From contig NZ_CP139089.1 of assembly GCF_038024855.1 (NCBI RefSeq), positions 62,001 through 126,000 on the forward strand: a stretch of DNA of 64,000 nt, read 5' to 3'. Source of the DNA: Methylocella tundrae (lineage in GTDB: Bacteria; Pseudomonadota; Alphaproteobacteria; Rhizobiales; Beijerinckiaceae). Below the pieces are notes generated by a model. That model did no database searches, was not told where the DNA came from, and saw nothing but the letters and a program-made list of their open reading frames with translations. Within the stretch, counting starts at the first letter, position 1; each line of letters begins with the position of its first letter. The translations under genes were made by a program, and so were the position numbers. Positions 1-64,000 of the stretch are shown here, in pieces.

Positions 1-455
1 CGCAGGTGATTGGCAAGGTTCGGCTTGGCGCCGACGCCTCGGTGTGGTTCGGGGTCGTTCTGCGCGGCGATAATGAAGAAATCTTCGTTGGACCCGGCTC
101 CAACATCCAGGACAATAGCGTCCTGCACACCGACCCCGGCTATCCTGTGTCGATCGGCGAAAACTGCACGATCGGCCATCGCGCCATCCTGCACGGCTGC
201 ACGATTGGCGACAACAGCCTGATCGGCATGGGAGCGACGCTCCTCAATGGCGCCAAGATTGGCCGCAATTGCCTCGTTGGAGCAAACGCCCTCGTCACAG
301 AGGGCAAGTCATTTCCGGATAATTCGCTGATCGTGGGCAGCCCCGCCAAGCTGTTTCGGGAACTCGACGAGATCGACGCCGCCCGGCTGCGCGAAAGCGC
401 GGCGCGTTACGTCGCCAATTGGCGGCGGTACGCCAAAGGACTGGCGCCTCTGTAG
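1..455 (+). CDS. gamma-class carbonic anhydrase-like hexapeptide protein (5' end outside window)
   Basis: The reading frame is open from the window edge, so the N-terminus is missing. What remains is a left-handed beta-helix protein with imperfect hexapeptide repeats ([19 protein letters not shown], then [20 protein letters not shown]). Histidines in VLHTD, IGHR and ILHGC are spaced like the three zinc ligands of the gamma-carbonic anhydrase/YrdA/PaaY group. Proteins of this group are about 170-180 residues, so roughly 25-30 residues lie upstream. Family members are trimers that bind a metal; many have not been shown to hydrate CO2, so the exact reaction is open. The C-terminal helix ([15 protein letters not shown]) is typical. 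Confidence 0.85.
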
Positions 456-542
456 AGCCGCGATCCGCATCCTATGCCAGGCGCAAAGCTCGCGCCTGAA
501 ATCCGGGAACGTCACTCCGCCTGAGGCGTTCTTCGCGACCGA

Positions 543-2978
543 ATGATCCGCCACAATTTGGCGCGGACATCCGTTTATGGATTGATGCAGACGACTCCGG
601 AGACGCTCGTGTCGATCGAAACAACCGGACAGGCGGAGCAATCAGCCGAGGCCAATCTCACTTCGTCAAGCGTCGGTAAGCGTCCCGCGCTGGCGCTCGG
701 CATCGAGCGCCTGGGTCTCATTTCATTGCGGCTTCCCTGGCTGGTCGGGCTGGCGGCGCTGGCGCTGGCCCTCGCCGCCGGACTGGGTCTCACGCGGATC
801 AAGGTCGATGATTCGCTCAGCCAATTGTTCCGGTCAGACACGCCCGAGTTCAGGCAATATGAGGAAGTGACGCGCAATTTTCCGTCGAGCGAATTCGACG
901 TCCTCGCCGTCATCGAAGGCAAGAGCCTGCTGGAGCGCGACTCGCTGGACAAGCTCCGCAATTTCGTCACCGACGTTCAGCTGATCGATGGCGTGCAAGG
1001 CATCATCTCATTGTTCTCGGCGCGCCAGCCGCCTGAAAACGGGCAAACGCCGGCGCCCTTGTTTCCTGATCCGCTTCCCGAAGGCGCCGATTACGATGCG
1101 CTGATAAAAAAGGTGATGTCGAACGAGATCATCCGGGGCAAGCTCTTGTCCGAGGACGGCCAGCTCGCTCTCGTCGTGCTTGCGCTTGATCCAAAGATCG
1201 TTGGCGGCAAAGGCCTTGACGCGACGGTCGGCGAAATTCGCAAGACAATGGCGGAGGACCTCGAGGGCGCGGGGCTCAAGGCCGAGCTTTCCGGCGTTCC
1301 GGTCATGCAGCTCGAGATCCGGCAGGCGGTGGAGCGCGACCGGCTGGTCTATAATGTGACGGGTTTCATCGCCGGCTGCGTCATCGCGATAGCATTCTTC
1401 CGCCGCGTCTCATTTATGATTATCGCGGCCGGGCCGCCCCTTCTCGCGATTCTTTTGGCGCTCGGCGCGCTGGGTTGGCTCGACTTCCGGCTCAACATGT
1501 TTCTCAACGTGATGACGCCGCTGATCATGGTGATCAGCTTTTCCGACAGCATGCAGCTGACTTTCGCCGCGCGCGATCGCATCCTCGCTGGCCAGACCAA
1601 ATATGAGGCCTTGCGCAATGCGCTTTTGATCGTTGGGCCCGCCTGCGTCCTCACCCATGCGACGGCCGCTCTCTCGTTCACGGCGCTGCTTTTCTCCCAT
1701 TCCGAACTGATCCGGACATTTGGCGAAGCGGGCCTGATCGCGACGCTCATTGCTCTTTTCACCGTGCTTTTCCTGTTTCCGCTGCTTGGAGTCCTCCTGC
1801 TGCGCAATGAGGCGGGGCTGGCGGTCAGGGGGCGGGGCGGCGATTTCGGCGTCGAAGCCTTGCGCAAGTTCTGTTTCTGGATAGCCGCGCGAATGGTTCG
1901 GCGTCCGGGGCTTTACAGTCTCATCGGATTGATCGTCGTCGCGGCGCTTGGCGGCGTCTTCGCCAATCTTCAGCCGCGCTATCGGCTCGCAGATCAGGTG
2001 CCGGACAAAGAGCAGGCCGTCTCGGCAAGCAGCCGGCTCGACGCCAAATTGACGGGCGCAAATCCAATCGACGTTCTCGTCCAGTTGCCGCCGGGCGCTT
2101 CGCTTTATGCGCCGGAAACACTGGAGGTGATCGCGAGGGTGCATAGTCTCATGGAGCGCCAGGCCGGCGTTGGCAACGTCTGGTCGCTCGAAACCCTGCG
2201 GCGCTGGCTGAAAGAAAAGGCGGGCTCGTCAGATGTCGCCACGTTGAAGAAATATGTCGATCTGCTGCCCGAGCATTTGACCCGCCGCTTTATCGACGCG
2301 AAGCAGGACGCCGTCATCGTGTCGGGACGTGTGCCGGACGCCGACGCCAGCCAGCTGCTGCCGATCGTTGATGGGATCGACAGGTCGCTCAAGGGTCTTC
2401 GCGCGCAATATCCCGGCTACAAGCTTTCGGTGACCGGGCTTTCGGCGATCGCGGCGCGCAACAGCGCGAGCATGATCGACAAGCTGACCCGCGGCCTGAC
2501 GATCGAGTTTTTCTTCGTCGCCGCTTTTATCGGGCTTGCCTTTCGGTCAGTCGTCGTGGCGCTGGCCTGCATCCTGCCGGGCATCTTTCCCGTTGTCGCC
2601 TCAGGCGCTTTGCTGGCCATAACGGGGCAGGGGCTTCAGTTCGCCAGCGTCGTCGCATTGACTGTTTCCTTTGGCCTTGGCCTTAGCGCGACGATTCATT
2701 TCCTCAACAGGCTCCGCATCGAGGATGATTCCGGCGAGAATTTTGCGCTGGCGGTGGAGCGGGCGACGGTGCTTGTCGGGCCGGCCTTGATTCTGACCTC
2801 GGTCGTGCTCGCCTGCGGTCTTGCCGTGACGGTGCTTTCCGATCTGCCGTCGTTGCGCTTGTTCGGCTGGCTGAGCGCCTTCGCGATGATGGCGGCGTTG
2901 ACCGCCGATCTTTTGATCCTGAGGCCGACCGCGATGTTCCTTCGCCGCACCGCCGACCAGATTGCGATAAGGCGGTGA
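543..2978 (+). CDS. MMPL/RND-superfamily exporter
   Basis: An 811-residue inner-membrane protein with the RND plan of two halves. Each half has one membrane helix, a large periplasmic loop, then a cluster of five or six helices. The first helix is near residues 60-82; helix clusters lie at about 270-420 and 635-795. The first loop opens with VDDSLSQLFRSDTPEF, typical of the MMPL branch that moves lipids or hydrophobic molecules using the proton gradient. It could be related to the hopanoid exporter HpnN, but no hopanoid genes are next to it, so the substrate is not assigned. No adaptor or outer-membrane channel is adjacent. The start is uncertain: Met15 (position 585) is an alternative, and neither start has a strong ribosome-binding site. 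Confidence 0.85.
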   Translation: MIRHNLARTSVYGLMQTTPETLVSIETTGQAEQSAEANLTSSSVGKRPALALGIERLGLISLRLPWLVGLAALALALAAGLGLTRIKVDDSLSQLFRSDTPEFRQYEEVTRNFPSSEFDVLAVIEGKSLLERDSLDKLRNFVTDVQLIDGVQGIISLFSARQPPENGQTPAPLFPDPLPEGADYDALIKKVMSNEIIRGKLLSEDGQLALVVLALDPKIVGGKGLDATVGEIRKTMAEDLEGAGLKAELSGVPVMQLEIRQAVERDRLVYNVTGFIAGCVIAIAFFRRVSFMIIAAGPPLLAILLALGALGWLDFRLNMFLNVMTPLIMVISFSDSMQLTFAARDRILAGQTKYEALRNALLIVGPACVLTHATAALSFTALLFSHSELIRTFGEAGLIATLIALFTVLFLFPLLGVLLLRNEAGLAVRGRGGDFGVEALRKFCFWIAARMVRRPGLYSLIGLIVVAALGGVFANLQPRYRLADQVPDKEQAVSASSRLDAKLTGANPIDVLVQLPPGASLYAPETLEVIARVHSLMERQAGVGNVWSLETLRRWLKEKAGSSDVATLKKYVDLLPEHLTRRFIDAKQDAVIVSGRVPDADASQLLPIVDGIDRSLKGLRAQYPGYKLSVTGLSAIAARNSASMIDKLTRGLTIEFFFVAAFIGLAFRSVVVALACILPGIFPVVASGALLAITGQGLQFASVVALTVSFGLGLSATIHFLNRLRIEDDSGENFALAVERATVLVGPALILTSVVLACGLAVTVLSDLPSLRLFGWLSAFAMMAALTADLLILRPTAMFLRRTADQIAIRR

Positions 2979-3176
2979 TGCCAGCAAGCAGTCCCGCGCG
3001 CGATAGAACGAGCATAAGCGTCGCGTCGAGGCGGCGCGATCAATCGCCATACTTAAGCGGGACCGGGCACAGGGCGACCTGCCGGAAGACAGACAAAGCC
3101 ATTCCGCATCGTCAAGACGCGAAATGGCTGCTTGGCCGGGCTCTCTGCCGAAACGCTCGATTGGTCTTTGCGCCGT

Positions 3177-3692
3177 CTACCCTTTGCGCATGGTGATGGC
3201 GACGTCGGCGACGTCCGTGCCGGTGGTCGGCCGAATCGAAACAGACTGCTTGTCGCCGCGAAAGCGCACCTGAAGGCCGGCGGCGAAGCCGGCGCCGTCT
3301 ACCCTTGCCATGATTTCTGAGTTGGAGCCGCGCCCGGTGATATTGCCCATTGCGTGGCGGGTTTCTTCGTTCCACGTGCCGGAGAGCGTGCCGCCGTTGA
3401 GAACGACATTGGCTTTGATTTCTAATCTGTAGCTGTCGCTGGCGCAGCGCAGGCTCTGATTCAGCGCCTTGCCGGTGTCATTGACCGCATAGACCGCCTT
3501 GCAGCGGATTCGCTCACTGGAACCGTTCGACATGGTGATGGTTCCGCTGCCCGTCCAATAGCCGGACAGACTGGAGAAAGGGCCATCCGACGCGCGCTGG
3601 GCCAGCGCTTGCGATGCGGCTAAGGAGAGCCCCGCCGCGAGAAACGCCCGACTGAGCAGAGCAGCTTTGGACCGATTGAAATGGGCCAGCAT
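3177..3692 (-). CDS. exported hypothetical protein
   Basis: A 171-residue protein with a clear signal peptide: a basic start, hydrophobic ALLSRAFLAAGLSLAA, and a likely cleavage after ALA in QALAQ. The mature part is small and beta-rich (SGYWTGSGTITMSNGSSERIRC, followed by GTLSGTWNEET). It looks like a lipocalin- or beta-barrel-like periplasmic domain of the kind common in rhizobial exported proteins. Two cysteines near residues 83 and 102 could form a disulfide. It is transcribed toward the MMPL gene. I do not recognise a specific function. Confidence 0.75.
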   Translation of the reverse strand: MLAHFNRSKAALLSRAFLAAGLSLAASQALAQRASDGPFSSLSGYWTGSGTITMSNGSSERIRCKAVYAVNDTGKALNQSLRCASDSYRLEIKANVVLNGGTLSGTWNEETRHAMGNITGRGSNSEIMARVDGAGFAAGLQVRFRGDKQSVSIRPTTGTDVADVAITMRKG

Positions 3693-4019
3693 AATGTTTC
3701 TGTTCCCTATGCGGATTGAGGAAGCTGGAGCCTGTGCGAGGCGAGATCAATGGCGCCGCTTTGGCGGCCGCAGATCAACCGGCGTCGAAAAGCAGGGGCT
3801 GTTTGGCTCCGACCATGTCCGGTGGTGGACCGGGTTCTGCCACGGCCTTCCATTTTTGAAAGCTCGACCCGCAAGAGACTGATGGCCGTCATCTCCGATC
3901 GCTTGATCATTTGACAAGAGCCCGTGGCGACAAGAACCATGATTTATGTAGACGAGTCGACGAAATCAACGCAGCAGCGGCGCTCATAAGCGCGAAGCTC
4001 TCGTTCGAGGGCGGATTGA

Positions 4020-5300
4020 TCATGCGGCGTTGCGTCCCTGCGATTGCGCAAGACCAAGGCCAATGATGACAGCCGACAAAACCGGCAGCGTCGGACCGAA
4101 AAGCGCAGTGTTGATGAAGGCCAGAGCGATCAGTGAGACGATGCACGAAGCCGCCGCCGCGGCGTAAAAGGAATCACGGCCGCGTTTGGCGGATGCGCGC
4201 AGGAACAGGACGACCGCCAACCCGGCGACGATGACGGCGGCCCAAAGCATGGTGCGGCCCATTTCGATCGATAGTTTTGCCGCCGCGGTCACCGCCTTGC
4301 GCTCTTGCGCGCCATCGTCGCCGAATTGATAGATCGGCAGGATGGAGGAAAACGCGCCTGCGCCGTCGCCAAAGAAGGGGGCGTCGGCGAGAATGCGCTG
4401 CGTCAGCTCGACTGTCGCGGGATCTTTGCGAACAAAAGCCAAGCGCGGATCGGAAGCGGTTCCAGCGGCTCCACTGATCAGTGCAATGACTATGACGCTC
4501 GCGGTTAGGCCGATCGCGCCGGCGCCCCAACGGCCGAGACTGAGCCGGCGCACGAGAAAGACGGCGCCAAAGAGACCAACCCCGCAGCATGCCGCGAAAA
4601 TTACGGAGCCCGAACGCGATATGGCGACCGCCGTCGCGGAAATCAAAAATGCCGCGAGAGACGCCAGCAGCGGATAGACAAATCTGGCGTCGCCATAGCC
4701 GAGTTTCGCTCGGCGGGTCTCGTGGCGCTCATAGACAAAGCAGGCGCAGGCGGAAGCGAGAATGACGCCAAGGCAGGCGCAATCCAGGAGTTCTTCACGC
4801 GCCGCTGGGTGGGCCATGCCAAAAATGCTCGTTGCCAGCAACCCAACCGAAAGAAGGGTGGTCGCGCCCGTCAGCGTAATGAGCACGATTTCAGCGCGAT
4901 CCCGATTGATCGTCACGGCCGTCGCCAGCAGGATCGCGCCGACAAGAGTGAGATAGCTCACGAGCGCCATGGCTGTCGCGCCGATGTCGACCGTGATGCT
5001 TCCGGCGACAGGGGAAGGAAAGCCCGCTTTCACGCTCGCCCATACGGGATGAGCCAGACCAGCCGGCACGGGAGCCATCTGGAATAAAATCCAGAGGGCC
5101 GGGATCGCGGCGCCGATGACGAGCGGCTTGACGAGAGCGCCAAATCGCGAGGCTTCCGCCGGCGGCAGCCTGACCGCGACCAAAACGAGGCCGATGGCGG
5201 CCAGCAGGGGAAGGAAAGAAGGAAGCATCGTCCCATCGACGATGGGCATCACGGAACCGAGGGCCACGAGTCCGAGAAGAAAGCCGAGCGCGACAAACAT
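4020..5300 (-). CDS. O-antigen ligase/polymerase-like membrane protein
   Basis: A 426-residue protein with about ten to eleven predicted membrane helices and one larger loop near residues 270-345. That loop holds ILADAPFFGDGAGAFSSILP, which resembles the G-x-G-x-G-x-F signature of the periplasmic loop in Wzy_C/O-antigen ligase proteins. Such proteins act at the periplasmic face of the inner membrane and link or polymerise undecaprenyl-bound glycans. The neighbouring fcl and gmd genes, which make GDP-fucose, support a role in a surface polysaccharide. Sequence conservation in this superfamily is low, so ligase versus polymerase cannot be decided here. Confidence 0.65.
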   Translation of the reverse strand: MFVALGFLLGLVALGSVMPIVDGTMLPSFLPLLAAIGLVLVAVRLPPAEASRFGALVKPLVIGAAIPALWILFQMAPVPAGLAHPVWASVKAGFPSPVAGSITVDIGATAMALVSYLTLVGAILLATAVTINRDRAEIVLITLTGATTLLSVGLLATSIFGMAHPAAREELLDCACLGVILASACACFVYERHETRRAKLGYGDARFVYPLLASLAAFLISATAVAISRSGSVIFAACCGVGLFGAVFLVRRLSLGRWGAGAIGLTASVIVIALISGAAGTASDPRLAFVRKDPATVELTQRILADAPFFGDGAGAFSSILPIYQFGDDGAQERKAVTAAAKLSIEMGRTMLWAAVIVAGLAVVLFLRASAKRGRDSFYAAAAASCIVSLIALAFINTALFGPTLPVLSAVIIGLGLAQSQGRNAA

Positions 5301-5895
5301 TGCAATCGCTTGTCAGATTGAGAAGGAAAGAAGCCAGCCATTTTGACGGCGGCGTGGCCCGGACGAAGATGAAAGAACTTCAAAACCGATACAGCATTGA
5401 CGCGAGCGTTTCAAGGCGAGGGCGCCGCTGCGATATCGACGATATATAATAAAAACGAGTGTTCGTATGGAACTCAAATAAAAGTTGCGAAGGTTTTGAA
5501 TGATCTCGTCGACTGAATTGGTTTTGGAACGGCGCTCGCTCACGTTAGACTTCCTCGACAATGGATCGGCGCGCCGGGGCGAGCTCTTTGAACTATTAAC
5601 GTCGCGCGAGCGCTAAAGCAGTTTTGTGGATCCAGCCTATGGCCTCAGCCTTGCGCGGCGATGTCGTTCAGATGAGATCTGATGGCGAACGGCGTGCAAT
5701 GGCTTCGCTACAGACATCGGCCGTTTTGAAGAGAGGCGAAGTGCCCTTTCGCACAGCAAAAGCCTCCCGCCGATTGTTTTCCCAATTGCGCCACGCCTCG
5801 TTTGGAGGATCAGCAGGCGATGGATGCGATGGCGTGGCCGACGCCTGTGCTTCGGCCGGTCCACGTCCGGTCATTTGAGCAGGGCGCGGACGGCT
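5301..5895. other. long intergenic region without a convincing gene
   Basis: This 595-bp region separates the O-antigen-ligase-like gene from fcl; both are read leftward. The stretch around 5440-5500 is AT-rich (TATATAATAAAAA) and could carry the promoter for the ligase-like gene. Short open frames on both strands (for example 5313-5561 minus and 5624-5878 plus) show neither a good ribosome-binding site nor protein-like composition, so I do not call them. Confidence 0.4.
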
Positions 5896-6861
5896 TCAGA
5901 CTGTCGCGAGCTCTCCCGCTTTTTCGCGAAGAAACCACTGGTACACTTCAGCGATCCCCTCATCGAGCCTGGTCTTGGGCGTCCAGCCGAGCGCGGCAAG
6001 ACGGCTTGAGTCCATCAGTTTGCGCGGCGTGCCGTCGGGCTTTGTCGAATCGAACGCCAGTTCGCCCGAAAAGCCAACGACGCGCCCGATCGTCTCGGCG
6101 AGCTGGCGGATCGTCACGTCGGAGCCAGCGCCGCAGTTGATCGCTTCGTCTTCGTCGTAATTGTCCATCAAGAAGACCACGGCGTCGGCGAGGTCGTCGA
6201 CGTAAAGAAATTCGCGAAGTGGCGTCCCGCTGCCCCAAACGACGACTTCCCCGCGGCCCGCCAGCTTGGCCTCGTGGAATTTACGAATAAGGGCGGGCAG
6301 CACGTGGCTCGTCGAGAGGTCGAAATTATCGTTTCGGCCATAAAGATTGCTCGGCATGACCGAAATATAGCGGCGTCCATGCTGGCGCCGGTAGGCCTGG
6401 CACATTTTGATGCCGGCGATCTTGGCGATCGCGTACCACTCATTGGTCGGCTCGAGCGGACCCGTCAGCAGCGAATCTTCCCTGATCGGTTGCGGGGCGA
6501 ATTTCGGATAGATGCAGGAGGAGCCGAGAAAGATGAGGCGATCGACGTTGGCGCGATGCGCCGCCTCGATGACATTGGTCTCGATGACCAGATTGTCGAC
6601 AAGGAAATCGGCCGGGTAGGAATCATTTGCCAGAATGCCGCCGACCTTCGCGGCGGCGAGGATGATGACGTCCGGCGTTTCGCGCGCGACCCAGGCGCGT
6701 ACGGCTGACTGGTCGCGAAGATCAAGTTCGTTGCGTCCGACCGTCAAAATCTCGACGTTCTCGCCGGCAAGCCGGCGCACAATGGCGGATCCGACCATAC
6801 CGCGATGGCCAGCGACCCAAATTCGGCGTTTGCGGGTCGAACCCGCCGAAGCATCGGCCAT
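5896..6861 (-). CDS. fcl: GDP-L-fucose synthase
   Basis: A 321-residue short-chain dehydrogenase/reductase that epimerises and reduces GDP-4-keto-6-deoxymannose to GDP-L-fucose in the cytoplasm using NADPH. The N-terminus has the Rossmann signature [10 protein letters not shown]. The catalytic Ser-Tyr-Lys set is visible as LGSSCIYP and [11 protein letters not shown] (YxxxK), and the family's active-site Cys (SSCIYP) and His (TSHVLPALI) are present. The length matches the family. gmd, which supplies its substrate, lies upstream on the same strand about 235 bp away. A structured repeat lies between them, so co-transcription is likely but not certain. Confidence 0.95.
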
Positions 6862-6982
6862 GATTTCTCCTCAGATCCGGCAGCACGCCGATCGCTTTGC
6901 AATCGACGGCGTTCTTCATCTCATAGCTTGCGATCCCGGGCTTGCGATCCCGGCTTTTAATCCGGGCGCGCGGACCTTGGCC

Positions 6983-7100
6983 CTAGAGCATATTCCGGTC
7001 AGATTGGTTCAATCTGATCGCAAAGAATATGCTCAAACTTTTGAATCAGAAGCGATTTCTTATCGACCGAATGATCCCATCCGGTCGGAAAACGCTCTAG
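6983..7100. repeat. double-hairpin intergenic repeat, copy 1
   Basis: The element begins CTAGAGC and ends GCTCTAG, so its outermost 7 bp are a perfect inverted repeat. Inside is one long hairpin (GAGCATATTC pairing with GAATATGCTC, with an inner GATTG/CAATC stem), then a second one (CGACCG/CGGTCG). The right end supplies the TAG stop codon of gmd, which is read leftward. Related elements are at 42,307, 51,988 and 57,293. It may act as a transcript terminator or mRNA 3' stabiliser. Confidence 0.7.
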
Positions 7101-8164
7101 ACCCGGCCGCGCGCCTTCATCACGATGAGGTCGCTTGCGACCATGTCGGAGACGAGCTTCTCGAATGTCGTCTTATGTTTCCAGCCGAGCTTTTCGAACG
7201 CTTTGGTCGGATCTCCGAGCAGCAGATCAACTTCCGTCGGCCGAAAATAGCGTGGATCGATCTCGACCAGAACCCTGCCGGTCCTGGAGTCGAAACCGCG
7301 TTCGTCGACCCCTTCGCCCTTCCATCCAATGATGACGCCGACTTCCGCGAAAGCGCGTTCGACGAATTCGCGCACCGTGTGGGTTTCCCCCGTGGCGAGG
7401 ACATAATCATCTGGCTCCGGCTGCTGCAGGATGCGCCACATGCCGTCGACATAGTCGCGCGCATCGCCCCAGTCGCGTTTGGAGTCGAGATTGCCGAGGA
7501 AAAGCTTGTCCTGGAAGCCAAGATGAATGGCCGCCACCGCGCGCGTGATCTTGCGGGTGACGAAGGTTTCGGCGCGGGTCGGCCCTTCATGATTGAAAAG
7601 GATGCCGTTCGAGGCGTGCATGCCATAGGCTTCGCGGTAGTTGACCGTGATCCAATAGGCGTAAAGCTTGGCGGCGGCGTAGGGCGAGCGAGGATAAAAA
7701 GGCGTCGTCTCGCTCTGCGGGACGGCCTGGACCTTGCCGTAAAGTTCGGAAGTCGACGCCTGATAGAATCGCGACTTGCCGATGAGCCCCAGAATGCGGA
7801 TCGCCTCAAGCAGCCGAAGCGTTCCGAGCGCGTCTGAATTCGCGGTATATTCGGGCGTCTCGAAGCTCACCTGCACGTGACTTTGCGCGGCGAGATTATA
7901 AATCTCGTCGGGCTGCACCTCCTGAACGATGCGGATCAAATTTGTTGCGTCGGTAAGATCCCCGTAATGCAGGAAGAAGTCGACATTCTCCTCGTGAGGA
8001 TCATGATAGAGATGATCAATGCGATCGGTATTGATCAAGGACGAGCGCCGCTTGACGCCATGTACGATGTAATCTTTGGAGAGTAGAAGTTCAGCAAGAA
8101 TAGCGCCGTCCTGACCCGTGACGCCGGTGATTAAAGCTACTTTTTTTGAAGTCATTAGGGACAA
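7097..8164 (-). CDS. gmd: GDP-mannose 4,6-dehydratase
   Basis: A 355-residue SDR-superfamily enzyme that converts GDP-D-mannose to GDP-4-keto-6-deoxy-D-mannose, the first step toward GDP-L-fucose. Signatures are the NADP-binding [14 protein letters not shown] near the N-terminus, STSELYGKV with the catalytic Thr/Ser and Glu region, and [10 protein letters not shown] carrying the YxxxK pair. The length is normal for Gmd. It is followed downstream by fcl on the same strand. Its stop codon lies inside a double-hairpin repeat, which may separate or tune expression of the two genes. Confidence 0.96.
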
Positions 8165-8308
8165 CTACCTTTAATCGCTGCGGATCCGAGCGCGCCAATC
8201 GAAGGATTGAAGCAGAGCCTCAGTCATAGCAGAAAAGCCCTTCCTTGGCCAGACGCACTGCAGCATTGATTCCCCAGCCGCCGCCGAAGGCCTATCGGGC
8301 GGCCTCGT

Positions 8309-10678
8309 TCAGATATGCGCCAACGGCATAAGACCTGCGTCCGCCAGCATTTTCGCGTCGCTCTGGCTTTGCGCTTCGCCGACCGCCACCGCCGTCATGT
8401 TGACGATGCCGCGCGCAGTGGTCGAAGGTATGAGAATATGCGCCGGTTTCGCGCCGCCGATGAGAATTGGCCCGACAGGCAGGGCGTCCGCCATGATCTT
8501 CGTCATCGTGTAGGCGATGTTCGCGGCGTCGAGGCTCGGCATGACGAGAACATTGGCTTCGCCCTTCAGACGCGAGGAGGGCAGCACGTGATCGCGCACA
8601 GTTTGCGATAAGGCCGTGTCCGCCTGCATCTCGCCGTCGACTTCGAGTTCGGGCGCGCGCTGACGCAAGATTTCCACTGCGCGCCGCATTTTCAGCGACG
8701 ACGGCGCGTCGTCCGTGCCGAAGTCCGAATGCGAGACAAGGGCGATGCGCGGCTCGAGGCCGAATCGCCGGACGTGGCGCGCACACATCAAGGCCATTTC
8801 GGCGATCTCGAAATCGGCCGGATCGTGTCTGACATGGGTGTCCGTGATGAAAAAGGCGCCCTTGCTGGTGATCATCAGGCTCATCGCGGAAAAATCCGTG
8901 ACGCCGGGCGCGAGCCCGATGATGTCGCGGATATAGCCGAGACGGGAGTTGAACCGTCCATCGAGACCGCACAGCATGGCGTCGGCGTCGCCGCGCTTGA
9001 CGGCGAGCGCCGCGATGACCGTCGAATTGGTGCGCACCAGCGTGCGTGCGGCGTCGGGCGTCACGCCGCGCCGGCCGGCCTGTTCGAGATAGGTCGCGAC
9101 ATAGTCGCGATAGCGCGGATCGTCCTGCGGATTGACGAGTTCGAAATCGCGTCCTGGCCGGACCGAGAGGCCAAAACGCTCGAGGCGCGTCTCGATCACA
9201 TCGGGGCGCCCGATCAGGATGGGCCTGGCGATGCCTTCCTCGACGATGGTCTGCACCGCCCGGAGCACGCGCTCATCCTCGCCTTCCGCATAGACGACGC
9301 GCCGTGGATCGGCTTTGGCCGCCTGCATCAGCGGCTTCATGACAAAGCCCGAACGGAACACGAAACGCGACAGCGTTTCCTCATAGGCGACGAAATCGAC
9401 GATCGGCTTTTTCGCGACTCCCGTCGCCATCGCGGCCTTTGCGACGGCGGGCGCGATGCGCAGGATGAGACGCGGATCGAAGGGCGAAGGGATGAGGCTG
9501 TCGGCGCCGAACAGACGCGACTTGCCGTCATAGGCTCGAGCGACGACGTCGGAGGGGGGCTCGTGGGCCAATTGCGCGATGGCGCGGACGGCTGCGAGCT
9601 TCATCGCTTCATTGATCGTCGAGGCGGCGACATCGAGCGCCCCTCGAAAAATGTAAGGGAAGCAGAGGACGTTATTGACCTGATTGGGATAATCGGAGCG
9701 GCCGGTGCAGATCATCGCGTCCGGGCGCGCAAGATGCGCCGCTTCTGGCTCGATCTCCGGCGTCGGATTGGCGAGCGCCATGATCAGCGGCCGCGCGCCC
9801 ATCTTTTTCGCCATCTCGGGCGTCAGCACGCCGCCGGCCGACAATCCGAGAAAGACATCGGCGCCGCCGATGACGTCGTCGAGCCGGCGCGCGTTGGTGT
9901 CGCGCGCATAGATCAGCATGCGCTCGTTCATCGACGGGCGCCCCTTGTAGACGACCCCTTCGACATCGGTGACGAAGATATTCTCGCGTTTGGCGCCGAG
10001 CTCGACAAGGAAATCGAGGCAGGCGAGCGCCGCAGCGCCCGCGCCAGAGCTGACGATCCTGACGCTTTCAATGCTCTTGCCGGACAATTCCATAGCATTG
10101 AGAACAGCGGCGCCGACGATGATCGCCGTTCCGTGCTGGTCATCGTGAAAGACCGGGATCGACATGCGCTCGCGCAGCTTGCGCTCGACTTCGAAACACT
10201 GCGGCGCCTTGATGTCTTCGAGATTGATGCCGCCGAAGGTCGGCTCCAGCGCGGCGACGATGTCGACCAGACGATCAACGTCGTTTTCCGCGATCTCGAT
10301 GTCGAAAACGTCGATCCCCGCGAATTTCTTGAAGAGGACCGCCTTGCCCTCCATCACGGGCTTGGCCGCCAGGGGGCCGATATTGCCAAGGCCGAGAACA
10401 GCGGTGCCATTGGTCACGACCGCGACGAGATTTTGCCGCACCGTCAGTTCGGTCGCCTCGGCCGGATCTCCGGCGATGGCAAGGCAGGCCGCGGCGACGC
10501 CAGGCGAATAGGCAAGTCCGAGATCGTGCTGCGTCCCAAGCGGCTTTGTGGCGCGGATCTCGAGCTTGCCGGGCTTCGGGAAGCGATGATAATCCAGCGC
10601 GCTCGAGGCGAAGTCGGACGTCACGGGTTGGGCCATATCACCAATTTTCTTCATACACGCCATCCACAAGCGCTCCAT
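8309..10678 (-). CDS. maeB: NADP-dependent malic enzyme with C-terminal phosphotransacetylase-like domain
   Basis: A 789-residue, two-part protein. Residues about 20-440 are the malic enzyme part, which decarboxylates malate to pyruvate with [24 protein letters not shown] and the catalytic region [10 protein letters not shown] are diagnostic. Residues about 445-789 are a phosphate acetyl/butyryl transferase-like domain, which in this family is regulatory rather than catalytic. The length matches MaeB-type enzymes. The likely start is either the first Met or Met15 (position 10,636), where the more conserved [19 protein letters not shown] begins. Long open frames on the opposite strand here are shadows caused by high GC. 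Confidence 0.95.
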
Positions 10679-10797
10679 GAGATACGCGTAGCCAAGGGTG
10701 AAGTCTACCCTATCGCAGCGCTTCGCCGGATGGGGTAAAGGCTGCCGCGCGGCCGATTATCTTTCGCGAGGCGCGAGGGGAGGGCAGGGAGACCAAA

Positions 10798-11661
10798 ATG
10801 GGCGCAGAAGATCAAGGCCGCGTCAAAATCCTGCGCGAGGTCGCGGCCCTGCGCCAGACGGTCGCGAACTGGCGGGCCGCGGGCGAATCGATTGCCCTGA
10901 CCCCGACCATGGGCGCGCTGCACAAGGGTCATGTTTCGCTGGTAGCGCTGGCCAGGAAAAGGGCAAGCCGCGTCGTAATGTCGATTTTCGTCAATCCGAC
11001 GCAATTTGCGCCGAACGAGGATTTTGGCGCTTATCCGCGGACGTTCGGGGCGGACGTCGCGCTGTTCGCGGCGGCGGGCGGCGACGCCGTGTTTGCGCCG
11101 GATGTTGCGGAAATGTATGGCGCGGGCTTTTCAACCCTGCTGAATGTCGCCGGCCCGGCGGCGGCCGGCCTTGAAGACCAATTCCGGCCGACTCATTTTG
11201 CCGGCGTCGCGACGGTCGTCACCAAGCTTGTCAATCAATGCCGTCCCGATATCGCGATTTTCGGCGAGAAGGATTATCAACAGCTGAAAGTCATCGAGCG
11301 CGTGGCGCGCGATCTCGATCTTGGCGCTGAAATCATCGGCGCGCCAACCATCCGGGAGGCTGACGGCCTCGCGCTGTCGTCGCGCAATGTCTATCTGTCG
11401 CCCGAGGAGCGCAAGGCCGCCCCGGCGCTGCACGCCGCGCTCCAGCGCTGCGCCGCCGGGATTCGCGGGGGCGGGGCGGTCGATGTCGCCTTAGCGCAAG
11501 CCAGAGCGAGCGTTGAGGCGGCGGGGTTCATCATTGATTATATCGAGGCGCGGGAAGCCGAAACATTGGCGCCCCTCGCCGCGCCGATCGGCGCGCCGGT
11601 GCGTCTCCTTGCCGCGGCAAGGCTCGGCAAAACGCGGCTCATCGACAATATCGGGGTCTGA
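10798..11661 (+). CDS. panC: pantothenate synthetase
   Basis: A 287-residue enzyme that joins pantoate and beta-alanine with ATP, the last step of pantothenate synthesis. The nucleotidyltransferase signature TMGALHKGHVSL (HIGH-like) is near residues 35-46. FVNPTQF, FGEKDYQQL and LSSRNVYLSPEER follow at the expected spacings. The start at 10,798 is preceded by an AGGGAG-type ribosome-binding site (GGGAGACCAAA then ATG). panB is not adjacent in the window. An acylphosphatase gene follows 44 bp downstream on the same strand and may be co-transcribed. Confidence 0.96.
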   Translation: MGAEDQGRVKILREVAALRQTVANWRAAGESIALTPTMGALHKGHVSLVALARKRASRVVMSIFVNPTQFAPNEDFGAYPRTFGADVALFAAAGGDAVFAPDVAEMYGAGFSTLLNVAGPAAAGLEDQFRPTHFAGVATVVTKLVNQCRPDIAIFGEKDYQQLKVIERVARDLDLGAEIIGAPTIREADGLALSSRNVYLSPEERKAAPALHAALQRCAAGIRGGGAVDVALAQARASVEAAGFIIDYIEAREAETLAPLAAPIGAPVRLLAAARLGKTRLIDNIGV

Positions 11662-11705
11662 CGCGGCCGCCGGAGCCGACGGAATTTTGATGCGGGAGGC
11701 AAGGC

Positions 11706-12053
11706 ATGACAGATTCGCCGCCGCCAGCTTCCGAGATCGCCGCGAACGCGTCGCGGCCGGAACGCTTCGTCCGGGCGATCGTCAGCGGATGCGTCCAGGG
11801 CGTTGGCTATCGCGCCTGGACGCAGGCGGAGGCGGAAGCGCTCGGCCTCAGCGGCTGGGTGCGCAATCGGATGAATGGCGACGTCGAAGCGCTGTTTGCC
11901 GGTCCAGCCGCGGCGATTGAAGAGCTTTGCGAAAAGCTTTGGCGCGGACCGCCCGCGGCGCGCGTCGCCCGGGTCGAACTGAGCCAGGGCGACGAGAGCG
12001 ATCTTGCGGCCAACGGGCGCGCGGCCGGATTTTGCCAGATCGCGACGATTTAG
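11706..12053 (+). CDS. acyP: acylphosphatase
   Basis: A 115-residue protein, slightly longer than the usual 90-100 because of an N-terminal extension of about 18 residues. The conserved [13 protein letters not shown] contains the phosphate-cradle arginine (Arg36), and [17 protein letters not shown] contains the catalytic asparagine (Asn54). The family hydrolyses acyl phosphates in the cytosol. A GGGAGGC ribosome-binding site lies just before the ATG. Confidence 0.93.
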
Positions 12054-12166
12054 GGTTTTGACAATTCCGAGCCGGCGGCCGCCGGCTGCCAAAAAACGCA
12101 CTGGCTCTGGACGGCTCTTTGCAAACGTCGCATGGGTAATGCGGGAACGGATTTCTGGAGCGGATA

Positions 12167-12316
12167 ATGCGGCGCCTCACGACCCTTGCCTTTGCCTTCG
12201 CCGGGCTCGTTCTGGCGTCTCTCGCGCTCGCCGGCTGCGACAAATGCGGCGATCCGATCAAGTTCAATACGCCGAGCATCCCAAAATCCTGCTATGGCGT
12301 AAGCCAGCAGAAATAG
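12167..12316 (+). CDS. small lipoprotein, 49 residues
   Basis: The ATG at 12,167 has a GGAG ribosome-binding site seven bases upstream. The product begins MRRLTTLAFAFAGLVLASL and then carries a lipobox, LALAGC, with the lipidated cysteine at residue 24. The mature peptide would be only about 26 residues, with two more cysteines (DKCGDP and KSCYGV). It is transcribed with acylphosphatase and may share its transcript. The function is unknown; the lipobox and ribosome-binding site make it a credible real gene despite its size. Confidence 0.7.
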   Translation: MRRLTTLAFAFAGLVLASLALAGCDKCGDPIKFNTPSIPKSCYGVSQQK

Positions 12317-12557
12317 CCGAGGCGGTCCCGCGGTCCTGTTTGAACGACGCCGGCGCCGTTTACGCCAGCGCTCCGGGCGTTCACCCGCTTCGTCCGCCCG
12401 CCCGGCTTCCCGCGCAATCTCGTGCGCCGCGTCCAACCCCAGGCTCCCCGTCTTGAGGCTGAGATGTGGCCGGAGCGTAACCGCAAACGCTTCTCGCGCC
12501 CAAAAACATACGGTGAGCAGATTTGGGCGGAGACGATATGCGATCGGGCGGAAAAGC

Positions 12558-13664
12558 CTATTCGGGCGCCGCCTCGATCGGATCATATTGCTTGGCGTCG
12601 AAGCCGAAGAGCTCGAAAGAACGCAGCATATGCGGCGGCAGCGGCGCGGTGACGTCCAGAACGCCGCCGCGAGGGTGGGGCAGCTTGAGCCGCCGCGCGA
12701 GCAGATGCAGCTTGCGCTCGACCGTATCGGGAATGGCGCGCAAAGGATCGTTGCGGCGCGGATCGTTCTTCGGCTTCAGGCCATATTTCGGATCGCCGAT
12801 GATCGGATGGCCGATCGCTTCCGCATGGGCGCGCAATTGATGCGTGCGGCCGGTGATCGGCTTCATCGACAGCCACGCAACGCGCGGCTCGAAGGTGTCA
12901 ACGGTCGCGTAATAGGTCACCGAATGTTGCGCGTCCTCATCGCCATGCTGGGCGACGCGCATCTTTTCCATCGCCGCCCGGTCTTCGGGGCCGCGCCGCG
13001 CCGGACGATCGGCGCCCATGCCTTCGCCTTTCGCCAGAAACAGCGAGATTTTTCCCTGCGCCGGCTTCGGCACGCCCTCGACCAGCGCCCAGTAGATTTT
13101 CTGGGCCTGACGGGAGCGGAAAATCGCCCCGAGATCAGCTGCAATTTTCCGCGTTTTGGCGATCAGCAGAACGCCTGACGTATCGCGGTCGAGACGATGC
13201 ACCAGAACCGGCCTCTCGCCGCGCTCATTGGGCATTGAGGCAAGCATGCCGTCGATGTGGCGCTTCGTGCCCGAACCGCCCTGCACGGCGAGGCCAAAGG
13301 GCTTGTTCAGCACCATCAGATCCTTGTCTTCAAAGAGGATCATGTCGCGCAGCTCGCGCCGGTCCTCTTCTGAAATCAGGGGTTCGCGCGCGGGAGCTTC
13401 GGCTTGCGCCTCGAGATTGAGCGGCGGCACGCGCACGCTCTGGCCCTGCGCCAGCCGCGTCGCGGTTTTTACGCGCGCGCCATCCACCCTGACTTGGCCG
13501 GTGCGGACGATCTTGTTCAGATGTGACAGCGAGAGAGACGGAATCCTGCGCTTGAACCAGCGGTCGAGCCGCAGGCCGTCTTCATCTTCGCTGACTTCAA
13601 ATGTCTGGACGCTCAAGGGTGTGCCTTTTTCGGAGCCGGGCCGCATCGCCGGATTTTGCGTCAT
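12558..13664 (-). CDS. rluC: RluC/RluD-family 23S rRNA pseudouridine synthase
   Basis: A 368-residue protein. Residues about 20-85 form an S4-like RNA-binding domain (LSHLNKIVRTGQVRVDG). The catalytic domain follows, with the diagnostic LVHRLDRDTSGVLLIAKT at about residues 154-171; the Asp in RLDRD is the family's nucleophile. The C-terminal half contains GRTHQLRAH, also conserved. RluC-type enzymes isomerise specific uridines in 23S rRNA. RluC versus RluD specificity cannot be fixed from motifs alone; the symbol is the more likely choice by length. Confidence 0.85.
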   Translation of the reverse strand: MTQNPAMRPGSEKGTPLSVQTFEVSEDEDGLRLDRWFKRRIPSLSLSHLNKIVRTGQVRVDGARVKTATRLAQGQSVRVPPLNLEAQAEAPAREPLISEEDRRELRDMILFEDKDLMVLNKPFGLAVQGGSGTKRHIDGMLASMPNERGERPVLVHRLDRDTSGVLLIAKTRKIAADLGAIFRSRQAQKIYWALVEGVPKPAQGKISLFLAKGEGMGADRPARRGPEDRAAMEKMRVAQHGDEDAQHSVTYYATVDTFEPRVAWLSMKPITGRTHQLRAHAEAIGHPIIGDPKYGLKPKNDPRRNDPLRAIPDTVERKLHLLARRLKLPHPRGGVLDVTAPLPPHMLRSFELFGFDAKQYDPIEAAPE

Positions 13665-13740
13665 CTTAAGGATCGCGATGCGAAAAGGCGAGGCAAAGCG
13701 CAGCCATCAGTTCGAGCGGATCACATTCGAGCGAAATCCC

Positions 13741-14655
13741 TCACGGAACCGGCCGCACAACATCTCCTTCGCGCAAAAAGGCGCCGGCGCGGACGACCAC
13801 GACGTCGCCTGGAGACAGCCCTTCGCGAATTTCGGCGTCCATACCGCCGAAAAGGCCGACCCGCACCTGCCGCGTCTCGATGCGATTGTCGCGCACAACC
13901 TGCACGATGGCGCCCTCGGAACCGTAGAGAATCGCAGAAAGAGGGGCCGCCGGGCCGCAGCTTTGCCCGGCGTCAATCGTCGCGACGGCGAAGGCGCCGG
14001 GCCGCAGGCCGGCGCTGGCGCTCATCTGAATGCGCGCGCGGCCCTGCTGCGTCAAAGGATCAATCTCGGACGAAATGAGCCGCACCGTGCCGGCGTATTC
14101 GCTCGAATCGAGCGTTTCGATCTTGGCGATCTGGCCCTGTTTGATCTTCGCAAGCGCAGCCACCGGCAGATGAACGAGAAGCTCCAGTTCGCCATTGCGA
14201 ATGATGCGGAACATGGGCTCGCCTCGCGCCGACGCCGGCGCCCCCACGGCGAGCTGGCTGTAGACCAGAACGCCGGCAGCGCTCGCGGTCACCGTCGCCT
14301 TGACGGGCGCGCCGGGCAGCCAGTCCGGCCGCGCGAGCTGCGCCAGCGGCTGCCCTGCCGTGACGCTCGCGCCGTCCTCGGCCAGGAGCTGCGCGACCTG
14401 CAGCCCCTCGACGTCGGGCCGCACCAGAACGTCCTCGCGTGCGACAATCGATCCATTGAGGCGCAGCCGATCCACGAAGCATTGCGTTTTTGTCTTGACG
14501 ACGCTGACCGTCATCGTCGGAGGCTCGTTCGTCCCGGCGCAAGCCCGCGCTCCGCCGAGGACGAAGAGGATCAGGCTCGCGCTGAGGATCCGCCGCGACG
14601 CGCGCAAAACTGCGCTTGGCGACACAATCATTGTGATTTCAGGCGCGAACCTCAT
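13741..14655 (-). CDS. HlyD/RND-type periplasmic adaptor, no pump alongside
   Basis: A 304-residue protein with an N-terminal signal sequence (ILSASLILFVLGGARA), a biotinyl-lipoyl-like fold split around residues 50-130 (VRPDVEGLQVAQLLAEDGASVTAGQPLAQL), and beta-barrel segments after it. This is the layout of membrane fusion proteins that link an inner-membrane transporter to an outer-membrane channel. No RND, MFS or ABC transporter and no TolC-like gene is next to it, so its partner is elsewhere. It lacks the long alpha-helical hairpin of some homologues. Met9 (position 14,631) is an alternative start. Confidence 0.8.
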   Translation of the reverse strand: MRFAPEITMIVSPSAVLRASRRILSASLILFVLGGARACAGTNEPPTMTVSVVKTKTQCFVDRLRLNGSIVAREDVLVRPDVEGLQVAQLLAEDGASVTAGQPLAQLARPDWLPGAPVKATVTASAAGVLVYSQLAVGAPASARGEPMFRIIRNGELELLVHLPVAALAKIKQGQIAKIETLDSSEYAGTVRLISSEIDPLTQQGRARIQMSASAGLRPGAFAVATIDAGQSCGPAAPLSAILYGSEGAIVQVVRDNRIETRQVRVGLFGGMDAEIREGLSPGDVVVVRAGAFLREGDVVRPVP

Positions 14656-15170
14656 GGCGGCCCCCCGAAATTGCCGGTCGGATGATCTTTTGGCGAATCG
14701 TCAACCCTACCGCGTCATGGCTACGATCCGGGCCTCATTTGACCATATTTCAGGGCGATCCGCGAATTGCGCTTTTCGGATCATCTTCGCCGTCGCGGGA
14801 GAGCGCCGCGAAGGCCGGCGTCAGCGGCGCCTGGAGGGCGGCGGGCGTCGGCCAAGTCGGAACCGGCTGCGAACGCCGCTTTGGCTTCCGGCGCAGATTG
14901 GACTCAACGTCAGCTTCGCTACCAATTAAAAAGCCCAAACGCGGCCCGCTTTTGACGCAGGGCAATTACGGCAAAGGTTGATCGCGGGCGTCGTGAATGG
15001 ATGACGGCGCCGGTCAACTTAAGTCACGGCGAGTGCAGCCATATTCTAACGGAAGCCGGCCGCGAGATTGAGAAGCCTATGAAGAGTTCATCAATAGTCG
15101 CAAAACGTGACGGCCAGGGCATGGCCGTCACTCAGGCGCGGGGAGCGTCAAACCGCGGGCGTCGTCCGGC
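14656..15170. other. intergenic region, no gene recognised
   Basis: About 515 bp between the adaptor gene and the stop of the carboxylesterase gene, both leftward. It contains only short overlapping open frames with arginine- and alanine-rich, shadow-like composition. I see no tRNA, clear terminator or strong promoter. Confidence 0.4.
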
Positions 15171-16892
15171 TTAGTTGTAGATCAAATATTGCTGCCAGAA
15201 ATCGCACTTGTGCGCAGCGGAGTATTGTGCATCCGCAAAGGTCGACAAAGGGATGTTTTCTGACAGGTAGATGGCTTTGGCCGGATTGTTCCTGTAGCGC
15301 GGCCAGGGGCTGTTTCCCAATCCGTTCGGATTGCCCGTCCAGGCGAAGTTCGTCCAGGCGGTCACCAGCTGATCGGAGAGATCTTCCTCCTTGTTGTTCA
15401 GATAGTGCGTGATGCCGAGCGGTCCGCCATGGTAAAGCCGGAAGAGGAACTGGATGTCGATGGTGTGGGCCGCAAGCGGCACAAACCCCGGCATCGCCGG
15501 GAAATAATATGGCGCCTTCTGATAATCGAACTCATAGGCGTAGACCGGCACTTTCTGAGCGCTGAACAATTGAGTGCCGTAGCGAATCCGGCAGGCCGTA
15601 GGGTCGGTCATGACCGCATCTAAAGCCAATTGCGGCGTGGCGTAGGCATTGACCGGATATTGGGCCAGAACCGCAGCGACGGTCCCCGGTGGGTAAGCCG
15701 GCGGCGAGCCGCCAGGTCCGGCGTTGCCGCTGTAGGTATTCGTAACGAAGGTTGTGAAACTCGCTGCCGTCGGGGGCACGCGCGGCGGTCCGGAGAAATA
15801 TTCCGTGATGCCTATGCCAAAATTGCCCTCGTCCTTCACCACTCCGTTCATAACTGGCATGTGGTTGAACCTGCCCGAAGTGATTGCTGCGACGCCTCCC
15901 TGCGGCAGGATCTGGCCGTCAATCATCGGGCCAGTGATGTAAGGGCCGTTGGCGCTCGGCGTTCCTGAAAGCGCCTCAATCTGGGCGGCGGGCAGACTGC
16001 GCAGACATTTGGCGGTCGCCGCATCCGTCCCTGAGCCGCAACCAGCCGCAACCGCAAAGGCTGTGCCCTTCGTTTCGGCGAACGCCAATGGAATCAGCGT
16101 CATATAAGTGGAGCCGCTTTGGATGATCGCCCGGTCGAACAAGCCCGTGGCCAGCGGCGATATGACGTTATCGGCGGTGCTTGAGGCGCCCGCAGACTGG
16201 CCGCCGAGGGTGACATTATGCTTGTCGCCGCCGAATGCGCCAATGTTCCGTTGCACCCATTTGAGCGCAGCCTGCTCGTCCAGAATGCCGTAGTTGCCGA
16301 ACAGATGGCCTTCTGCGTCCAATGCGGGATGCGCCAAAAAGCCCATGAGGTTGAGGCGATAGTTGAAGGTGACGACGACTGTGTGGCCTTGCGAGGCGAG
16401 CTTGGTCGCGTCGTAGTCGTTGCTCTCGCCGTCGACGTGCCCACCGCCATGGATCCAGAGAATCACCGGAAGGTTGGTCGATGGTTCGAGGTTCGGCGTG
16501 AAGACGTTGATATAGAGACAATCTTCATTGTTGTTCGCGGGACCGGCGAACACCCCGAGGGTTGTGATCTGCGCACAGGTCGGACCGAAAGCCGTCGCCT
16601 TGAGAACGTTGGTCCAGGGCGCATGGGGTTTTGGCGGCATCCAGCGCAATTTGCCGAGCGGCGGCGTGGCGTAGGGAATGCCGAGGAACTCGGCGACGCC
16701 ATTGACCAGTAAGCCCTTGACCGGACCCTCCTTTGTCTCGACGCGCAGCTTGCCTGCGGCCTGCGCTTGCATTGGCGCGGTCAGAGCCCCGGCTGTGAGG
16801 ATCAGGCTCAGCGCGAGTCCTGTTTTTATTGAAGGCGGTGCTTCGTCTACGCGTAAGCGCGCAGATCGCCATAGCTTTGAAAGCATTGACAT
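15171..16892 (-). CDS. secreted type-B carboxylesterase/lipase
   Basis: A 573-residue alpha/beta hydrolase of the carboxylesterase type-B family. It has an N-terminal signal peptide after a basic start (GLALSLILTAGALTAPMQAQA). The oxyanion-hole loop LWIHGGGH is present, and the nucleophile elbow reads GGQSAGA instead of the usual GESAG, leaving the serine intact. The acidic residue probably lies in VVKDEGNFG and the histidine in AAHTIDIQFLF, matching family spacing. Substrate is unknown; relatives hydrolyse short-chain esters. The upstream region at 16,980-17,060 is AT-rich and likely carries the promoter. Confidence 0.88.
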   Translation of the reverse strand: MSMLSKLWRSARLRVDEAPPSIKTGLALSLILTAGALTAPMQAQAAGKLRVETKEGPVKGLLVNGVAEFLGIPYATPPLGKLRWMPPKPHAPWTNVLKATAFGPTCAQITTLGVFAGPANNNEDCLYINVFTPNLEPSTNLPVILWIHGGGHVDGESNDYDATKLASQGHTVVVTFNYRLNLMGFLAHPALDAEGHLFGNYGILDEQAALKWVQRNIGAFGGDKHNVTLGGQSAGASSTADNVISPLATGLFDRAIIQSGSTYMTLIPLAFAETKGTAFAVAAGCGSGTDAATAKCLRSLPAAQIEALSGTPSANGPYITGPMIDGQILPQGGVAAITSGRFNHMPVMNGVVKDEGNFGIGITEYFSGPPRVPPTAASFTTFVTNTYSGNAGPGGSPPAYPPGTVAAVLAQYPVNAYATPQLALDAVMTDPTACRIRYGTQLFSAQKVPVYAYEFDYQKAPYYFPAMPGFVPLAAHTIDIQFLFRLYHGGPLGITHYLNNKEEDLSDQLVTAWTNFAWTGNPNGLGNSPWPRYRNNPAKAIYLSENIPLSTFADAQYSAAHKCDFWQQYLIYN

Positions 16893-17768
16893 GTTTCCCC
16901 CAATCGCCTTTGTGGCGTTTTTCCGTCACTGACGACTTCGTGACGGCGGGAAACAAGCACATCGCCTTGGCGAAATCTTCCACGAAATTTCGATTGTTAT
17001 AATAATGGTCACATTATTGTTTGATAATTAGTGCGCTCTTTGGGTTAAGCTAGTTAAATAAGCTTACGTGACTTGTGCGGCGCGGCATACTGCAACGTTA
17101 TGGCGATATTACTGTAAAGCTAAAGGCTGGTGCTCCGGGGAGATTTCGTGGGCGAATCCGACATCGCGCCAGTTACGCGGCGAGCTCCGTCTTGCCGGTC
17201 CAAAGCTCGGCTTGCGCCGCCGCCTCGATGACGACGCGGTCTCGGCCGGAGGTTGCGTCTGCGAAGCGGTAGACAAGAAATTCTTTGGAACGCCGACGTC
17301 AGCCAGCGGATTGCGCCGCGATCTGCAGGACAAGACTCGCCGCTATGAGAGTAAGCGCCAGGCGCAAAGAACCTTTAAACAATATGAACGTCCCGGTCGT
17401 GCCGAGTGCGAAAGAAGCGATGTCGAACACTCCCGCTAGCGTCATGGAGCCGGCCTCAGGTCCAAGGTTTGGTCTGAGCTTACGCCCCGGCCGTCCCCAC
17501 TGTCGAGAACATTGCCTTCCTCCGCTCTCGCGCGACAAAACCGTCGATGGGCGAAGTTCGTTCAGTTGAAGGCGGCTGATGTTTCAGTGATTGAGTTGGA
17601 CCGGCGGCTCTGCCATGAGCGCATATATTGCGAGCGTTATCAGCGGGCAGACGAGGAGCGCAATGATAAGGGATGCCGGCTCAATCGCTCATTCTATGAG
17701 CTTTGAATTTTCCGACGGATCGCTGACGAGCATTTTGCGCCGTTTTCCTACCTGCTAAGTCTCTGACT
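16893..17768. other. long intergenic region with coding remnants next to the attachment site
   Basis: No complete gene is convincing. On the minus strand, 17,299-17,445 could encode a 48-residue hydrophobic peptide (starts MTLAGVFDIASFALG). Directly after its stop, 17,298-17,173 is open in the same frame and reads like real protein (SKEFLVYRFADATSGRDRV, ending TELAA) but has no start codon. This suggests a decayed gene. The rest is unassigned. Confidence 0.35.
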
Positions 17769-17787
17769 TATTGGAGGCCTCGCCCGG
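17769..17787. repeat. left attachment site (attL)
   Basis: TATTGGAGGCCTCGCCCGG occurs here and again at 39,764-39,782. There it is the 3' end of the tRNA-Cys gene (16 bases of tRNA including the CCA complement). The tRNA is incomplete here, so this is the copy left by site-specific integration. The integrase gene stops 103 bp away. Confidence 0.88.
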
Positions 17788-17821
17788 CGTTCCACTTTTT
17801 CACCTTTTCAATATCTTATCC

Positions 17822-17888
17822 AAAAGTGGGACATGCATTTTGCTCAATTCGACCCGAGAGGGCCTTATAAAAAGTGTCCCACTTTTTT
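17822..17888. repeat. integrase arm-site-like inverted repeat, left end
   Basis: AAAAGTGGGACA at 17,822-17,833 and its inverse TGTCCCACTTTT at 17,875-17,886 lie between attL and the integrase stop. The same core occurs as an inverted pair beside attR (39,682-39,724). Matching motifs next to both crossover sites suggest integrase arm-binding sites. The right half, followed by a run of T, could also help terminate transcription. Confidence 0.55.
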
Positions 17889-17889
17889 G

Positions 17890-19071
17890 TCATTTCGGCG
17901 AGGCCTGCAAGCGCGTCGGAATGAGCAGATGCATCGCGCCGCCGGCGATGCGCTTTTGCCGAGCCTTCTTTGTATAAAGCGCTGGCATGTCGGGATCGCT
18001 CCATCCGAAGATCGCCATAAGCTGGGCCTCGGTCGCGCCATTTTCCGCTGCGATGCACGCGCCTGCCTTCCTGACCCCATGTGCGGAGCATTGAGGCAAC
18101 CCGGCGGCATCGCACCATTTGCGCATGCGATTGCCAAATCCGGCCTCCGAGAACGGTTTGCCGTAGTCATTCATAAGAAAGGCGAGATTTCCGGCCGGCC
18201 CGTGTTCGATCGCGTCCTTAAGCTGAGGAAGCACGGGAAGGTCTAAGATGACGGGCTTCCGGTTGCGGTTCTTGTGCTGGGTAAAGTGTATCCAAAGCGA
18301 AGGCTGCCTTGTTTTCGGGTCTCTTTCTTCGCGGAGATGTTGGCGGCCGAGAGCGATGACGTCGGATTTGCGCTGGCCCGTGAACATCAAAAGCGCGAGC
18401 GCAAGCCGAGCCGTCGATCCAATCGGATGAGCTTTCTCAAAGCGCTCCACCTCATCGAGCGTCCAAGTATGGAAGCCCTGAGAGCCGGTTTTGAAGGTCG
18501 GAACGTCTCGAGCCGGGTTTGCGGCGATCGGATAGGATCGCATGATATCTTCGTCGGCGAGCGCCCATTTGAAGACGCCGCGCAGCGCCTTTATGCGGCT
18601 ATTTGCCGCCTCGGGCGCCTCCAATTTCCGATCCCTCAAGATCCGGACATGCTTCGGGCCGAATTCCCGTATCGGGCAATCGGCGAAAATCAGCGGATTT
18701 CCGGGCGCGATCTTCTCATCCCAGCAACTGTTAAGCACGCGCTTGCGGACCGTCCGCGTATCGATATCGAGGCGCTTGAACTCGGCCGATTGCTCGAAAT
18801 AGGCTTGGCACAGCCAGCGTAAAGAGCCAATCGTGGCTTTGACTATCGGCGTCGGCGCCTTTTCGGTCCGGTACTCGACGCCTTCGAGAGCGAGCCGATA
18901 GGCCTCCCAAAACTCGGGAGTATCCTTCGGAAGGCGGATACGGATTTTCTTCTCGCCGGGGCGCCGGACATAAGTTCGGACACTGCCAAATCGGTCGGTG
19001 TCTTCAACGAGATACTTGGGCTTAATCCATGGCACAGTCGACCCCGCGCTCACAGCCGGGCGTTCGCCCAC
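17890..19071 (-). CDS. int: tyrosine-type site-specific integrase
   Basis: A 393-residue tyrosine recombinase. An N-terminal arm and core-binding region covers about residues 1-205. The catalytic domain then shows the first Arg in LLMFTGQRKSD, a Lys-bearing beta-hairpin (FTQHKNRNRKPV), HGVRKAG (HxxR), FGWSD where Trp takes the place of the second His, and the nucleophile in ALYTKKA. These are complete, so the enzyme may be active. It lies beside attL and reads toward it. Its start overlaps the 3' end of the excisionase-like gene by 22 bp, implying one transcript. Confidence 0.93.
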   Translation of the reverse strand: MGERPAVSAGSTVPWIKPKYLVEDTDRFGSVRTYVRRPGEKKIRIRLPKDTPEFWEAYRLALEGVEYRTEKAPTPIVKATIGSLRWLCQAYFEQSAEFKRLDIDTRTVRKRVLNSCWDEKIAPGNPLIFADCPIREFGPKHVRILRDRKLEAPEAANSRIKALRGVFKWALADEDIMRSYPIAANPARDVPTFKTGSQGFHTWTLDEVERFEKAHPIGSTARLALALLMFTGQRKSDVIALGRQHLREERDPKTRQPSLWIHFTQHKNRNRKPVILDLPVLPQLKDAIEHGPAGNLAFLMNDYGKPFSEAGFGNRMRKWCDAAGLPQCSAHGVRKAGACIAAENGATEAQLMAIFGWSDPDMPALYTKKARQKRIAGGAMHLLIPTRLQASPK

Positions 19072-19337
19072 GGGCTTTCAGGCTCTTCATCATGCATCCC
19101 GACTACGCCCGGCCGCAAGTCAGGCGGCGGCGCGTGGGGGACTCGGCGGAACGCCGCCGCCACCTCGTCGGCGTCCCAAACCTTCCGGCCGGCGAATTGC
19201 CGAGGGAAGGGCATCTTTCCGTCGCGCACCAGGCGCTCAAAAAGGCTCGCGCTTAACCCGATATAAGTGGCGGCTTCCTCGAGGCTGAGGCCAAGCGGTT
19301 CGCGCGGGCAACGGATAGAGGCGCGGGCGCGGCTCAT
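19050..19337 (-). CDS. excisionase/AlpA-like helix-turn-helix protein
   Basis: A 95-residue protein with a MerR/excisionase-type winged helix: LSLEEAATYIGLSASLFERL is the helix-turn-helix, followed by a short wing (GRKVWDADEV) and a basic to acidic tail. Proteins of this type steer integrases toward excision or regulate prophage genes. It overlaps the integrase start by 22 bp, and its ATG overlaps the stop of the upstream PLD-like fragment by 4 bp. The three frames look translationally coupled. Confidence 0.8.
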   Translation of the reverse strand: MSRARASIRCPREPLGLSLEEAATYIGLSASLFERLVRDGKMPFPRQFAGRKVWDADEVAAAFRRVPHAPPPDLRPGVVGMHDEEPESPWANARL

Positions 19338-19665
19338 GTCGACGGCTCGCCCTTCGCCCAGATCGCCTCGAAATTCGCTCTAAAGCCCTCGGCCGCCGTG
19401 TGGCTGTCGATCACGATCATGTCATTGTCCTGTTTTTTCAGCCCGGACGCCGAGAAATTGGCTGCCCCCGTGCGCAGGATCTTGCCGTCGATCTGATAGC
19501 TCTTGAGATGCATGAGCGGCGCGGATCGCGGCTTTATCCGCACCTCGACTCCCGGCGTCGCGCGCAGCTCCTGCAGCGCCTCATAGGGCTTGCCATGGTC
19601 GAGCAGCTGCGCCTCGTAGAGATAGATGCGAAGGGCGACGCCGCGATCGGCGGCTCGCGTCCCTC
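19334..19665 (-). pseudogene. 3' fragment of a phospholipase-D-like nuclease gene
   Basis: The frame encodes the C-terminal half of a PLD-fold protein: MHLKSYQIDGKILRTGAANF carries the HxKx4D motif with the following Gly and Asn, and LKKQDNDMIVI completes the usual strand. Upstream the frame remains protein-like (GVALRIYLYEAQLLDHG) only to about 19,660, where it runs into the opposite-strand Toprim fragment. The usual N-terminal part is absent. A GTG at 19,543 could start a 69-residue remnant. The family hydrolyses phosphodiester bonds, but this piece alone is unlikely to be active. Confidence 0.7.
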
Positions 19666-20195
19666 TCGCGCCAGGCCGGCTCCTGTTTCATCCGCATCTT
19701 GCCTATCTCGCCGCGCCGGCCGGCTCGTGTCCGGCGCTCGTCGGCGTCTTCAGCAATTTCGGGGATCCGGCGCGCGCGGTCGAATGCACGTTTTTGGCGG
19801 AAGACGGATCGCGTCTCGCCAAAGTCGATCATCCAAAACTCTATTTCGGCACGCATGACGGCTATGTGCTGCCTTTGAGCCATGGCGCGACGGGCTCGCC
19901 CTTGAGCGAGAGCCGGGAGCCTCAGCCGGTCATTCTCACACAGACGGTCGAGACCGGTCTCAGGGTCATGCGCGAAAGACCGGAGGCGCGGGTCTGGGTT
20001 GTGCTCAACCTGCGCAACGCCTCGCGGCTGCCTTTCGATATGCCGCAGATCAGCAACGTCTCCTTCGTCTTCGAGAAGGGGCTTTCGACCGATGAGCAGG
20101 CGGCTGTGCGCGCCCTGATCCTGCGCACGGGAAAACCATTTGCGGTCTGGAGCGCGGCGGCCTTCTTGCGTTCCTGCCAACCGGCGGAGGTTTGA
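19626..20195 (+). CDS. 5'-truncated Toprim/DUF7146-like primase fragment
   Basis: The protein-like part starts near 19,650 (GRLLFHPHLAYLAAP). It resembles the region that precedes the Toprim domain in phage/plasmid primases, with CTFLAEDGSRLAKVDHPKLY followed by a degenerate nucleotidyl-binding segment (ILTQTVETGL where working copies read GEGIET). The complete primase at 20,617 has the same plan. The zinc-finger half is missing, so this looks like a remnant or a domesticated domain. The first few residues before the junction are probably not original. The assignment rests on pattern resemblance only. Confidence 0.5.
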   Translation: MRRATPRSAARVPLAPGRLLFHPHLAYLAAPAGSCPALVGVFSNFGDPARAVECTFLAEDGSRLAKVDHPKLYFGTHDGYVLPLSHGATGSPLSESREPQPVILTQTVETGLRVMRERPEARVWVVLNLRNASRLPFDMPQISNVSFVFEKGLSTDEQAAVRALILRTGKPFAVWSAAAFLRSCQPAEV

Positions 20196-20198
20196 GCG

Positions 20199-20630
20199 TT
20201 GGGCAAGCCAGGTCCATCTTTGTTTTTAACGCGGGCGTCGTTCATTTCGTTTTTGCGCGGGCGCCGAGGCGTGATTGTCCGCATGGCGCGCATGCTCTTT
20301 CCGGCCCGGAGGCAAAATTACTCGTTGAGTTTTTCGTTCAACGGCCACGCTTTCCACGCAACCTTTTCCTTCCTCGACATCGAGGGGTATTTCGTCGGCG
20401 AGATTTTTCTCACGCCTGAGAAAACCTCGAGCCAGCTCGAGGCTTTGGCGCGCGACGCTATGATCTTCGCAAGTCTCGCGCTTCAACATGGCGCGACGCT
20501 GGAATCCCTTAAGGCCGCGATGACGCGGGATGATCGTTTTGGCTACACATCTGTCGCGGGCCAAGCGATTGGCGCCGTCGCCGATATGGTCGAACACATC
20601 AAGGCGGTCGGCCTCCATGAGAATGCGTGA
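20199..20630 (+). CDS. TSCPD-like small protein
   Basis: A 143-residue protein starting at a TTG four bases after the preceding stop, with GGAGG about ten bases upstream; an internal ATG at 20,283 is an alternative. The central part (GHAFHATFSFLDIEGYFVGEIF, then ALARDAMIFASLALQHGATL) resembles the TSCPD domain found at the C-terminus of B12-type ribonucleotide reductases and in free-standing mobile-element proteins. Its stop overlaps the start of the primase gene, so it belongs to the replication operon. Function unknown. Confidence 0.6.
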   Translation: MGKPGPSLFLTRASFISFLRGRRGVIVRMARMLFPARRQNYSLSFSFNGHAFHATFSFLDIEGYFVGEIFLTPEKTSSQLEALARDAMIFASLALQHGATLESLKAAMTRDDRFGYTSVAGQAIGAVADMVEHIKAVGLHENA

Positions 20631-21867
20631 TCCTGCCTTTGAGGATTGGATTCTTCGCGCGCGAAATATCACCGTGCGGGGTGAACTGGAGCGGCGCGGG
20701 CTTTGGTCCAAAGCGATGGCTGGCGACAATGGCGTGCCGTGCCCCGGCTGCGGCGGCCGCGATCGCTTTGGCGTCAACACGCGCAAAAATCTTTGGAATT
20801 GCCGGGCGCTGGGAAGCGGCGGCGACGCCATCGCGCTCGCGCAGCATATCGACGGAACCGATTTCCTGGCCGCTGTGGAGACTGTGGCAGGCGAGCCGCC
20901 GCCGAACGGCCGATCGGCATTGACCGAGGATGAGCGAGAGGCGATCGAGCAACGCGCGCTGCGCGCGAAGGCTGATGATGCGCTGAAACGCGCGGCCGAC
21001 GCGGATGCGGCGGCGCGATTCCGGGAGCGAGAGCGCCGCGCCGCGCACCAGCTGTGGAAGGCGTCAACGCCGATCGCGCGGACGCCGGCGGAAGCCTATC
21101 TGCGGTTGCGCGGACTTGTAGCGCCGCCTGGCGCGCGCCTGCGTTTTCATCAGGCCGCGCCTTTCTGGGATCGACCGGAAGAGCAGGGCGGCCGCGTGAT
21201 CCATAAGGGCCCCGCCATGATCGCCGCGATCGAAGGCGCGGAGGGGCGCTTTCGCGGCGTGCAGCGGACCTGGATCGATCTTGCCCAGCCCAAGGGCAAG
21301 GCGCTGATCGCGCATCCCGAGACAGGCGAGATCCTGGCTTCGAAGAAGGCGCGGGGCTCGATCAAGGGCGGCACGATTTTGCTGCGGCGGGGCGGCGTCG
21401 CCTCGGATTTTCCCGGCGATCGGCGCGACACGGTAAGGCTCTTTATCGGGGAAGGGATCGAGACGGTGCTCGCGGTCTATTGCGCGCTCGAAGCGGCGCA
21501 TTCGCCGCTGCTCGACGGCGCGGAGTTTCGCACCTCTGTCGATCTCGGCAATCTTGCCGGCAAGGCGGCCGGGCGCGTCAGGCATCCGACTGAGATGCGA
21601 GCCGATAAGAACGGCCGTTTGCGTCCCGTCTATGTACCTGACAACGAGCCGAAGGATGACCCTGACTTTCCGCTGATCCCGGTCGCGGACAGCATCGAGG
21701 ATCTCTGGCTCCTGGGCGATGGCGACAGCGAGCCGTTTTTTACGCGCATGGCGATGGAGCGGTCGGGGAAGCGGTTCTCGCGCGCGCACCCGCGCCTGAC
21801 TGTGCGGCTGGCGATGGCCGCGCCGGGCATGGATTTCGACGATATGTGGTGCGGGGAGGGCGCGTGA
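20617..21867 (+). CDS. DNA primase with zinc finger and Toprim domain
   Basis: A 416-residue protein. The ATG at 20,617 lies inside the end of the previous gene and begins MRMRDPAFEDW. A zinc-binding part follows with Cys42, Cys45 and Cys62 (CPGCGGRDRFGV, LWNC). The linker at about 100-150 is helical and charged. The Toprim active site appears as LFIGEGIETVL near residues 276-286. This is the plan of phage and plasmid primases that make RNA primers. The helicase gene follows with a GTGA overlap, so the pair probably acts together at the repeat array beyond it. Confidence 0.85.
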   Translation: MRMRDPAFEDWILRARNITVRGELERRGLWSKAMAGDNGVPCPGCGGRDRFGVNTRKNLWNCRALGSGGDAIALAQHIDGTDFLAAVETVAGEPPPNGRSALTEDEREAIEQRALRAKADDALKRAADADAAARFRERERRAAHQLWKASTPIARTPAEAYLRLRGLVAPPGARLRFHQAAPFWDRPEEQGGRVIHKGPAMIAAIEGAEGRFRGVQRTWIDLAQPKGKALIAHPETGEILASKKARGSIKGGTILLRRGGVASDFPGDRRDTVRLFIGEGIETVLAVYCALEAAHSPLLDGAEFRTSVDLGNLAGKAAGRVRHPTEMRADKNGRLRPVYVPDNEPKDDPDFPLIPVADSIEDLWLLGDGDSEPFFTRMAMERSGKRFSRAHPRLTVRLAMAAPGMDFDDMWCGEGA

Positions 21868-23480
21868 GCAAAGACAAAGTTGTCGTGGCCGTCGAGAGCG
21901 CGGAGATCCTCGCGTTTCCGGCGAACGCCTCTCTCGCCGGCGATAGGGGCGGCGGCGATCCGCCGAAGCAGCCGCCAAGCGATCCCCCAAATGATCCGCC
22001 GGCAGGCGGCGATGACGACGGCGTCGACGGAATCGTCTCGCGCCTCAACGCCGAGTATTCGCTCGTGCTGATGGGCTCGCGCGCGCTCATCATGCGCGAA
22101 ATGCCGGACGCGCCGATCGAGGATCGAACGCGGGTTCTCTCGCTCGATGCGTTCAAGGCCTATTTCTCGAACCGCGGATCGAATGTCATAAAACGCGAGC
22201 GCCAGGAGGACGGCAGCTGGGTCGAGAGAAAGCGGTTCGTGAAATGGGCGCCCCAATGGCTGAACTCAAGATATCGCCGGACATTCGACGGGCTTGAGTT
22301 CTTTCCAGATCCCAACAACGCGGCGGGTACGAAAGGCTATTTCAACCTCTGGCGCGGGTTCAACTGCAAGCCGGACGCCTCGCCGCCGCAAGAGCGCGTC
22401 AAAAAATACAAGACGTTCCGCGACCATCTCTTCACGAATATCTGCAACGCCGATAAAGCCATTTTCGATTGGGTCTGGGCCTGGTGCGCGCATATCGTTC
22501 AGCGGCCGCGCGAGCGCATCGGCACCGCGATCATTCTGCGCGGCAAGATGGGAACCGGCAAAACGAAGTTCGGCGAGATCATCGGATCGCTGTTCGAATC
22601 CCATTACTTCCTCGTCGACGATCCGCGCTACCTCATCGGCCAGTTCAACGCGCATATGGCGAGCTGCCTGCTGCTACAGGTGGATGAGGGCTTTTGGGCC
22701 GGCGACAAGGCGGCCGAGGGCCGGCTCAAAGGCCTGATCACGGCGCCGCGCCAGATGATCGAAGCCAAGGGCATCGATCCCATTCCGATCAAAAACTATG
22801 TACGGCTTGTGTTCACTTCAAACGAAGATTGGGTCGTGCCGGCCGGACTTGATGAGCGTCGGTTTTGCGTCCTCGATATCGCCCCGCATGCCGCGCAGAA
22901 CCACGCCTATTTCGCCGAGATGGATCAAGAGATCGCGAACGGCGGCCGGGAGGCGCTGCTCGCTGATCTGCTTAGCCTCGAGCTCGACGCGCCGGGAGCG
23001 CCGAACCTTCGCGTTATTCCGAAGACGGCGGCGCTGCTCGAGCAAAAGCTGCGCTCTCTCGACGCCGTGACGGCCTGGTGGTTCGAGCGGCTGACGGACG
23101 GCACGACGACGCGGCGCGGCGGCGAATGGCGCAGGCAAATTCCCGTCGACACCATGTTCGACGATTATGTGAACAACGCGGAAAAGGTCGGCGTCAGACG
23201 CAAGGCCGAAAAGATCAGTCTGGCAATGAAGCTGCGCAAGCTCGTGCCTGGGCTCGAGACGCGAAAGCAAAGCATGACGATCGATCTTTCGGACGGATCG
23301 ATGGTCCAGCGCCGCGTCTCCTGCTTCCTGTTTCCAAAGCTCGGCGAGTGCCGCGCGGCCTTTTCCGCGGCCGTCGGCCAATCCGTCGAATGGAACGACC
23401 CGGATGATGGCGAGAGCGGAGCGTCTTCGCGTGAAAATGACGATGAAGATGCGCTGAATGATAGGCAACCTGACTTCTAG
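21864..23480 (+). CDS. phage/plasmid primase-associated helicase (DUF5906-like)
   Basis: A 538-residue protein from a GTG start that overlaps the primase stop (GTGA), with GGGAGGG upstream. After a proline-rich linker (residues about 30-52) comes a P-loop ATPase: Walker A GKMGTGKTKF at about 229-238 and Walker B LLLQVDEG at about 266-273, then FTSNEDWVVP as a sensor-like segment. This arrangement is that of SF3-like helicases used to start phage, satellite and plasmid replication. The iteron-like array begins directly at its stop codon. Confidence 0.85.
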   Translation: MSKDKVVVAVESAEILAFPANASLAGDRGGGDPPKQPPSDPPNDPPAGGDDDGVDGIVSRLNAEYSLVLMGSRALIMREMPDAPIEDRTRVLSLDAFKAYFSNRGSNVIKRERQEDGSWVERKRFVKWAPQWLNSRYRRTFDGLEFFPDPNNAAGTKGYFNLWRGFNCKPDASPPQERVKKYKTFRDHLFTNICNADKAIFDWVWAWCAHIVQRPRERIGTAIILRGKMGTGKTKFGEIIGSLFESHYFLVDDPRYLIGQFNAHMASCLLLQVDEGFWAGDKAAEGRLKGLITAPRQMIEAKGIDPIPIKNYVRLVFTSNEDWVVPAGLDERRFCVLDIAPHAAQNHAYFAEMDQEIANGGREALLADLLSLELDAPGAPNLRVIPKTAALLEQKLRSLDAVTAWWFERLTDGTTTRRGGEWRRQIPVDTMFDDYVNNAEKVGVRRKAEKISLAMKLRKLVPGLETRKQSMTIDLSDGSMVQRRVSCFLFPKLGECRAAFSAAVGQSVEWNDPDDGESGASSRENDDEDALNDRQPDF

Positions 23481-23763
23481 TGTCCGGACTGTCCGAACTC
23501 TTGGGCTCGGGATGAAAAGATAGGACGCGAATTGCGCTTGTGATTTCAACGCTGTGTCCGAACTGTCCGAACTGTCCGATCTTTTTCTCGCGTGCGCGCG
23601 AGCGGCCAAAATCGGCGAAGGTCTCCCGCTCTCAAAAACGGCGGTCGCGGGCCGAAAATAGTTCGGACAGTTCGGACAGATAGGACAGCGCCTTGATATT
23701 GCGAGCGAAATAGCTGTCCGGACTCTGTTTTTATTGAAATAGAAGTTCGGACAGTCCGGACAG
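23481..23763. repeat. iteron-like 9-bp repeat array, candidate replication origin
   Basis: The unit TGTCCGAAC or TGTCCGGAC recurs in tight doublets and triplets with 9-bp phase. Forward units are at 23,481, 23,490, 23,555, 23,564, 23,573 (one mismatch) and 23,715. Inverted units (GTTCGGACA or GTCCGGACA) are at 23,661, 23,670, 23,679 (two mismatches), 23,745 and 23,754. There are eleven units in 283 bp with no gene. The position directly after the primase and helicase genes fits an initiator-binding origin. Operators for a repressor or for nusG-like expression are the alternative. Confidence 0.65.
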
Positions 23764-23801
23764 GCTTTGGTTTTTGGTCGAATGGCTGGCGAGGTGAGGC
23801 G

Positions 23802-24416
23802 ATGACTGAGGCTTTGGGATTGGCGAGCAGCGAGGATCGCGATTGGTATGCCGCCTGGATGAACGCGAAGATCGAAAGCGAGATGGGCCGCGACGACGGC
23901 GCGGCGCTGGCGTGCGGCGCAAGTGTTGTCTGGTATGTCGCCTACACCAACGTAAAATCAGAAAAGCGCGCGGCTGAAGGGCTCACTCGAAAAGGGTTCG
24001 AGACGTTCCTGCCTGTTGGCCTCAAGCGAGTGAAGCTGCGGAAGAAACGGGTGTTGGCTTCAAGGCTGATGTTTCCGCGCTATCTATTCATTGGCTTTCC
24101 AGAGGGAAGCTCGTGGTATTTGCTCCGTCAAACCGATGGGATCGAAGCGGTGTTGGCGAATGATGGGCGTCCCCTTGCAGTGCCGACGCCGCTGATCGTC
24201 GGCATGCAGCGGGAGCAGATGTCGGGCGTCTACGATGAGCGGGATCCGGCGAAGATCGGGGCAGGCGATGAAGTGAAATTCACGCACGGAGCCTTTGGAG
24301 GAAGGCGTGGCCGGTGTGTCGCGATCGCCGGAACGCGTGCGGAGGTTGTGATCGAATTGTTGAAACGTGAGGTAGTTGTCAAAATAGGGCTTGACCAGCT
24401 GATTAACGTAGTTTGA
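23802..24416 (+). CDS. NusG-like transcription elongation/antitermination protein
   Basis: A 204-residue NusG paralogue. The NGN domain covers about residues 45-125 (WYVAYTNVKSEKRAAEGL, then LMFPRYLFIGFP), and a KOW motif lies near residues 150-180 (AGDEVKFTHGAFGGRRGRC). Housekeeping NusG sits with secE and rplK, so this is a specialised copy like RfaH or LoaP. Such proteins often control one long operon. It stands alone between the repeat array and the packaging genes, so control of late prophage transcription is a fair guess. It carries an N-terminal extension of about 40 residues. Confidence 0.85.
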   Translation: MTEALGLASSEDRDWYAAWMNAKIESEMGRDDGAALACGASVVWYVAYTNVKSEKRAAEGLTRKGFETFLPVGLKRVKLRKKRVLASRLMFPRYLFIGFPEGSSWYLLRQTDGIEAVLANDGRPLAVPTPLIVGMQREQMSGVYDERDPAKIGAGDEVKFTHGAFGGRRGRCVAIAGTRAEVVIELLKREVVVKIGLDQLINVV

Positions 24417-24533
24417 CCTGCGATTCAGGACCTGCGGTCTAACGTGTCGAGTCGATATGTACCGCACCCAGGCGACGGAGACCCTGTTGGGAAACCGATC
24501 ATCGCCCCGTAAGGGTCACTGCGTCCCGAGTTC

Positions 24534-24568
24534 AGCCCCGCGCCGATGGTTGCGGGGCTTTCTTTTTG
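24534..24568 (+). terminator. Rho-independent terminator
   Basis: AGCCCCGC at 24,534-24,541 pairs with GCGGGGCT at 24,552-24,559, followed by TTCTTTTTG. It lies between the NusG-like gene and HNH and is the strongest intrinsic terminator seen here. A NusG paralogue next to a terminator ahead of the late genes suggests a possible read-through control point. Confidence 0.7.
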
Positions 24569-24588
24569 TGTGGTGGGCCGTCGTGAAA

Positions 24589-24918
24589 ATGATCAAACCT
24601 CTGCGCATCTCCAAGCAGCGGGCAATTGCGGCCATCCCGCCGAAGCGTGCGGATCCGTATTACTTGTCAGCTCAGTGGAAGGAGGATCGGGCCAGCGTGC
24701 TCGATCGAGACGGCCACATGTGCACGGTGCCGGGTTGCGGCAAACAGGCGCGCGTCGTCGATCATGGGCGCGCGCGCCGATGGGGCGGTTCTGACAAAAA
24801 GGAAAACCTGCGATCCCTGTGCGACGATCACGACCGAGAGTTCAAGGAACGGCCGGACGGCTCGCGGAAAGGCATCGTCGAGGGTAGGGGGTTTGAAAAG
24901 TGCGACTCGCGCCCGTAG
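24589..24918 (+). CDS. HNH endonuclease
   Basis: A 109-residue protein beginning MIKPLRISKQRA; a GTG six bases earlier is an alternative start. Motifs of the HNH fold are visible: CTVPGC (zinc knuckle), VVDHGRARRWGGSDKKENL with the first His and the Asn, and LCDDHDREF with the second Cys and last His. Small HNH enzymes directly upstream of terminase genes are part of the packaging machinery of many HK97-like phages, and the position fits that role. Confidence 0.87.
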   Translation: MIKPLRISKQRAIAAIPPKRADPYYLSAQWKEDRASVLDRDGHMCTVPGCGKQARVVDHGRARRWGGSDKKENLRSLCDDHDREFKERPDGSRKGIVEGRGFEKCDSRP

Positions 24919-25003
24919 CAACCGGGTTTTCCCTCACGCGCGGATTTTTTTTATCAGCTCGGATCGTTTGATTATCCGTTTGATTGAGCCGAATTCAAAC
25001 ACC

Positions 25004-25615
25004 ATGACGGAGGCCCCTAAAAAATCGAAGCGCGGCGGCAAGCGTGCCGGTGCCGGCCGCAAGCCCAAGGGGTACACGCCGCCCTCCGCGCTTTCCGGCC
25101 TTGATCTGAAAGCTGCCGCCATCGCGGCGACGCCGGACGAGATCGAATCGGGCGCCCGCATCCATGCCCGGACCGCGCTCGAGTCGCTCAAAAAGGTGAT
25201 GCTCAATTCCGACAGCGAATCGGCCCGTGTCGCCGCCGCCAACACCATCCTCGATCGCGGCTTCGGCAAGCCCTCGACGGACACGGGCATCGACATGGCG
25301 CTTCCATTGTTCGATCAGGTGTTTCTCAAGACCACGCCGGGCGAGATGATGGAGGAGGCCCGCAAGCTCGCCCCGCTGGCCCTCGCGGTGCTCGACAAGA
25401 TCGCCCAGAACAGCCCGAGCGATTCGGCCCGCGTGTCCGCCGCCCGCGCGCTGCTCGATCGCGGCCTTGGCGCTGTCTCGACGGCTCGCCTGGAATCCTA
25501 TCGCAGCGACGCCAAGGCCATCGGCAAGAAGGATCTCGCCTCGGCCGCGGCCGCCTCCGCCGGCGAGGGCACCGATTGGGGCGATGATCTCAATCCCGGG
25601 GCGGCGCTGAACTGA
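25004..25615 (+). CDS. putative terminase small subunit
   Basis: A 203-residue protein whose ATG at 25,004 follows an AT-rich leader. The N-terminus is very basic (KKSKRGGKRAGAGRKPKG), as in DNA-binding small terminases. Two similar segments follow: ESARVAAANTILDRGFGKPS near residues 73-92 and DSARVSAARALLDRGLGAVS near 145-164, suggesting an internal duplication. Its stop overlaps the start of the large subunit gene (TGATG). The assignment depends on position and these motifs; no nuclease or ATPase site is present, as expected for TerS. Confidence 0.7.
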   Translation: MTEAPKKSKRGGKRAGAGRKPKGYTPPSALSGLDLKAAAIAATPDEIESGARIHARTALESLKKVMLNSDSESARVAAANTILDRGFGKPSTDTGIDMALPLFDQVFLKTTPGEMMEEARKLAPLALAVLDKIAQNSPSDSARVSAARALLDRGLGAVSTARLESYRSDAKAIGKKDLASAAAASAGEGTDWGDDLNPGAALN

Positions 25616-27297
25616 TGGCCGATTGGAACACGGCCTGCCTCGACTGGGAGCGGCGCCTGCTCGAAGGCCGCTCGCTCGTCCCGGAGCTACCGCTGTTCGA
25701 GGATCAGCGCGCGCGCGGGCTCCGCATCTTCAAGCGCCTCCGGGTGCCGGACATGCGCGGCCTGCCGATGATGGGTGACGTCGCCGGTCCCTGGCTGTTT
25801 CCGATCGTCGAGGCGATCTTCGGCTCCTATGACCCGATCCTGCAGCGGCGGATGATCCAGGAGTTCTTCCTGCTCATGCCGAAGAAAAACGGCAAGACCT
25901 CGACGGGCGCGTCAATCATGGTCGACGCGCTGATCATCAACAACAGGCCGGAGGGCGAATTCGTCCTGATCGCGCCGACCAAGGAAATCGCCGGCATCGC
26001 CTTCAAGCAGGCGCGCGGCACGATCAAGGTCGATCCAGAGCTCGACAAGCTGTTTCAGGTCCAGGACCACCTCAAGACCATCACGCATCGGCGCATGGGC
26101 TCGACGCTGCAGGTCAAGGCCGCGGATACGGACGTCATCACCGGCGGCAAGCAGGTCGGCACGCTCATTGACGAGCTGCATGTACTGGCGTCCAAATCCA
26201 ACGCGGCGGATATTCTGGTCGAGCTGCGCGGCGCGCTCGCCGCCCGCCCCGACGGCTTCCTGATCATCATCACCACGCAATCGAAAGCGCCGCCGCGTGG
26301 CGTCTTCAAATCAGAGCTGCAAAAGGCGCGCGATGTGCGCGACGGCAAATTGCAGCTGCCGCTTCTGCCGGTCCTCTATGAGCTGCCGCTCCATCTGGCC
26401 AAGGATGACGGCTGGAAAAAGCGGACGTTCTGGCCGCTGGTCAATCCCAACCTCGGCCGCTCCGTGGATGAGGCGTTTCTCGAACGCGAGCTGGTCTCGG
26501 CGGTCAGCGAGGGCAAGGCGCAGCTGGCCCTGTTCGCCAGCCAGCATTTCAACGTCGAGATCGGCCTCGCGCTCAGCGCCGACGCCTGGCCCGGCGCTGA
26601 ATTCTGGGAACAAAACGCGGAGGCCGGCCTCACGCTCGCAGAGATCGTCGAGCGCTCGGACGTCGTCACCATGGGCGTCGACGGCGGCGGCCTGGACGAT
26701 CTGCTCGGGGTCGGCGTCGTCGGCCGTGATAAGGAGACGCGTAAATGGCTGTCATGGTGCCACGCCTTCGCGCACAATTCGGTGCTCGAGCGCCGCAAGG
26801 GCGAGGCCTCGAATCTCCGCGATTTCGAGGCGGATGGCGATCTCGAGATCGTCAAGCGCATGTCGGAGGCGTTCGAGTCGGTCGCCGACATCGCGGAGGA
26901 AATCGACCAGGCCGGGGTGCTCGCGAGCGTCGGGCTCGATCCTTACGGCGTCGCCGAAATCGTCGAGGCGATGAAGCTGCGCGGCATCGAGGGCGATGAC
27001 CGCATCGTCGGCGTCAGCCAGGGCTACAAGCTGACCGGCACGATCAAAATGGCCGAGGTCAAACTCGCCGATGGCAATCTCAGGCATTGCGGCGCGCCGA
27101 TGATGGCCTGGTGCGTCGGCAACGCCAAGGTCGAACCCAAGGGCAACGCCATCGTGGTCACCAAGCAGGCCTCGGGCAGCGCCAAGATTGATCCGCTCAT
27201 GGCGCTCTTCAACGCGGTGGCGCTGATGAGCCAGAACCCAGAACCCCTCGGCGGCCGCTCGGTCTACGAGGACGGCCACAACCTGTTGGTAATCTGA
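25615..27297 (+). CDS. terL: phage terminase large subunit
   Basis: A 560-residue packaging motor of the Terminase_1 type. The ATPase domain shows a Walker A-like MPKKNGKTST at about residues 86-95 and Walker B GTLIDELH at about 182-189. The nuclease domain begins at VTMGVDGGGLDDLLG (about 352-366), with further acidic residues in GLDPYG. The length is normal and the gene appears intact, which makes it the best marker that this element was once an HK97-like tailed prophage. It starts one base inside the small-subunit stop. Confidence 0.93.
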   Translation: MADWNTACLDWERRLLEGRSLVPELPLFEDQRARGLRIFKRLRVPDMRGLPMMGDVAGPWLFPIVEAIFGSYDPILQRRMIQEFFLLMPKKNGKTSTGASIMVDALIINNRPEGEFVLIAPTKEIAGIAFKQARGTIKVDPELDKLFQVQDHLKTITHRRMGSTLQVKAADTDVITGGKQVGTLIDELHVLASKSNAADILVELRGALAARPDGFLIIITTQSKAPPRGVFKSELQKARDVRDGKLQLPLLPVLYELPLHLAKDDGWKKRTFWPLVNPNLGRSVDEAFLERELVSAVSEGKAQLALFASQHFNVEIGLALSADAWPGAEFWEQNAEAGLTLAEIVERSDVVTMGVDGGGLDDLLGVGVVGRDKETRKWLSWCHAFAHNSVLERRKGEASNLRDFEADGDLEIVKRMSEAFESVADIAEEIDQAGVLASVGLDPYGVAEIVEAMKLRGIEGDDRIVGVSQGYKLTGTIKMAEVKLADGNLRHCGAPMMAWCVGNAKVEPKGNAIVVTKQASGSAKIDPLMALFNAVALMSQNPEPLGGRSVYEDGHNLLVI

Positions 27298-27299
27298 AC

Positions 27300-27464
27300 A
27301 TGAGCCTCATCTCGCGCATTTCCAAAGCAGTTGCGCCCCGCGATCTCATGCTCGCCGTGGGCCTCGGCCTTCTCGGTTATGGCCTGTCGCTGGTCAGCGT
27401 CCCCGCGGCCTTCGCCGCGCCGGGCGCGATCCTGATTGGCGTCGCCATCTTCGGGGTGCACTGA
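27300..27464 (+). CDS. small membrane protein, 54 residues
   Basis: The ATG is three bases after the terL stop. The product has a short basic start (MSLISRISKAVAPRDL) and two hydrophobic stretches separated by a turn (MLAVGLGLLGYGLSLV and PGAILIGVAIFG). Tiny membrane proteins between terminase and portal genes are common in Rhizobiales prophages. The function is unknown. Tight spacing on both sides supports it as a real gene. Confidence 0.65.
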   Translation: MSLISRISKAVAPRDLMLAVGLGLLGYGLSLVSVPAAFAAPGAILIGVAIFGVH

Positions 27465-27465
27465 T

Positions 27466-28269
27466 TTGGGCTTTCTCTCATCCCTGTCCAGGTCGTCGGC
27501 GCCTCCTGTCGAAAAATCCGCCGCCGGCGCGGCCATGCCCGCGCAAGGCTTCCTGCCGACGCTGGGCGCGACGCCCTCCGCCACGGGCCTCAGCATCAGC
27601 CAGGGCACGGCGATGGCCGTCTCGGCCGTCTATTGCTGCACGACGAACCGCCGCGCCATCGCGGTCGGCGCCGGAACCATCAAGTCGACGCTGAAAGCGA
27701 CGGCGGCCCGCATCTCCGGCCAGGCGCTCGGCGCACTCTATTATGGCGTGACGCCGACGGTAGGTCAGACCGCCTACAGCATGGCGGAGGCGCACTCCGT
27801 TCCGTCCGCGACTCCATGGACCGTGACGATCGCGCCTCCCGGCAGCGGCGTTTTCTTCAGCGACCAGGGCGTTGTCTATGCGGCGACCGGGCTGCCGTTC
27901 ACCCGGGTCGCAACTGTGACGGCGGCCGGACAATATTCGGTTGTCCCGGCGACCGGCGTCTATACCTTCGGCACGGCGGACCAGAGCGCGCTGGTTCTGA
28001 TCAGTTACGGCTATACCGTGACGGCGGCTGGTCAGTCCATTGCGGTCGGCAACCCGATCCTCGGCAACACCGTCTCTTTCGGCGGCGTGCTCTATTTCAT
28101 CGATCCGACCACGAACAAGACGGGCTCTTTCAGTTTCTACAACGCGGTGTCGTCGAAGTTCAGTTTTGGAACCAAGCTGACCGATTTCACCTTGCCAGAT
28201 TTCGAGGCCTCGCTCTTCGTCAACGCGGCTGGTCTTCTCGGCAATTGGTCCTTCCCCGACGGCTATTGA
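27466..28269 (+). CDS. chimeric ORF: portal N-terminus fused to a tail-like protein
   Basis: Translation from a TTG directly after the preceding stop gives 267 residues. The first 55 or so (GFLSSLSRSSAPPVEKSA, then TPSATGLSISQGTAMAVSAVYCC) look like the start of an HK97-type portal protein, where the AVYxC segment begins the conserved core. From about residue 62 (VGAGTIKSTLKATAARISG) the composition changes to a beta-rich, Ala/Gly/Ser/Thr protein with no portal features, resembling a tail tube or decoration protein. The junction is near 27,630-27,660. An in-frame deletion that removed portal, protease, capsid and connector genes would explain it. Confidence 0.65.
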   Translation: MGFLSSLSRSSAPPVEKSAAGAAMPAQGFLPTLGATPSATGLSISQGTAMAVSAVYCCTTNRRAIAVGAGTIKSTLKATAARISGQALGALYYGVTPTVGQTAYSMAEAHSVPSATPWTVTIAPPGSGVFFSDQGVVYAATGLPFTRVATVTAAGQYSVVPATGVYTFGTADQSALVLISYGYTVTAAGQSIAVGNPILGNTVSFGGVLYFIDPTTNKTGSFSFYNAVSSKFSFGTKLTDFTLPDFEASLFVNAAGLLGNWSFPDGY

Positions 28270-28279
28270 GGAATTTTCC

Positions 28280-28618
28280 ATGGCGATTGATCAAGAAATC
28301 ACGCTTGGCGCAAAGACATGGCGTCTGCGGCCTTTGACCTGCAAACAGGTCGAGCAGATCGAACCCTTCGTCGCCAGGGCCGGCGTCGGAAACGGCATGG
28401 CGATGGCGCTGCAGGTGATCGCGGTCGCGATCGGCCGCGATCATCCGGATGACGTGGCGGCGCTCTGGGACGTCGAGGCCACGAAGACAGAAATCGACGC
28501 CGCCTCGCGCGTCGTCCTGCTCATGGGCGGCTGGATCGAGACGAAGGATGCCGCGCCGGGGGAAGCCGAAGCGCCGAAGACCGGCGCCGAACCTGGGGCT
28601 GGATCCGAAGCCGCCTGA
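28280..28618 (+). CDS. phage tail assembly chaperone-like protein
   Basis: A 112-residue protein beginning MAIDQEITLGAKTWRLRPLT, with a helical centre and an acidic, alanine- and proline-rich tail. It sits between a tail-like gene and the tape-measure gene, as lambda gpG-type chaperones do. The -1 frame is open from about 28,453 through the next gene, so a G/GT-style ribosomal frameshift could extend it. I assign it by position, size and this overlap rather than by a strong motif. Confidence 0.6.
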   Translation: MAIDQEITLGAKTWRLRPLTCKQVEQIEPFVARAGVGNGMAMALQVIAVAIGRDHPDDVAALWDVEATKTEIDAASRVVLLMGGWIETKDAAPGEAEAPKTGAEPGAGSEAA

Positions 28619-28626
28619 AAACAGCG

Positions 28627-28842
28627 ATGGGGTGGACCTCGGCGCAAGTCGACGAGGAGCCATGGCTCGAGGTCCGCGATCTCTTCGACTATTGGGCCGA
28701 ATATCCGCCTGTGCATGAAATCCTGAAAATCGTGCACAGGATCGAAGCGAAGAAGCCGAATGCGGCGCCTCAGGGCGCATCGCAGGGCATCTCGATAGAA
28801 GCGTTGCGACGTCAGTTCCCCGATGGAATCATGCGGGGATGA
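28627..28842 (+). CDS. second tail-chaperone frame (gpT-like)
   Basis: A 71-residue frame, eight bases after the previous stop and in the -1 frame to it: MGWTSAQVDEEPWLEVRD, then a tyrosine- and proline-containing helix region. It may be translated alone from 28,627 or as the C-terminal extension of the preceding protein by frameshifting. Function is inferred from position before the tape-measure gene. Confidence 0.55.
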   Translation: MGWTSAQVDEEPWLEVRDLFDYWAEYPPVHEILKIVHRIEAKKPNAAPQGASQGISIEALRRQFPDGIMRG

Positions 28843-29254
28843 GCTTGCTGCGCAGCTTAAGTGATGGCAAGTAGGGCCATCACGCGAGCCGCCACGATGC
28901 TGGATTCCCTCATATCCTTTCTTAAGTTCCTGATCTCTCTAGCGGTCTTTCTCACGATAGCCGGATGGTTATTGGGCCATAAGCACATAAGCATCCGGTT
29001 CTAGCGGATGAAATCCGACGCTTGGCGCCGGCGCGAGATCGCCGCTTTCGACCCAAGACCAAAGTCTAATTTTCTGACGTCGCTCATTTTTCGAGTTTTT
29101 CAACAGTATCCGCCACAAGACGACATGCAAGCCGCGTCCCCTCTGCGATTGGCTGTCTGGGTTATAGGTTCGATATAAGGGGGCTTGCGGCGGGCCACGA
29201 CCTAGCCGGAAGTCATCTTCACAGGCCCGACCTCATAGTCCTAACCGGATTGCA
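28843..29254. other. intergenic region with possible 35-residue membrane peptide
   Basis: At 28,897-29,004 a frame encodes MLDSLISFLKFLISLAVFL and a short basic tail (HKHISIRF), a single-helix peptide. Its ribosome-binding site is weak. The rest holds no recognisable gene and lies between the tail chaperones and the reversed cyclase gene. It probably marks the left edge of the inserted cyclase cargo. Confidence 0.35.
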
Positions 29255-30292
29255 TCACTCCCGAATTTCTCGGGTCAATTCCTCGATTACCTTGAATTCC
29301 GTGACCAGCGGATCGTCGAGTGAATACACCGTACTTAGCTCTCCCTGGCGCTTGAGCGCAAACTGCCCGACGTTTGCGAATGGCCATGAACCTTTGGCGT
29401 TTTGCTGCACTGGTTCGCTCAGAGCAAGCGCCCGCCGGATCGTGCGGGTCAGGGCTTCCAGCTGCGCTGCCAAGTTTACGGTATCCCCTAGCACCGTATA
29501 GTCCATCTTGATGGCGGAGCCGATATTACCCTGGATCACCTCTCCCTCCGAAAGTCCAAAGCCGCAATACAGGAGATTCATCGGCTGGCACTGCCCGGCC
29601 ACTCGCCGAAGCCGCCGGACATCGTCGAGCGCTTCAAGGCAGGCTTCGATGGCGGCATCAGCATAATCGGGCGGGAAGTGCGCCATGACACAGTCGCCGA
29701 TGTATTTGGTCACCTCACCGCCATGCTGGACGATACGTCGGCAACAGACGTCGAGATAGGCGTTGACTACGGCGGTGACCTCTTCCACAGGGAACTTCTG
29801 CGACATAATGGAAAACCCGACCATGTCGCCGAAAAGGATGATCTTACGGGTTTTTTTGACTGGGATTTCGAGCGGGTTGAGTCCTTGGGTTAGGAACTGC
29901 AGGACCGACGGTTGGGTGTAGCGCTCGATGATGCGATGCGACTGGGTGATGTTTTCCAGCATGATCCGAACGGCTTTCAGGATCATCCCGTTGGCCTCCC
30001 CAAGGCGGATGGTCCGCATTGACCAGTTCGGAAACAGGCGCTCCGTGACGCCCATTTCCGCCTTCAGTATCATCAGGTCCCGGTGGCGTGGATCGCGACG
30101 AATTCGTTCCAGAAGCCGATCAACCACAACCTCCTCGCCCTCGAGAATTTGAAAAAAAAACTCATGGGCCGACAGCAGGATCCCCGTCACGCCGATTTTC
30201 CGGTTGTTCTTGCTGGAACTGCGGCTGATCGCGCTGATCTCTTCCTCCGGCAGGGATTTCGCCACGGTGCTGACGTACATGATCCTCTTCAT
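29255..30292 (-). CDS. BLUF-domain photoactivated adenylyl cyclase homologue
   Basis: A 345-residue fusion of a flavin-binding blue-light sensor (BLUF, residues 1-97) and a class III nucleotide cyclase (about 148-340), joined by a helical linker (NITQSHRIIERY). Its layout and motifs match the Beggiatoa photoactivated cyclase bPAC. BLUF residues Tyr6, Asn30, Gln48 (FFFQILEGE), Trp90 and Met92 are present. Metal ligands Asp156 (FGDMVGFS) and Asp200 (KYIGDC) and ATP-selecting Lys196 and Thr266 are kept. The transition-state arginine of NxxxR is Gln277 (NLAAQLEAL), which may weaken catalysis. It stands backwards among tail genes as prophage cargo. Product cAMP is inferred from Lys196/Thr266. Confidence 0.93.
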   Translation of the reverse strand: MKRIMYVSTVAKSLPEEEISAISRSSSKNNRKIGVTGILLSAHEFFFQILEGEEVVVDRLLERIRRDPRHRDLMILKAEMGVTERLFPNWSMRTIRLGEANGMILKAVRIMLENITQSHRIIERYTQPSVLQFLTQGLNPLEIPVKKTRKIILFGDMVGFSIMSQKFPVEEVTAVVNAYLDVCCRRIVQHGGEVTKYIGDCVMAHFPPDYADAAIEACLEALDDVRRLRRVAGQCQPMNLLYCGFGLSEGEVIQGNIGSAIKMDYTVLGDTVNLAAQLEALTRTIRRALALSEPVQQNAKGSWPFANVGQFALKRQGELSTVYSLDDPLVTEFKVIEELTREIRE

Positions 30293-30749
30293 CGCGCTAT
30301 CGGATCGCTGCTGCTCGGCAAAGGACTGGCATTAAATGCATTAAATCAGTGTCGTCGTAATGGCAATGTGGCTTCTTTTTTACAGTTCCTCACCGGTAGG
30401 ATACCCATAGTGCCAACTTGCGCCAGCTCCGAGGATGAAGACGGCTGGGTAGTGGGTCAGTTCGAATATCTGCTAAGGGAGGAACTCTGCCGTTTGACTC
30501 GTGCCGTCGAACGACCGCTTTCGCTTCCTATCGCCGGAAAACTGCCATTCCGCTCCCGGGCCGGCCACGCCATAGACAGAATGGCCGCTTACCAAATTGC
30601 AGGCCCGGGAGCGGACAGGCAGAAATCCACCCGTTGCAGACATAGGGGGTCGGCCACCAAGCGTTTGATCTTATGCAATATTAACTCTAAATCGCATTTT
30701 TCTTCCTTGCGAGGCCGCCTTTGGGCGGCCTTTTCCATTGGAGCGTTCG
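30293..30749. other. intergenic region with long inverted repeat and terminator-like hairpin
   Basis: TCCGCTCCCGGGCC at 30,549-30,562 is perfectly inverted at 30,602-30,615, leaving a 39-base loop. Farther on, GGCCGCC at 30,712-30,718 and GGCGGCC at 30,724-30,730 form a short stem followed by TTTTCC. That second hairpin could end a transcript just before the tape-measure gene. No gene is recognised; the cyclase promoter should lie at the left end. Confidence 0.5.
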
Positions 30750-32069
30750 GTGGCGACAAAAGACGTGACCTTGAAATTCGGCGCCGACGTTTCCGGCGTC
30801 GCGACGTCGATGCTTCAGGCCTCGCGCTCCGTCAATGAATTCACAGGCAACGTCCGCTCATCGATCGAGAACGCCAACAGCGTTTTCAAGGAAATGGGCA
30901 GCATCATCGCCGATGTCGGCAAAGTGGCTGTCGGAATCGTCGGCGCCAACGCCGCGGTCAAAATCTTCGCGGCGAGCAATGAGGGCGTCGCTGTCGCGAC
31001 GGCTCTGAGCGGCTCCGCGATGGGGCGCGCGGCCCTGGCGGCGGGCGGCTATGCCTCAAGCCTGCTTTCGACGGCGTCGGGGGCCGTCGTCGCGACGGTC
31101 GCCGCCAATGCGCTGGGCTATGCCTTGATGATGGTTCCCGTGGTCGGCGGGGCCGCGTTCGCCTATCTCGAAGCCAAGGCGCTCGAGACCGCAGCGACGA
31201 TCGCTCAGGTCGGCCGTCAGATGGCCTTCGCCGGAAATGTCTCAGCGATCGAGGGCGCCGCCAACGGCTTCGTCTACACCAACAAGATCATCGGCGATTA
31301 CGTCGGAGAGCTGCAGAAAATTCCGGGCGTAACCGAAAAAGACGGCGCGGCCATTCAGGGCTTGTTCGGATCAATCCACAATTACTCTCAAACCGTCAAT
31401 GACGCCCTTGTCGAGCTGTTGACCAAATATGCCGGGTCGAGCGACCAGGCCAAGTCTACGGCCAAGGAATGGGCAGCTGTTTTTGATGACCCGAACTCAA
31501 AAGGTCTCTCATTCCTGCAGACCTTGGCGGGAGTGACGTCGGGTGAGCTTGAGCAGTTCCGCCAGGCGCAGATGACCGGCAATGCCAACAAGATGAACGC
31601 CGTCATCTATGACGCGCTGATCAATAGGCTCGAGGCTGTTAGCAAGGAATCGATGCGCGCAACCGCCGAAATGGCGCAGAACGCCTATGCGTTTGGCACC
31701 GGCGACAAATTATATCGAAAACTGACCGATAGCCTTCGGCAGCAGAATGAAGAGCTGAATAAGAACGTTAGCGTCTTGCGCGCCCGCGCCGCCGCGGTGA
31801 GCGACCAGCCTATGACTCTCGAGCAATCAGTCCGCGCGGTCAACGCCGTCCTGCAGGCCGATAATCCGCTTGCCTCGCAGCTCGACGCGGTCAACGCCCG
31901 CATCGCGACGCTGCGCTCCGGACTGCAGGGCGCGACGGGCGACGCGGCGAAGATGATCTCCGGTTTCGAGGGATTTTCGGCCAAAGCCAAAATCGACAGC
32001 GACGGCAAATATCGCGCGGGCTTCGGCTCGGAGAGCTGGCTCGGGGAATCTGGACGGATCGATAAGTAG
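30750..32069 (+). CDS. tail tape-measure protein, truncated by IS insertion
   Basis: Start chosen at GTG 30,750, which has GGAG seven bases upstream; a TTG at 30,738 is less likely. The 439-residue product begins ATKDVTLKFGADVSGV, is alanine-rich and helical with a hydrophobic centre (residues 60-140), and has coiled-coil-like stretches near 325-350. These are usual for tape-measure proteins that set tail length. Near the C-terminus, MISGFEGFSAKAKIDSDGKY resembles the start of a GH24-type lysozyme domain. The frame then ends inside the left end of an IS3-family element, so the lysozyme domain and the rest are lost. Confidence 0.75.
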   Translation: MATKDVTLKFGADVSGVATSMLQASRSVNEFTGNVRSSIENANSVFKEMGSIIADVGKVAVGIVGANAAVKIFAASNEGVAVATALSGSAMGRAALAAGGYASSLLSTASGAVVATVAANALGYALMMVPVVGGAAFAYLEAKALETAATIAQVGRQMAFAGNVSAIEGAANGFVYTNKIIGDYVGELQKIPGVTEKDGAAIQGLFGSIHNYSQTVNDALVELLTKYAGSSDQAKSTAKEWAAVFDDPNSKGLSFLQTLAGVTSGELEQFRQAQMTGNANKMNAVIYDALINRLEAVSKESMRATAEMAQNAYAFGTGDKLYRKLTDSLRQQNEELNKNVSVLRARAAAVSDQPMTLEQSVRAVNAVLQADNPLASQLDAVNARIATLRSGLQGATGDAAKMISGFEGFSAKAKIDSDGKYRAGFGSESWLGESGRIDK

Positions 32070-32224
32070 CTTTTCCGCCTGACAGCGGCGATGATCGTCG
32101 CGCATCAGGAGAGATTATGACCAAACGACCGCGCCGGAACCACACGCCAGGTTTCAAGGCCAAAGTGGCTCTAGCCGCCCTGAAGGGCGAGAAGACGCTG
32201 ACTGAGCTAGCGCAGGACTTTGAG

Positions 32225-32228
32225 GTTC
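32225..32228. repeat. 4-bp target duplication, left copy
   Basis: GTTC directly precedes the inner IS and is repeated at 33,501-33,504 directly after it, as expected for an IS407-group insertion. Confidence 0.85.
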
Positions 32229-32246
32229 TGACCTTGCCCCCAAGTT

Positions 32247-33176
32247 TTATCCAGTTTTGAGTTCGCTCCGGCGGATTGTGATGCTCGTTTGAGCGGGGTG
32301 AGCAACGGGCGCAGGCGCGGAGCCTACCATCGAGCGCCGCGCCTGCACCCGTTGTGGTTCGAAGGTTGCGGCATATTCGGCCGGGGTGCGCCAGCCGAGG
32401 CGAGAGTGAGGTCGCCTGGTATTGTAATCGTCTCGCCAGGCCGCCAACATGGCTCTGGCATGCGGTAGCGACCGGAACAGCGTCTCATTCAAGAGTTCAT
32501 CCCGCAACCGCCCATTGAAGCTCTCGATGAAGGCGTTCTGAACCGGTTTGCCTGGCGCGATGTAATGCCAGGCCACCAGACTGTCGTCCGCCCAGCGCAA
32601 GATCGCGTTCGAGGTGAGTTCGCTGCCGTTGTCGCTGACCACCATCTTGGGCTTGCCGTGCTCATGGATCAGACGATCCAGCTCCCGTGCGACCCTCAGG
32701 CCGGAGAGCGAGGTATCAGCCACCAGGCCAAGGCATTTGCGGGTGCAATCGTCGACGACCGCCAGAATGCGGAAGCGGCGTCCGTCGATGAGCTGATCCG
32801 AGACAAAGTCCAGCGACCAGCGGTCGTTGGGGGCAAAGGGGATCAGCATCGGCGCTCGCGTCCCGATCGCCCGCTTGCGCCCGGCACGACGCCGGACGGC
32901 GAGCTTCTCCTCTCGATAGAGCCGGAACAGTCGCTTGTGATTGACCACATAGCCCTCCCGTCGCAGCAGGACATGCAGGCGGCGATAGCCGAACCGGCGG
33001 CGCTCGTGCGCCATGGCCTTCATCCGCTCGCGCAGGGCGCCGTCATCCGTGCGGGCCGTCGCGTAGCGAACCGTCATCCGGCAGCAGTCGATCACCTTGC
33101 ACGCCCGCCGCTCGCTCATCTCGAAGGCTGATCGAAGATGCGCGACGGCCTCTCGCTCGGCAGCGGGCGTCACCAT
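32247..33176 (-). CDS. inner IS transposase OrfB (IS407-like)
   Basis: A 309-residue DDE integrase-type transposase. The rve core shows the first Asp in [11 protein letters not shown], the second in [11 protein letters not shown], and the Glu in [17 protein letters not shown]. An N-terminal helix-turn-helix and HTH_21-type segment ([16 protein letters not shown]) precede it. The start ATG lies within a run of seven A at the end of orfA, the usual site for a -1 ribosomal frameshift that makes the OrfAB fusion. It appears complete. Confidence 0.93.
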
Positions 33177-33436
33177 TTTTTTCCAAGAAGATCTTTCAGC
33201 GCCGCATTGTCGAGCATAGCGTCCGCCAGAAGCCGCTTCAGCCGCGTGTTCTCGTCCTCAAGCGTCTTCAGCCGCTTGGCCTCCGACACATCCATGCCGC
33301 CGTACTTGGTCTTCCACTTATAAATGCTCGCGTCGCTGACGCCGTGCTTGCGGCACAGATCGGCTACCGAAACCCCGGCCTCGTGCTCCTTCAATATCCC
33401 GATGATCTGCTCTTCGCTGAAACGGCTGCGCTTCAT
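33170..33436 (-). CDS. inner IS transposase OrfA
   Basis: An 88-residue protein starting [20 protein letters not shown], with a helix-turn-helix ([19 protein letters not shown]) and a leucine-rich helix ([17 protein letters not shown]) for multimerisation, as in all IS407-type OrfA proteins. Its end overlaps orfB across GGAAAAAAATGG, a standard slippery sequence. An in-frame ATG further upstream (33,472) is unlikely to be used. Confidence 0.9.
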
Positions 33437-33500
33437 TCTCCGGTCCTCATCATGGGCCAGAGCAAACTTCAAACCGGATAAGCCTCAGGGGGCAAGGTCA

Positions 33501-33504
33501 GTTC
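33501..33504. repeat. 4-bp target duplication, right copy
   Basis: GTTC directly after the inner IS right end; pair of the copy at 32,225-32,228. Confidence 0.85.
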
Positions 33505-33697
33505 ATCCGAACCAGATCAGGGACTGGAAGTCGCAATTGCTTGAAGGGGCGGCCGGGGTTTTCGGCGCCGACGCCACGAACGTCCAAGCCGCGCCGGTGG
33601 ATTTGAAGGCGCTTCACGCCAAAATCGGCGAGTTGGCATTGGAAAACGATTTTTTGGAAGGCGCGCTCATCAAGGCCGGCATGCTGAGCGCAAAGCG

Positions 33698-34525
33698 ATG
33701 ATCGACCGCAATCACGATCTTCCTATCTCCCGTCAGGCCAAGATCCTAAATATCAGTCGCGGCAGCGTCTATTACAAACCTCGCCCGGTATCGGCCGAAG
33801 ACCTCGCGCTGATGCGCCGCATCGACGAATTGCATCTGGAATTCCCGTTCGCGGGCAGCCGGATGTTGCGGGATTTTCTGAACCGCGAGGGCGTCGCCGC
33901 GGGCCGCCGCCATGTCGCCACGCTGATGAAGCGCATGGGCATCGAGGCGATTTATCGCCGGCCAAACACGTCAAAACCCGCGCCAGGTCACAAGATTTAC
34001 CCGTATTTGCTGCGCGGATTGAAGGTCGATCGCCCGAACCAGGCGTGGGCGATGGACATCACCTACATCTCGATGGCGCGCGGCTTCGTCTATCTCGCCG
34101 CGGTCGTCGACTGGTTCAGCCGTCGCGTGCTCAGCCACCGCGTGTCAATCACAATAGAGGCCGATTTCTGCGTCGAAGCGGTGGAGGAGGCGTTGGCGAA
34201 GTATGGCAAGCCGGGGATTTTCAATACGGATCAGGGAAGCCAGTTCACCAGCGAGGCGTTCACCAGCGTGCTGATCGCCAACAAGATCGCAATCAGCATG
34301 GATGGCAAGGGCGCCTGGCGCGACAATGTTTTCGTCGAGCGCATCTGGAAGTCGGTCAAGTACGAAGAGGTTTATCTGCACGCCTATGACAGCGTCGGCG
34401 TGGCGCGCACCTCGATTGCCCGATATCTAAACTTTTACAATCGGCGGCGCCCGCATTCGAGCCTTGACCGACGCACGCCGGACGAGGCTTATTTCGAACC
34501 GACGCCCATCTTGGCGGCGGCCTGA
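33698..34525 (+). CDS. outer IS3-family transposase OrfB
   Basis: A 275-residue DDE transposase. An HTH_21-like region (FPFAGSRMLRDFLNREG) leads into the catalytic domain: AWAMDITYISM (first Asp), FNTDQGSQFTS (second Asp) and ERIWKSVKYEEVYL (Glu). The end NFYNRRRPHSSLDRRTP is the standard IS3 C-terminus. Its ATG overlaps the orfA stop. The gene is intact, but its partner orfA is interrupted. Confidence 0.93.
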   Translation: MIDRNHDLPISRQAKILNISRGSVYYKPRPVSAEDLALMRRIDELHLEFPFAGSRMLRDFLNREGVAAGRRHVATLMKRMGIEAIYRRPNTSKPAPGHKIYPYLLRGLKVDRPNQAWAMDITYISMARGFVYLAAVVDWFSRRVLSHRVSITIEADFCVEAVEEALAKYGKPGIFNTDQGSQFTSEAFTSVLIANKIAISMDGKGAWRDNVFVERIWKSVKYEEVYLHAYDSVGVARTSIARYLNFYNRRRPHSSLDRRTPDEAYFEPTPILAAA

Positions 34526-34659
34526 ATTTTCTGCCGCCGGGTGTTGGATGCGACTGCGGCCGGGCTTCGCCCTCCCTGCGTCACACCCAACACCCGGCGC
34601 CCTCTAACGAAAGCAACCCGGCGGAACGCCACTTATCTTTCGCGGAAAACTGTTTAGAC

Positions 34660-34864
34660 AACCCGAGCCAGCTCTGTAGAACACTTCGACGAGGCGCTAG
34701 TCAGAGGTGGCCCGACAGCGGTCAGTCCCGCTTTCGGTCAAAGACAACAACCCCGATGCGAGGGGCGCTGATGCAAGCTCCTTGGCCCTAGAAGCGATTA
34801 AAATGCTCCACTGCGGATACCGCGATGTCTTTTCGCTATGCTCTTTCAAGCCCGGCCATTTGCC
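34660..34864. other. spacer between IS right end and cargo gene
   Basis: About 205 bp with no gene that I can support. The tape-measure gene does not resume here, so sequence to the right of the outer IS has been lost or replaced rather than simply displaced. Confidence 0.4.
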
Positions 34865-35803
34865 TCACCGTGAGACGATGCTCTCACTTTTGGCGGATGC
34901 CTTTTGAATGGCGGAGGCGAGGATTTCAGCGATCACTTTGTTGCCTTCTTGCGTGGGGTGCACCATGTCGCGTCTGTATAAATCAGGGCTCCATTTTCGC
35001 TCCTTGGCAAAATCGATGCAGTTTAAGCTAAATACTTTGCAGATTGCATTGATTGGCTCGATTGCGCGCGCCCAACTCTCTTTGTCAGCTAGTGCTTGCT
35101 TGGTCGGATAAAAGAAGATCAATACTGAGCTTGTCTTTGTGGCGTTAAGCACGAAGTTCGTAAATCTCTGAAATTGCATCGGATCGACAGCGCCCCTCAC
35201 CGGCAGCGGGCCAAATTCGTTTACGGGCCTCAACCCTATGAGGTACGGGAGTATATATTTCTGAGCCGAATATACTGACAATAAAAGTGGCTTCGTATTT
35301 GGCGTAAGAGCGTACCCAGGCCACGGCGCCGCTTGGGAGAGGCCACCTTCCATATATTCAATCACAATGAAGGAGCTATGTTTTATCAAATCCTCATTAT
35401 GGTCAAAAAAATCCATTTCATTGACGTTAGTCCATCCACCTGCCGCTGCAGACCAAACAGTGAATGAGGTGCCTAAGGCTTTTTCCAACCTAGGAGCAAC
35501 TTTATCCGGTTGATTGTAAGGAAGGCCGCCTAATAGAATACTATTCCCGACTAGGAGCACGTTCGGACGCTTGCCAGGGTTCCAATTTTCAGCGTTACCC
35601 AAATGTCTATCATTGAAAAACCAATTGTTTTTATTTAGGAATACACCCTTCTGATTTGACGAGGGAATATATTCAGATTGACTGTCGACGTCATAGATCG
35701 GAAATGATCCGAAGCCCAATAATCGCAACAATCCTTCAATTGCGGCAAATACTAATATGGCGATAGCTGTGGAGTAGATAAACTTGCGATAACGATCAGA
35801 CAT
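34865..35803 (-). CDS. membrane-anchored SGNH/GDSL-like protein
   Basis: A 312-residue protein with one N-terminal membrane helix (FIYSTAIAILVFAAIEGLL), so the main domain is probably outside the cytoplasm. Block I reads LLVGNSILLGG, with Asn where most family members have Asp before the serine (GDS), and block V is RRDMVHPTQEGN, with the expected Asp and His. SGNH proteins are esterases or acyl transferases, often acting on surface glycans. It is richer in A+T than the phage genes around it, which suggests separate acquisition. Substrate unknown. Confidence 0.65.
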   Translation of the reverse strand: MSDRYRKFIYSTAIAILVFAAIEGLLRLLGFGSFPIYDVDSQSEYIPSSNQKGVFLNKNNWFFNDRHLGNAENWNPGKRPNVLLVGNSILLGGLPYNQPDKVAPRLEKALGTSFTVWSAAAGGWTNVNEMDFFDHNEDLIKHSSFIVIEYMEGGLSQAAPWPGYALTPNTKPLLLSVYSAQKYILPYLIGLRPVNEFGPLPVRGAVDPMQFQRFTNFVLNATKTSSVLIFFYPTKQALADKESWARAIEPINAICKVFSLNCIDFAKERKWSPDLYRRDMVHPTQEGNKVIAEILASAIQKASAKSESIVSR

Positions 35804-36135
35804 TTGCGCAACAATGCTCAGCGGCGACTCGTGACGTTCCGGAGAGATTTTTTCCCTAATCCGATTTTAGGGTCCCGATAACCGAGGGCTTTGCAATAAT
35901 AAAGCAAGACTGAGAGGGATGGCAATGCTCAGCTAGAGCTGCCGATAGCGAAATCGCGAGCCATTTGCAGCGCGTTCGTGTGGCTTATGTATTTCGGAGG
36001 TTGCTGAAAGGAAAAATTGGCGGGCTTGCCCCGCCAGGGAGATCGCAAGGGCGCATCAGCGACGTCCACTTGCAAAATCACAATGCAAAGCGGCATAAAT
36101 TTGCAGGGCAACAGTGTGGAACTCGGCAGGGATTA
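35804..36135. other. intergenic region, nothing assigned
   Basis: About 330 bp between divergent genes. It probably holds both promoters. No RNA gene, repeat or convincing small gene was seen. Confidence 0.35.
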
Positions 36136-36624
36136 ATGTTTCTCTTGGTCTGGCGGGGCAATGACCTCGCCCAGGTGCGGATCGCGGAGTGCACGGACAT
36201 CGAACTAGGGTTCTTTCTGGTCCAAGGATACCAGCAAGCAATTTCGGAAATTGAGGAAAGAATAACATCTGGGCGTTTGCCGACGTTGTCGGACGAACTT
36301 TATCAAGTGAGAAAAGTCTATAAGGCGGTCGCCGACGAGATTTGCAGACGAAACTGTGTAGCGGAAGAGGCTCGCGCGGCGGCGGCGCTGGCGGATCACC
36401 ATATCGATCTAGTCGCGAAGGAGCCAGTCGCGGCTGAAGATATGATGGGGCGACTGTCTCGGATTTTAGCCTGGGCTCGCGGTCGAAAATCGGCAGCGGA
36501 CGAAAGCGAGAAAGACGTAGCCGATTTGGTCGCCCCGTTTGGTGCTCGCGCCTATTTCGAAGCTCGAACTCGCGCGCAGCGCCAAAAGGACACGATCGAT
36601 GGTAATCGGCCGGCTGGTCTTTGA
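36136..36624 (+). CDS. hypothetical protein, helical
   Basis: A 162-residue protein from the ATG at 36,136, with GGCAGGGA upstream (a longer frame from 35,965 lacks protein-like sequence). It begins MFLLVWRGNDLAQVRIAECT and is mostly charged helix, with a likely coiled region (GYQQAISEIEERI, then SDELYQVRKVYKAVADEI) and an alanine-rich centre. No family recognised. It lies in the right-hand cargo region of the element. Confidence 0.55.
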   Translation: MFLLVWRGNDLAQVRIAECTDIELGFFLVQGYQQAISEIEERITSGRLPTLSDELYQVRKVYKAVADEICRRNCVAEEARAAAALADHHIDLVAKEPVAAEDMMGRLSRILAWARGRKSAADESEKDVADLVAPFGARAYFEARTRAQRQKDTIDGNRPAGL

Positions 36625-36648
36625 AAGCGAGTCAAGCTTTGAGATAGG

Positions 36649-36849
36649 TCAGAGCGGAGCGGACCGGCGCTGACAGCTGCTCTCAATAGTCAACTCCTCC
36701 ATTGTGGGAACAAGGGCCCCGAGCGTGGTGCGAAAAGCTTTGTGATCCATCACGACGCATAGCGATTCTGTCGGCAAAGCGTTCACTTGAGCATCGCGGG
36801 GCAGAAACGAGAGAGCCGTCTGAACTGCTGTATTAGCTATGCGAGTCAT
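36649..36849 (-). CDS. small hypothetical protein, 66 residues
   Basis: Reads MTRIANTAVQTALSFLPRDA, then VVMDHKAFRTTLGALVPTME. It shows mixed, protein-like composition without a recognised family. No convincing ribosome-binding site. It is convergent with the preceding hypothetical gene. Confidence 0.4.
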   Translation of the reverse strand: MTRIANTAVQTALSFLPRDAQVNALPTESLCVVMDHKAFRTTLGALVPTMEELTIESSCQRRSAPL

Positions 36850-37222
36850 AGCACGACATCCTGAATGCTGGCGCCGAATCAAGAGCCGCTATTGCGAACA
36901 TCGCACCTAAAGCGGCGGCACATCGTATCATCGCTAGCCCGCTGTGGTTTCAAGATGTGCGGGAAGCAACGAACAAATTTCAATCCAGCCACCGAGACTG
37001 TCCTCGTCTAGCCTCGCCTCTTTACGGCCATAGGTTAACGCTTAAGAAACTGCGCTTCCAATGGGCGAAGTACACGTAAATGGCGAATGCAGTCTAAGAT
37101 ACGCGCGCTAGTTACGTAATCATGACAAAATACTGCATAATTATTAAGATGCGCTACGCTTATTTACTCTTTTAAAGTGCAAAATCTGTGGACAAAATCA
37201 CTTAAGCTTGATAAATCAAGTT
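36850..37222. other. AT-rich intergenic region
   Basis: About 370 bp, distinctly AT-rich from 37,090 to 37,210, with no gene. The shift in base use compared with the phage genes marks this as part of a separately acquired segment and a likely promoter region for the gene that follows. Confidence 0.4.
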
Positions 37223-37531
37223 ATGCGTCATTGTGGCGCTAGTATGGCGGGCGGGAAGATGTCGAAGCGTTTGTCTGTTGATGAAATGTTAGAGTGCCTA
37301 TTCTCTGTATCTCCTCCCATGGGCAGGCAATATCTGTCTAAGGTCGAAAGACTCGCAAATGAATTAGCTAACGATCTACGGCAAGCACTTAATATAGAAG
37401 GTAGTAAAGCTTCATTTAAAGGAACTGCCGCTGGCGGAACATGGGCAATGTTTTGGCCTGCATACGATGGTCAACGATGTCCCCCCGTCCTGGAAGACTA
37501 CGACCCAGGCACATGGAGAGCCGAAGAGTGA
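37223..37531 (+). CDS. small hypothetical protein
   Basis: About 102 residues from the ATG at 37,223; ATG codons at 37,244 and 37,259 are alternatives, and the most protein-like part starts at the last one (MSKRLSVDEMLECLFSVSPP). It continues with a charged helix (YLSKVERLANELANDLRQAL) and a Trp- and Pro-rich end (GGTWAMFWPAYDG). No family recognised. AT-rich codon use unlike the phage genes. Confidence 0.5.
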   Translation: MRHCGASMAGGKMSKRLSVDEMLECLFSVSPPMGRQYLSKVERLANELANDLRQALNIEGSKASFKGTAAGGTWAMFWPAYDGQRCPPVLEDYDPGTWRAEE

Positions 37532-37664
37532 TGGCTTGAACACGAAGGGCGCTTATTAGATTGCCATCATTCAACAACCATGATCTCGGCGCCTGTACAA
37601 AGCTATAGCTTTACCGTTGAGATCGCCACTAAAGACAATTTTCCTTTTGCGGACGCGGAGGCTT

Positions 37665-38300
37665 TCAACTCGGCATTTGATCGCTCTTCGCGCCCGTCGC
37701 AACGATTCGTAGGGCGTCGTTCGGCAGCGGCCTCTGAAGCGCCAGCGCCTCGTTGAGAGGCGCTTTCAGCCAGATATCCCATTCCTCCTGCGTCGTCAGC
37801 AGCACGGGCATGGCCTTGGTATGAATCGGCTGGACGACGTCATTCGCCTCCGTCGTTAGAAACGAGAACAGGCGGTGCTCTCCCATTTCACCTTTTCGCT
37901 CACCGGTCCACAGGCGCCAGATCCCGGCGAGGGCGAAGAGCGGCCGGCTCTCGTCGAGCGCGAACCAATGCGTGATCTTCGGCCGGCTGTCGGTCCATTC
38001 ACAAAAAGAAGTCGCCGGCACGAGGCAGCGCCATTCGGCCTTGAGCCAGCCGCGCCAATAGGGCGAAGCTGTGTTGCGGACATTGGTGACCGGAGCCTTG
38101 CCGAGGTTCGGCGGCGGCGGAAAGCCCCAGCGCATCATGATGAGCTCGCGCACGCCGTCCAGCGCCACCCGCACCACCGGCGCCATCGTGTCGGGAAAGA
38201 TCGCCGGCAGCAGCGGCAGATTGCCCGTCAGGTCGCGCCGGATCCTGAAAAGCTGGCGCATGGCGTCCTGGCTGCGGGTGATGCTGTAAAGGTTGCACAT
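37665..38300 (-). CDS. SRAP-family protein (HMCES/YedK-like), element copy
   Basis: A 211-residue SOS-response-associated protein. Family members use Cys2 to form a thiazolidine link to abasic sites in single-stranded DNA and protect them. Seen here: Cys2 (MCNLYS), the conserved Asn in NVRNTASPYW, Glu in CLVPATSFCEW, and His in IHTKAMPVLL. The protein is slightly shorter than the chromosomal paralogue at 43,245. Its place near the DNA methylase at the right end of the element suggests a role in handling element DNA, but this is inference. Confidence 0.88.
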   Translation of the reverse strand: MCNLYSITRSQDAMRQLFRIRRDLTGNLPLLPAIFPDTMAPVVRVALDGVRELIMMRWGFPPPPNLGKAPVTNVRNTASPYWRGWLKAEWRCLVPATSFCEWTDSRPKITHWFALDESRPLFALAGIWRLWTGERKGEMGEHRLFSFLTTEANDVVQPIHTKAMPVLLTTQEEWDIWLKAPLNEALALQRPLPNDALRIVATGAKSDQMPS

Positions 38301-38373
38301 TCATGCATCGAAGCTGCTTTGGGCTTTACCGTCAATCTTGGCCGAGCCAGAAAGGTTCGCTATATGTTCTCAC

Positions 38374-38676
38374 ATGGGCGACACGCTATCCTCCTATCCT
38401 TACGTCAAGGTCCGGCTGGCCTGTCGCCGCTGCGGACGGAAGGGCAGTTACAGCCTCGCGCGGCTCGCGGATAAATATAGAGCGGAGATCCGGCTCACCG
38501 ATTTGCTTGGCAATCTGGCGGGAGACTGTCGGCTCTGGGAGCCACGGCACCCCGCGATGGCACGATGCGGCGCTTATTTCGCGGACTTGGACTTTCCGCT
38601 GCCGCCGCCCGATCTCCCGACTGAAGGTCAACACCGTCTGAAGATTATCAGGGGCGGCAAGGATAAAGCTCGCTGA
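38374..38676 (+). CDS. hypothetical protein with zinc-ribbon-like start
   Basis: A 100-residue protein starting at ATG 38,374 (MGDTLSSYPYVKVRLACRRC). A CxxC pair (ACRRCGRKG), then further Cys residues near residues 54 and 67 (GDCRLWEP, ARCGAYF), could bind zinc. The C-terminus is proline-rich and then basic. Similar small proteins occur in Rhizobiales mobile elements, from memory. Function unknown. Confidence 0.6.
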   Translation: MGDTLSSYPYVKVRLACRRCGRKGSYSLARLADKYRAEIRLTDLLGNLAGDCRLWEPRHPAMARCGAYFADLDFPLPPPDLPTEGQHRLKIIRGGKDKAR

Positions 38677-38810
38677 CGGCGGGCTCTCAGGCGTGGGCGC
38701 GCCCTCGAACGCGGACTCTCCGGCAAAGCGAGACCGCGAAACCCTTGGCTCGATGGGTTTCCCGCCGGCGTGAACGATCACGCAGGCGAAGGAAATAGAG
38801 CGAGTCCCTT

Positions 38811-39650
38811 ATGCCAAACTGTTCAGACTTCCGGCGCGTCGATCCGGTGCGGCCGGCCGCTGCCTATATCGGCGGCAAAAAGCAATTGGCGGCCGCGATC
38901 GTCGCCAGGATCGAAGCGGCGCCGCACAGAACCTATGCCGAGCCCTTCGTCGGCATGGGGGGCGTCTTCCTGCGCCGGCGATTCGCGCCGCCGTCCGAAG
39001 TGATCAACGATCTCTCGGGCGACGTCGCCACTTTCTTCCGCATCCTCCAGCGGCACTACGTCGCGTTCATGGATATGCTGAAGTTTCAGCTGACCAGTCG
39101 AAGGGAGTTCGATCGCCTCGTCGCGACCGATCCCGCGACCCTGACTGACCTCGAGCGCGCCGCCCGATTCCTTTATCTCCAGCGCACAGCCTTTGGCGGC
39201 AAGGTCGCCGGCCGAAACTTCGGCGTCTCGCCAGGGTTGCCAGGCCGATTCGACGTGACCAAGCTGGCGGAGATCCTGACCGCGCTCAGCGAGCGCCTCG
39301 CCGGCGTCGTGATCGAAAACCTTGCCTATGGCGAATTCATCGACCGATACGATCAGGCGGGGACGCTCTTCTACCTTGATCCGCCTTACCTCGGCACCGA
39401 GCACTTCTACGGCGCCGGCGCCTTCACGCGCGCGGACTTCGGCCGTCTGGCCAAGCAGCTCGAGGCGATCGCGGGCGCCTTTATCTTAACGGTCAATGAT
39501 CTGCCCGAAACGAGGTCAATCTTCTCGGCCTTTGATCAGGAACAGATCGGCGTGACCTACACGGCGGCGGAGGGCGACGCGAAGCGCGCCTCTGAGCTGA
39601 TCGTGTCGCGAGTCGCGACGCGCAAGCAAGCTACGTTTTCATTCGATTGA
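38811..39650 (+). CDS. D12-class DNA adenine N6-methyltransferase
   Basis: A 279-residue enzyme with the Dam/D12 order of motifs: AAYIGGKKQL near residues 17-26, the AdoMet-binding AEPFVGMGGVFLRR at about 43-56, and the catalytic FYLDPPYLG (DPPY) at about 187-195. It would methylate adenine in a short DNA site; the recognition sequence cannot be read from the protein. It is the last gene of the element, next to attR. No restriction enzyme gene is beside it, so it is probably an orphan methylase that protects or marks element DNA. Confidence 0.9.
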   Translation: MPNCSDFRRVDPVRPAAAYIGGKKQLAAAIVARIEAAPHRTYAEPFVGMGGVFLRRRFAPPSEVINDLSGDVATFFRILQRHYVAFMDMLKFQLTSRREFDRLVATDPATLTDLERAARFLYLQRTAFGGKVAGRNFGVSPGLPGRFDVTKLAEILTALSERLAGVVIENLAYGEFIDRYDQAGTLFYLDPPYLGTEHFYGAGAFTRADFGRLAKQLEAIAGAFILTVNDLPETRSIFSAFDQEQIGVTYTAAEGDAKRASELIVSRVATRKQATFSFD

Positions 39651-39681
39651 TGCATGCACTGAATAGCACTGAACGCGAACA

Positions 39682-39724
39682 AATTGTCCCACTTTCAAAA
39701 GTCATTCGAAAAAGTGGGACAATT
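39682..39724. repeat. integrase arm-site-like inverted repeat, right end
   Basis: AATTGTCCCACTTT at 39,682-39,695 and AAAGTGGGACAATT at 39,711-39,724 form a perfect 14-bp inverted repeat 40 bp from attR. The core equals that beside attL (17,822-17,888). Confidence 0.6.
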
Positions 39725-39763
39725 GTGTATAAATAGTTCAACGATATCAATGTGCGGCTGAAG

Positions 39764-39782
39764 TATTGGAGGCCTCGCCCGG
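39764..39782. repeat. right attachment site (attR)
   Basis: Second copy of the 19-bp TATTGGAGGCCTCGCCCGG. Sixteen bases are the 3' end of the intact tRNA-Cys gene, including the encoded CCA. Confidence 0.88.
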
Positions 39783-39840
39783 AATCGAACCGGGGTGCAA
39801 GGATTTGCAGTCCTCTGCGTAACCACTCCGCCACGAGGCC
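39767..39840 (-). tRNA. tRNA-Cys (GCA)
   Basis: A 74-base gene. The acceptor GGCCTCG (39,840-39,834) pairs fully with CGAGGCC. The anticodon loop is CTGCAAA with anticodon GCA, and the T-arm CCCGG-TTCGATT-CCGGG is perfect. The discriminator is U and CCA is encoded, as in other bacterial tRNA-Cys genes. Its 3' end is the integration target of the element, and the gene stays intact at the right boundary. Confidence 0.95.
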
Positions 39841-40012
39841 TCCGTCGCGACGACAGCGCGGTCTTGCCTATAGCAAAAGAAACCGCTTCGAAGCAAGGCG
39901 TGGTTCGGCGTTCGTGCAAACTTCTGATGACGGCATGCGATTAGCGCTTTGCAAAGCGGCGGCAAGCTTGCTATATGCCGCCAATCGCTGCGGCGGCCAC
40001 CGCCGCATGCAT

Positions 40013-40088
40013 TCCCTGATAGCTCAGCTGGTAGAGCAATCGACTGTTAATCGATCGGTCGCAGGTTCGAGTCCTGCTCAGGGAGCCA
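40013..40088 (+). tRNA. tRNA-Asn (GTT)
   Basis: A 76-base gene with acceptor TCCCTGA/TCAGGGA, D-arm GCTCAGCTGGTAGAGC, anticodon loop CTGTTAA with anticodon GTT, T-arm GCAGG-TTCGAGT-CCTGC and encoded CCA. All stems are well paired. Confidence 0.95.
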
Positions 40089-40167
40089 AAACTTTCATTC
40101 CACGATCCGGCGGTTGAGCTTGACCCATTGGCCAGTTCATAACGCCGGATCGGAGTTCGCGCAGAAT

Positions 40168-41652
40168 TTAGTGGGCGGCTTTCCGCCTTTCGGCTTCCGG
40201 CCGATGATGCGTGCCGAATCGCTCCACCATCGTCGAGCTGGCTTTGTTGAGGCCGAGCACTTCAACCGTCGCGCCATGGCGGCGCAGTTTCAGCACGATG
40301 TCGTCAAGGGCGCCGATCGCCGTAATGTCCCAAAAATGCGCCTGACTGACATCAATGCGAACCCGCTCCGGCGCGCCCAGATAGTCGATGGCGTCAACGA
40401 GACTGTTCGATGAAGCGAAGAACACCTGTCCCGTGATGAAATAGGTTCGTTCGCGCCCATCCTCGGAGAGTTCGGACGTGACGTCCAGCAGGCGGGCTAC
40501 TTTGGCGGCGAAGAATACGCCGCTGAGAAGAACCCCAGCCAGAACGCCCTTGGACAAGTCCCCGGTCGCCACAACCACAAGCGTCGTGGCCAGCATCACC
40601 ACGGTTGACGTCAGCGGATGGGAGCCCAGATTTTGCAGCGACGGCCAGCTAAACGTGCTGATCGAGACCATGATCATGACAGCCACCAGCGCCGCCATCG
40701 GAATTTGCTTCACCCAGTCGCCGAGAACGACGATCAGGAAGAGCAGAAAACAACCCGCCGTGAAGGTGGAGAGCCGGGTGCGGCCCCCGGCTGTGACATT
40801 GATGACCGACTGTCCGATCATCGCGCAGCCGCCCATGCCTCCAAGAAAGCCAGTGACGAAATTCGCAACGCCCTGGCCGGCGCATTCCCGGTTCTTGTCG
40901 CTGCCGGTGTCCGTCATGTCATCGACGATGGTAGCCGTCAGCAGCGACTCGAGAAGGCCGACCGCAGCCATGGTGAGCGAGTAGGGAAAGATGATTTTGA
41001 GGGTTTCCAGGTCGAACGGCACATGCGGGATCGCGAACACGGGCAGGCTGGACGGAAGGTCGCCCATGTCCCCGACCGTGCGGAGCTTGACGCCAGTGAA
41101 AATGGCGAAGGCGGTCAAGGCCACTATGCTGACCAGCGCCGAGGGCACGCGCCTCGTGAGCAACGGGAACAGATAGATGATCGCGAGCCCCACTGCGACC
41201 ATTGTGTAAGTTTGCCATCCGACATGCGTCAGCTGCGGAAGCTGGGCCAGAAAAATCAGAATGGCGAGGGCGTTGACGAAGCCGGTCATCACAGATCGCG
41301 AGACAAACTTCATCAGGAGACCGAGCCGCAATGCTCCGGCGATGATCTGCAGAAGTCCCATGAGAACGGTCGCAGCGAACAGATACTGAAGGCCATGATC
41401 TTTGACCAGCGTGACCATCAGCACCGCCGTGGAAGCCGTCGCAGCAGAGATCATGGCAGGGCGCCCGCCCACGATGGCGGTCACGACAGCGATAGAGAAA
41501 GAAGCATAAAGGCCGACCTTGGGATCGACGCCGGCGACAATCGAGAAGCCAATCGCCTCTGGAATCAGCGCCAGCGCCACCAGGACGCCTGACAGGAGTT
41601 CGGTCGGAGCATTGACCAGCCACTCACGGCGGAACGTGTCGTAAAACCTCAT
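40168..41652 (-). CDS. SulP-family anion transporter with STAS domain
   Basis: A 494-residue inner-membrane transporter from the start [20 protein letters not shown]; a longer upstream frame is not protein-like. The N-terminal motif [21 protein letters not shown] is the SulP signature, with about ten to twelve helices in residues 20-380, then a cytoplasmic STAS domain at about 400-490 ([20 protein letters not shown]). SulP proteins move sulfate, bicarbonate or related anions with Na+ or H+. The substrate cannot be read from sequence; bicarbonate uptake is possible. Confidence 0.92.
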
Positions 41653-42004
41653 TGTTTGAACCAAAATTAGCAGCGAGACCACTTGGCGCAAGCTTCGGCC
41701 GCCCGGAAATGCAGGCGACGCAATACCGCAATGTCTCGCTGGTGTTTCCGGGGGATAGGCGCCCGGCCGAGCCACCCGATCTGATCGGGTCCGACGAGCA
41801 TTCAGTCTGCCTGCATTGCGCTGCAACATCAACCCAAAAAGCGGTCCATCTGAAACGGCGCCTTTGGCGGTGTTTTCGGCCTTACGGCATGACGGCTCGG
41901 GAGCAAACTTCGTCCCGGAAGCGGCGCTCTCGGGGCTGCCTTGACGGTGATTGACCCATTTAGTTCAAGACGCCAATTCGGATTTCGCGTAGATCTATGG
42001 GCAC
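41653..42004. other. intergenic region between SulP gene and tRNA-like sequence
   Basis: About 350 bp. It should contain the SulP promoter. I see no gene, repeat or RNA structure that I can support here. Confidence 0.35.
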
Positions 42005-42074
42005 GGGGCCGTAGCTCAGTGGGAGAGCGCTGCGAAAGCAGAGATGGCTGGTTCGAATCCGCCAGGCTCCACCA
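42005..42074 (+). pseudogene. tRNA-like sequence lacking an anticodon loop (tRNA-Ala-like remnant)
   Basis: The 5' part (GGGGCCGTAGCTCAGTGGGA) is a normal acceptor and D-arm, and the 3' part has GGTTCGAATCC and GGCTCCACCA with encoded CCA, close to a tRNA-Ala. The anticodon arm is reduced to CTGC-GAAA-GCAG, a 4-bp stem with a GAAA tetraloop, so no seven-base loop or anticodon exists. The T-stem has a mismatch, and the last acceptor pair is G-A. At 70 bases it is about six short. Likely a tRNA pseudogene, or a tRNA-like RNA with another use. Confidence 0.65.
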
Positions 42075-42306
42075 AATTCTTCCGCAAATTGATGTCTGCC
42101 GCTCTCGCGGGCGCCTTGACGGATAGGGCTGCAAACGCGAGCCCGCCCGCAAGGGCCGCCAAATCTTTCGGCGTTCTCGCGGGCAGGCCTAAATTTATTG
42201 GTGCTGAAACGAGGGCAGGTGTGACCCCAAGGCCGCTGCAGCGGCGTGTTGAAGCGCACATGCCGGACGGCATGGTTCAGCCTGGTTCGAGCGAATGGAT
42301 GCGCGG

Positions 42307-42410
42307 CTAGGGCATGATGCCGGAACGTTGCAGACTTTTCGGACCCCATCATGCGGTAAAACAAGAGCTTAAAGAGCTAATGCGATCCGCTTGAACGCAT
42401 TCCGCGCTAG
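42307..42410. repeat. double-hairpin intergenic repeat, copy 2
   Basis: Bounded by CTAG on both sides. The first hairpin has GGCATGATGCCGG and CTTTTCGG with CCATCATGC; the second has AATGCG and CGCATT. The right CTAG supplies the stop codon of the leftward gene at 42,407. Strong match in layout to the copy at 57,293. Confidence 0.7.
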
Positions 42411-42691
42411 ACGACGGCCCCTTTGGCCGGGCCTTTGTCCTCGCAATCGGCGAGCGTGGCTCTCCGGCCTGCGTCCAGCAGCCTGATCACGGCTCCCTCG
42501 TCCTTGAGCCAATTCCGGCGCTCGGCATATTGCATCGCCGCGCGAAAGTCGGCGCCGCCACTGCTTAGTTGGCAATCGATGAAAACATCGCTCGCCATCA
42601 GACTTTCCCCTTCCGCGACATTCCGTGATTTGAAGATCGACAACATCGCGATGGCGCGTTCCTGTGAAGATGCGTTCTGGCCCACGATCAT
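42407..42691 (-). CDS. hypothetical protein, 94 residues
   Basis: Starts MIVGQNASSQERAIAMLSIF and continues with SRNVAEGESLMASDVFIDC, SGGADFRAAMQYAERRNWLK and a short charged tail. It has mixed helix-like composition consistent with a real soluble protein. The segment with a central MQYAERRNWL and a following beta-like VIRLLDAGR suggests a small winged-helix-type fold, but I do not recognise the family. Its stop codon is inside a double-hairpin repeat. Confidence 0.6.
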   Translation of the reverse strand: MIVGQNASSQERAIAMLSIFKSRNVAEGESLMASDVFIDCQLSSGGADFRAAMQYAERRNWLKDEGAVIRLLDAGRRATLADCEDKGPAKGAVV

Positions 42692-42880
42692 ATCCCCTTT
42701 GGATTTTGGGCCTTTGAACCTGCAACTTGCGAATTAGTTGCCTCGCCTTTAGGCGAAAAACGCGAATTCGCGTTAACCAGCCTCGGCAAGGCGCGCTGAG
42801 CGGCAAGCGCCCGCATCAGCGACTGAGGAGCGAGCCGCACTGCTCAGCCACGGGTTTCCTTTCGATCGCCGCCGGAATTT

Positions 42881-43114
42881 TCAGGACTTGCGTTGCTCCG
42901 GCGATGCGTTGTGGCCATGGGGCGGCGGCTCCGCTGGGGAGGCCGCTTCAGCGTAGGCGATCTGGCGCTGAACGTCCAAGAGCCTGTTTTCGCAGCGCTC
43001 CCATTCGCCGCGCCGGCATTCTCTTACCCGGCAGCCGAACTCGCACCTTGCAAGATCGATTGGCACGTCCTGCGCGATGTGTCGCGTCCAGAAGCCCCTC
43101 AGCCATTCGAACAT
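42881..43114 (-). CDS. small hypothetical protein, 77 residues
   Basis: Begins MFEWLRGFWTRHIAQDVPID, followed by a cysteine-containing segment (ARCEFGCRVRECRRGEWERC) and a glutamine-rich helix, ending in a proline- and histidine-rich tail. Four Cys in a short span could bind metal. There is a plausible AAAGGAG-type ribosome-binding site. Family unknown. Confidence 0.55.
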   Translation of the reverse strand: MFEWLRGFWTRHIAQDVPIDLARCEFGCRVRECRRGEWERCENRLLDVQRQIAYAEAASPAEPPPHGHNASPEQRKS

Positions 43115-43244
43115 GCCCGTCAGCTCCTTTGCTCATTGACGACACTTGCCCATTCGTCGGCAGAGGCGGGCGGGCGTCAAGCGCTTTGTCATTGCGCGCA
43201 AAGCGCCTCCGTCGGTCGACCAGAGCTCTCACCCGCCGGGACGT

Positions 43245-44018
43245 TCAAAAAAGGCATCCCTGCGCCGGCTTTGCGGCTTCTTTCGCCTCCTGCCGCCACG
43301 CCGGCTGAAGCTGCGGCGCGGCGGCGGGGTTTTGCACCTGGGGCGAATCATTCTCTGTCTTGTTTACGGCGGGGCCGATCTCAAAAAAGCTCAACACGTC
43401 ATTTTCCGGCGGCCGCAGCAAATCAAAGGCTTTGTCCGCGCTGGCTTCATCCGGATCGAGCCATTTTTCAAACGACGAAGCCTCGATAATCGCGGGCAGT
43501 CTGTCGTGGATCGCCGTGGTCACGCCATTGGCGGCGGTCGTAATAATGCAGGCCGTATCCATTTCTTCACCGTTTGGCCCGATCCAGCTTTCCCAGACCC
43601 CTGCAAGACCCAAAGGCGCGCCATCCCCGCGGCGAAAGAGGTAGGGGCGCGAAGCCTGCCTTCCCCTTGCGCCTGTCTCTGACCCCCGGCGCCATTCATA
43701 AAAGCCGTCGGCGATAAAGAGGCAACGGCGGCGTTTGAACGCCATCTTGAAGCTTGCTTTGTGCAGGAGCGTTTCGCTCCGCGCATTGATGATCAGCGGA
43801 AATGACCTCGGATCTTTGGCGAAAGAGGGAACAAACCCCCAGCGGACGAGAGAGAAATGGCGCGTGATTGCGCCGCTCGGATCAAGGCCGGCGCGCACGA
43901 TGGGAACAGGCTGCGTCGGCGCTATATTATATCGAGGCGGAAAATTCGGCTGCTCGACGTAGCCGAAAAAGCGCCGCACGGCCTCCGGCGGCAAAGTGAT
44001 GGCGTAGCGCCCACACAT
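43245..44018 (-). CDS. SRAP-family protein (HMCES/YedK-like), chromosomal copy
   Basis: A 257-residue protein of the SRAP family, which links covalently to abasic sites. Cys2 (MCGRYA), the conserved PRYNIAPTQPVP, Asn in LIINARSET, Glu in ADGFYEW and His in AIHDRLPAII are all present. The C-terminal 35 residues are a low-complexity Gln/Pro/Ala tail. It is closer to the standard form than the shorter element copy at 37,665. Confidence 0.92.
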   Translation of the reverse strand: MCGRYAITLPPEAVRRFFGYVEQPNFPPRYNIAPTQPVPIVRAGLDPSGAITRHFSLVRWGFVPSFAKDPRSFPLIINARSETLLHKASFKMAFKRRRCLFIADGFYEWRRGSETGARGRQASRPYLFRRGDGAPLGLAGVWESWIGPNGEEMDTACIITTAANGVTTAIHDRLPAIIEASSFEKWLDPDEASADKAFDLLRPPENDVLSFFEIGPAVNKTENDSPQVQNPAAAPQLQPAWRQEAKEAAKPAQGCLF

Positions 44019-44125
44019 GAAAAGGTCCCGTTGGCCAGGATCGACCGCTCCTGATATTGGGAGTGGGGGCGCTCATGCAACCCGTTTCCAAGGCCCCGTG
44101 GCGCACCCTATTTGCAGTGATCTGC

Positions 44126-45370
44126 TCAAGCCTTGGGCGGGTCGAGATAAGCGCGAAACTGATCGAGACAGGAATCGCGCGCGAAAAGCCCGGCGAGACG
44201 GCGCCCGTCCCCCAGCGCTGGATGAGCGTTCTCGCTGACGAGATGGTCGATCTCCGTCGCCATCGCCGCGCTGTCGCCGGCAGGCACGAGAATGCAGGTG
44301 CCCTCCAGTACTTCGTAAAGCTCGGTGCCCCGATCCGCCGTGACGAGGACGGGCTTGCCGCTCGCCAGCATTCCTCCGAGCTTTGAAGGCAAAACGAGAT
44401 CGGCCGCGCCCTGGCTCTGCGGCAGCACATGCAGATCAGCAAGATTAAGCAGCTCACAAAGCCGCGCCTCCGGCTGCAAGGGCAAAAAATGGACGCTTCT
44501 GAGGTCGCCATAATCGCGTTGCAGGCGCTGCTTTTCGGGTCCGTCGCCTGCGATGACGAAATGTACATGAGGTTTGCCGGAGAGTCTGCGCGCTGCGTCG
44601 AGGACAACTTCGAGCGCCTGCTTTGCGCCGACATTGCCCGCATAGAGGACGACGAAATCGGCTGCGCCCAATCCAAGCTCGCTGCGAAAGCTGTTCGTTC
44701 CGTCGAGCGGCTTGATCTTGGCGAGATCGACCCAGTTGCGGACGATGCCGATTCTGTCCGCCGCGACGCCTTTGGCGATCAGTCGCTTGCGCATCTGTCC
44801 CGAGATGGTGATCAGCCCGTCGAATCGGCGCAACAGCCCTGATTCAACGCCAAAGATGAGTCTTTTGAGTAGCCCGCCCTTCAAATGACCGACGGCGAAG
44901 GCGGCGTCGATTTCAAGGTCCTGCACGTGAAGGAGGGCGCGGGCGCCGAAGAATCGGCCGACCAACCCGACCGGGGCGACGAATAAAGTCGGCTCGACGC
45001 AGAGGACGATGTCGGGGCGGAAGCGGATGATCTGCCACAGCGCGACCGGCGCGGAGGTAACGGCGAAGCTCAATGGCGCGATCAGGCGCCACACGCCGCG
45101 CATCTCGGTGCGCAGCGCGATCGGGCAGCGCAGAACTTTGACGCCGTCGCGAACTTCGCTTGCGTAGCGCCATGCATGAAAGGGCGGAATGACCCGCCAG
45201 CCGGGGTAGTGCGGCGGCGCGGTGACGGCGACGACCCTGTATCCCAGTTCAGAGAGGTAGGAGCCGATTTCGCCGGTGAAGCGGCCGACGCCGATCATCT
45301 CCGGCGCGTAATTCTCACCATAAATGAGGATTTTTGGGCGCGGTTCGGCTCTGGCGGCGGTCGGCGTCAT
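44126..45370 (-). CDS. WcaI-like glycosyltransferase family 4 protein
   Basis: A 414-residue transferase from the start MTPTAARAEPRPKILIYGEN; an in-frame ATG at 45,427 is less likely. The N-terminal region KILIYGENYAPEMIGVGRFT and GYRVVAVTAPPHYPGW match the WcaI type used in colanic acid synthesis. The GT4 C-terminal domain has an EX7E-like region around DLVLPSKLGGMLASGKPVL. It acts at the cytoplasmic face, adding a sugar from a nucleotide donor to a lipid-linked glycan. The Wza-like exporter gene upstream on the same strand supports exopolysaccharide synthesis. Confidence 0.85.
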   Translation of the reverse strand: MTPTAARAEPRPKILIYGENYAPEMIGVGRFTGEIGSYLSELGYRVVAVTAPPHYPGWRVIPPFHAWRYASEVRDGVKVLRCPIALRTEMRGVWRLIAPLSFAVTSAPVALWQIIRFRPDIVLCVEPTLFVAPVGLVGRFFGARALLHVQDLEIDAAFAVGHLKGGLLKRLIFGVESGLLRRFDGLITISGQMRKRLIAKGVAADRIGIVRNWVDLAKIKPLDGTNSFRSELGLGAADFVVLYAGNVGAKQALEVVLDAARRLSGKPHVHFVIAGDGPEKQRLQRDYGDLRSVHFLPLQPEARLCELLNLADLHVLPQSQGAADLVLPSKLGGMLASGKPVLVTADRGTELYEVLEGTCILVPAGDSAAMATEIDHLVSENAHPALGDGRRLAGLFARDSCLDQFRAYLDPPKA

Positions 45371-45494
45371 CGGTGCTCGAAACTCGAGGGAGGGCGAATT
45401 ATAGGCGTCGTCCGGGCCCCGGTTCAACGGCCTGCGGTGTCGCAGGCCGTTTCTATGCTAGGTCCATGCCTGATGCTGGACCAGATCGCATCCA

Positions 45495-46766
45495 TTAAGG
45501 CGTGGCCGTCGTAACCGGAATGACCGTAGTGCCTGCGGTCCCCGTGACTGGCGTCGCCAGGGTATTGCCATGAACGGCGGCCGAGGCCGTCGGGACGCCG
45601 ATGATGGTCGACGTCACGCCAGTGGTCGCCTGCGTCACCGTAGTCACGAAGTTAAAGAATTTCGACAGCTGGTAAGACTGGGAGTTGGAGATGAAAATGA
45701 CGTCTCCATTGCGCATCTGTGTTCTGGTGGCGAGGAAATAGCCCCCGGGGTCGCTCAGGTTGATCTGGAAAATGACAGGAACAAGATCTCCGGCGAAGCC
45801 TGACACATCCGCGCCAAGGAGTTTTGCAACCTCTTTCGGTTCTCTCCGATAAAGGAATACGTTGGCCGCGTCGGCGCGGGCGTCCTGCAATCCGCTTGCT
45901 TTCGCGACGCCCTCGGCGAGATTGATGCGCCATGCGTCGAAATTGAATTCGCCCTGTGAGCCGAGCGTGCCTTCGGCGCCGGAGGCCCCGAAAACGATGA
46001 ATTTCTGCTGTTCCTGGTAGACGTAGATGCGGTCACCTGGCTGGATATAAATATTATTGGCCGCATTCATGACCAGGTTTTCGAAGGGGACCGTGGCGCG
46101 CCTGCCGCCGCGTTCGAGCATGACCCAGGTTGAATAGCCCTGTCCCTTGATGCCGCCAGCGCGTGTAATCGCGTCGAGGACGCGATCGCCGGCGCCGGTC
46201 GCGGGAACCGCGAAGCGAAGCGGCGTATTCACCTCGCCGATGACGCTGATGAGCGAGGTTCTCTGCTGCGCCAGGGTGACGACGACCTGCGGTTCGATCG
46301 CGCGGTTTTTGATCTTGTCGACGATCTCGTTTTGAATTTCCACATTGGTGCGGCCGGCGGCGCGAATCACGCCCGCGAATGGGAAGGTGATGTTGCCGTT
46401 ATTGTCGACCGGCTGGTCGGGGAGAGTGACGTAGTTGCCGGGCCGCGCGCCGGCGTCGAGCGGGATGAACAAGCCGCCGGCGGTGGCCTCGAAAACCGTC
46501 GTCGATACGATGTCGCCGATGCCGAATTTGATGTTGGAGGACGGACGCCGGTCCGTGAATGCGCCGGCGAGACCTTTTGGCTCATAAGCGGCCAGAACGT
46601 CGATCGTCTCCGGCGTCAGCTTGATCAGGGCGTATGGAAGAGACTCTGATTTCTGCTTCAAGACGTCGACGGAAGCTGGGCCATCGTTCGGAAAGAAGCT
46701 ACAGCCGCCCGCGCTGAGCAGCGCCGACGCCAACAAGGTGATCCCGCCCAATCGAAAACCCAACAT
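45495..46766 (-). CDS. Wza-like polysaccharide export lipoprotein
   Basis: A 423-residue outer-membrane lipoprotein. The lipobox LLSAGGC puts the lipidated Cys near residue 22. A polysaccharide-export (PES) domain follows (KFGIGDIVSTTVFE, TFPFAGVIRAAGRTNVEIQ), then SLBB-like repeats (SLISVIGEVNTPLRFAVP, QKFIVFGASGAEGTLGSQGE). The C-terminus is a Thr/Ala/Val-rich tail. Such proteins form the channel for capsule or exopolysaccharide. The glycosyltransferase gene is downstream on the same strand. Confidence 0.9.
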   Translation of the reverse strand: MLGFRLGGITLLASALLSAGGCSFFPNDGPASVDVLKQKSESLPYALIKLTPETIDVLAAYEPKGLAGAFTDRRPSSNIKFGIGDIVSTTVFEATAGGLFIPLDAGARPGNYVTLPDQPVDNNGNITFPFAGVIRAAGRTNVEIQNEIVDKIKNRAIEPQVVVTLAQQRTSLISVIGEVNTPLRFAVPATGAGDRVLDAITRAGGIKGQGYSTWVMLERGGRRATVPFENLVMNAANNIYIQPGDRIYVYQEQQKFIVFGASGAEGTLGSQGEFNFDAWRINLAEGVAKASGLQDARADAANVFLYRREPKEVAKLLGADVSGFAGDLVPVIFQINLSDPGGYFLATRTQMRNGDVIFISNSQSYQLSKFFNFVTTVTQATTGVTSTIIGVPTASAAVHGNTLATPVTGTAGTTVIPVTTATP

Positions 46767-47151
46767 GAACTTCGCCCCTCTTCACCTTTTTGACTGATAC
46801 CCTGTCGGAGCGGTTGGGGCCAGAGGAACCCGGCCCATGTCGCCGGGGAAAGTCTCAGTATAACAAAACCTGTTACAAAATTGGCACAGCTCCGATCAAG
46901 CCCAAATCCTCATGCTTGCGGACGCTTGGAAGTTTCAACCGGGCGTTATTGAGATTAAACCATAATGGAGGCGCAAAACGCATCCGTCGACGGCGCAGTT
47001 GCTGCAGCGGTTGATTACGGCGCCGGGTTGATCAGCGAGGCGGAACGCGGCGATCCCCTCGACGCTGCATGGACCTGCTTGTCCCGCCGCGGCGCGGGTT
47101 CAACTCCGCCGGGGGCAATTGCGCGGCGGCCGAGCTTTTCTTGAGGCGGGA
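46767..47151. other. intergenic region upstream of the export gene
   Basis: About 385 bp between the exporter start and the stop of the TetR gene. An AT-richer stretch at 46,855-46,880 (TATAACAAAACCTGTTACAA) contains the inverted repeat TGTTA/TAACA and may hold promoter elements for the exporter. No gene recognised. Confidence 0.4.
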
Positions 47152-47742
47152 TTACTTCAGCGCCACGAGGCAGAAATCGATCATTTGATCGAGGGTGGGT
47201 TCCGGATCCTGAGCGCATTCCACCATCAGTCGCGGATGGCAGAATCGAATGCATGCGCTGTGCACGAGGAGAGCGGCGAGTTGGTAGTCATCAGCGTGGA
47301 ACTCGCCTTCGTGAACACCTTGGGAAATGATTGCAGAAAGCGACGCGTGTATTGTTTTGACATGCTCATGAACGATCGGCCAGTTTTCATTGAACGCCGT
47401 TTCGACGAGTTCATGCAGCTTACGATTGGAGAGGAAGCGGTCGGCGTTCGCTTTTTCGATCGCGGCTATCGCCGCGCGCAATTTTTCGGCGGGTCGCCCC
47501 GGCTGTTTCACGACATCGTCGACGGCGGCCTCGACGCTGCGAAGAAGGCGGCCTCCTACCGCCTCGTTGATCTCTGCCTTGGCCGAGAAGAAGCGGTACA
47601 CGTTGGCCGGCGACATGCGCAATTCGCGGGCAATGTCCGCGACCGTTGTCTTCTGGAAGCCGATCTGGCCAAATAGTCGCTCCGCCACCTCGATAATGCT
47701 GAGGTGCGGATCGCTTTGCCTTTGTTCGTTGACAATTTTCAT
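47152..47742 (-). CDS. TetR-family transcriptional regulator
   Basis: A 196-residue regulator. The N-terminal helix-turn-helix (AERLFGQIGFQKTTVADIAR, then MSPANVYRFFSAKAEI) spans about residues 17-62; the rest is an all-helical ligand domain with a C-terminal TetR_C-like region. It is transcribed away from the luxR genes, with about 430 bp between, so it might control itself or the quorum-sensing genes. The ligand is not known. Confidence 0.9.
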   Translation of the reverse strand: MKIVNEQRQSDPHLSIIEVAERLFGQIGFQKTTVADIARELRMSPANVYRFFSAKAEINEAVGGRLLRSVEAAVDDVVKQPGRPAEKLRAAIAAIEKANADRFLSNRKLHELVETAFNENWPIVHEHVKTIHASLSAIISQGVHEGEFHADDYQLAALLVHSACIRFCHPRLMVECAQDPEPTLDQMIDFCLVALK

Positions 47743-48171
47743 TCCACCGCTGTCCCCAAATGACAGGAAAGACCGTACAACGAATTATGCTGCAGTGCTT
47801 CACCTATATGGGTAAAGTCTTCGGCATAGCTTCTGGTCAAATTCAATGCAAGCGCGTTGTGATTATCGCCTTCAGCTAAAACCTGCGCCTGATGTTTGGG
47901 CTTTCAATCAAAGGTTGTGTCGAAGGATTGAACTCTGCAAGTCAATGCGGGGAGGCCGATATCTAGATTAAGATACCTTAATTGAGTTTGTTATATTGAT
48001 AAAGAGAATAGAAAATATTATCCGCGATTTTGTCGCGATGTTGAAATTTGCGCCCGGTCGCATATTCAGAAAGGAATAACGGCGCGGCGGTCAACTGGAA
48101 TGAATGGCGCGGTTTTCGCTGGCCATTGGTCATGGGTGTGTGCTTAATGGCGACTTTTAGGACACGGAGGC
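47743..48171. promoter_or_regulatory. divergent regulatory region, TetR gene / luxR1
   Basis: About 430 bp, AT-rich at 47,960-48,050. Near 47,802-47,813 is ACCTATATGGGT, an imperfect inverted repeat that could be an operator. No gene is seen. The evidence for a specific binding site is weak. Confidence 0.35.
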
Positions 48172-48912
48172 GTGCGGGTGCAGGGGCTCGATGATGTAGA
48201 TATTCGGACGCTGCTTCAGTTGGAGACGGATCTAACCGATCAGTCTCTTGACGCGTTTCTTGAGTTTATTCGACAACACTACAACCTCTCCGGGATAGAA
48301 TACTATTGTTGCTCGTTTCGAGGGAGGTCGAAAGCTAGTCCATTTATCGCCCGAAGCCAGGGTCGCGATTTTATTGAAAAGGCCTTCGATCATTACAAGG
48401 AGCTCGTCGACCCACTTTTTAGCGGCGGCGCGCGATCGGTCCTTCCCATAGACTGGGCGCGGCTGCCGCGAATCGAAACAAACGTCCACCATTTGTTCGA
48501 CGACAGTGGTCAGCGCGGGGCGGAGTGCCAGGGCTTGACCATTCCCGTCCGTGGTCCGGTCAATGGCCTCTGGGCGCTTTTCAGCGTTGCGTCAGACGAA
48601 AATGAACAAGCCTGGTCCGCACGTCGTCATGATCTCATGAAAGATCTTGTCCATGTGGCTTATTATGTTCATCGGCGCGCCTATGACCTGCACGCCAAGG
48701 ATGCTCCGATCGATCTCGACGCCATCACGAAGCGTGAAATCGAAGCTCTCGAGTGGTCGGCCGACGGAAAAAGCCCGGCGGAAATCGCTATTTTGATGCG
48801 CATTTCTCTTGAGACGGTCAAAGCGCATCTCGATGCGGCGCGTTTCAAGCTGCAGGCGCTCAATCGAGTTCACGCCGTGACCAAAGCCATCCGAGCCGGC
48901 TTGATTCGGTAG
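48172..48912 (+). CDS. LuxR-type regulator 1 with altered ligand-pocket residues
   Basis: A 246-residue protein starting at GTG or the codon beside it, with GGAGG upstream. The N-terminal autoinducer-binding domain covers about residues 20-170, and the GerE-type helix-turn-helix lies near 180-240 (TKREIEALEWSADGKSPAEI). Aligned with its neighbour at 49,224, two pocket positions usually Trp and Tyr (TraR W57 and Y61) are Phe and Ala here, while Asp-Pro (LVDPL), Trp (PIDWARL) and Gly (TIPVRG) are kept. It may sense a different ligand or none. It is a tandem paralogue of the second LuxR. Confidence 0.87.
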   Translation: MRVQGLDDVDIRTLLQLETDLTDQSLDAFLEFIRQHYNLSGIEYYCCSFRGRSKASPFIARSQGRDFIEKAFDHYKELVDPLFSGGARSVLPIDWARLPRIETNVHHLFDDSGQRGAECQGLTIPVRGPVNGLWALFSVASDENEQAWSARRHDLMKDLVHVAYYVHRRAYDLHAKDAPIDLDAITKREIEALEWSADGKSPAEIAILMRISLETVKAHLDAARFKLQALNRVHAVTKAIRAGLIR

Positions 48913-49223
48913 CGCATCGCATTGGTATTTGTTTGTAATTGGTAGTAATATATTATTTATTGATCGCTATCGGGCCGTCGAGATAAAAAGCAAGCCGGTC
49001 ACGACCAGTGTGAGCAATGTCGGAAAACGTCAAAGCAAAGACGTCATGCCTCGCGAAGTGAGCATATGACGATTGATATATTGCACCAAAATTCTTTCTT
49101 CCCATATGACTAAAGGCTGATTTCAAAGCGGTTCAGCGGCGAAATCATATTTGGCTCTTCGGCCCAGCCTTTACTATTTGCCAGAGATTCTCTTTATTTG
49201 AGAGCGGGGATGATGGAGGGTTT
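48913..49223. other. intergenic region between the two luxR genes
   Basis: About 310 bp, AT-rich at 48,920-48,970. The second luxR therefore probably has its own promoter. No lux-box-like dyad was identified by eye. Confidence 0.35.
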
Positions 49224-49961
49224 ATGATGGCGAATCTCGACGGCGTCGATATTCGAACGATGCTGCAACTTGAAGCCGACCTCACCGATCAAACGCTCGA
49301 TGGATTTATCGGTTTCATTCGCGAGCATTATGGTCTTGCCAATATCGCCTATCTTTGCCCTTCGTTTCCTGGCCGATCGGTGCTCGATCCCTATGCGCAT
49401 ATGACCTATAGCGAGGCTTGGACCAAACATTATAAGGCCCATAAATACACCTTTATAGACCCTGCCGTTACCGTCGGCGCGCGATCTGTTCTGCCGGTCG
49501 ATTGGGCGCGGCTTCCACGAGAGGGCAAAAAGGTTCAGCGTCTCTTCGGCGAGGCGAAGGATGCGGGCGTCGGCCATCAAGGGCTGACAATTCCTGTGCG
49601 CGGTCCAACCAACTCGCACTGGGCGCTTTTTGTTGCGACCTCGAGTGAAAGCGATCCCGAATGGTCGGGTCGGCGTTACGAGCTCATGCGAGATCTCGTG
49701 CATGTGGCGCATTATGTCCATCAGCGCGCCTTTCAGTTGCACGCCAAAGAGTTGCCGGTCGACCTAAACGTCGTCACGAAACGCGAAATTGAAGCGCTCG
49801 AATGGTCCGCTGAGGGGAAAACGCTGGAGGACATCGCGATTTTGATGCGGATTTCGGCCGAGACGGTCAAGTCGCATCTCGATTCGGCTCGCTTCAAGTT
49901 GCAAGCAATCAATCGCGTTCACGCTGTCACCAAAGCGATCCGCGCTGGCTTGATTCGCTAA
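49224..49961 (+). CDS. LuxR-type acyl-homoserine-lactone regulator 2
   Basis: A 245-residue LuxR protein closely related to the gene before it, nearly identical in the DNA-binding end (ETVKSHLDSARFKLQAINRV). The ligand pocket is complete: Trp and Tyr in AWTKHY, Asp-Pro in FIDPA, Trp in PVDWARL and Gly in TIPVRGP. It is directly upstream of the synthase gene and is the likely cognate receptor. GGAGGG precedes the start. Confidence 0.92.
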   Translation: MMANLDGVDIRTMLQLEADLTDQTLDGFIGFIREHYGLANIAYLCPSFPGRSVLDPYAHMTYSEAWTKHYKAHKYTFIDPAVTVGARSVLPVDWARLPREGKKVQRLFGEAKDAGVGHQGLTIPVRGPTNSHWALFVATSSESDPEWSGRRYELMRDLVHVAHYVHQRAFQLHAKELPVDLNVVTKREIEALEWSAEGKTLEDIAILMRISAETVKSHLDSARFKLQAINRVHAVTKAIRAGLIR

Positions 49962-50174
49962 TTTCCCGCCAGTCAAATTATTTTACTTGATAAATGTCGT
50001 CATTTGTCATTGATTATCGCGGTCGGACCGTATATAGATCGGTCCCTGCTAATTTCGCTTGCGCGGGCTAGGGCTTAGCGAGGCGATAGCTCGGCGAAAA
50101 GCGCAACACTCCTCGACGCTGTCTCGCAAGCGTTGCTTAAATTGAGTGTAAACTGTGCTGCTTATGCCGGCCAT

Positions 50175-50187
50175 CCCCGATTCGGGG
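50175..50187. promoter_or_regulatory. palindrome upstream of the AHL synthase gene
   Basis: CCCCGA-T-TCGGGG is a perfect 13-base dyad about 62 bp before the synthase ATG. The location fits an operator for the LuxR pair, but it does not resemble the classical 20-bp lux box closely. Confidence 0.4.
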
Positions 50188-50248
50188 AATATCTTTAACG
50201 TATGGCAGGCATCAATTTGGGGCATCCACGATTTAAGGAGCCCCCGAA

Positions 50249-50866
50249 ATGATCAAATACATTTTTGGCTATGAACGTCAGGAACATCCCGAACTCTTCG
50301 ATGAGATGTTTCGCCAGCGCAAAAAAATCTTCATTGACGAGAAGAAATGGGACATCAAGGCCGTCGACGGAGAATTCGAAATCGACGAATATGACCGGGA
50401 TGACACAGTCTATGTCGTCAGCCTGCGCCCCGACGGAAGCCTTGCCGGGTCGGTTCGCCTGCTGAGCACGGTTACGGATCATATGGCCAGCGGCGCCTTC
50501 CAGCATATGTTTCCAGGCTTGATGATCCGCTCGCCGACGATCTGGGAGGCGACACGCTTCGCAGTCGCGAAAGATCAGCGCATGCAGCGCAATGGAATCT
50601 CTCGCGCGGCCTGTGAAGTGATGCTCGGGACATTTCTTTTTGGTCTCGAACACGGCGTTTCGCAATTGACCGGTATCTATGAGGCGCCGAATGCACGCAT
50701 CTACCGGAAATGCGGCGTCAAACATTTTATTCTGGGACGTCACAGGAGTGCGGAGCACGGCGCGGTGCATTTTGCCCTCGCCGACGTTTCCCGCGACATG
50801 GAGATCGCGATCCGCGAGGCGACCGGCCTCAAGCCGGTCGAGGTTTTAGCCGAAGCGGCGGAATAA
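50249..50866 (+). CDS. acyl-homoserine-lactone synthase
   Basis: A 205-residue LuxI-family enzyme that makes an acyl-homoserine lactone from S-adenosylmethionine and an acyl carrier. The conserved set is visible: Arg, Phe and Trp in FRQRKKIFIDEKKW, Asp residues in EIDEYDRDDT, Arg in GSVRLL, and Glu-Arg in WEATRFAV. A strong AAGGAG site lies just before the ATG. The acyl chain cannot be read from the sequence. Placed directly after the complete LuxR receptor gene. Confidence 0.94.
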   Translation: MIKYIFGYERQEHPELFDEMFRQRKKIFIDEKKWDIKAVDGEFEIDEYDRDDTVYVVSLRPDGSLAGSVRLLSTVTDHMASGAFQHMFPGLMIRSPTIWEATRFAVAKDQRMQRNGISRAACEVMLGTFLFGLEHGVSQLTGIYEAPNARIYRKCGVKHFILGRHRSAEHGAVHFALADVSRDMEIAIREATGLKPVEVLAEAAE

Positions 50867-50935
50867 GCAGCCGGCAGAACGCCAAAGCCGCTCACGGGGC
50901 GGGCGGTTATCACAGATTTAGGCATCGAAACCCTT

Positions 50936-50966
50936 CTGTCCGGAAAGACGCGGTCTTTCCGGACAG
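50936..50966. repeat. perfect 14-bp inverted repeat after the AHL synthase gene
   Basis: Stem CTGTCCGGAAAGAC (50,936-50,949), loop GCG, then its exact complement to 50,966. It is a very stable hairpin 70 bp beyond the stop codon, followed by ATTCGTGTTTT. It may be a transcription terminator with a delayed T run, or a protein site; it contains TGTCCGGA, like the 9-bp units at 23.5 kb. Confidence 0.55.
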
Positions 50967-51237
50967 ATTCGTGTTTTGGCGGGCGCGCCACCCGCCATTC
51001 GCATTGTCCGCGGGCGCAGGCGCCGCATCGCGACCGCTAGCGCCGCTCACACACGGCGGACGCTGCGACATTTTGCAGCGTGGAACTCGCTTTCGCATCG
51101 GCTTGTAAGTTAAGCTATGGATGGGTGGCTCCGCCGGTCAGACGAAGAAGCGGAAAACACGTCTCTTTCCTCCAGCCTCGTCACTATCAATCGCATTCCG
51201 CTGGCGGCACGCGGCAACGGGGCAGGGAGGGCTCAAG

Positions 51238-51990
51238 ATGTTCATTGCGATCGCGCTGGTGGCTCTCGCCTCTTTCGCCGCGGGCTTCATCAACGCGATG
51301 GCTGGCGGAGGCTCGTTTTTGACGCTTCCGGCGCTGATCGCGGCCGGCGTGCCGCCGGTCGCTGCTAACGCCTCGAGCACCGTCGCTCTCTTTCCGGGCC
51401 AGATCACGACGGGCATCTCGGCCCGCGATGGAATCGCCGCCGCGTCGAAAGATCACCGGATCAACGTGCCGGTGCTGGCCGCGATCAGTCTCACGGGCGG
51501 CCTTATCGGCGGTCTTTTGCTCCTTGTGACGCCGGAATCACTGTTCAATCGCATCATTCCCTGGCTCATCCTGTTCGCCACGCTGGTGTTTGCGGGGGGC
51601 AATTTTCTGCGTACCGACAGCGAACGCTTCAGGCTGAGCCGCACCGGCGTTTTTGTCGCGCAGGGCTTCATTTCCATTTATGGCGGCTATTTTGGCGGCG
51701 GCATCGGCATTCTCATGCTGGCCGGCTTGACGCTCTACGGCCTGCGCGACATCTGGCTGATGAACAGCCTCAAAATTCTGCTCGCCGTTCTAATGAACGC
51801 GGCCGCCGTCGTCACCTTCATCGTTGCCGGTCTTGTGCACTGGGAGTTGACGTTCGTCGCCGCGATCGCTGCGATCATCGGGGGCTATGTCGGCATTCAT
51901 GCCTCGCGGCGCCTTCCGCCCATCGCCGTCAAAAGCTTCGTTATCGTGATCGGCCTTGTCCTTACGGTCTATTTCTTCATGAAGGCGTAA
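51238..51990 (+). CDS. TSUP-family (TauE/SafE) permease
   Basis: A 250-residue membrane protein from the ATG at 51,238, which has GGGAGG eight bases upstream; a longer in-frame start is less likely. Eight or so helices are visible. Both TSUP repeats show glycine-rich turns (GFINAMAGGGSFLTLPAL and YGGYFGGGIGILMLAGL). These transporters move sulfite, sulfonates, sulfoacetate or other small anions. No sulfur genes are adjacent, so the substrate is open. Confidence 0.88.
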   Translation: MFIAIALVALASFAAGFINAMAGGGSFLTLPALIAAGVPPVAANASSTVALFPGQITTGISARDGIAAASKDHRINVPVLAAISLTGGLIGGLLLLVTPESLFNRIIPWLILFATLVFAGGNFLRTDSERFRLSRTGVFVAQGFISIYGGYFGGGIGILMLAGLTLYGLRDIWLMNSLKILLAVLMNAAAVVTFIVAGLVHWELTFVAAIAAIIGGYVGIHASRRLPPIAVKSFVIVIGLVLTVYFFMKA

Positions 51991-52102
51991 AAGCCGGAGC
52001 AGAACGCGTTCACGAAGAATCGCGCTCCGCACTTGAAGCTCTTATGATACCGCATGACGCCGGCCCGAAAAACCTGCAGCTTTTCGGCATCATGCTTTGG
52101 AG
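51988..52102. repeat. double-hairpin intergenic repeat, copy 3 (inverted)
   Basis: GCATGACGCCGG... with CTTTTCGGCATCATGC (52,052-52,095) matches the first hairpin of the copies at 42,307 and 57,293. The GGAGCAG...CGCGCTCC segment (51,996-52,028) fits the second hairpin, in reverse order. It starts at the stop codon of the TSUP gene. Confidence 0.6.
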
Positions 52103-52184
52103 CCGTTTCGACAAAAAAAAAAGGGCGTCCGGCGGCGCCGGGACAAGGCGATTGACAGGCTAGAGTTTGAAGGAAGCGGGCGGC

Positions 52185-53180
52185 ATGAGTCTGATGCGTT
52201 ATGTGTATTTCGACGGCGAAGGCGGCCCTGAGGTCATCCGAATCGGCGAAGCCGAAGCGCCGGCGCCCGCCGCGGGCCAGGTTCTGATCGAGGTCGTCGC
52301 GGCAGGCGTCAATCGGCCCGATTGCATGCAGCGGGCAGGCGTCTATCCGCCGCCGCCGGGCGAATCCAATGTTCCGGGGCTCGAGGTCGCCGGCCGCATC
52401 GCGGCTCTTGGGGAGGGCGTCAAAACGCTCCAGCCCGGTGACGAGGTCTGCGCGCTTCTCGGCTCCGGCGGCTATGCCGATTACGTCCTCGCCGCCGAGC
52501 CTCTTTGCCTTCCAGTTCCCAAAACGCTGAGTCTCATCGAGGCAGCCGGCGTTCCCGAAACCTTCTTCACCGTATACGACAATGTGTTTACGCGAGGGCG
52601 CCTGAAGGCGGGCGAGACTTTGCTCGTTCATGGCGGCTCCAGCGGCATTGGCACGACGGCGATCCAGCTCGCGAAGGCGTTCGGCGCGCGGGTTATCGTG
52701 ACCGCGGGATCGGACGATAAATGCGCGTTCTGCCGGACGCTCGGCGCCGATTTCGCGATCAACTACAAGACGCAGGATTTCGTCGCCGAAACCAAGGCGT
52801 TCGCGGGAGAGCACGGCGTCGACCTCGTTCTTGACATGGTCGCGGGCTCCTATTTCACCAAGAACCTGTCACTCCTTGCGGTGGAAGGGCGGCTCGTCCA
52901 GATCGCCTGCTCCGCGAGCGGAAAAATCGAGGGCTTCAACCTGTGGCCGGTGCTGCTGCGCCGCCTCACCATCACGGGCTCGACGCTGCGCGCGCGATCC
53001 GTAGCGCAAAAGGCCGAAGTCGCCGCCGCTTTGCGCGAAAGCGTCTGGCCGCTGCTCGAAGACGGCAAGGTCAAGCCGATCATCCACGCAACCTTTCCGC
53101 TCGAACAGGCGCGCGAGGCGCATGAGTTGATGGAGTCATCGTCCCATGTCGGCAAGATCCTGCTTGTGACGGGCCGGTAG
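52185..53180 (+). CDS. NAD(P)H-quinone oxidoreductase, PIG3-like zinc-independent MDR
   Basis: A 331-residue enzyme from the ATG at 52,185 (MSLMRYVYFDGEGGPEVIRI). It belongs to the zeta-crystallin/PIG3 group of medium-chain dehydrogenases: a GroES-like N-terminus, NRPDCMQRAGVYPPPPGESN, then the NADPH-binding HGGSSGIGTTAIQLAKAFG near residues 148-166. No zinc ligands. It reduces quinones or activated alkenes. It lies upstream of arsR on the same strand but is separated by an operator-like repeat. Confidence 0.88.
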   Translation: MSLMRYVYFDGEGGPEVIRIGEAEAPAPAAGQVLIEVVAAGVNRPDCMQRAGVYPPPPGESNVPGLEVAGRIAALGEGVKTLQPGDEVCALLGSGGYADYVLAAEPLCLPVPKTLSLIEAAGVPETFFTVYDNVFTRGRLKAGETLLVHGGSSGIGTTAIQLAKAFGARVIVTAGSDDKCAFCRTLGADFAINYKTQDFVAETKAFAGEHGVDLVLDMVAGSYFTKNLSLLAVEGRLVQIACSASGKIEGFNLWPVLLRRLTITGSTLRARSVAQKAEVAAALRESVWPLLEDGKVKPIIHATFPLEQAREAHELMESSSHVGKILLVTGR

Positions 53181-53199
53181 GCGCGGTCGCTCTTGCATA

Positions 53200-53233
53200 T
53201 TTCCATATGTCGGTTATTATCGACACATGGAAA
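53200..53233. promoter_or_regulatory. ArsR operator candidate
   Basis: TTTCCATATGTCG and CGACACATGGAAA are inverted with one mismatch in 13 and an 8-bp spacer. The right half contains the first ATG of arsR (53,227). A repressor bound here would cover both promoter and start, which fits autorepression by ArsR. Confidence 0.65.
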
Positions 53234-53565
53234 ATCAAATGGCGATAGAAAGTCTGGCTGCGCTGGCTCAAGCGACGCGCCTTGATGTGTTTCGCCTTCT
53301 TGTGAAGCATGAACCGGCGGGCCTTTCCGCCGGCGACATCGCTCACCGTCTCGGCGCGCCGCATAATACGCTGTCGGCGCATTTCGCGGTTCTCTCGCGC
53401 GCCGGACTGATTCGCCGCGAACGCCAGAGCCGCTCGATCATCTATCGCGCCGATCTTGGCGCGATTCAGCGGCTTGTGGCCTTTCTCGTCGAGGATTGCT
53501 GCGGGGCAAGGGCGGAAAGCTGCGCTCCGTTGCTGGCCGACCTTGTTTGCTGTCCCAAGGAGTGA
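53227..53565 (+). CDS. arsR: ArsR-family arsenic-responsive repressor
   Basis: A 112-residue winged-helix repressor (AALAQATRLDVFRLLVKHEP, then the recognition helix AHRLGAPHNTLSAHFAVLSR). Near the C-terminus are paired cysteines (EDCCGARAESCAPLL and VCCPKE), a likely arsenite-sensing site. A second ATG at 53,242 could be the real start, since the first lies inside the operator-like repeat. It leads the ars operon (two arsenate reductases, acr3, arsH), and arsenite should relieve repression. Confidence 0.9.
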   Translation: MENQMAIESLAALAQATRLDVFRLLVKHEPAGLSAGDIAHRLGAPHNTLSAHFAVLSRAGLIRRERQSRSIIYRADLGAIQRLVAFLVEDCCGARAESCAPLLADLVCCPKE

Positions 53566-53571
53566 TCAGTC

Positions 53572-54099
53572 ATGAATGATCGCGTCTTCAACGTTCTATT
53601 TCTCTGCACCGGCAACAGCGCCCGCTCGATCATGGCGGAAGCGATCCTGAACAAGATCGGAGCAGGACGCTTTCGCGCTTTTTCAGCGGGCAGCCATCCG
53701 AAAGCTTCGGTCAATCCATTCGCCATCAGGACGCTCGAAAGCTTCGAAGTTCCGACGGCGGGCCTCCGCGCGAAAAGCTGGGAGGAATTCGCGCGGCCGG
53801 AGGCGCCTGCCCTCGATTTCGTCTTCACGGTTTGCGACAACGCCGCGGGCGAAACCTGTCCGGTTTGGCCGGGCCAGCCGATGACGGCGCATTGGGGCAT
53901 CGAAGATCCGGCCTCGGTCGAAGGAACCGACGTTCAAAAGGAGGCGGCGTTCGACATGGCCTATTCCTATCTGCAGCGCCGGATTTCCCTGTTCATCGCT
54001 CTGCCTTTCAAGAGCCTCGACAAATTGACGCTGAGCGGCCGTTTGCAGGACATTGGCCGGACCGAAGGCGCAACCAGCAGACGGCAGGGAGCGGCGTGA
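53572..54099 (+). CDS. arsC: arsenate reductase, low-molecular-weight phosphatase type
   Basis: A 175-residue member of the LMW protein-tyrosine-phosphatase family. The phosphate loop LFLCTGNSARSIMAE (CX5RS) is at residues 9-24 and the later DFVFTVCDNAAGETCPVWPG holds further cysteines used in thioredoxin-coupled reduction. It converts arsenate to arsenite in the cytoplasm. It starts six bases after arsR and its stop overlaps a possible GTG start of the next gene. Confidence 0.92.
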   Translation: MNDRVFNVLFLCTGNSARSIMAEAILNKIGAGRFRAFSAGSHPKASVNPFAIRTLESFEVPTAGLRAKSWEEFARPEAPALDFVFTVCDNAAGETCPVWPGQPMTAHWGIEDPASVEGTDVQKEAAFDMAYSYLQRRISLFIALPFKSLDKLTLSGRLQDIGRTEGATSRRQGAA

Positions 54100-54104
54100 C
54101 GGCG

Positions 54105-54530
54105 ATGGATGTGATCATCTACCACAACCCGAAATGCGGCACTTCGCGCAATGTGCTGGGCCTCATCCGCAACGCGGGGGTTGAGCCGCATGTCATCGAA
54201 TATCTCAAAACGCCCCCGACGCGCGCGATGGTGAGGCAGCTCGCGGCGCGCGCGGGCCAGCCGCTGCGCGCTCTGTTGCGAGAGAAGGAGGCGGCTTTTC
54301 GTGAACTGAAGCTCGATGATCCTGCGCTTCCCGACGAGGCCTTGCTCGACGCGATAGAAAAGCATCCGGTTTTGCTTAACCGGCCGATCGTCATATCGCC
54401 GAAGGGCGTCAAGCTCTGCCGCCCCTCCGAGCTCGTGCTCGATCTTCTGCCGGCGCAGCAGGGCGAGTTCTTCAAGGAAGACGGCGAGCGCGTCGTCGAC
54501 GAACATGGCCGCCATGTCGCGAGCGCCTGA
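54105..54530 (+). CDS. arsC: arsenate reductase, glutaredoxin-dependent (thioredoxin-fold) type
   Basis: A 141-residue ArsC of the E. coli R773 type. The catalytic cysteine is in YHNPKCGTSRNVL near residue 12, and the three conserved arginines are in the expected regions (RPIVISPKGVKLCRP). It uses glutaredoxin rather than thioredoxin, so it is unrelated in fold to the reductase just upstream. A GTG at 54,096 that overlaps the previous stop is an alternative start. Function: arsenate to arsenite, passed to Acr3. Confidence 0.92.
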   Translation: MDVIIYHNPKCGTSRNVLGLIRNAGVEPHVIEYLKTPPTRAMVRQLAARAGQPLRALLREKEAAFRELKLDDPALPDEALLDAIEKHPVLLNRPIVISPKGVKLCRPSELVLDLLPAQQGEFFKEDGERVVDEHGRHVASA

Positions 54531-54586
54531 CCTTATGTCAGCTCGAAGCGTCGCGACAGCGCTTGGTGAAACCGAAAGAATTTGAA

Positions 54587-55642
54587 ATGTCCTTCTTTGA
54601 ACGCACCCTTTCTTTGTGGGTCTGCGCCTGCATCGGCGCGGGCGTCGTCCTCGGCAAACTGAGCCCGGGGTTTTTTCACGCCGTGGGGGTGATGGAGCTC
54701 GCGAGAGTCAATCTGCCTGTCGCGGCGCTGATCTGGCTGATGATCGTTCCGATGCTGCTTAAAATCGATTTTGCGGCGCTCGGCGCGGTGCGTCGGCATT
54801 GGCGCGGCATGGGCGTAACGCTGTTCATCAATTGGGCGGTAAAGCCGTTTTCGATGGCGGCGCTCGGCTGGCTGTTCATCGGCCATATATTTCGCCCCTT
54901 TCTGCCAGCCGATCAGATCGCGTCCTATATCGCGGGGCTGATCCTTCTTGCCGCCGCGCCCTGTACCGCGATGGTCTTTGTCTGGTCGAATCTGATCAGG
55001 GGCGAGCCGCATTTCACCTTGAGTCAGGTGGCGCTGAATGACGTCATCATGGTCGTCGCTTTCGCGCCTCTGGTAGGCCTGCTGCTCGGTCTGTCGGCGA
55101 TCGCCGTTCCCTGGGATACGCTCGCCCTTTCAGTCGGCCTTTATATTGTGATTCCGGTCATAGCGGCGCAGATGGCGCGGCGCGCACTGTTGCGGCGCGG
55201 CGGCCTCTCGGCGCTCGCACGTGTTCTGGCGCTGCTGCAGCCGCTCTCGCTCGCCGCGCTGCTCGCGACCCTTGTCCTGCTTTTCGGGTTTCAGGGTGAG
55301 CAAATCGTCGCAGAGCCGCTGATTATTCTCATGCTCGCGGCGCCGATCCTGGTGCAGGTCTATTTCAACGCCGGCTTCGCCTATCTCCTGAACCGGCTCG
55401 CCGGGGAGCCGCATTGCGTCGCCGGCCCTTCCGCCATGATCGGCGCCAGCAATTTCTTCGAGCTTGCCGTTGCGGCCGCCATCAGCCTGTTCGGCTTTCA
55501 TTCGGGCGCCGCGCTGGCGACCGTCGTCGGCGTGCTGATCGAAGTTCCGGCGATGTTGTCGCTCGTCTTTATCGTCAACGCCAGCCGCGGCTGGTACGAG
55601 CTTGGCGCGACGCCAAAAGGAGAGATTGAACGCATTGGATAA
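54587..55642 (+). CDS. acr3: arsenite efflux transporter Acr3
   Basis: A 351-residue membrane protein from [20 protein letters not shown], with about ten helices. The conserved cysteine motif [12 protein letters not shown] is at about residues 126-137, and NASRGW is near the end. Acr3 exports arsenite (and antimonite) using the proton gradient. In the ars operon the two reductases upstream supply its substrate. Its stop overlaps the start region of arsH. Confidence 0.93.
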
Positions 55643-56342
55643 CTTACCCAACATTACGCCCTCTGCGTTCGAGGCTCCCGACACGGATTGCCTCCTGCCG
55701 CGGCTCGAGACGCGGCCGCCGCGTATTCTTTTGCTTTATGGGTCGCTGCGGGAGCGGTCCTATAGCCGCTTTCTGACGCAGGAGGCGGAACGTCTTTTGC
55801 AAGCTTTCGGCGCCGAAACCCGCATCTATGATCCAGGCGGATTGCCTTTGCCGGACGATGCGCCGCAGACCCATCCGAAAGTGGTTGAGTTGCGCGAGCT
55901 TTCCGCCTGGTCGGAAGGGCAGGTCTGGTGCTCGCCGGAGCGGCACGGCGCCATGACGGCCGTCATGAAGGCGCAGATCGACTGGATTCCGCTCTCGATC
56001 GGCGCCGTGCGGCCGACCCAGGGCAAGACGCTGGCTCTGATGCAGGTGAGCGGGGGGTCGCAGTCCTTCAACGCGGTCAATCAGCTCCGCGTGCTCGGCC
56101 GCTGGATGCGGATGATCACGATTCCGAATCAGTCCTCCGTCGCCAAGGCCTACGAGCAATTCGATGAAGCGGGCCGGATGCTCTCCTCGCCCTATTATGA
56201 CCGCGTCGTCGACGTCATGGAGGAGCTGATCAAATTCACCCTTCTGACGCGCAACGTTTCATCCTACCTCACAAACCGCTACAGCGAGCGTAAGGAGGAG
56301 GCGGAAAAACTTTCCGCGCGTGTCAAACTCGGCGCGATCTGA
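55626..56342 (+). CDS. arsH: ArsH, NADPH-dependent FMN reductase-type resistance protein
   Basis: About 238 residues from a TTG at 55,626 that lies 17 bases before the acr3 stop, with GGAG close upstream; a second TTG at 55,635 has wider spacing from it. The flavodoxin-like core has [16 protein letters not shown] for the FMN phosphate and [20 protein letters not shown], a motif typical of ArsH. ArsH oxidises trivalent organoarsenicals or reduces quinones. Last gene of the ars operon. Confidence 0.92.
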
Positions 56343-56632
56343 CCGGCTCGGCCTTGACGCTCCGGCCAAACTGCTCTAATTGACGCCGCTTGTCGCGCCT
56401 CCGGGCGCGCAAACTTTGCGGCGGGCTCCGGCCCGCCCAAACGCACCCGCGGCGCTTCCTTCAGACCATTCCGAACCTCGCGGCGAACAGCCGGGCGTCC
56501 GAATGGCGAAGACAAGAGCCTGTCGGCCCGGTTGTGAAAGACCGGGCAGAGGAGGGCGCGTTCCTCCCCCTGTTGGCGGGAGGACGCGAGTTTTTGAGCG
56601 CCGCGCTTTTTCAAAAAGCGCTGGCGTTCGTG
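56343..56632. other. intergenic region upstream of rpsD
   Basis: About 290 bp between arsH and the rpsD leader. Several inverted segments occur (GCGCTTTTT/AAAAAGCGC at 56,604-56,621), which could terminate the ars transcript. The rpsD promoter should also be here. No gene supported. Confidence 0.4.
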
Positions 56633-56678
56633 CGCGTGTCCTCATTGCCAGCGCAATGATTTTTTAAGAGGACACGCG
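56633..56678 (+). promoter_or_regulatory. rpsD leader hairpin that buries the ribosome-binding site
   Basis: CGCGTGTCCTC (56,633-56,643) pairs perfectly over 11 bases with GAGGACACGCG (56,668-56,678), which contains the AGAGGA ribosome-binding site and ends one base before the rpsD ATG. The loop is 24 bases and AT-rich. Such a stem would block initiation until opened, which suggests translational control, perhaps by S4 itself. Confidence 0.7.
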
Positions 56679-57296
56679 ATGACAAAGCGCGCAGAAGCAA
56701 AATATAAAATCGACCGCCGTATGGGCCAGAACATCTGGGGCCGTCCGAAAAGCCCGGTCAACAGGCGCGAATATGGTCCCGGCCAGCATGGGCAGCGGCG
56801 CAAAGGCAAGCTCTCGGATTTCGGCACGCAGCTCAAAGCCAAGCAGAAGCTCAAGGGCTATTACGGCAATATTTCCGAGAAGCAGTTCCGCAAATATTAC
56901 GCCGAGGCGATCCGGCTGCGCGGCGACTCGGGCGACAATCTGATCGGCCTGCTCGAGCGCCGTCTCGATGCGGTGATCTATCGCGCGAAATTCGTACCGA
57001 CGGTTTTCTCCGCGCGCCAGTTCGTCAATCACGGCCACGTCAAGGTCAATGGCAAGCGCGTCAATATCGCTTCCTATCTCGTCAAGGTCGGCGATGTTGT
57101 CGAGATCAAGGAATCTTCACGTGAGATTCTGATCGTCCTCGAGGCGAAGCAACTCGCCGAACGCGATGTGCCGGACTATTACGAAGTCGACCACAATAAG
57201 ATGACCGCCAAGATGACGCGCATTCCGCTGCCGGCGGACGTGCCCTATCCGGTGCTGATGGAGCCAAATCTCGTCATCGAGTTCTATTCGCGCTAA
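56679..57296 (+). CDS. rpsD: 30S ribosomal protein S4
   Basis: A 205-residue S4 protein. It begins [20 protein letters not shown] and carries the S4 RNA-binding domain at about residues 94-155 ([20 protein letters not shown], then [20 protein letters not shown]). It binds 16S rRNA early in small-subunit assembly and in E. coli represses its own operon. Here it stands alone rather than in the alpha operon, as is usual in Hyphomicrobiales. Its ribosome-binding site is in a hairpin, and its stop codon is in a double-hairpin repeat. Confidence 0.98.
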
Positions 57297-57403
57297 AGCA
57301 TGACGCCGAAAATCTATAGGCTTTTCGGCCCCGTATCATGCGTTAAAACAAAAGCTTAAAAAGAGCAGGATGTGATTCCGTCTGAACGCATCCTGCTCTA
57401 AAG
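57293..57403. repeat. double-hairpin intergenic repeat, copy 4
   Basis: Starts CTAAAGCATGACGCCGAAAA, where TAA is the rpsD stop. The first hairpin closes with CTTTTCGG...ATCATGC. The second is AGAGCAGGATG with CATCCTGCTCT, ending near 57,400. Same plan as the copy at 42,307. Confidence 0.75.
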
Positions 57404-57476
57404 TGCGGACCGTCTCCGGGGAAAAGCGTGATTGAGTCCATTGGCGTCGATCACGCTTGAATTCCGCTTCGCACCC

Positions 57477-58325
57477 TCAAAACTTCTCGCCCTTCGCCCA
57501 GATTGCCGCGCTCAGCTCCGCCACGGGCGCCTGTGAACTGCGGCGCGTGCGCAGCATCACGAATTCAAGATCGCCAAGGATCGGCATGCCGTTGACCGGC
57601 GCCCGTTCGACGAGGCCTTTCGGAATCAGCTTTCGCGAATGCGCCATATAGCCTAGTCCGGCCTCTGTCGCGGCGACGAGGCCGCTGAGGCTGCCGCTCG
57701 TGCAGGCGATGCGCCAGGGCGCGCCGACCCGCTCCAGCGCGGCCAGCGCCATGAAGCGCGTGATGCTCGGTGGCGGATAAAGGATCAGCTGCACCTGATC
57801 GTTTGGCGTCGAGGGCGACTTCTCGGCGCCGACCCAGACGAGTTTGTCGCGCCAGATGAGGTCGCCGCGCTCTTCGCCCGGCCAGCGCTTGCAGAGCACG
57901 AGGTCGAGTTCGCCGGCGTCGAACCGGTTGATCAGCGTGTTGCTCAGCGCGATCGTGAATTCGAGATCGACGAGCGGATGGTTCTGGACGAATCCCGCCA
58001 GAATATCGGGCAGCCAGGACTGAACGAGATCCTCCGACGCGCCGAAGCGCAGGCGGCCGCGCAGTTTGGCTCCGCCAAAATAGCGCGTCGCTCTCTCATT
58101 CGTTTCAATAATGCTGCGGGCGAAAGCCACCATCGCCTCGCCTTCGACCGTCATGGTCACGGAGTGCGTATCGCGGATGAAAAGCCGGTGGCCGACCATT
58201 TTTTCGAGCTTGCGAACATGCTCGCTGACGGTTGGTTGGCCAAGGCCAAGGCGACGGCTCGCTTCGGAGAAGCTCGCGCCCTCCGCAATGACGAGAAAAG
58301 TCCGCAAACATACTGGATCAAGCAT
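57477..58325 (-). CDS. LysR-family regulator beside the oxalate genes
   Basis: A 282-residue regulator from MLDPVCLRTFLVIAEGASFS; an ATG seven codons upstream is possible. The winged helix-turn-helix is at about residues 2-60 (SFSEASRRLGLGQPTVSEHV), and a substrate-binding domain follows. It is divergent from the oxalate decarboxylase gene. A decayed copy of that gene's promoter starts just before the LysR start codon. Control of the oxalate genes is likely but inferred from position. Confidence 0.88.
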   Translation of the reverse strand: MLDPVCLRTFLVIAEGASFSEASRRLGLGQPTVSEHVRKLEKMVGHRLFIRDTHSVTMTVEGEAMVAFARSIIETNERATRYFGGAKLRGRLRFGASEDLVQSWLPDILAGFVQNHPLVDLEFTIALSNTLINRFDAGELDLVLCKRWPGEERGDLIWRDKLVWVGAEKSPSTPNDQVQLILYPPPSITRFMALAALERVGAPWRIACTSGSLSGLVAATEAGLGYMAHSRKLIPKGLVERAPVNGMPILGDLEFVMLRTRRSSQAPVAELSAAIWAKGEKF

Positions 58326-58327
58326 AA

Positions 58328-58520
58328 GGCTATCGGCAAAACCCATCGCACTTATCGCGATTATCCGCGTTCAGCTGCGCAACACAAACTGAATAATGGA
58401 TCGCCTTACACTGTGAAAGGCGAAACAAGAAGAGACAGGGGAGGACAGGATGATGTTACATCGGCAAGGCGATCGTCCTTCAGCCGGGGCGCGTCGGCGG
58501 CGTTCGCGCGCTTGGCAGTG
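58328..58520 (+). pseudogene. decayed duplicate of the oxalate decarboxylase promoter and gene start
   Basis: 58,328-58,449 aligns with 58,795-58,916, the leader of the decarboxylase gene. Both run 122 bp from GGCTAT to an ATG and share GCACTTATCGCGAT, CGTTCAGCT, ATAATG and AACAAGAA. After the ATG at 58,450 the similarity continues weakly into the Tat-signal region but meets a stop after 23 codons. It looks like an old tandem duplication now in decay. Confidence 0.6.
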
Positions 58521-58521
58521 A

Positions 58522-58767
58522 ATGAAGCCGCGCGCCATGATGATTTCCCGCAAGCTGACGTCAACGACGCATATTTTTATCGCCGCCTGCCAGTTCGTTT
58601 ACATTTATACGCCCGTGCATGAATGGCGATATGGATTGCCTGTCGTGCAATGCTTGACTTTTCCTCTGCTGTTGGCGACCGGGCTTTGGCTCTTCATCGG
58701 TCGGCGGCTGTATGGGGTCAGGCGGGCGCAGCGCCCGCCGTCGCCGCTCGGCGAGGCGAAGGGTTGA
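58522..58767 (+). CDS. possible small membrane protein
   Basis: An 81-residue frame between the two copies of the promoter region. The middle is protein-like and hydrophobic (STTHIFIAACQFVYIYTPVH, then FPLLLATGLWLFIGRRLYG), which suggests two helices. No clear ribosome-binding site; the last 15 residues look random. It may be a remnant left by the duplication. Confidence 0.35.
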   Translation: MKPRAMMISRKLTSTTHIFIAACQFVYIYTPVHEWRYGLPVVQCLTFPLLLATGLWLFIGRRLYGVRRAQRPPSPLGEAKG

Positions 58768-58794
58768 CGGCTCGCAGTCGCAGGTCTCGCGCCA

Positions 58795-58916
58795 GGCTAT
58801 CAGCAAACCCTATTGCACTTATCGCGATCGCCCCCGTTCAGCTCGTAAAAGCAATCTCCCATAATGAGCCAGTTGCAGTCTGAAAGCTTCAACAAGAAAA
58901 GACGAGGGAACAAAAA
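58795..58916 (+). promoter_or_regulatory. oxalate decarboxylase leader, intact copy
   Basis: The 122-bp leader ends at the start codon and carries AAAAGACGAGGGAACAAAA as its ribosome-binding region. ATTGCACTTATCGCGAT is the best conserved part between the two copies and has a LysR-like T-N11-A look, so it is the likely regulator site. Confidence 0.5.
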
Positions 58917-60125
58917 ATGACTTTATATTCGCGACGCAAGCTTCTTGCGACCGGCGCGGCCGGCGGCCTTGTAGCCGCGGCGGCCGCCACAGGAGCGTCG
59001 GCCGAAGACTATTCAGCCGCGGCCATGAGCGATCCGGGCCCGCATGACCCCGCCCAGGCGGCGACCAACCCTTATGACTGGCAGGGACTGCCGACCGATC
59101 ACGGCAATCTCGGCATGCTTCGGCATTCCTTCTCGCAGGTGCACAATCGCCATACCGACGCCGGCTGGGCGCGCGAGGTGACGGTCCGCAATTTCCCGAT
59201 CTCGAAAAACATGGCCGGCGTCAACATGCGCCTGCCCAAGGGCGCCGTCCGCGAATTGCATTGGCACGTGCCGGCCGAATGGGCCTTCGTGACCTATGGC
59301 GTCGGCCGGATCACCGCGGTGGATTCCGGCGCGCAACGTTTCGTCGCCGACGTCAAGGAAGGCGATCTCTGGTTCTTCCCCGGCGGCGTGCCGCATTCCA
59401 TTCAAGGTTTGGGGCCTGACGGATGCGAGTTCATTCTCGTGTTCAACGACGGCAATTTCTCGGAAGACAGCACCTTTCTGATTACCGACTGGTTCAATCA
59501 CACGCCAAAAGAGGTTCTCGCCAAGAACTTCGGCGTTCCAGCCTCGACCTTCGACAACACGACCAAAAAGGATCTCTGGATCTTCGGCGCCCCGGTGCCG
59601 GGCAGCCTTGCCGATGATCTCGCGCAGAGCCAGCAACCCTTCGTGACGAACCCCTATGCGTTTCCGCTGGGCGACCAGAAGCCGGTGTTCCAGTCGGCCG
59701 GCGGCTCTGTCCGCATCGCCGACGTAAACAACTTCCCCGCCACCACAATGTCGGCCGCGCTGGTCGAACTCGAGCCCGGCGGGCTGCGCGAACTGCACTG
59801 GCATCCGCTCTCCGACGAATGGCAATATTACATCAGCGGCACGGCGCGCATGGGCGTCTTCCATGGCGAAGGCCGCAATAATACGGTGGAGTTCCATCCG
59901 AGCGACGTCGGCTATGTGCCGCAGTCGATCGGCCATTATGTCCAGAACATCGGCAAGGACACGGTGCGCTTCCTCGAAGTGTTCACGACGCCGCAATACG
60001 CCGACGTCTCCCTGGCGTCGTGGATGAACAATGTGCCGCATGAGCTTGTCGCCGCCCATCTCAACATCGACGTGGCGACGCTGCAGAAACTGGCGCAGCG
60101 CAAGACGCCGGTTGTGCCGGTCTAG
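58917..60125 (+). CDS. oxdC: oxalate decarboxylase (bicupin), Tat-exported
   Basis: A 402-residue bicupin that splits oxalate into formate and CO2 with manganese. A Tat signal (SRRKLLATGAAGGLVAAAAA) directs it to the periplasm. Cupin 1 has RELHWHVPAEW and GGVPHSI as metal ligands; cupin 2 has RELHWHPLSDEW and QSIGHYV. The lid loop after cupin 1 reads FSEDSTFL, matching the SENS lid of OxdC, so decarboxylase rather than oxidase activity is favoured. An oxalate/formate exchanger gene follows. Confidence 0.93.
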   Translation: MTLYSRRKLLATGAAGGLVAAAAATGASAEDYSAAAMSDPGPHDPAQAATNPYDWQGLPTDHGNLGMLRHSFSQVHNRHTDAGWAREVTVRNFPISKNMAGVNMRLPKGAVRELHWHVPAEWAFVTYGVGRITAVDSGAQRFVADVKEGDLWFFPGGVPHSIQGLGPDGCEFILVFNDGNFSEDSTFLITDWFNHTPKEVLAKNFGVPASTFDNTTKKDLWIFGAPVPGSLADDLAQSQQPFVTNPYAFPLGDQKPVFQSAGGSVRIADVNNFPATTMSAALVELEPGGLRELHWHPLSDEWQYYISGTARMGVFHGEGRNNTVEFHPSDVGYVPQSIGHYVQNIGKDTVRFLEVFTTPQYADVSLASWMNNVPHELVAAHLNIDVATLQKLAQRKTPVVPV

Positions 60126-60260
60126 ACCATTCGCTACCATGCGTTAAAATTCGGACGCCAGGCTGAGATTGAGGCGGACTCGCAGGTCGCGAGCCCGCCC
60201 TTCTCTTACGATGCGCATCGACAGCGCAATAAAAGGCGCAAATGGTCAGGGAGGACCGAC

Positions 60261-61913
60261 GTGAGCACGACCTTGAATCTGGAACACGGCGTCGAAAAGG
60301 CCGGGTTTCTTTCGCGCGAAAACACTGTTGCCAAACCCGGCTTCAACCGGTGGCTCGTGCCACCCGCCGCTCTCGCCATTCATCTTTGCATCGGCATGGC
60401 CTATGGGCTCAGCGTGTTCTGGCTGCCGCTGTCGCGCGCGCTGGGGCATGACAAGTCGCTCGCCTGTCCCGACATGTCCGTCTTCAGCGCGTTGTTCACG
60501 ACGAGTTGCGACTGGCGCATCAGCGATCTCCTCGTCACCTTTGAAGTTGGGATTGTCGTTCTTGGCGTGTCCGCTGCTTTGTTCGGCGGCTGGCTCGAAC
60601 GCGCCGGGCCGCGCAAGGCGGGTCTCGCCGCCGCGATCTGCTGGGGCGGCGGCTTCCTGATCGGCGCTTACGCCGTCCATATCCACCAGCTCTGGCTTCT
60701 TTGGCTAGGCCTCGGCATCATCGGCGGAATTGGTCTTGGACTTGGCTATATTTCGCCGGTTTCCACTCTGATCAAATGGTTCCCGGACCGGCGCGGCATG
60801 GCGACCGGCATGGCCATCATGGGCTTTGGCGGCGGTGCGCTGATTGGTTCCCCGCTCGCCAACATTCTGATCAACCACTTCAAGTCGCCGACCGACGCCG
60901 GCGTCTGGCAGACCATGGCGGTGATGGGGGGCATCTATCTCGTCGCAATGCTGTGCGGCGCCTTCGGCTATCGCGTTCCGCCGAAAGACTGGCTGCCCGC
61001 GGGCTGGATCCCATCGCAGCATAAGAGCGCGCTTGTCACGAGCGGCAATGTCGATCTGAAGGACGCGCATAAGACGCCACAGTTCTGGCTCATCTGGGCG
61101 GTGCTCTGCCTCAACGTCTCGGCCGGCATCGGCGTTATTTCGATGGCGTCGCCGATGCTGCAGGAAATCTTCGCAGGCTCGCTCATCGGTCATCCCGACG
61201 TCGGATTCTCGGCTCTGGATACGGCGCAGAAAGCAGCCGTCGCGACGATCGCCGCCGGCTTCGTCGGGCTGTTATCTCTATTCAACATCGGCGGCCGTTT
61301 CGTCTGGGCCTCGCTCTCCGACAAGCTCGGGCGCAAGACGACTTATTTCACCTTTTTTGGTCTCGGCATCGTGCTTTACGCCTTGGCTCCCACTTTTGCG
61401 CATATGGGATCGAAGGCGCTTTTCGTTGCATCGATGTGCATCATCCTCTCGATGTATGGCGGCGGCTTTGCGACAGTGCCAGCCTATCTCGCGGATGTTT
61501 TTGGCACGCGGTTCGTTGGCGCCATCCACGGGCGTTTGCTGACCGCCTGGTCGACCGCCGGCATCGTCGGTCCGGTGGTGATCGGCTATATACGCGACGC
61601 GCAGATCGCCGCTGGAATCAACCGGGCGCTGGTCTATGACCGCACCATGTACATTCTGGCCGGTTTCCTGGCGGTCGGCCTCGTCTGCAACGCGCTGGTT
61701 CGTCCGGTGAAAGAAAAGTGGCTCATGAAGGACGAGCCGCTGGCGCATGGGGCGACGGCCGGCGGCGCCGTTGCGAAGGCAGGGCCGGGCGCTTCCGGCA
61801 TCGGCGTTGGGGGCTTCGGCGTGGCGACGGCGATCCCGTGGGCGCTGGTCGGACTTCCGATCCTCTGGGGCGTCTGGAAAGCGCTCGAAAGCGCCGCCAA
61901 AATGTTTCAGTAA
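60261..61913 (+). CDS. oxalate/formate antiporter family (OFA) MFS transporter
   Basis: A 550-residue MFS protein with about 12-14 helices. OFA marks include HLCIGMAYGLSVFWLPLSRA, GGIGLGLGYISPVSTLIKWF with PDRRGMATGMAIMGFGGGAL, and YGGGFATVPAYLADVFGTR. It is longer than OxlT because of an N-terminal extension, a loop between the halves and a Gly/Ala-rich C-terminus with an extra helix. Coupled to the decarboxylase upstream it would bring in oxalate and export formate. Confidence 0.9.
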   Translation: MSTTLNLEHGVEKAGFLSRENTVAKPGFNRWLVPPAALAIHLCIGMAYGLSVFWLPLSRALGHDKSLACPDMSVFSALFTTSCDWRISDLLVTFEVGIVVLGVSAALFGGWLERAGPRKAGLAAAICWGGGFLIGAYAVHIHQLWLLWLGLGIIGGIGLGLGYISPVSTLIKWFPDRRGMATGMAIMGFGGGALIGSPLANILINHFKSPTDAGVWQTMAVMGGIYLVAMLCGAFGYRVPPKDWLPAGWIPSQHKSALVTSGNVDLKDAHKTPQFWLIWAVLCLNVSAGIGVISMASPMLQEIFAGSLIGHPDVGFSALDTAQKAAVATIAAGFVGLLSLFNIGGRFVWASLSDKLGRKTTYFTFFGLGIVLYALAPTFAHMGSKALFVASMCIILSMYGGGFATVPAYLADVFGTRFVGAIHGRLLTAWSTAGIVGPVVIGYIRDAQIAAGINRALVYDRTMYILAGFLAVGLVCNALVRPVKEKWLMKDEPLAHGATAGGAVAKAGPGASGIGVGGFGVATAIPWALVGLPILWGVWKALESAAKMFQ

Positions 61914-61978
61914 GCCTGTCCGGGGAATGAGGGCTGGCGGTAAAATGCCAGTCCGTCTTCCTTGAAATTCAGCGGCGC

Positions 61979-62476
61979 TCAGTCTTCCTTATAGCCGAGC
62001 TCAGGAACGCCCTGTTCGGCGCCATAATATTTGTAGGGCAGGAATTTGCCCGACATGGTGAGCTTCACACGATCGCCCTTGGGGTTCGGCTCCCGCTCAA
62101 TCTGCAGATCGAAATCGATCGCCGACATGATGCCGTCGCCGAACTCTTCTTCGATCAGCGCCTTCCATGCCGGACCGTTGACCATCACCATTTCAAAGAA
62201 GCGATACAGAAGCGGATCGGTCGGAGGCATCGGAGAGCCTCTGTGAGGCACTTCATTCAGCATCCGCTCCTCAAGCTCGGAAAGACCGAAAAGCGCCGCG
62301 GCCTTTCTCGCCAGAGGCTTTACGAGCTTCATCTGGCCGAGCAGCGCGCCGACGATGATGATCTCCGACACGCCGCCGATCTCGCTGGTGATATATTTCC
62401 AGCTCCAATTGTGCTCGCGTTTGATGTCGAGGATTTTTTCGGTCAGTTCTTCGCGCTTCACGATTGATCGCTCCAT
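61979..62476 (-). CDS. cynS: cyanate hydratase (cyanase)
   Basis: A 165-residue enzyme that turns cyanate and bicarbonate into ammonia and CO2. The N-terminal helix bundle (REELTEKILDIKREHNWSWK) is typical. The active-site Arg and Glu are in LLYRFFEMVMVNGPAWK and the Ser is in GIMSAIDFDL. The usual length is 150-156, so it has a few extra N-terminal residues. Its start overlaps the end of the KAP-type ATPase gene upstream by 19 bp. No cynR or cynT is adjacent. Confidence 0.96.
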   Translation of the reverse strand: MERSIVKREELTEKILDIKREHNWSWKYITSEIGGVSEIIIVGALLGQMKLVKPLARKAAALFGLSELEERMLNEVPHRGSPMPPTDPLLYRFFEMVMVNGPAWKALIEEEFGDGIMSAIDFDLQIEREPNPKGDRVKLTMSGKFLPYKYYGAEQGVPELGYKED

Positions 62477-64000
62477 GACGTCTGCAGGCTTCTCGAAGCT
62501 TCTGTCCTGTCGGCAGGATGAAATGAGAACGCTCGAACCGCGGCGGCGGCGCGGCGCAGGGCGTCGATGCTCGGGCGTCCCTGCGCGGAGCCAAGAGCGA
62601 GGAGCGCCGAAGCAAGCCGGGGTCCGACCTTATAATGATCGAACGCGGCGTCGCCGCCTGGAGCCAGCAGCGCCGTTTTGACGGCCTCGACGTCGGACGG
62701 GCTTCCGCCCGCGTCGAGGGCCAGCATAAAGGCCAGCGCGCCGCGCTCCTCGGGCCGATCGCGCCATTCGCCGCGCAGAAGCCGGTACAGATTGACGAAG
62801 CGCTTCACCGCACGGGCCGAAGGGCCCGCGAGCGGCGCGAGGGCGGTGAGGAGCTGCGCCTCGTCGTCGGTCAAGGGCTCATCGAGCACGGAGCGCGCCG
62901 CGTCTGGAAGGGTGGCTGGCTGCTTCGACTCCCTGGCGTCCGGGGCGCCGCCTCCAATGATGGCGCGGATTTGCGCGGAGTAATCCTGGCGCGCGGATAT
63001 TTCGCCGACCTGGAACGGCGCCTGGATCCATTTATCGAGATCCAGCGCGTCGTCCGGCGAACCAGCGCCGAAGCGGAGCGGATCGGTGGAAATGAGGCTG
63101 ACGTAACCTGGCCCGAGCAGGTTGCGGACATGGACGAGAACGTCCCGCGCGCGCGATGTCGGAAGAAGGTCGAGATTGTCGATCGCGACGACGATGCGTT
63201 GCGGCGTCTCGGCCGATCGTCCTTGCGCGGCGCCGCGCTTTTGCACCAGCGCGCCGACCGCGGCGATGAAGCGCTGGGCCTGCTGCTTTAAAACGTCCGT
63301 CTGGAAAGGCGATGGTTCAGCCAGCGCCGGATTGGCCGAGTGAAGACCGCCGGCCCGCCGCTCCGCCTCGGCGGCGTGGCGGCTGAGACGATCGACTTCG
63401 GCGGCAAAATCCTGCACGCGGCGCGTCTGATGCCCGAAGAAAGCGTCGCTTTCGCGCCGCCGCTCGAAAAGATCGCCCTTAAGCAGGCTTTCGCCGCGAA
63501 ACACGAGCTGGATCAGACGCAGGCCCCGCCAGATGTTGGTCAAAAGCGCCAAAGCCGCGGCGACAAAGGCCGCCCCCCGCAGGGTTAGAAGCCAGCCGAC
63601 GTGAGCCTCGATCCAGTCTGTCGCGCCCGCCATCTGCGGCTGCGTGCGCAGCCATCCGAGCCAGGTCGATTGATTATCGAAGGCAAGGCCGAGGCCGAAG
63701 CCGATCAGCGCGAAGACGATCGCCGTGACGATCAGTTTCGATTGCCCCTTGAGGCCCCAGAAGGCCTGCAGCGCGAAGCCCGTGCGCGACACGCCCTGGC
63801 TGTCGGCAAGGGCGCGCACCATATCCTTATAGCCCAGCAGAGGATCGCCGGCGACGCCGAAGCGCGCCATCGTCGTGGCGATTCGGTTGCGCCGGCGGCT
63901 CGCGTAAGCGTCAACCTGCGATCCCGGCGTCTCATAGAGAACGGTCTCGGCCAGCTTCGCTCGGCGAGTCTCCGCCTCCTCGAGCGAGCGGCGCTCTGCC
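62458..64000 (-). CDS. KAP-family P-loop ATPase (N-terminal part outside window)
   Basis: The frame is open through the right edge, so over 510 C-terminal residues are seen. Two membrane helices (LIVTAIVFALIGFGLGLAF and LLTLRGAAFVAAALALLTNI) lie in the middle, an insertion typical of KAP proteins. Walker B is RIVVAIDNLDLLP, followed by a segment like VRNLLGPGYVSLISTDPLRF. Walker A must be outside the window. KAP ATPases are membrane-linked and include phage-exclusion proteins such as PifA, but the role here is unknown. Its stop overlaps the cyanase start. Confidence 0.85.
   Translation of the reverse strand, partial: AERRSLEEAETRRAKLAETVLYETPGSQVDAYASRRRNRIATTMARFGVAGDPLLGYKDMVRALADSQGVSRTGFALQAFWGLKGQSKLIVTAIVFALIGFGLGLAFDNQSTWLGWLRTQPQMAGATDWIEAHVGWLLTLRGAAFVAAALALLTNIWRGLRLIQLVFRGESLLKGDLFERRRESDAFFGHQTRRVQDFAAEVDRLSRHAAEAERRAGGLHSANPALAEPSPFQTDVLKQQAQRFIAAVGALVQKRGAAQGRSAETPQRIVVAIDNLDLLPTSRARDVLVHVRNLLGPGYVSLISTDPLRFGAGSPDDALDLDKWIQAPFQVGEISARQDYSAQIRAIIGGGAPDARESKQPATLPDAARSVLDEPLTDDEAQLLTALAPLAGPSARAVKRFVNLYRLLRGEWRDRPEERGALAFMLALDAGGSPSDVEAVKTALLAPGGDAAFDHYKVGPRLASALLALGSAQGRPSIDALRRAAAAVRAFSFHPADRTEASRSLQTSWSDQS

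Follow-up and report, generated by a model that had tools for sequence, protein, structure and literature searches.

A defective prophage of about 22.0 kb, integrated in a tRNA-Cys gene of Methylocella tundrae, carries a gene for a homologue of photoactivated adenylyl cyclases (PAC) in reverse orientation relative to the phage late genes. The analysed stretch, hereafter the window, comprises 64,000 nucleotides of contig NZ_CP139089.1, and its features are listed in Table 1. We consider it fairly probable that the gene is a horizontally acquired PAC of the methanotroph type, a reversed passenger in a since-decayed Methylocella prophage, serving as a weak, light-driven source of cAMP on the host side. 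A light-regulated second-messenger enzyme is an unusual cargo for a prophage remnant, and searches of the open-licence PMC literature yielded no report of a PAC carried by a prophage.

Table 1. Features of the prophage and its cargo (positions in the window).
Feature	Position	Strand	Remark
Left att repeat	17763..17787		25 nt, 23/25 identical to right copy
Integrase	17890..19071	-	Phage_integrase; phrog_1; beside left att copy
Two primase/helicase-type ORFs	20530..23480 (20530-21867, 21846-23480)	+	
NusG-like antiterminator	23802..24416	+	
HNH endonuclease	24457..24918	+	
Frame with terminase small subunit-like part	24626..25615	+	Weak match; true start inside frame
Terminase large subunit	25615..27297	+	
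Late-region ORF	27436..28269	+	phrog_8234-like (unknown function)
Portal-start remnant, 111 bp	27522..27632	+	80% like start of the sister prophage's portal gene (L115 992-1102)
Small late gene	28280..28618	+	Tail-chaperone-like, by position only
Second small late gene	28627..28842	+	Chaperone-like, by position only; left neighbour of cargo
Cargo-holding interval	28843..30749		1,907 bp; exact cargo borders approximate
PAC homologue	29255..30292	-	BLUF (residues 1-92) and class III cyclase (152-321), 345 aa; Gln277, Tyr197
Inverted repeat	30542..30622		Two 24-nt arms, 88% complementary; upstream of PAC gene; single copy in genome
Tape-measure-like gene	30750..32069	+	439 aa; named by position and length; right neighbour of cargo
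IS3-type element ORFs	32247..33472	-	
Second IS3-type transposase	33698..34525	+	
Dam-like D12 DNA methyltransferase	38811..39650	+	
Right att repeat	39758..39782		Overlaps 3' end of tRNA-Cys (39767-39840, minus strand)

The PAC gene had been placed at 29255..30292 by a sequence-only reading, and these borders are exact: the minus-strand ORF runs from ATG to stop and has no internal stop codons. Pfam identifies the BLUF domain with an E-value of 6.2e-28 and the Guanylate_cyc domain with 1.7e-10. Among solved structures the best match is OaPAC (5x4t; E 1.8e-103, residues 1-332), followed by bPAC (5m27; E 1.3e-94, residues 1-328), which puts the assignment of the ORF to the PACs far beyond chance and bears out both the BLUF-cyclase fusion and the bPAC-like layout proposed in that reading. 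The ORF thus has the architecture of the bPAC/OaPAC type, with a BLUF domain ahead of a class III cyclase in a single chain of about 350 aa. All eight residues that had been named are present, Tyr6, Asn30, Gln48 and Trp90 of the flavin site as well as the metal-binding Asp156 and Asp200, Lys196 and Thr266, and none of them varies across 120 aligned proteins, counting at each position the proteins with a letter there. The canonical transition-state pair is incomplete, as Asn273 is kept and Arg277 is replaced by Gln; this Arg is not an absolute requirement, given that bPAC R278A still responds to light. By descent the window protein is a member of the bPAC/OaPAC type; as an active PAC it is putative. 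A product other than cAMP, either cGMP or another nucleotide, is highly improbable: substrate choice is deduced from sequence, which leaves some room for this alternative, but the base-selecting Lys196 and Thr266 correspond to bPAC K197 and T267 (excerpted text of PMC8522238) and are invariant in the family. The AlphaFold model of the protein, built on a 29-sequence alignment, has a mean pLDDT of 86.2 and a pTM of 0.70.

In class III cyclases an Asn and an Arg stabilise the transition state. Position 277, omitted from the earlier list of residues, was mapped by spacing (K197, D201, T267 and R278 in bPAC vs K196, D200 and T266 here) to bPAC R278, the transition-state residue according to the excerpted text of PMC8522238. 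Arg occupies this position in 115 of the 119 proteins with a letter there and Gln in the other four, namely the window PAC, its relative P0004 and the pair P0118 and P0120. P0004 is 89-90% identical to the window PAC and comes from a different source, and since it also has Gln277, the residue is not a sequencing error. A second altered site is the equivalent of bPAC F198 (residue 197), which is Tyr in the window PAC and, in the locus set, in 14/14 unfused methanotroph-type PACs and 17/17 fused ones, while Phe is found in 31 of the 34 PACs from other groups. Finally, the near-invariant Gly315 of the family is Arg in the window PAC.

PMC8522238 gives the bPAC mutant R278A a turnover in the light of 1.6 per min vs 93 in the wild type (approximately 50-fold lower) and in the dark of 0.0012 vs 0.057 per min, so that the light/dark ratio is 1,330 compared with 1,630 and the light switch is retained. 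For bPAC F198Y the same paper lists a dark turnover of at most 0.0024 and a light turnover of 17, and it describes LiPAC, a natural PAC, as silent in an oocyte assay. Because Arg277 is replaced by Gln and the F198-equivalent is Tyr, very low dark and low light activity is expected, that is, the window PAC would be a weak, dark-silent, light-activated cyclase that turns over far more slowly in the light than bPAC; R278A is merely a guide here, as Gln differs from Ala. With Gln277 in its sequence, a strong cAMP output of the window PAC should not be assumed.

Decay of the gene was also considered. The window PAC departs from the family at 2 of 77 sites conserved in at least 97% of its members; among 116 proteins with enough sites, 61 have no such departure, 35 have one and 20 have two or more, hence decay of the gene is unsupported by these counts. 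Twenty nine differences separate the window PAC from P0004 over 266 columns, mostly in variable columns (mean entropy 2.33 vs 1.24 at identical columns), two of them falling at conserved columns (314 and 315), and the terminal branch of the window PAC is 0.028 vs 0.094 for P0004. The sequence thus has no clear pseudogene pattern. No sigma-70-like site was found on the PAC strand between 28800 and 30800.

That the prophage is integrated is evident from its integrase and att repeats and from a related genome in which the site is empty. In this other genome of the same species (G060), one locus (L114) has the counterparts of window positions 14984-17787 and 39758-40368 next to each other, with a 25-base overlap at tRNA-Cys; the entire prophage, about 22.0 kb, is missing there. 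The stretch at 40369-41856, which includes a sulfate-permease-like gene beside the tRNA genes, also has no match in this locus. The cargo itself was delimited by comparison with a sister prophage in genome G008. There (L102) a gap of 109 bp separates the end of the second small gene, at 1391, from the start of the tape-measure-like gene, at 1501, whereas the equivalent genes are 1,907 bp apart in the window, and the cargo interval has no match to the sister prophage (L115, G008). The difference between 109 bp and 1,907 bp identifies the PAC gene as cargo. Together with the empty tRNA-Cys site it upholds the proposal that the gene is carried in a wrecked prophage. Two further tape-measure-like genes (L103 and L104), considered as additional empty sites, were uninformative given their distance or orientation.

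An assembly artefact, or a chromosomal gene that merely appears to be borne by a prophage, is scarcely credible. Although several of the prophage genes are named by position alone, such an explanation would have to account for the att repeats, integrase and terminase, for the empty site within the same species and for a sister prophage in which the gene pair is adjacent; moreover, the window lies within a 3.9-Mb contig of a genome of three contigs.

How the cargo arrived was approached from its flanks. A multi-copy element was rejected, since the cargo interval occurs once in the genome and so does the nearby inverted repeat. A plasmid of Methylocapsa polymorpha contains an 80% match to this repeat, which may on that basis be part of a mobile element. 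The Methylocapsa plasmid match was also the only one returned when remnants of a donor gene were sought in both flanks by blastn and tblastx against the fetched loci. A plasmid origin of the cargo was rejected as well: 376 plasmid records match, none of them covering 80% of the query. As to the IS region of the prophage, window positions 33501-34620 are 99.5% identical to a plasmid of Methylocella tundrae, a further 2,901 bases of which are 100% identical (rounded) to contig C2 of the window genome; these matches point to Methylocella, probably M. tundrae, as the host.

The decay of the prophage is apparent from its gene content. Among 18 prophage ORFs scanned besides the PAC gene (small ORFs being partly covered), no match to portal, head, connector or tail families was found, whereas the sister prophage has matches for portal, protease, major head and neck proteins; the portal, head, connector and full tail genes of a functional prophage were therefore not detected. 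The tape-measure-like ORF has 439 aa vs 1,036 aa in the sister prophage and is followed downstream by two IS3-type elements, and the short portal-start remnant suggests, by its sequence, a deletion from within the portal gene into the tail region. The PAC gene had been described as inserted backwards between tail-chaperone and tape-measure genes. Its reversed position among late genes stands, but the names of these genes follow from position and length, as the ORFs 28280-28618, 28627-28842 and 30750-32069 have no PHROG match. Between the primase-type and NusG-like genes, at 23480-23763, a GTCCGAACTGTCCGAACT-like unit recurs in both direct and inverted orientation; this cluster may be a regulatory or replication site.

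It had also been suggested that light is used to set lysogeny, and the PAC would then be a phage gene deciding between lysogeny and lysis via cAMP. This explanation we regard as quite improbable. The location of the gene inside a prophage speaks for it, as do the class III cyclase genes of some phages: such genes are annotated in Pelagibacter phage HTVC008M (KC465899.1) and in the Methylophilales phages Melnitz (MZ577095-MZ577098), in both cases without a BLUF match. However, the prophage is defective, with no portal, head or tail matches in the 18 ORFs and a shortened tape-measure-like gene, the PAC gene is opposed to the late genes, and the sister prophage has no PAC. Two scans of IMG/VR with short patterns found no PAC, and in 50,697 phage records there were 11 with partial matches and no full BLUF-cyclase. 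With a comparable gene missing from the phage collections searched, light-set control of lysogeny was rejected.

The distribution of the PAC in the host lineage is also that of an acquired gene. None of 14 other genomes of the genus Methylocella has it, so that close homologues at ordinary chromosomal places within the genus, which would have contradicted the cargo proposal, were looked for and not seen. No PAC at E<=1e-40 was found in 396 other genomes sampled from the order, with at most five candidates scored per genome, and a first sample of 59 relatives had no match spanning both domains among the matches listed; the collections searched may omit records near the window's own genome. Among the best 120 of 1,436 proteins and the best 80 of 196 loci, those close relatives that have a name come from gammaproteobacterial methanotrophs. 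In the tree the window PAC and P0004 fall in a set of 19 rows (SH-aLRT 97) with Methylotetracoccus and Methylolobus. The simplest reading of these sequences would be a transfer from the gammaproteobacterial methanotroph group, its direction depending on a quick tree in which many rows lack names (17 of the 19 rows in this set have no taxon). A search for pmoA had no match in the window genome and none in the control genomes either, which makes it no guide to the guild of the host.

Next we consider the neighbourhoods of these relatives. The PAC could be extracted from 65 of the 67 loci L022-L088. In 17 of them the BLUF-cyclase forms the C-terminus of a longer ORF whose front has DoxX, NDH-2-like and cNMP-binding parts (an overlap of the PAC and partner ORFs, or negative distance, being counted as fusion): fourteen are near full length (L046, L049, L050, L053, L056, L057, L061, L062, L065, L066, L071, L078, L085 and L086) and three are cut and match the end of the front part alone (L037, L048 and L077). 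In seven loci (L022:1551-7243, L023:10001-15367, L024, L028, L029, L030 and L081) a separate PAC gene lies at most 1.7 kb from a gene for a DoxX/NDH-2-like/cNMP protein, five on the same strand as the partner at 122-278 bp and two on the opposite strand. No partner was found in seven further methanotroph-type loci and 34 loci of other groups, some contigs ending near the PAC gene, nor in 12 loci with a match to the BLUF part alone.

The fusion proteins have about 1,200 aa and occur in Nitrosomonas and methanotrophs. Pfam recognised DoxX, Pyr_redox_2, cNMP_binding and BLUF in each of three fused proteins and a weak cyclase match in two of them, and the redox part of the unfused partner matches a non-electrogenic NADH:ubiquinone reductase of solved structure (9mqy, E 2e-13). 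No paper on such fusion proteins was found in the open-licence PMC literature. Unfused PAC genes are often near genes for metallo-beta-lactamase-fold proteins, one of them Apyc1-like, and for a small cytochrome c. The Apyc1 family is anti-Pycsar and cleaves cyclic nucleotides; together, the PAC, the metallo-beta-lactamase-fold protein and the cNMP protein look like a cAMP maker, breaker and target.

The cyclase part differs sharply between the two arrangements. All seven adjacent PACs keep D156, K196, D200, T266, N273 and R277, whereas both metal Asps are lost in 17/17 fused PACs of the locus set. A search restricted to long proteins, with the BLUF-cyclase part of a fused protein as query, retrieved 89 long fusions (P0121-P0209), each with Pyr_redox_2, cNMP_binding and BLUF. 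Their flavin site is retained (Tyr6, Asn30 and Gln48 in 89/89, Trp90 in 88/89), and none of the 87 scorable proteins keeps both metal Asps, D200 being present in 14 and D156 in none. The conserved Arg of the cNMP pocket is kept in 88 of the 89 fusions; the second residue after it is Ala in 7/7 PAC-adjacent proteins and Glu (84), Asp (4) or Gln (1) in the fusions. In the tree, all 17 fused loci group together as a single clade (SH-aLRT 100), with a long stem of 0.76 leading to it. Degenerate PACs of a second kind occur in methanotroph bins (L038 and L039), where a separate BLUF-cyclase has Ser for Asp200 and keeps Asp156.

These relatives make it necessary to weigh whether the window protein is itself a light-sensing pseudo-cyclase or an idle passenger, with a working BLUF domain and no useful cAMP. 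We consider this unlikely, if by no means far-fetched. Gln277 and Arg315 stand in for a near-invariant Arg and Gly, and the fused relatives have lost the cyclase (0/87 with both metal Asps) while keeping BLUF. On the other hand, the window PAC retains both metal Asps, Lys196, Thr266 and Asn273, unlike the pseudo-cyclases it is not joined to an oxidoreductase, and bPAC R278A is still active (excerpted text of PMC8522238).

We tentatively put forward, as a possibility open to real doubt, that the PAC lineage ancestral to the window gene serves methane and ammonia oxidisers as the sensor through which blue light switches respiration, and that the Methylocella copy escaped from it. A separate PAC would first have signalled by cAMP to the adjacent DoxX/NDH-2-like/cNMP-binding oxidoreductase; in one clade the genes would then have fused, the cyclase losing its metal sites and the cNMP pocket gaining an acidic residue, with a single-chain, blue-light-gated NADH:quinone oxidoreductase as the result. 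The simplest story for these sequences would thus be one fusion after which direct coupling replaced the cAMP wire. The Methylocella copy, for its part, would have escaped into the prophage and lost its partner, its cyclase being weakened and still switchable. The neighbours of the PAC relatives seem to point to electron transfer rather than lysogeny, and the relatives give hints of a blue-light control of respiration; in methanotrophs and Nitrosomonas they tie blue light and cAMP to an enzyme resembling type II NADH dehydrogenase. The seven methanotroph-type loci without a partner gene count against this proposal.

Reports that light inhibits ammonia oxidation, most of all at short wavelengths, go back decades, and in ammonia-oxidising bacteria the effect is mostly ascribed to direct inactivation of ammonia monooxygenase, according to the excerpted text of a 2022 paper (PMC9797979), which also states that the biochemical mechanisms need more research. 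Photoinhibition of ammonia oxidation is likewise called well documented in the excerpt of PMC9239080, in which BLUF goes unmentioned. As damage to ammonia monooxygenase is the accepted cause, light inhibition can be explained without a receptor; a blue-light receptor fused to a respiratory-type enzyme would offer a second, regulated explanation.

For the window gene itself the reading as a host-side passenger, rather than a phage control gene, can be spelled out as follows. A PAC gene of the kind found in gammaproteobacterial methanotrophs would have been acquired horizontally and inserted, reversed, between two late genes of a tRNA-Cys prophage in Methylocella, the prophage decaying afterwards. 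The protein would bind FAD and dimerise like bPAC and OaPAC; blue light would reposition its cyclase, which would convert ATP to cAMP, and the targets of this cAMP would be cyclic-nucleotide receptors of the host itself. In the window genome 13 cNMP-binding matches exceed the Pfam cut-off. The PAC query finds two more matches in this genome; with a single BLUF in total, these should be cyclases. The partner is missing: the best matches to a partner protein of 904 aa are an unfused NDH-2 (24%) and separate cNMP proteins. Since the partner is absent and cNMP-binding proteins are present, the PAC could be an orphan that feeds weakly into the general cAMP pool. Such a protein would parallel, in nature, the engineered low-leak mutant bPAC R278A and may serve optogenetics.

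Compared with known systems, the cyclases of phages HTVC008M and Melnitz match the window PAC in the cyclase part alone, at about 28-30% identity. The DoxX/NDH-2-like/cNMP/BLUF/cyclase-like fusions are homologous to it in their BLUF-cyclase part and differ in their length of about 1,200 aa, in never keeping both metal Asps (0/87) and in the acidic residue or Gln of the cNMP pocket. Its closest kin, among the best 120 of 1,436 proteins, are the PACs of gammaproteobacterial methanotrophs (Methylococcaceae), about 60-71% identical among those ranked below the 90% fragment level; they share Tyr197 but keep Arg277, and seven of their loci adjoin the DoxX/NDH-2-like/cNMP protein that the window genome lacks. 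Unlike OaPAC and bPAC, the window PAC is encoded in a prophage of an alphaproteobacterium, and it has Gln277 and Tyr197 where bPAC has R278 and F198; it agrees with them in domain order along almost the full chain, in the residues of the flavin and metal sites, and in the Lys and Thr.
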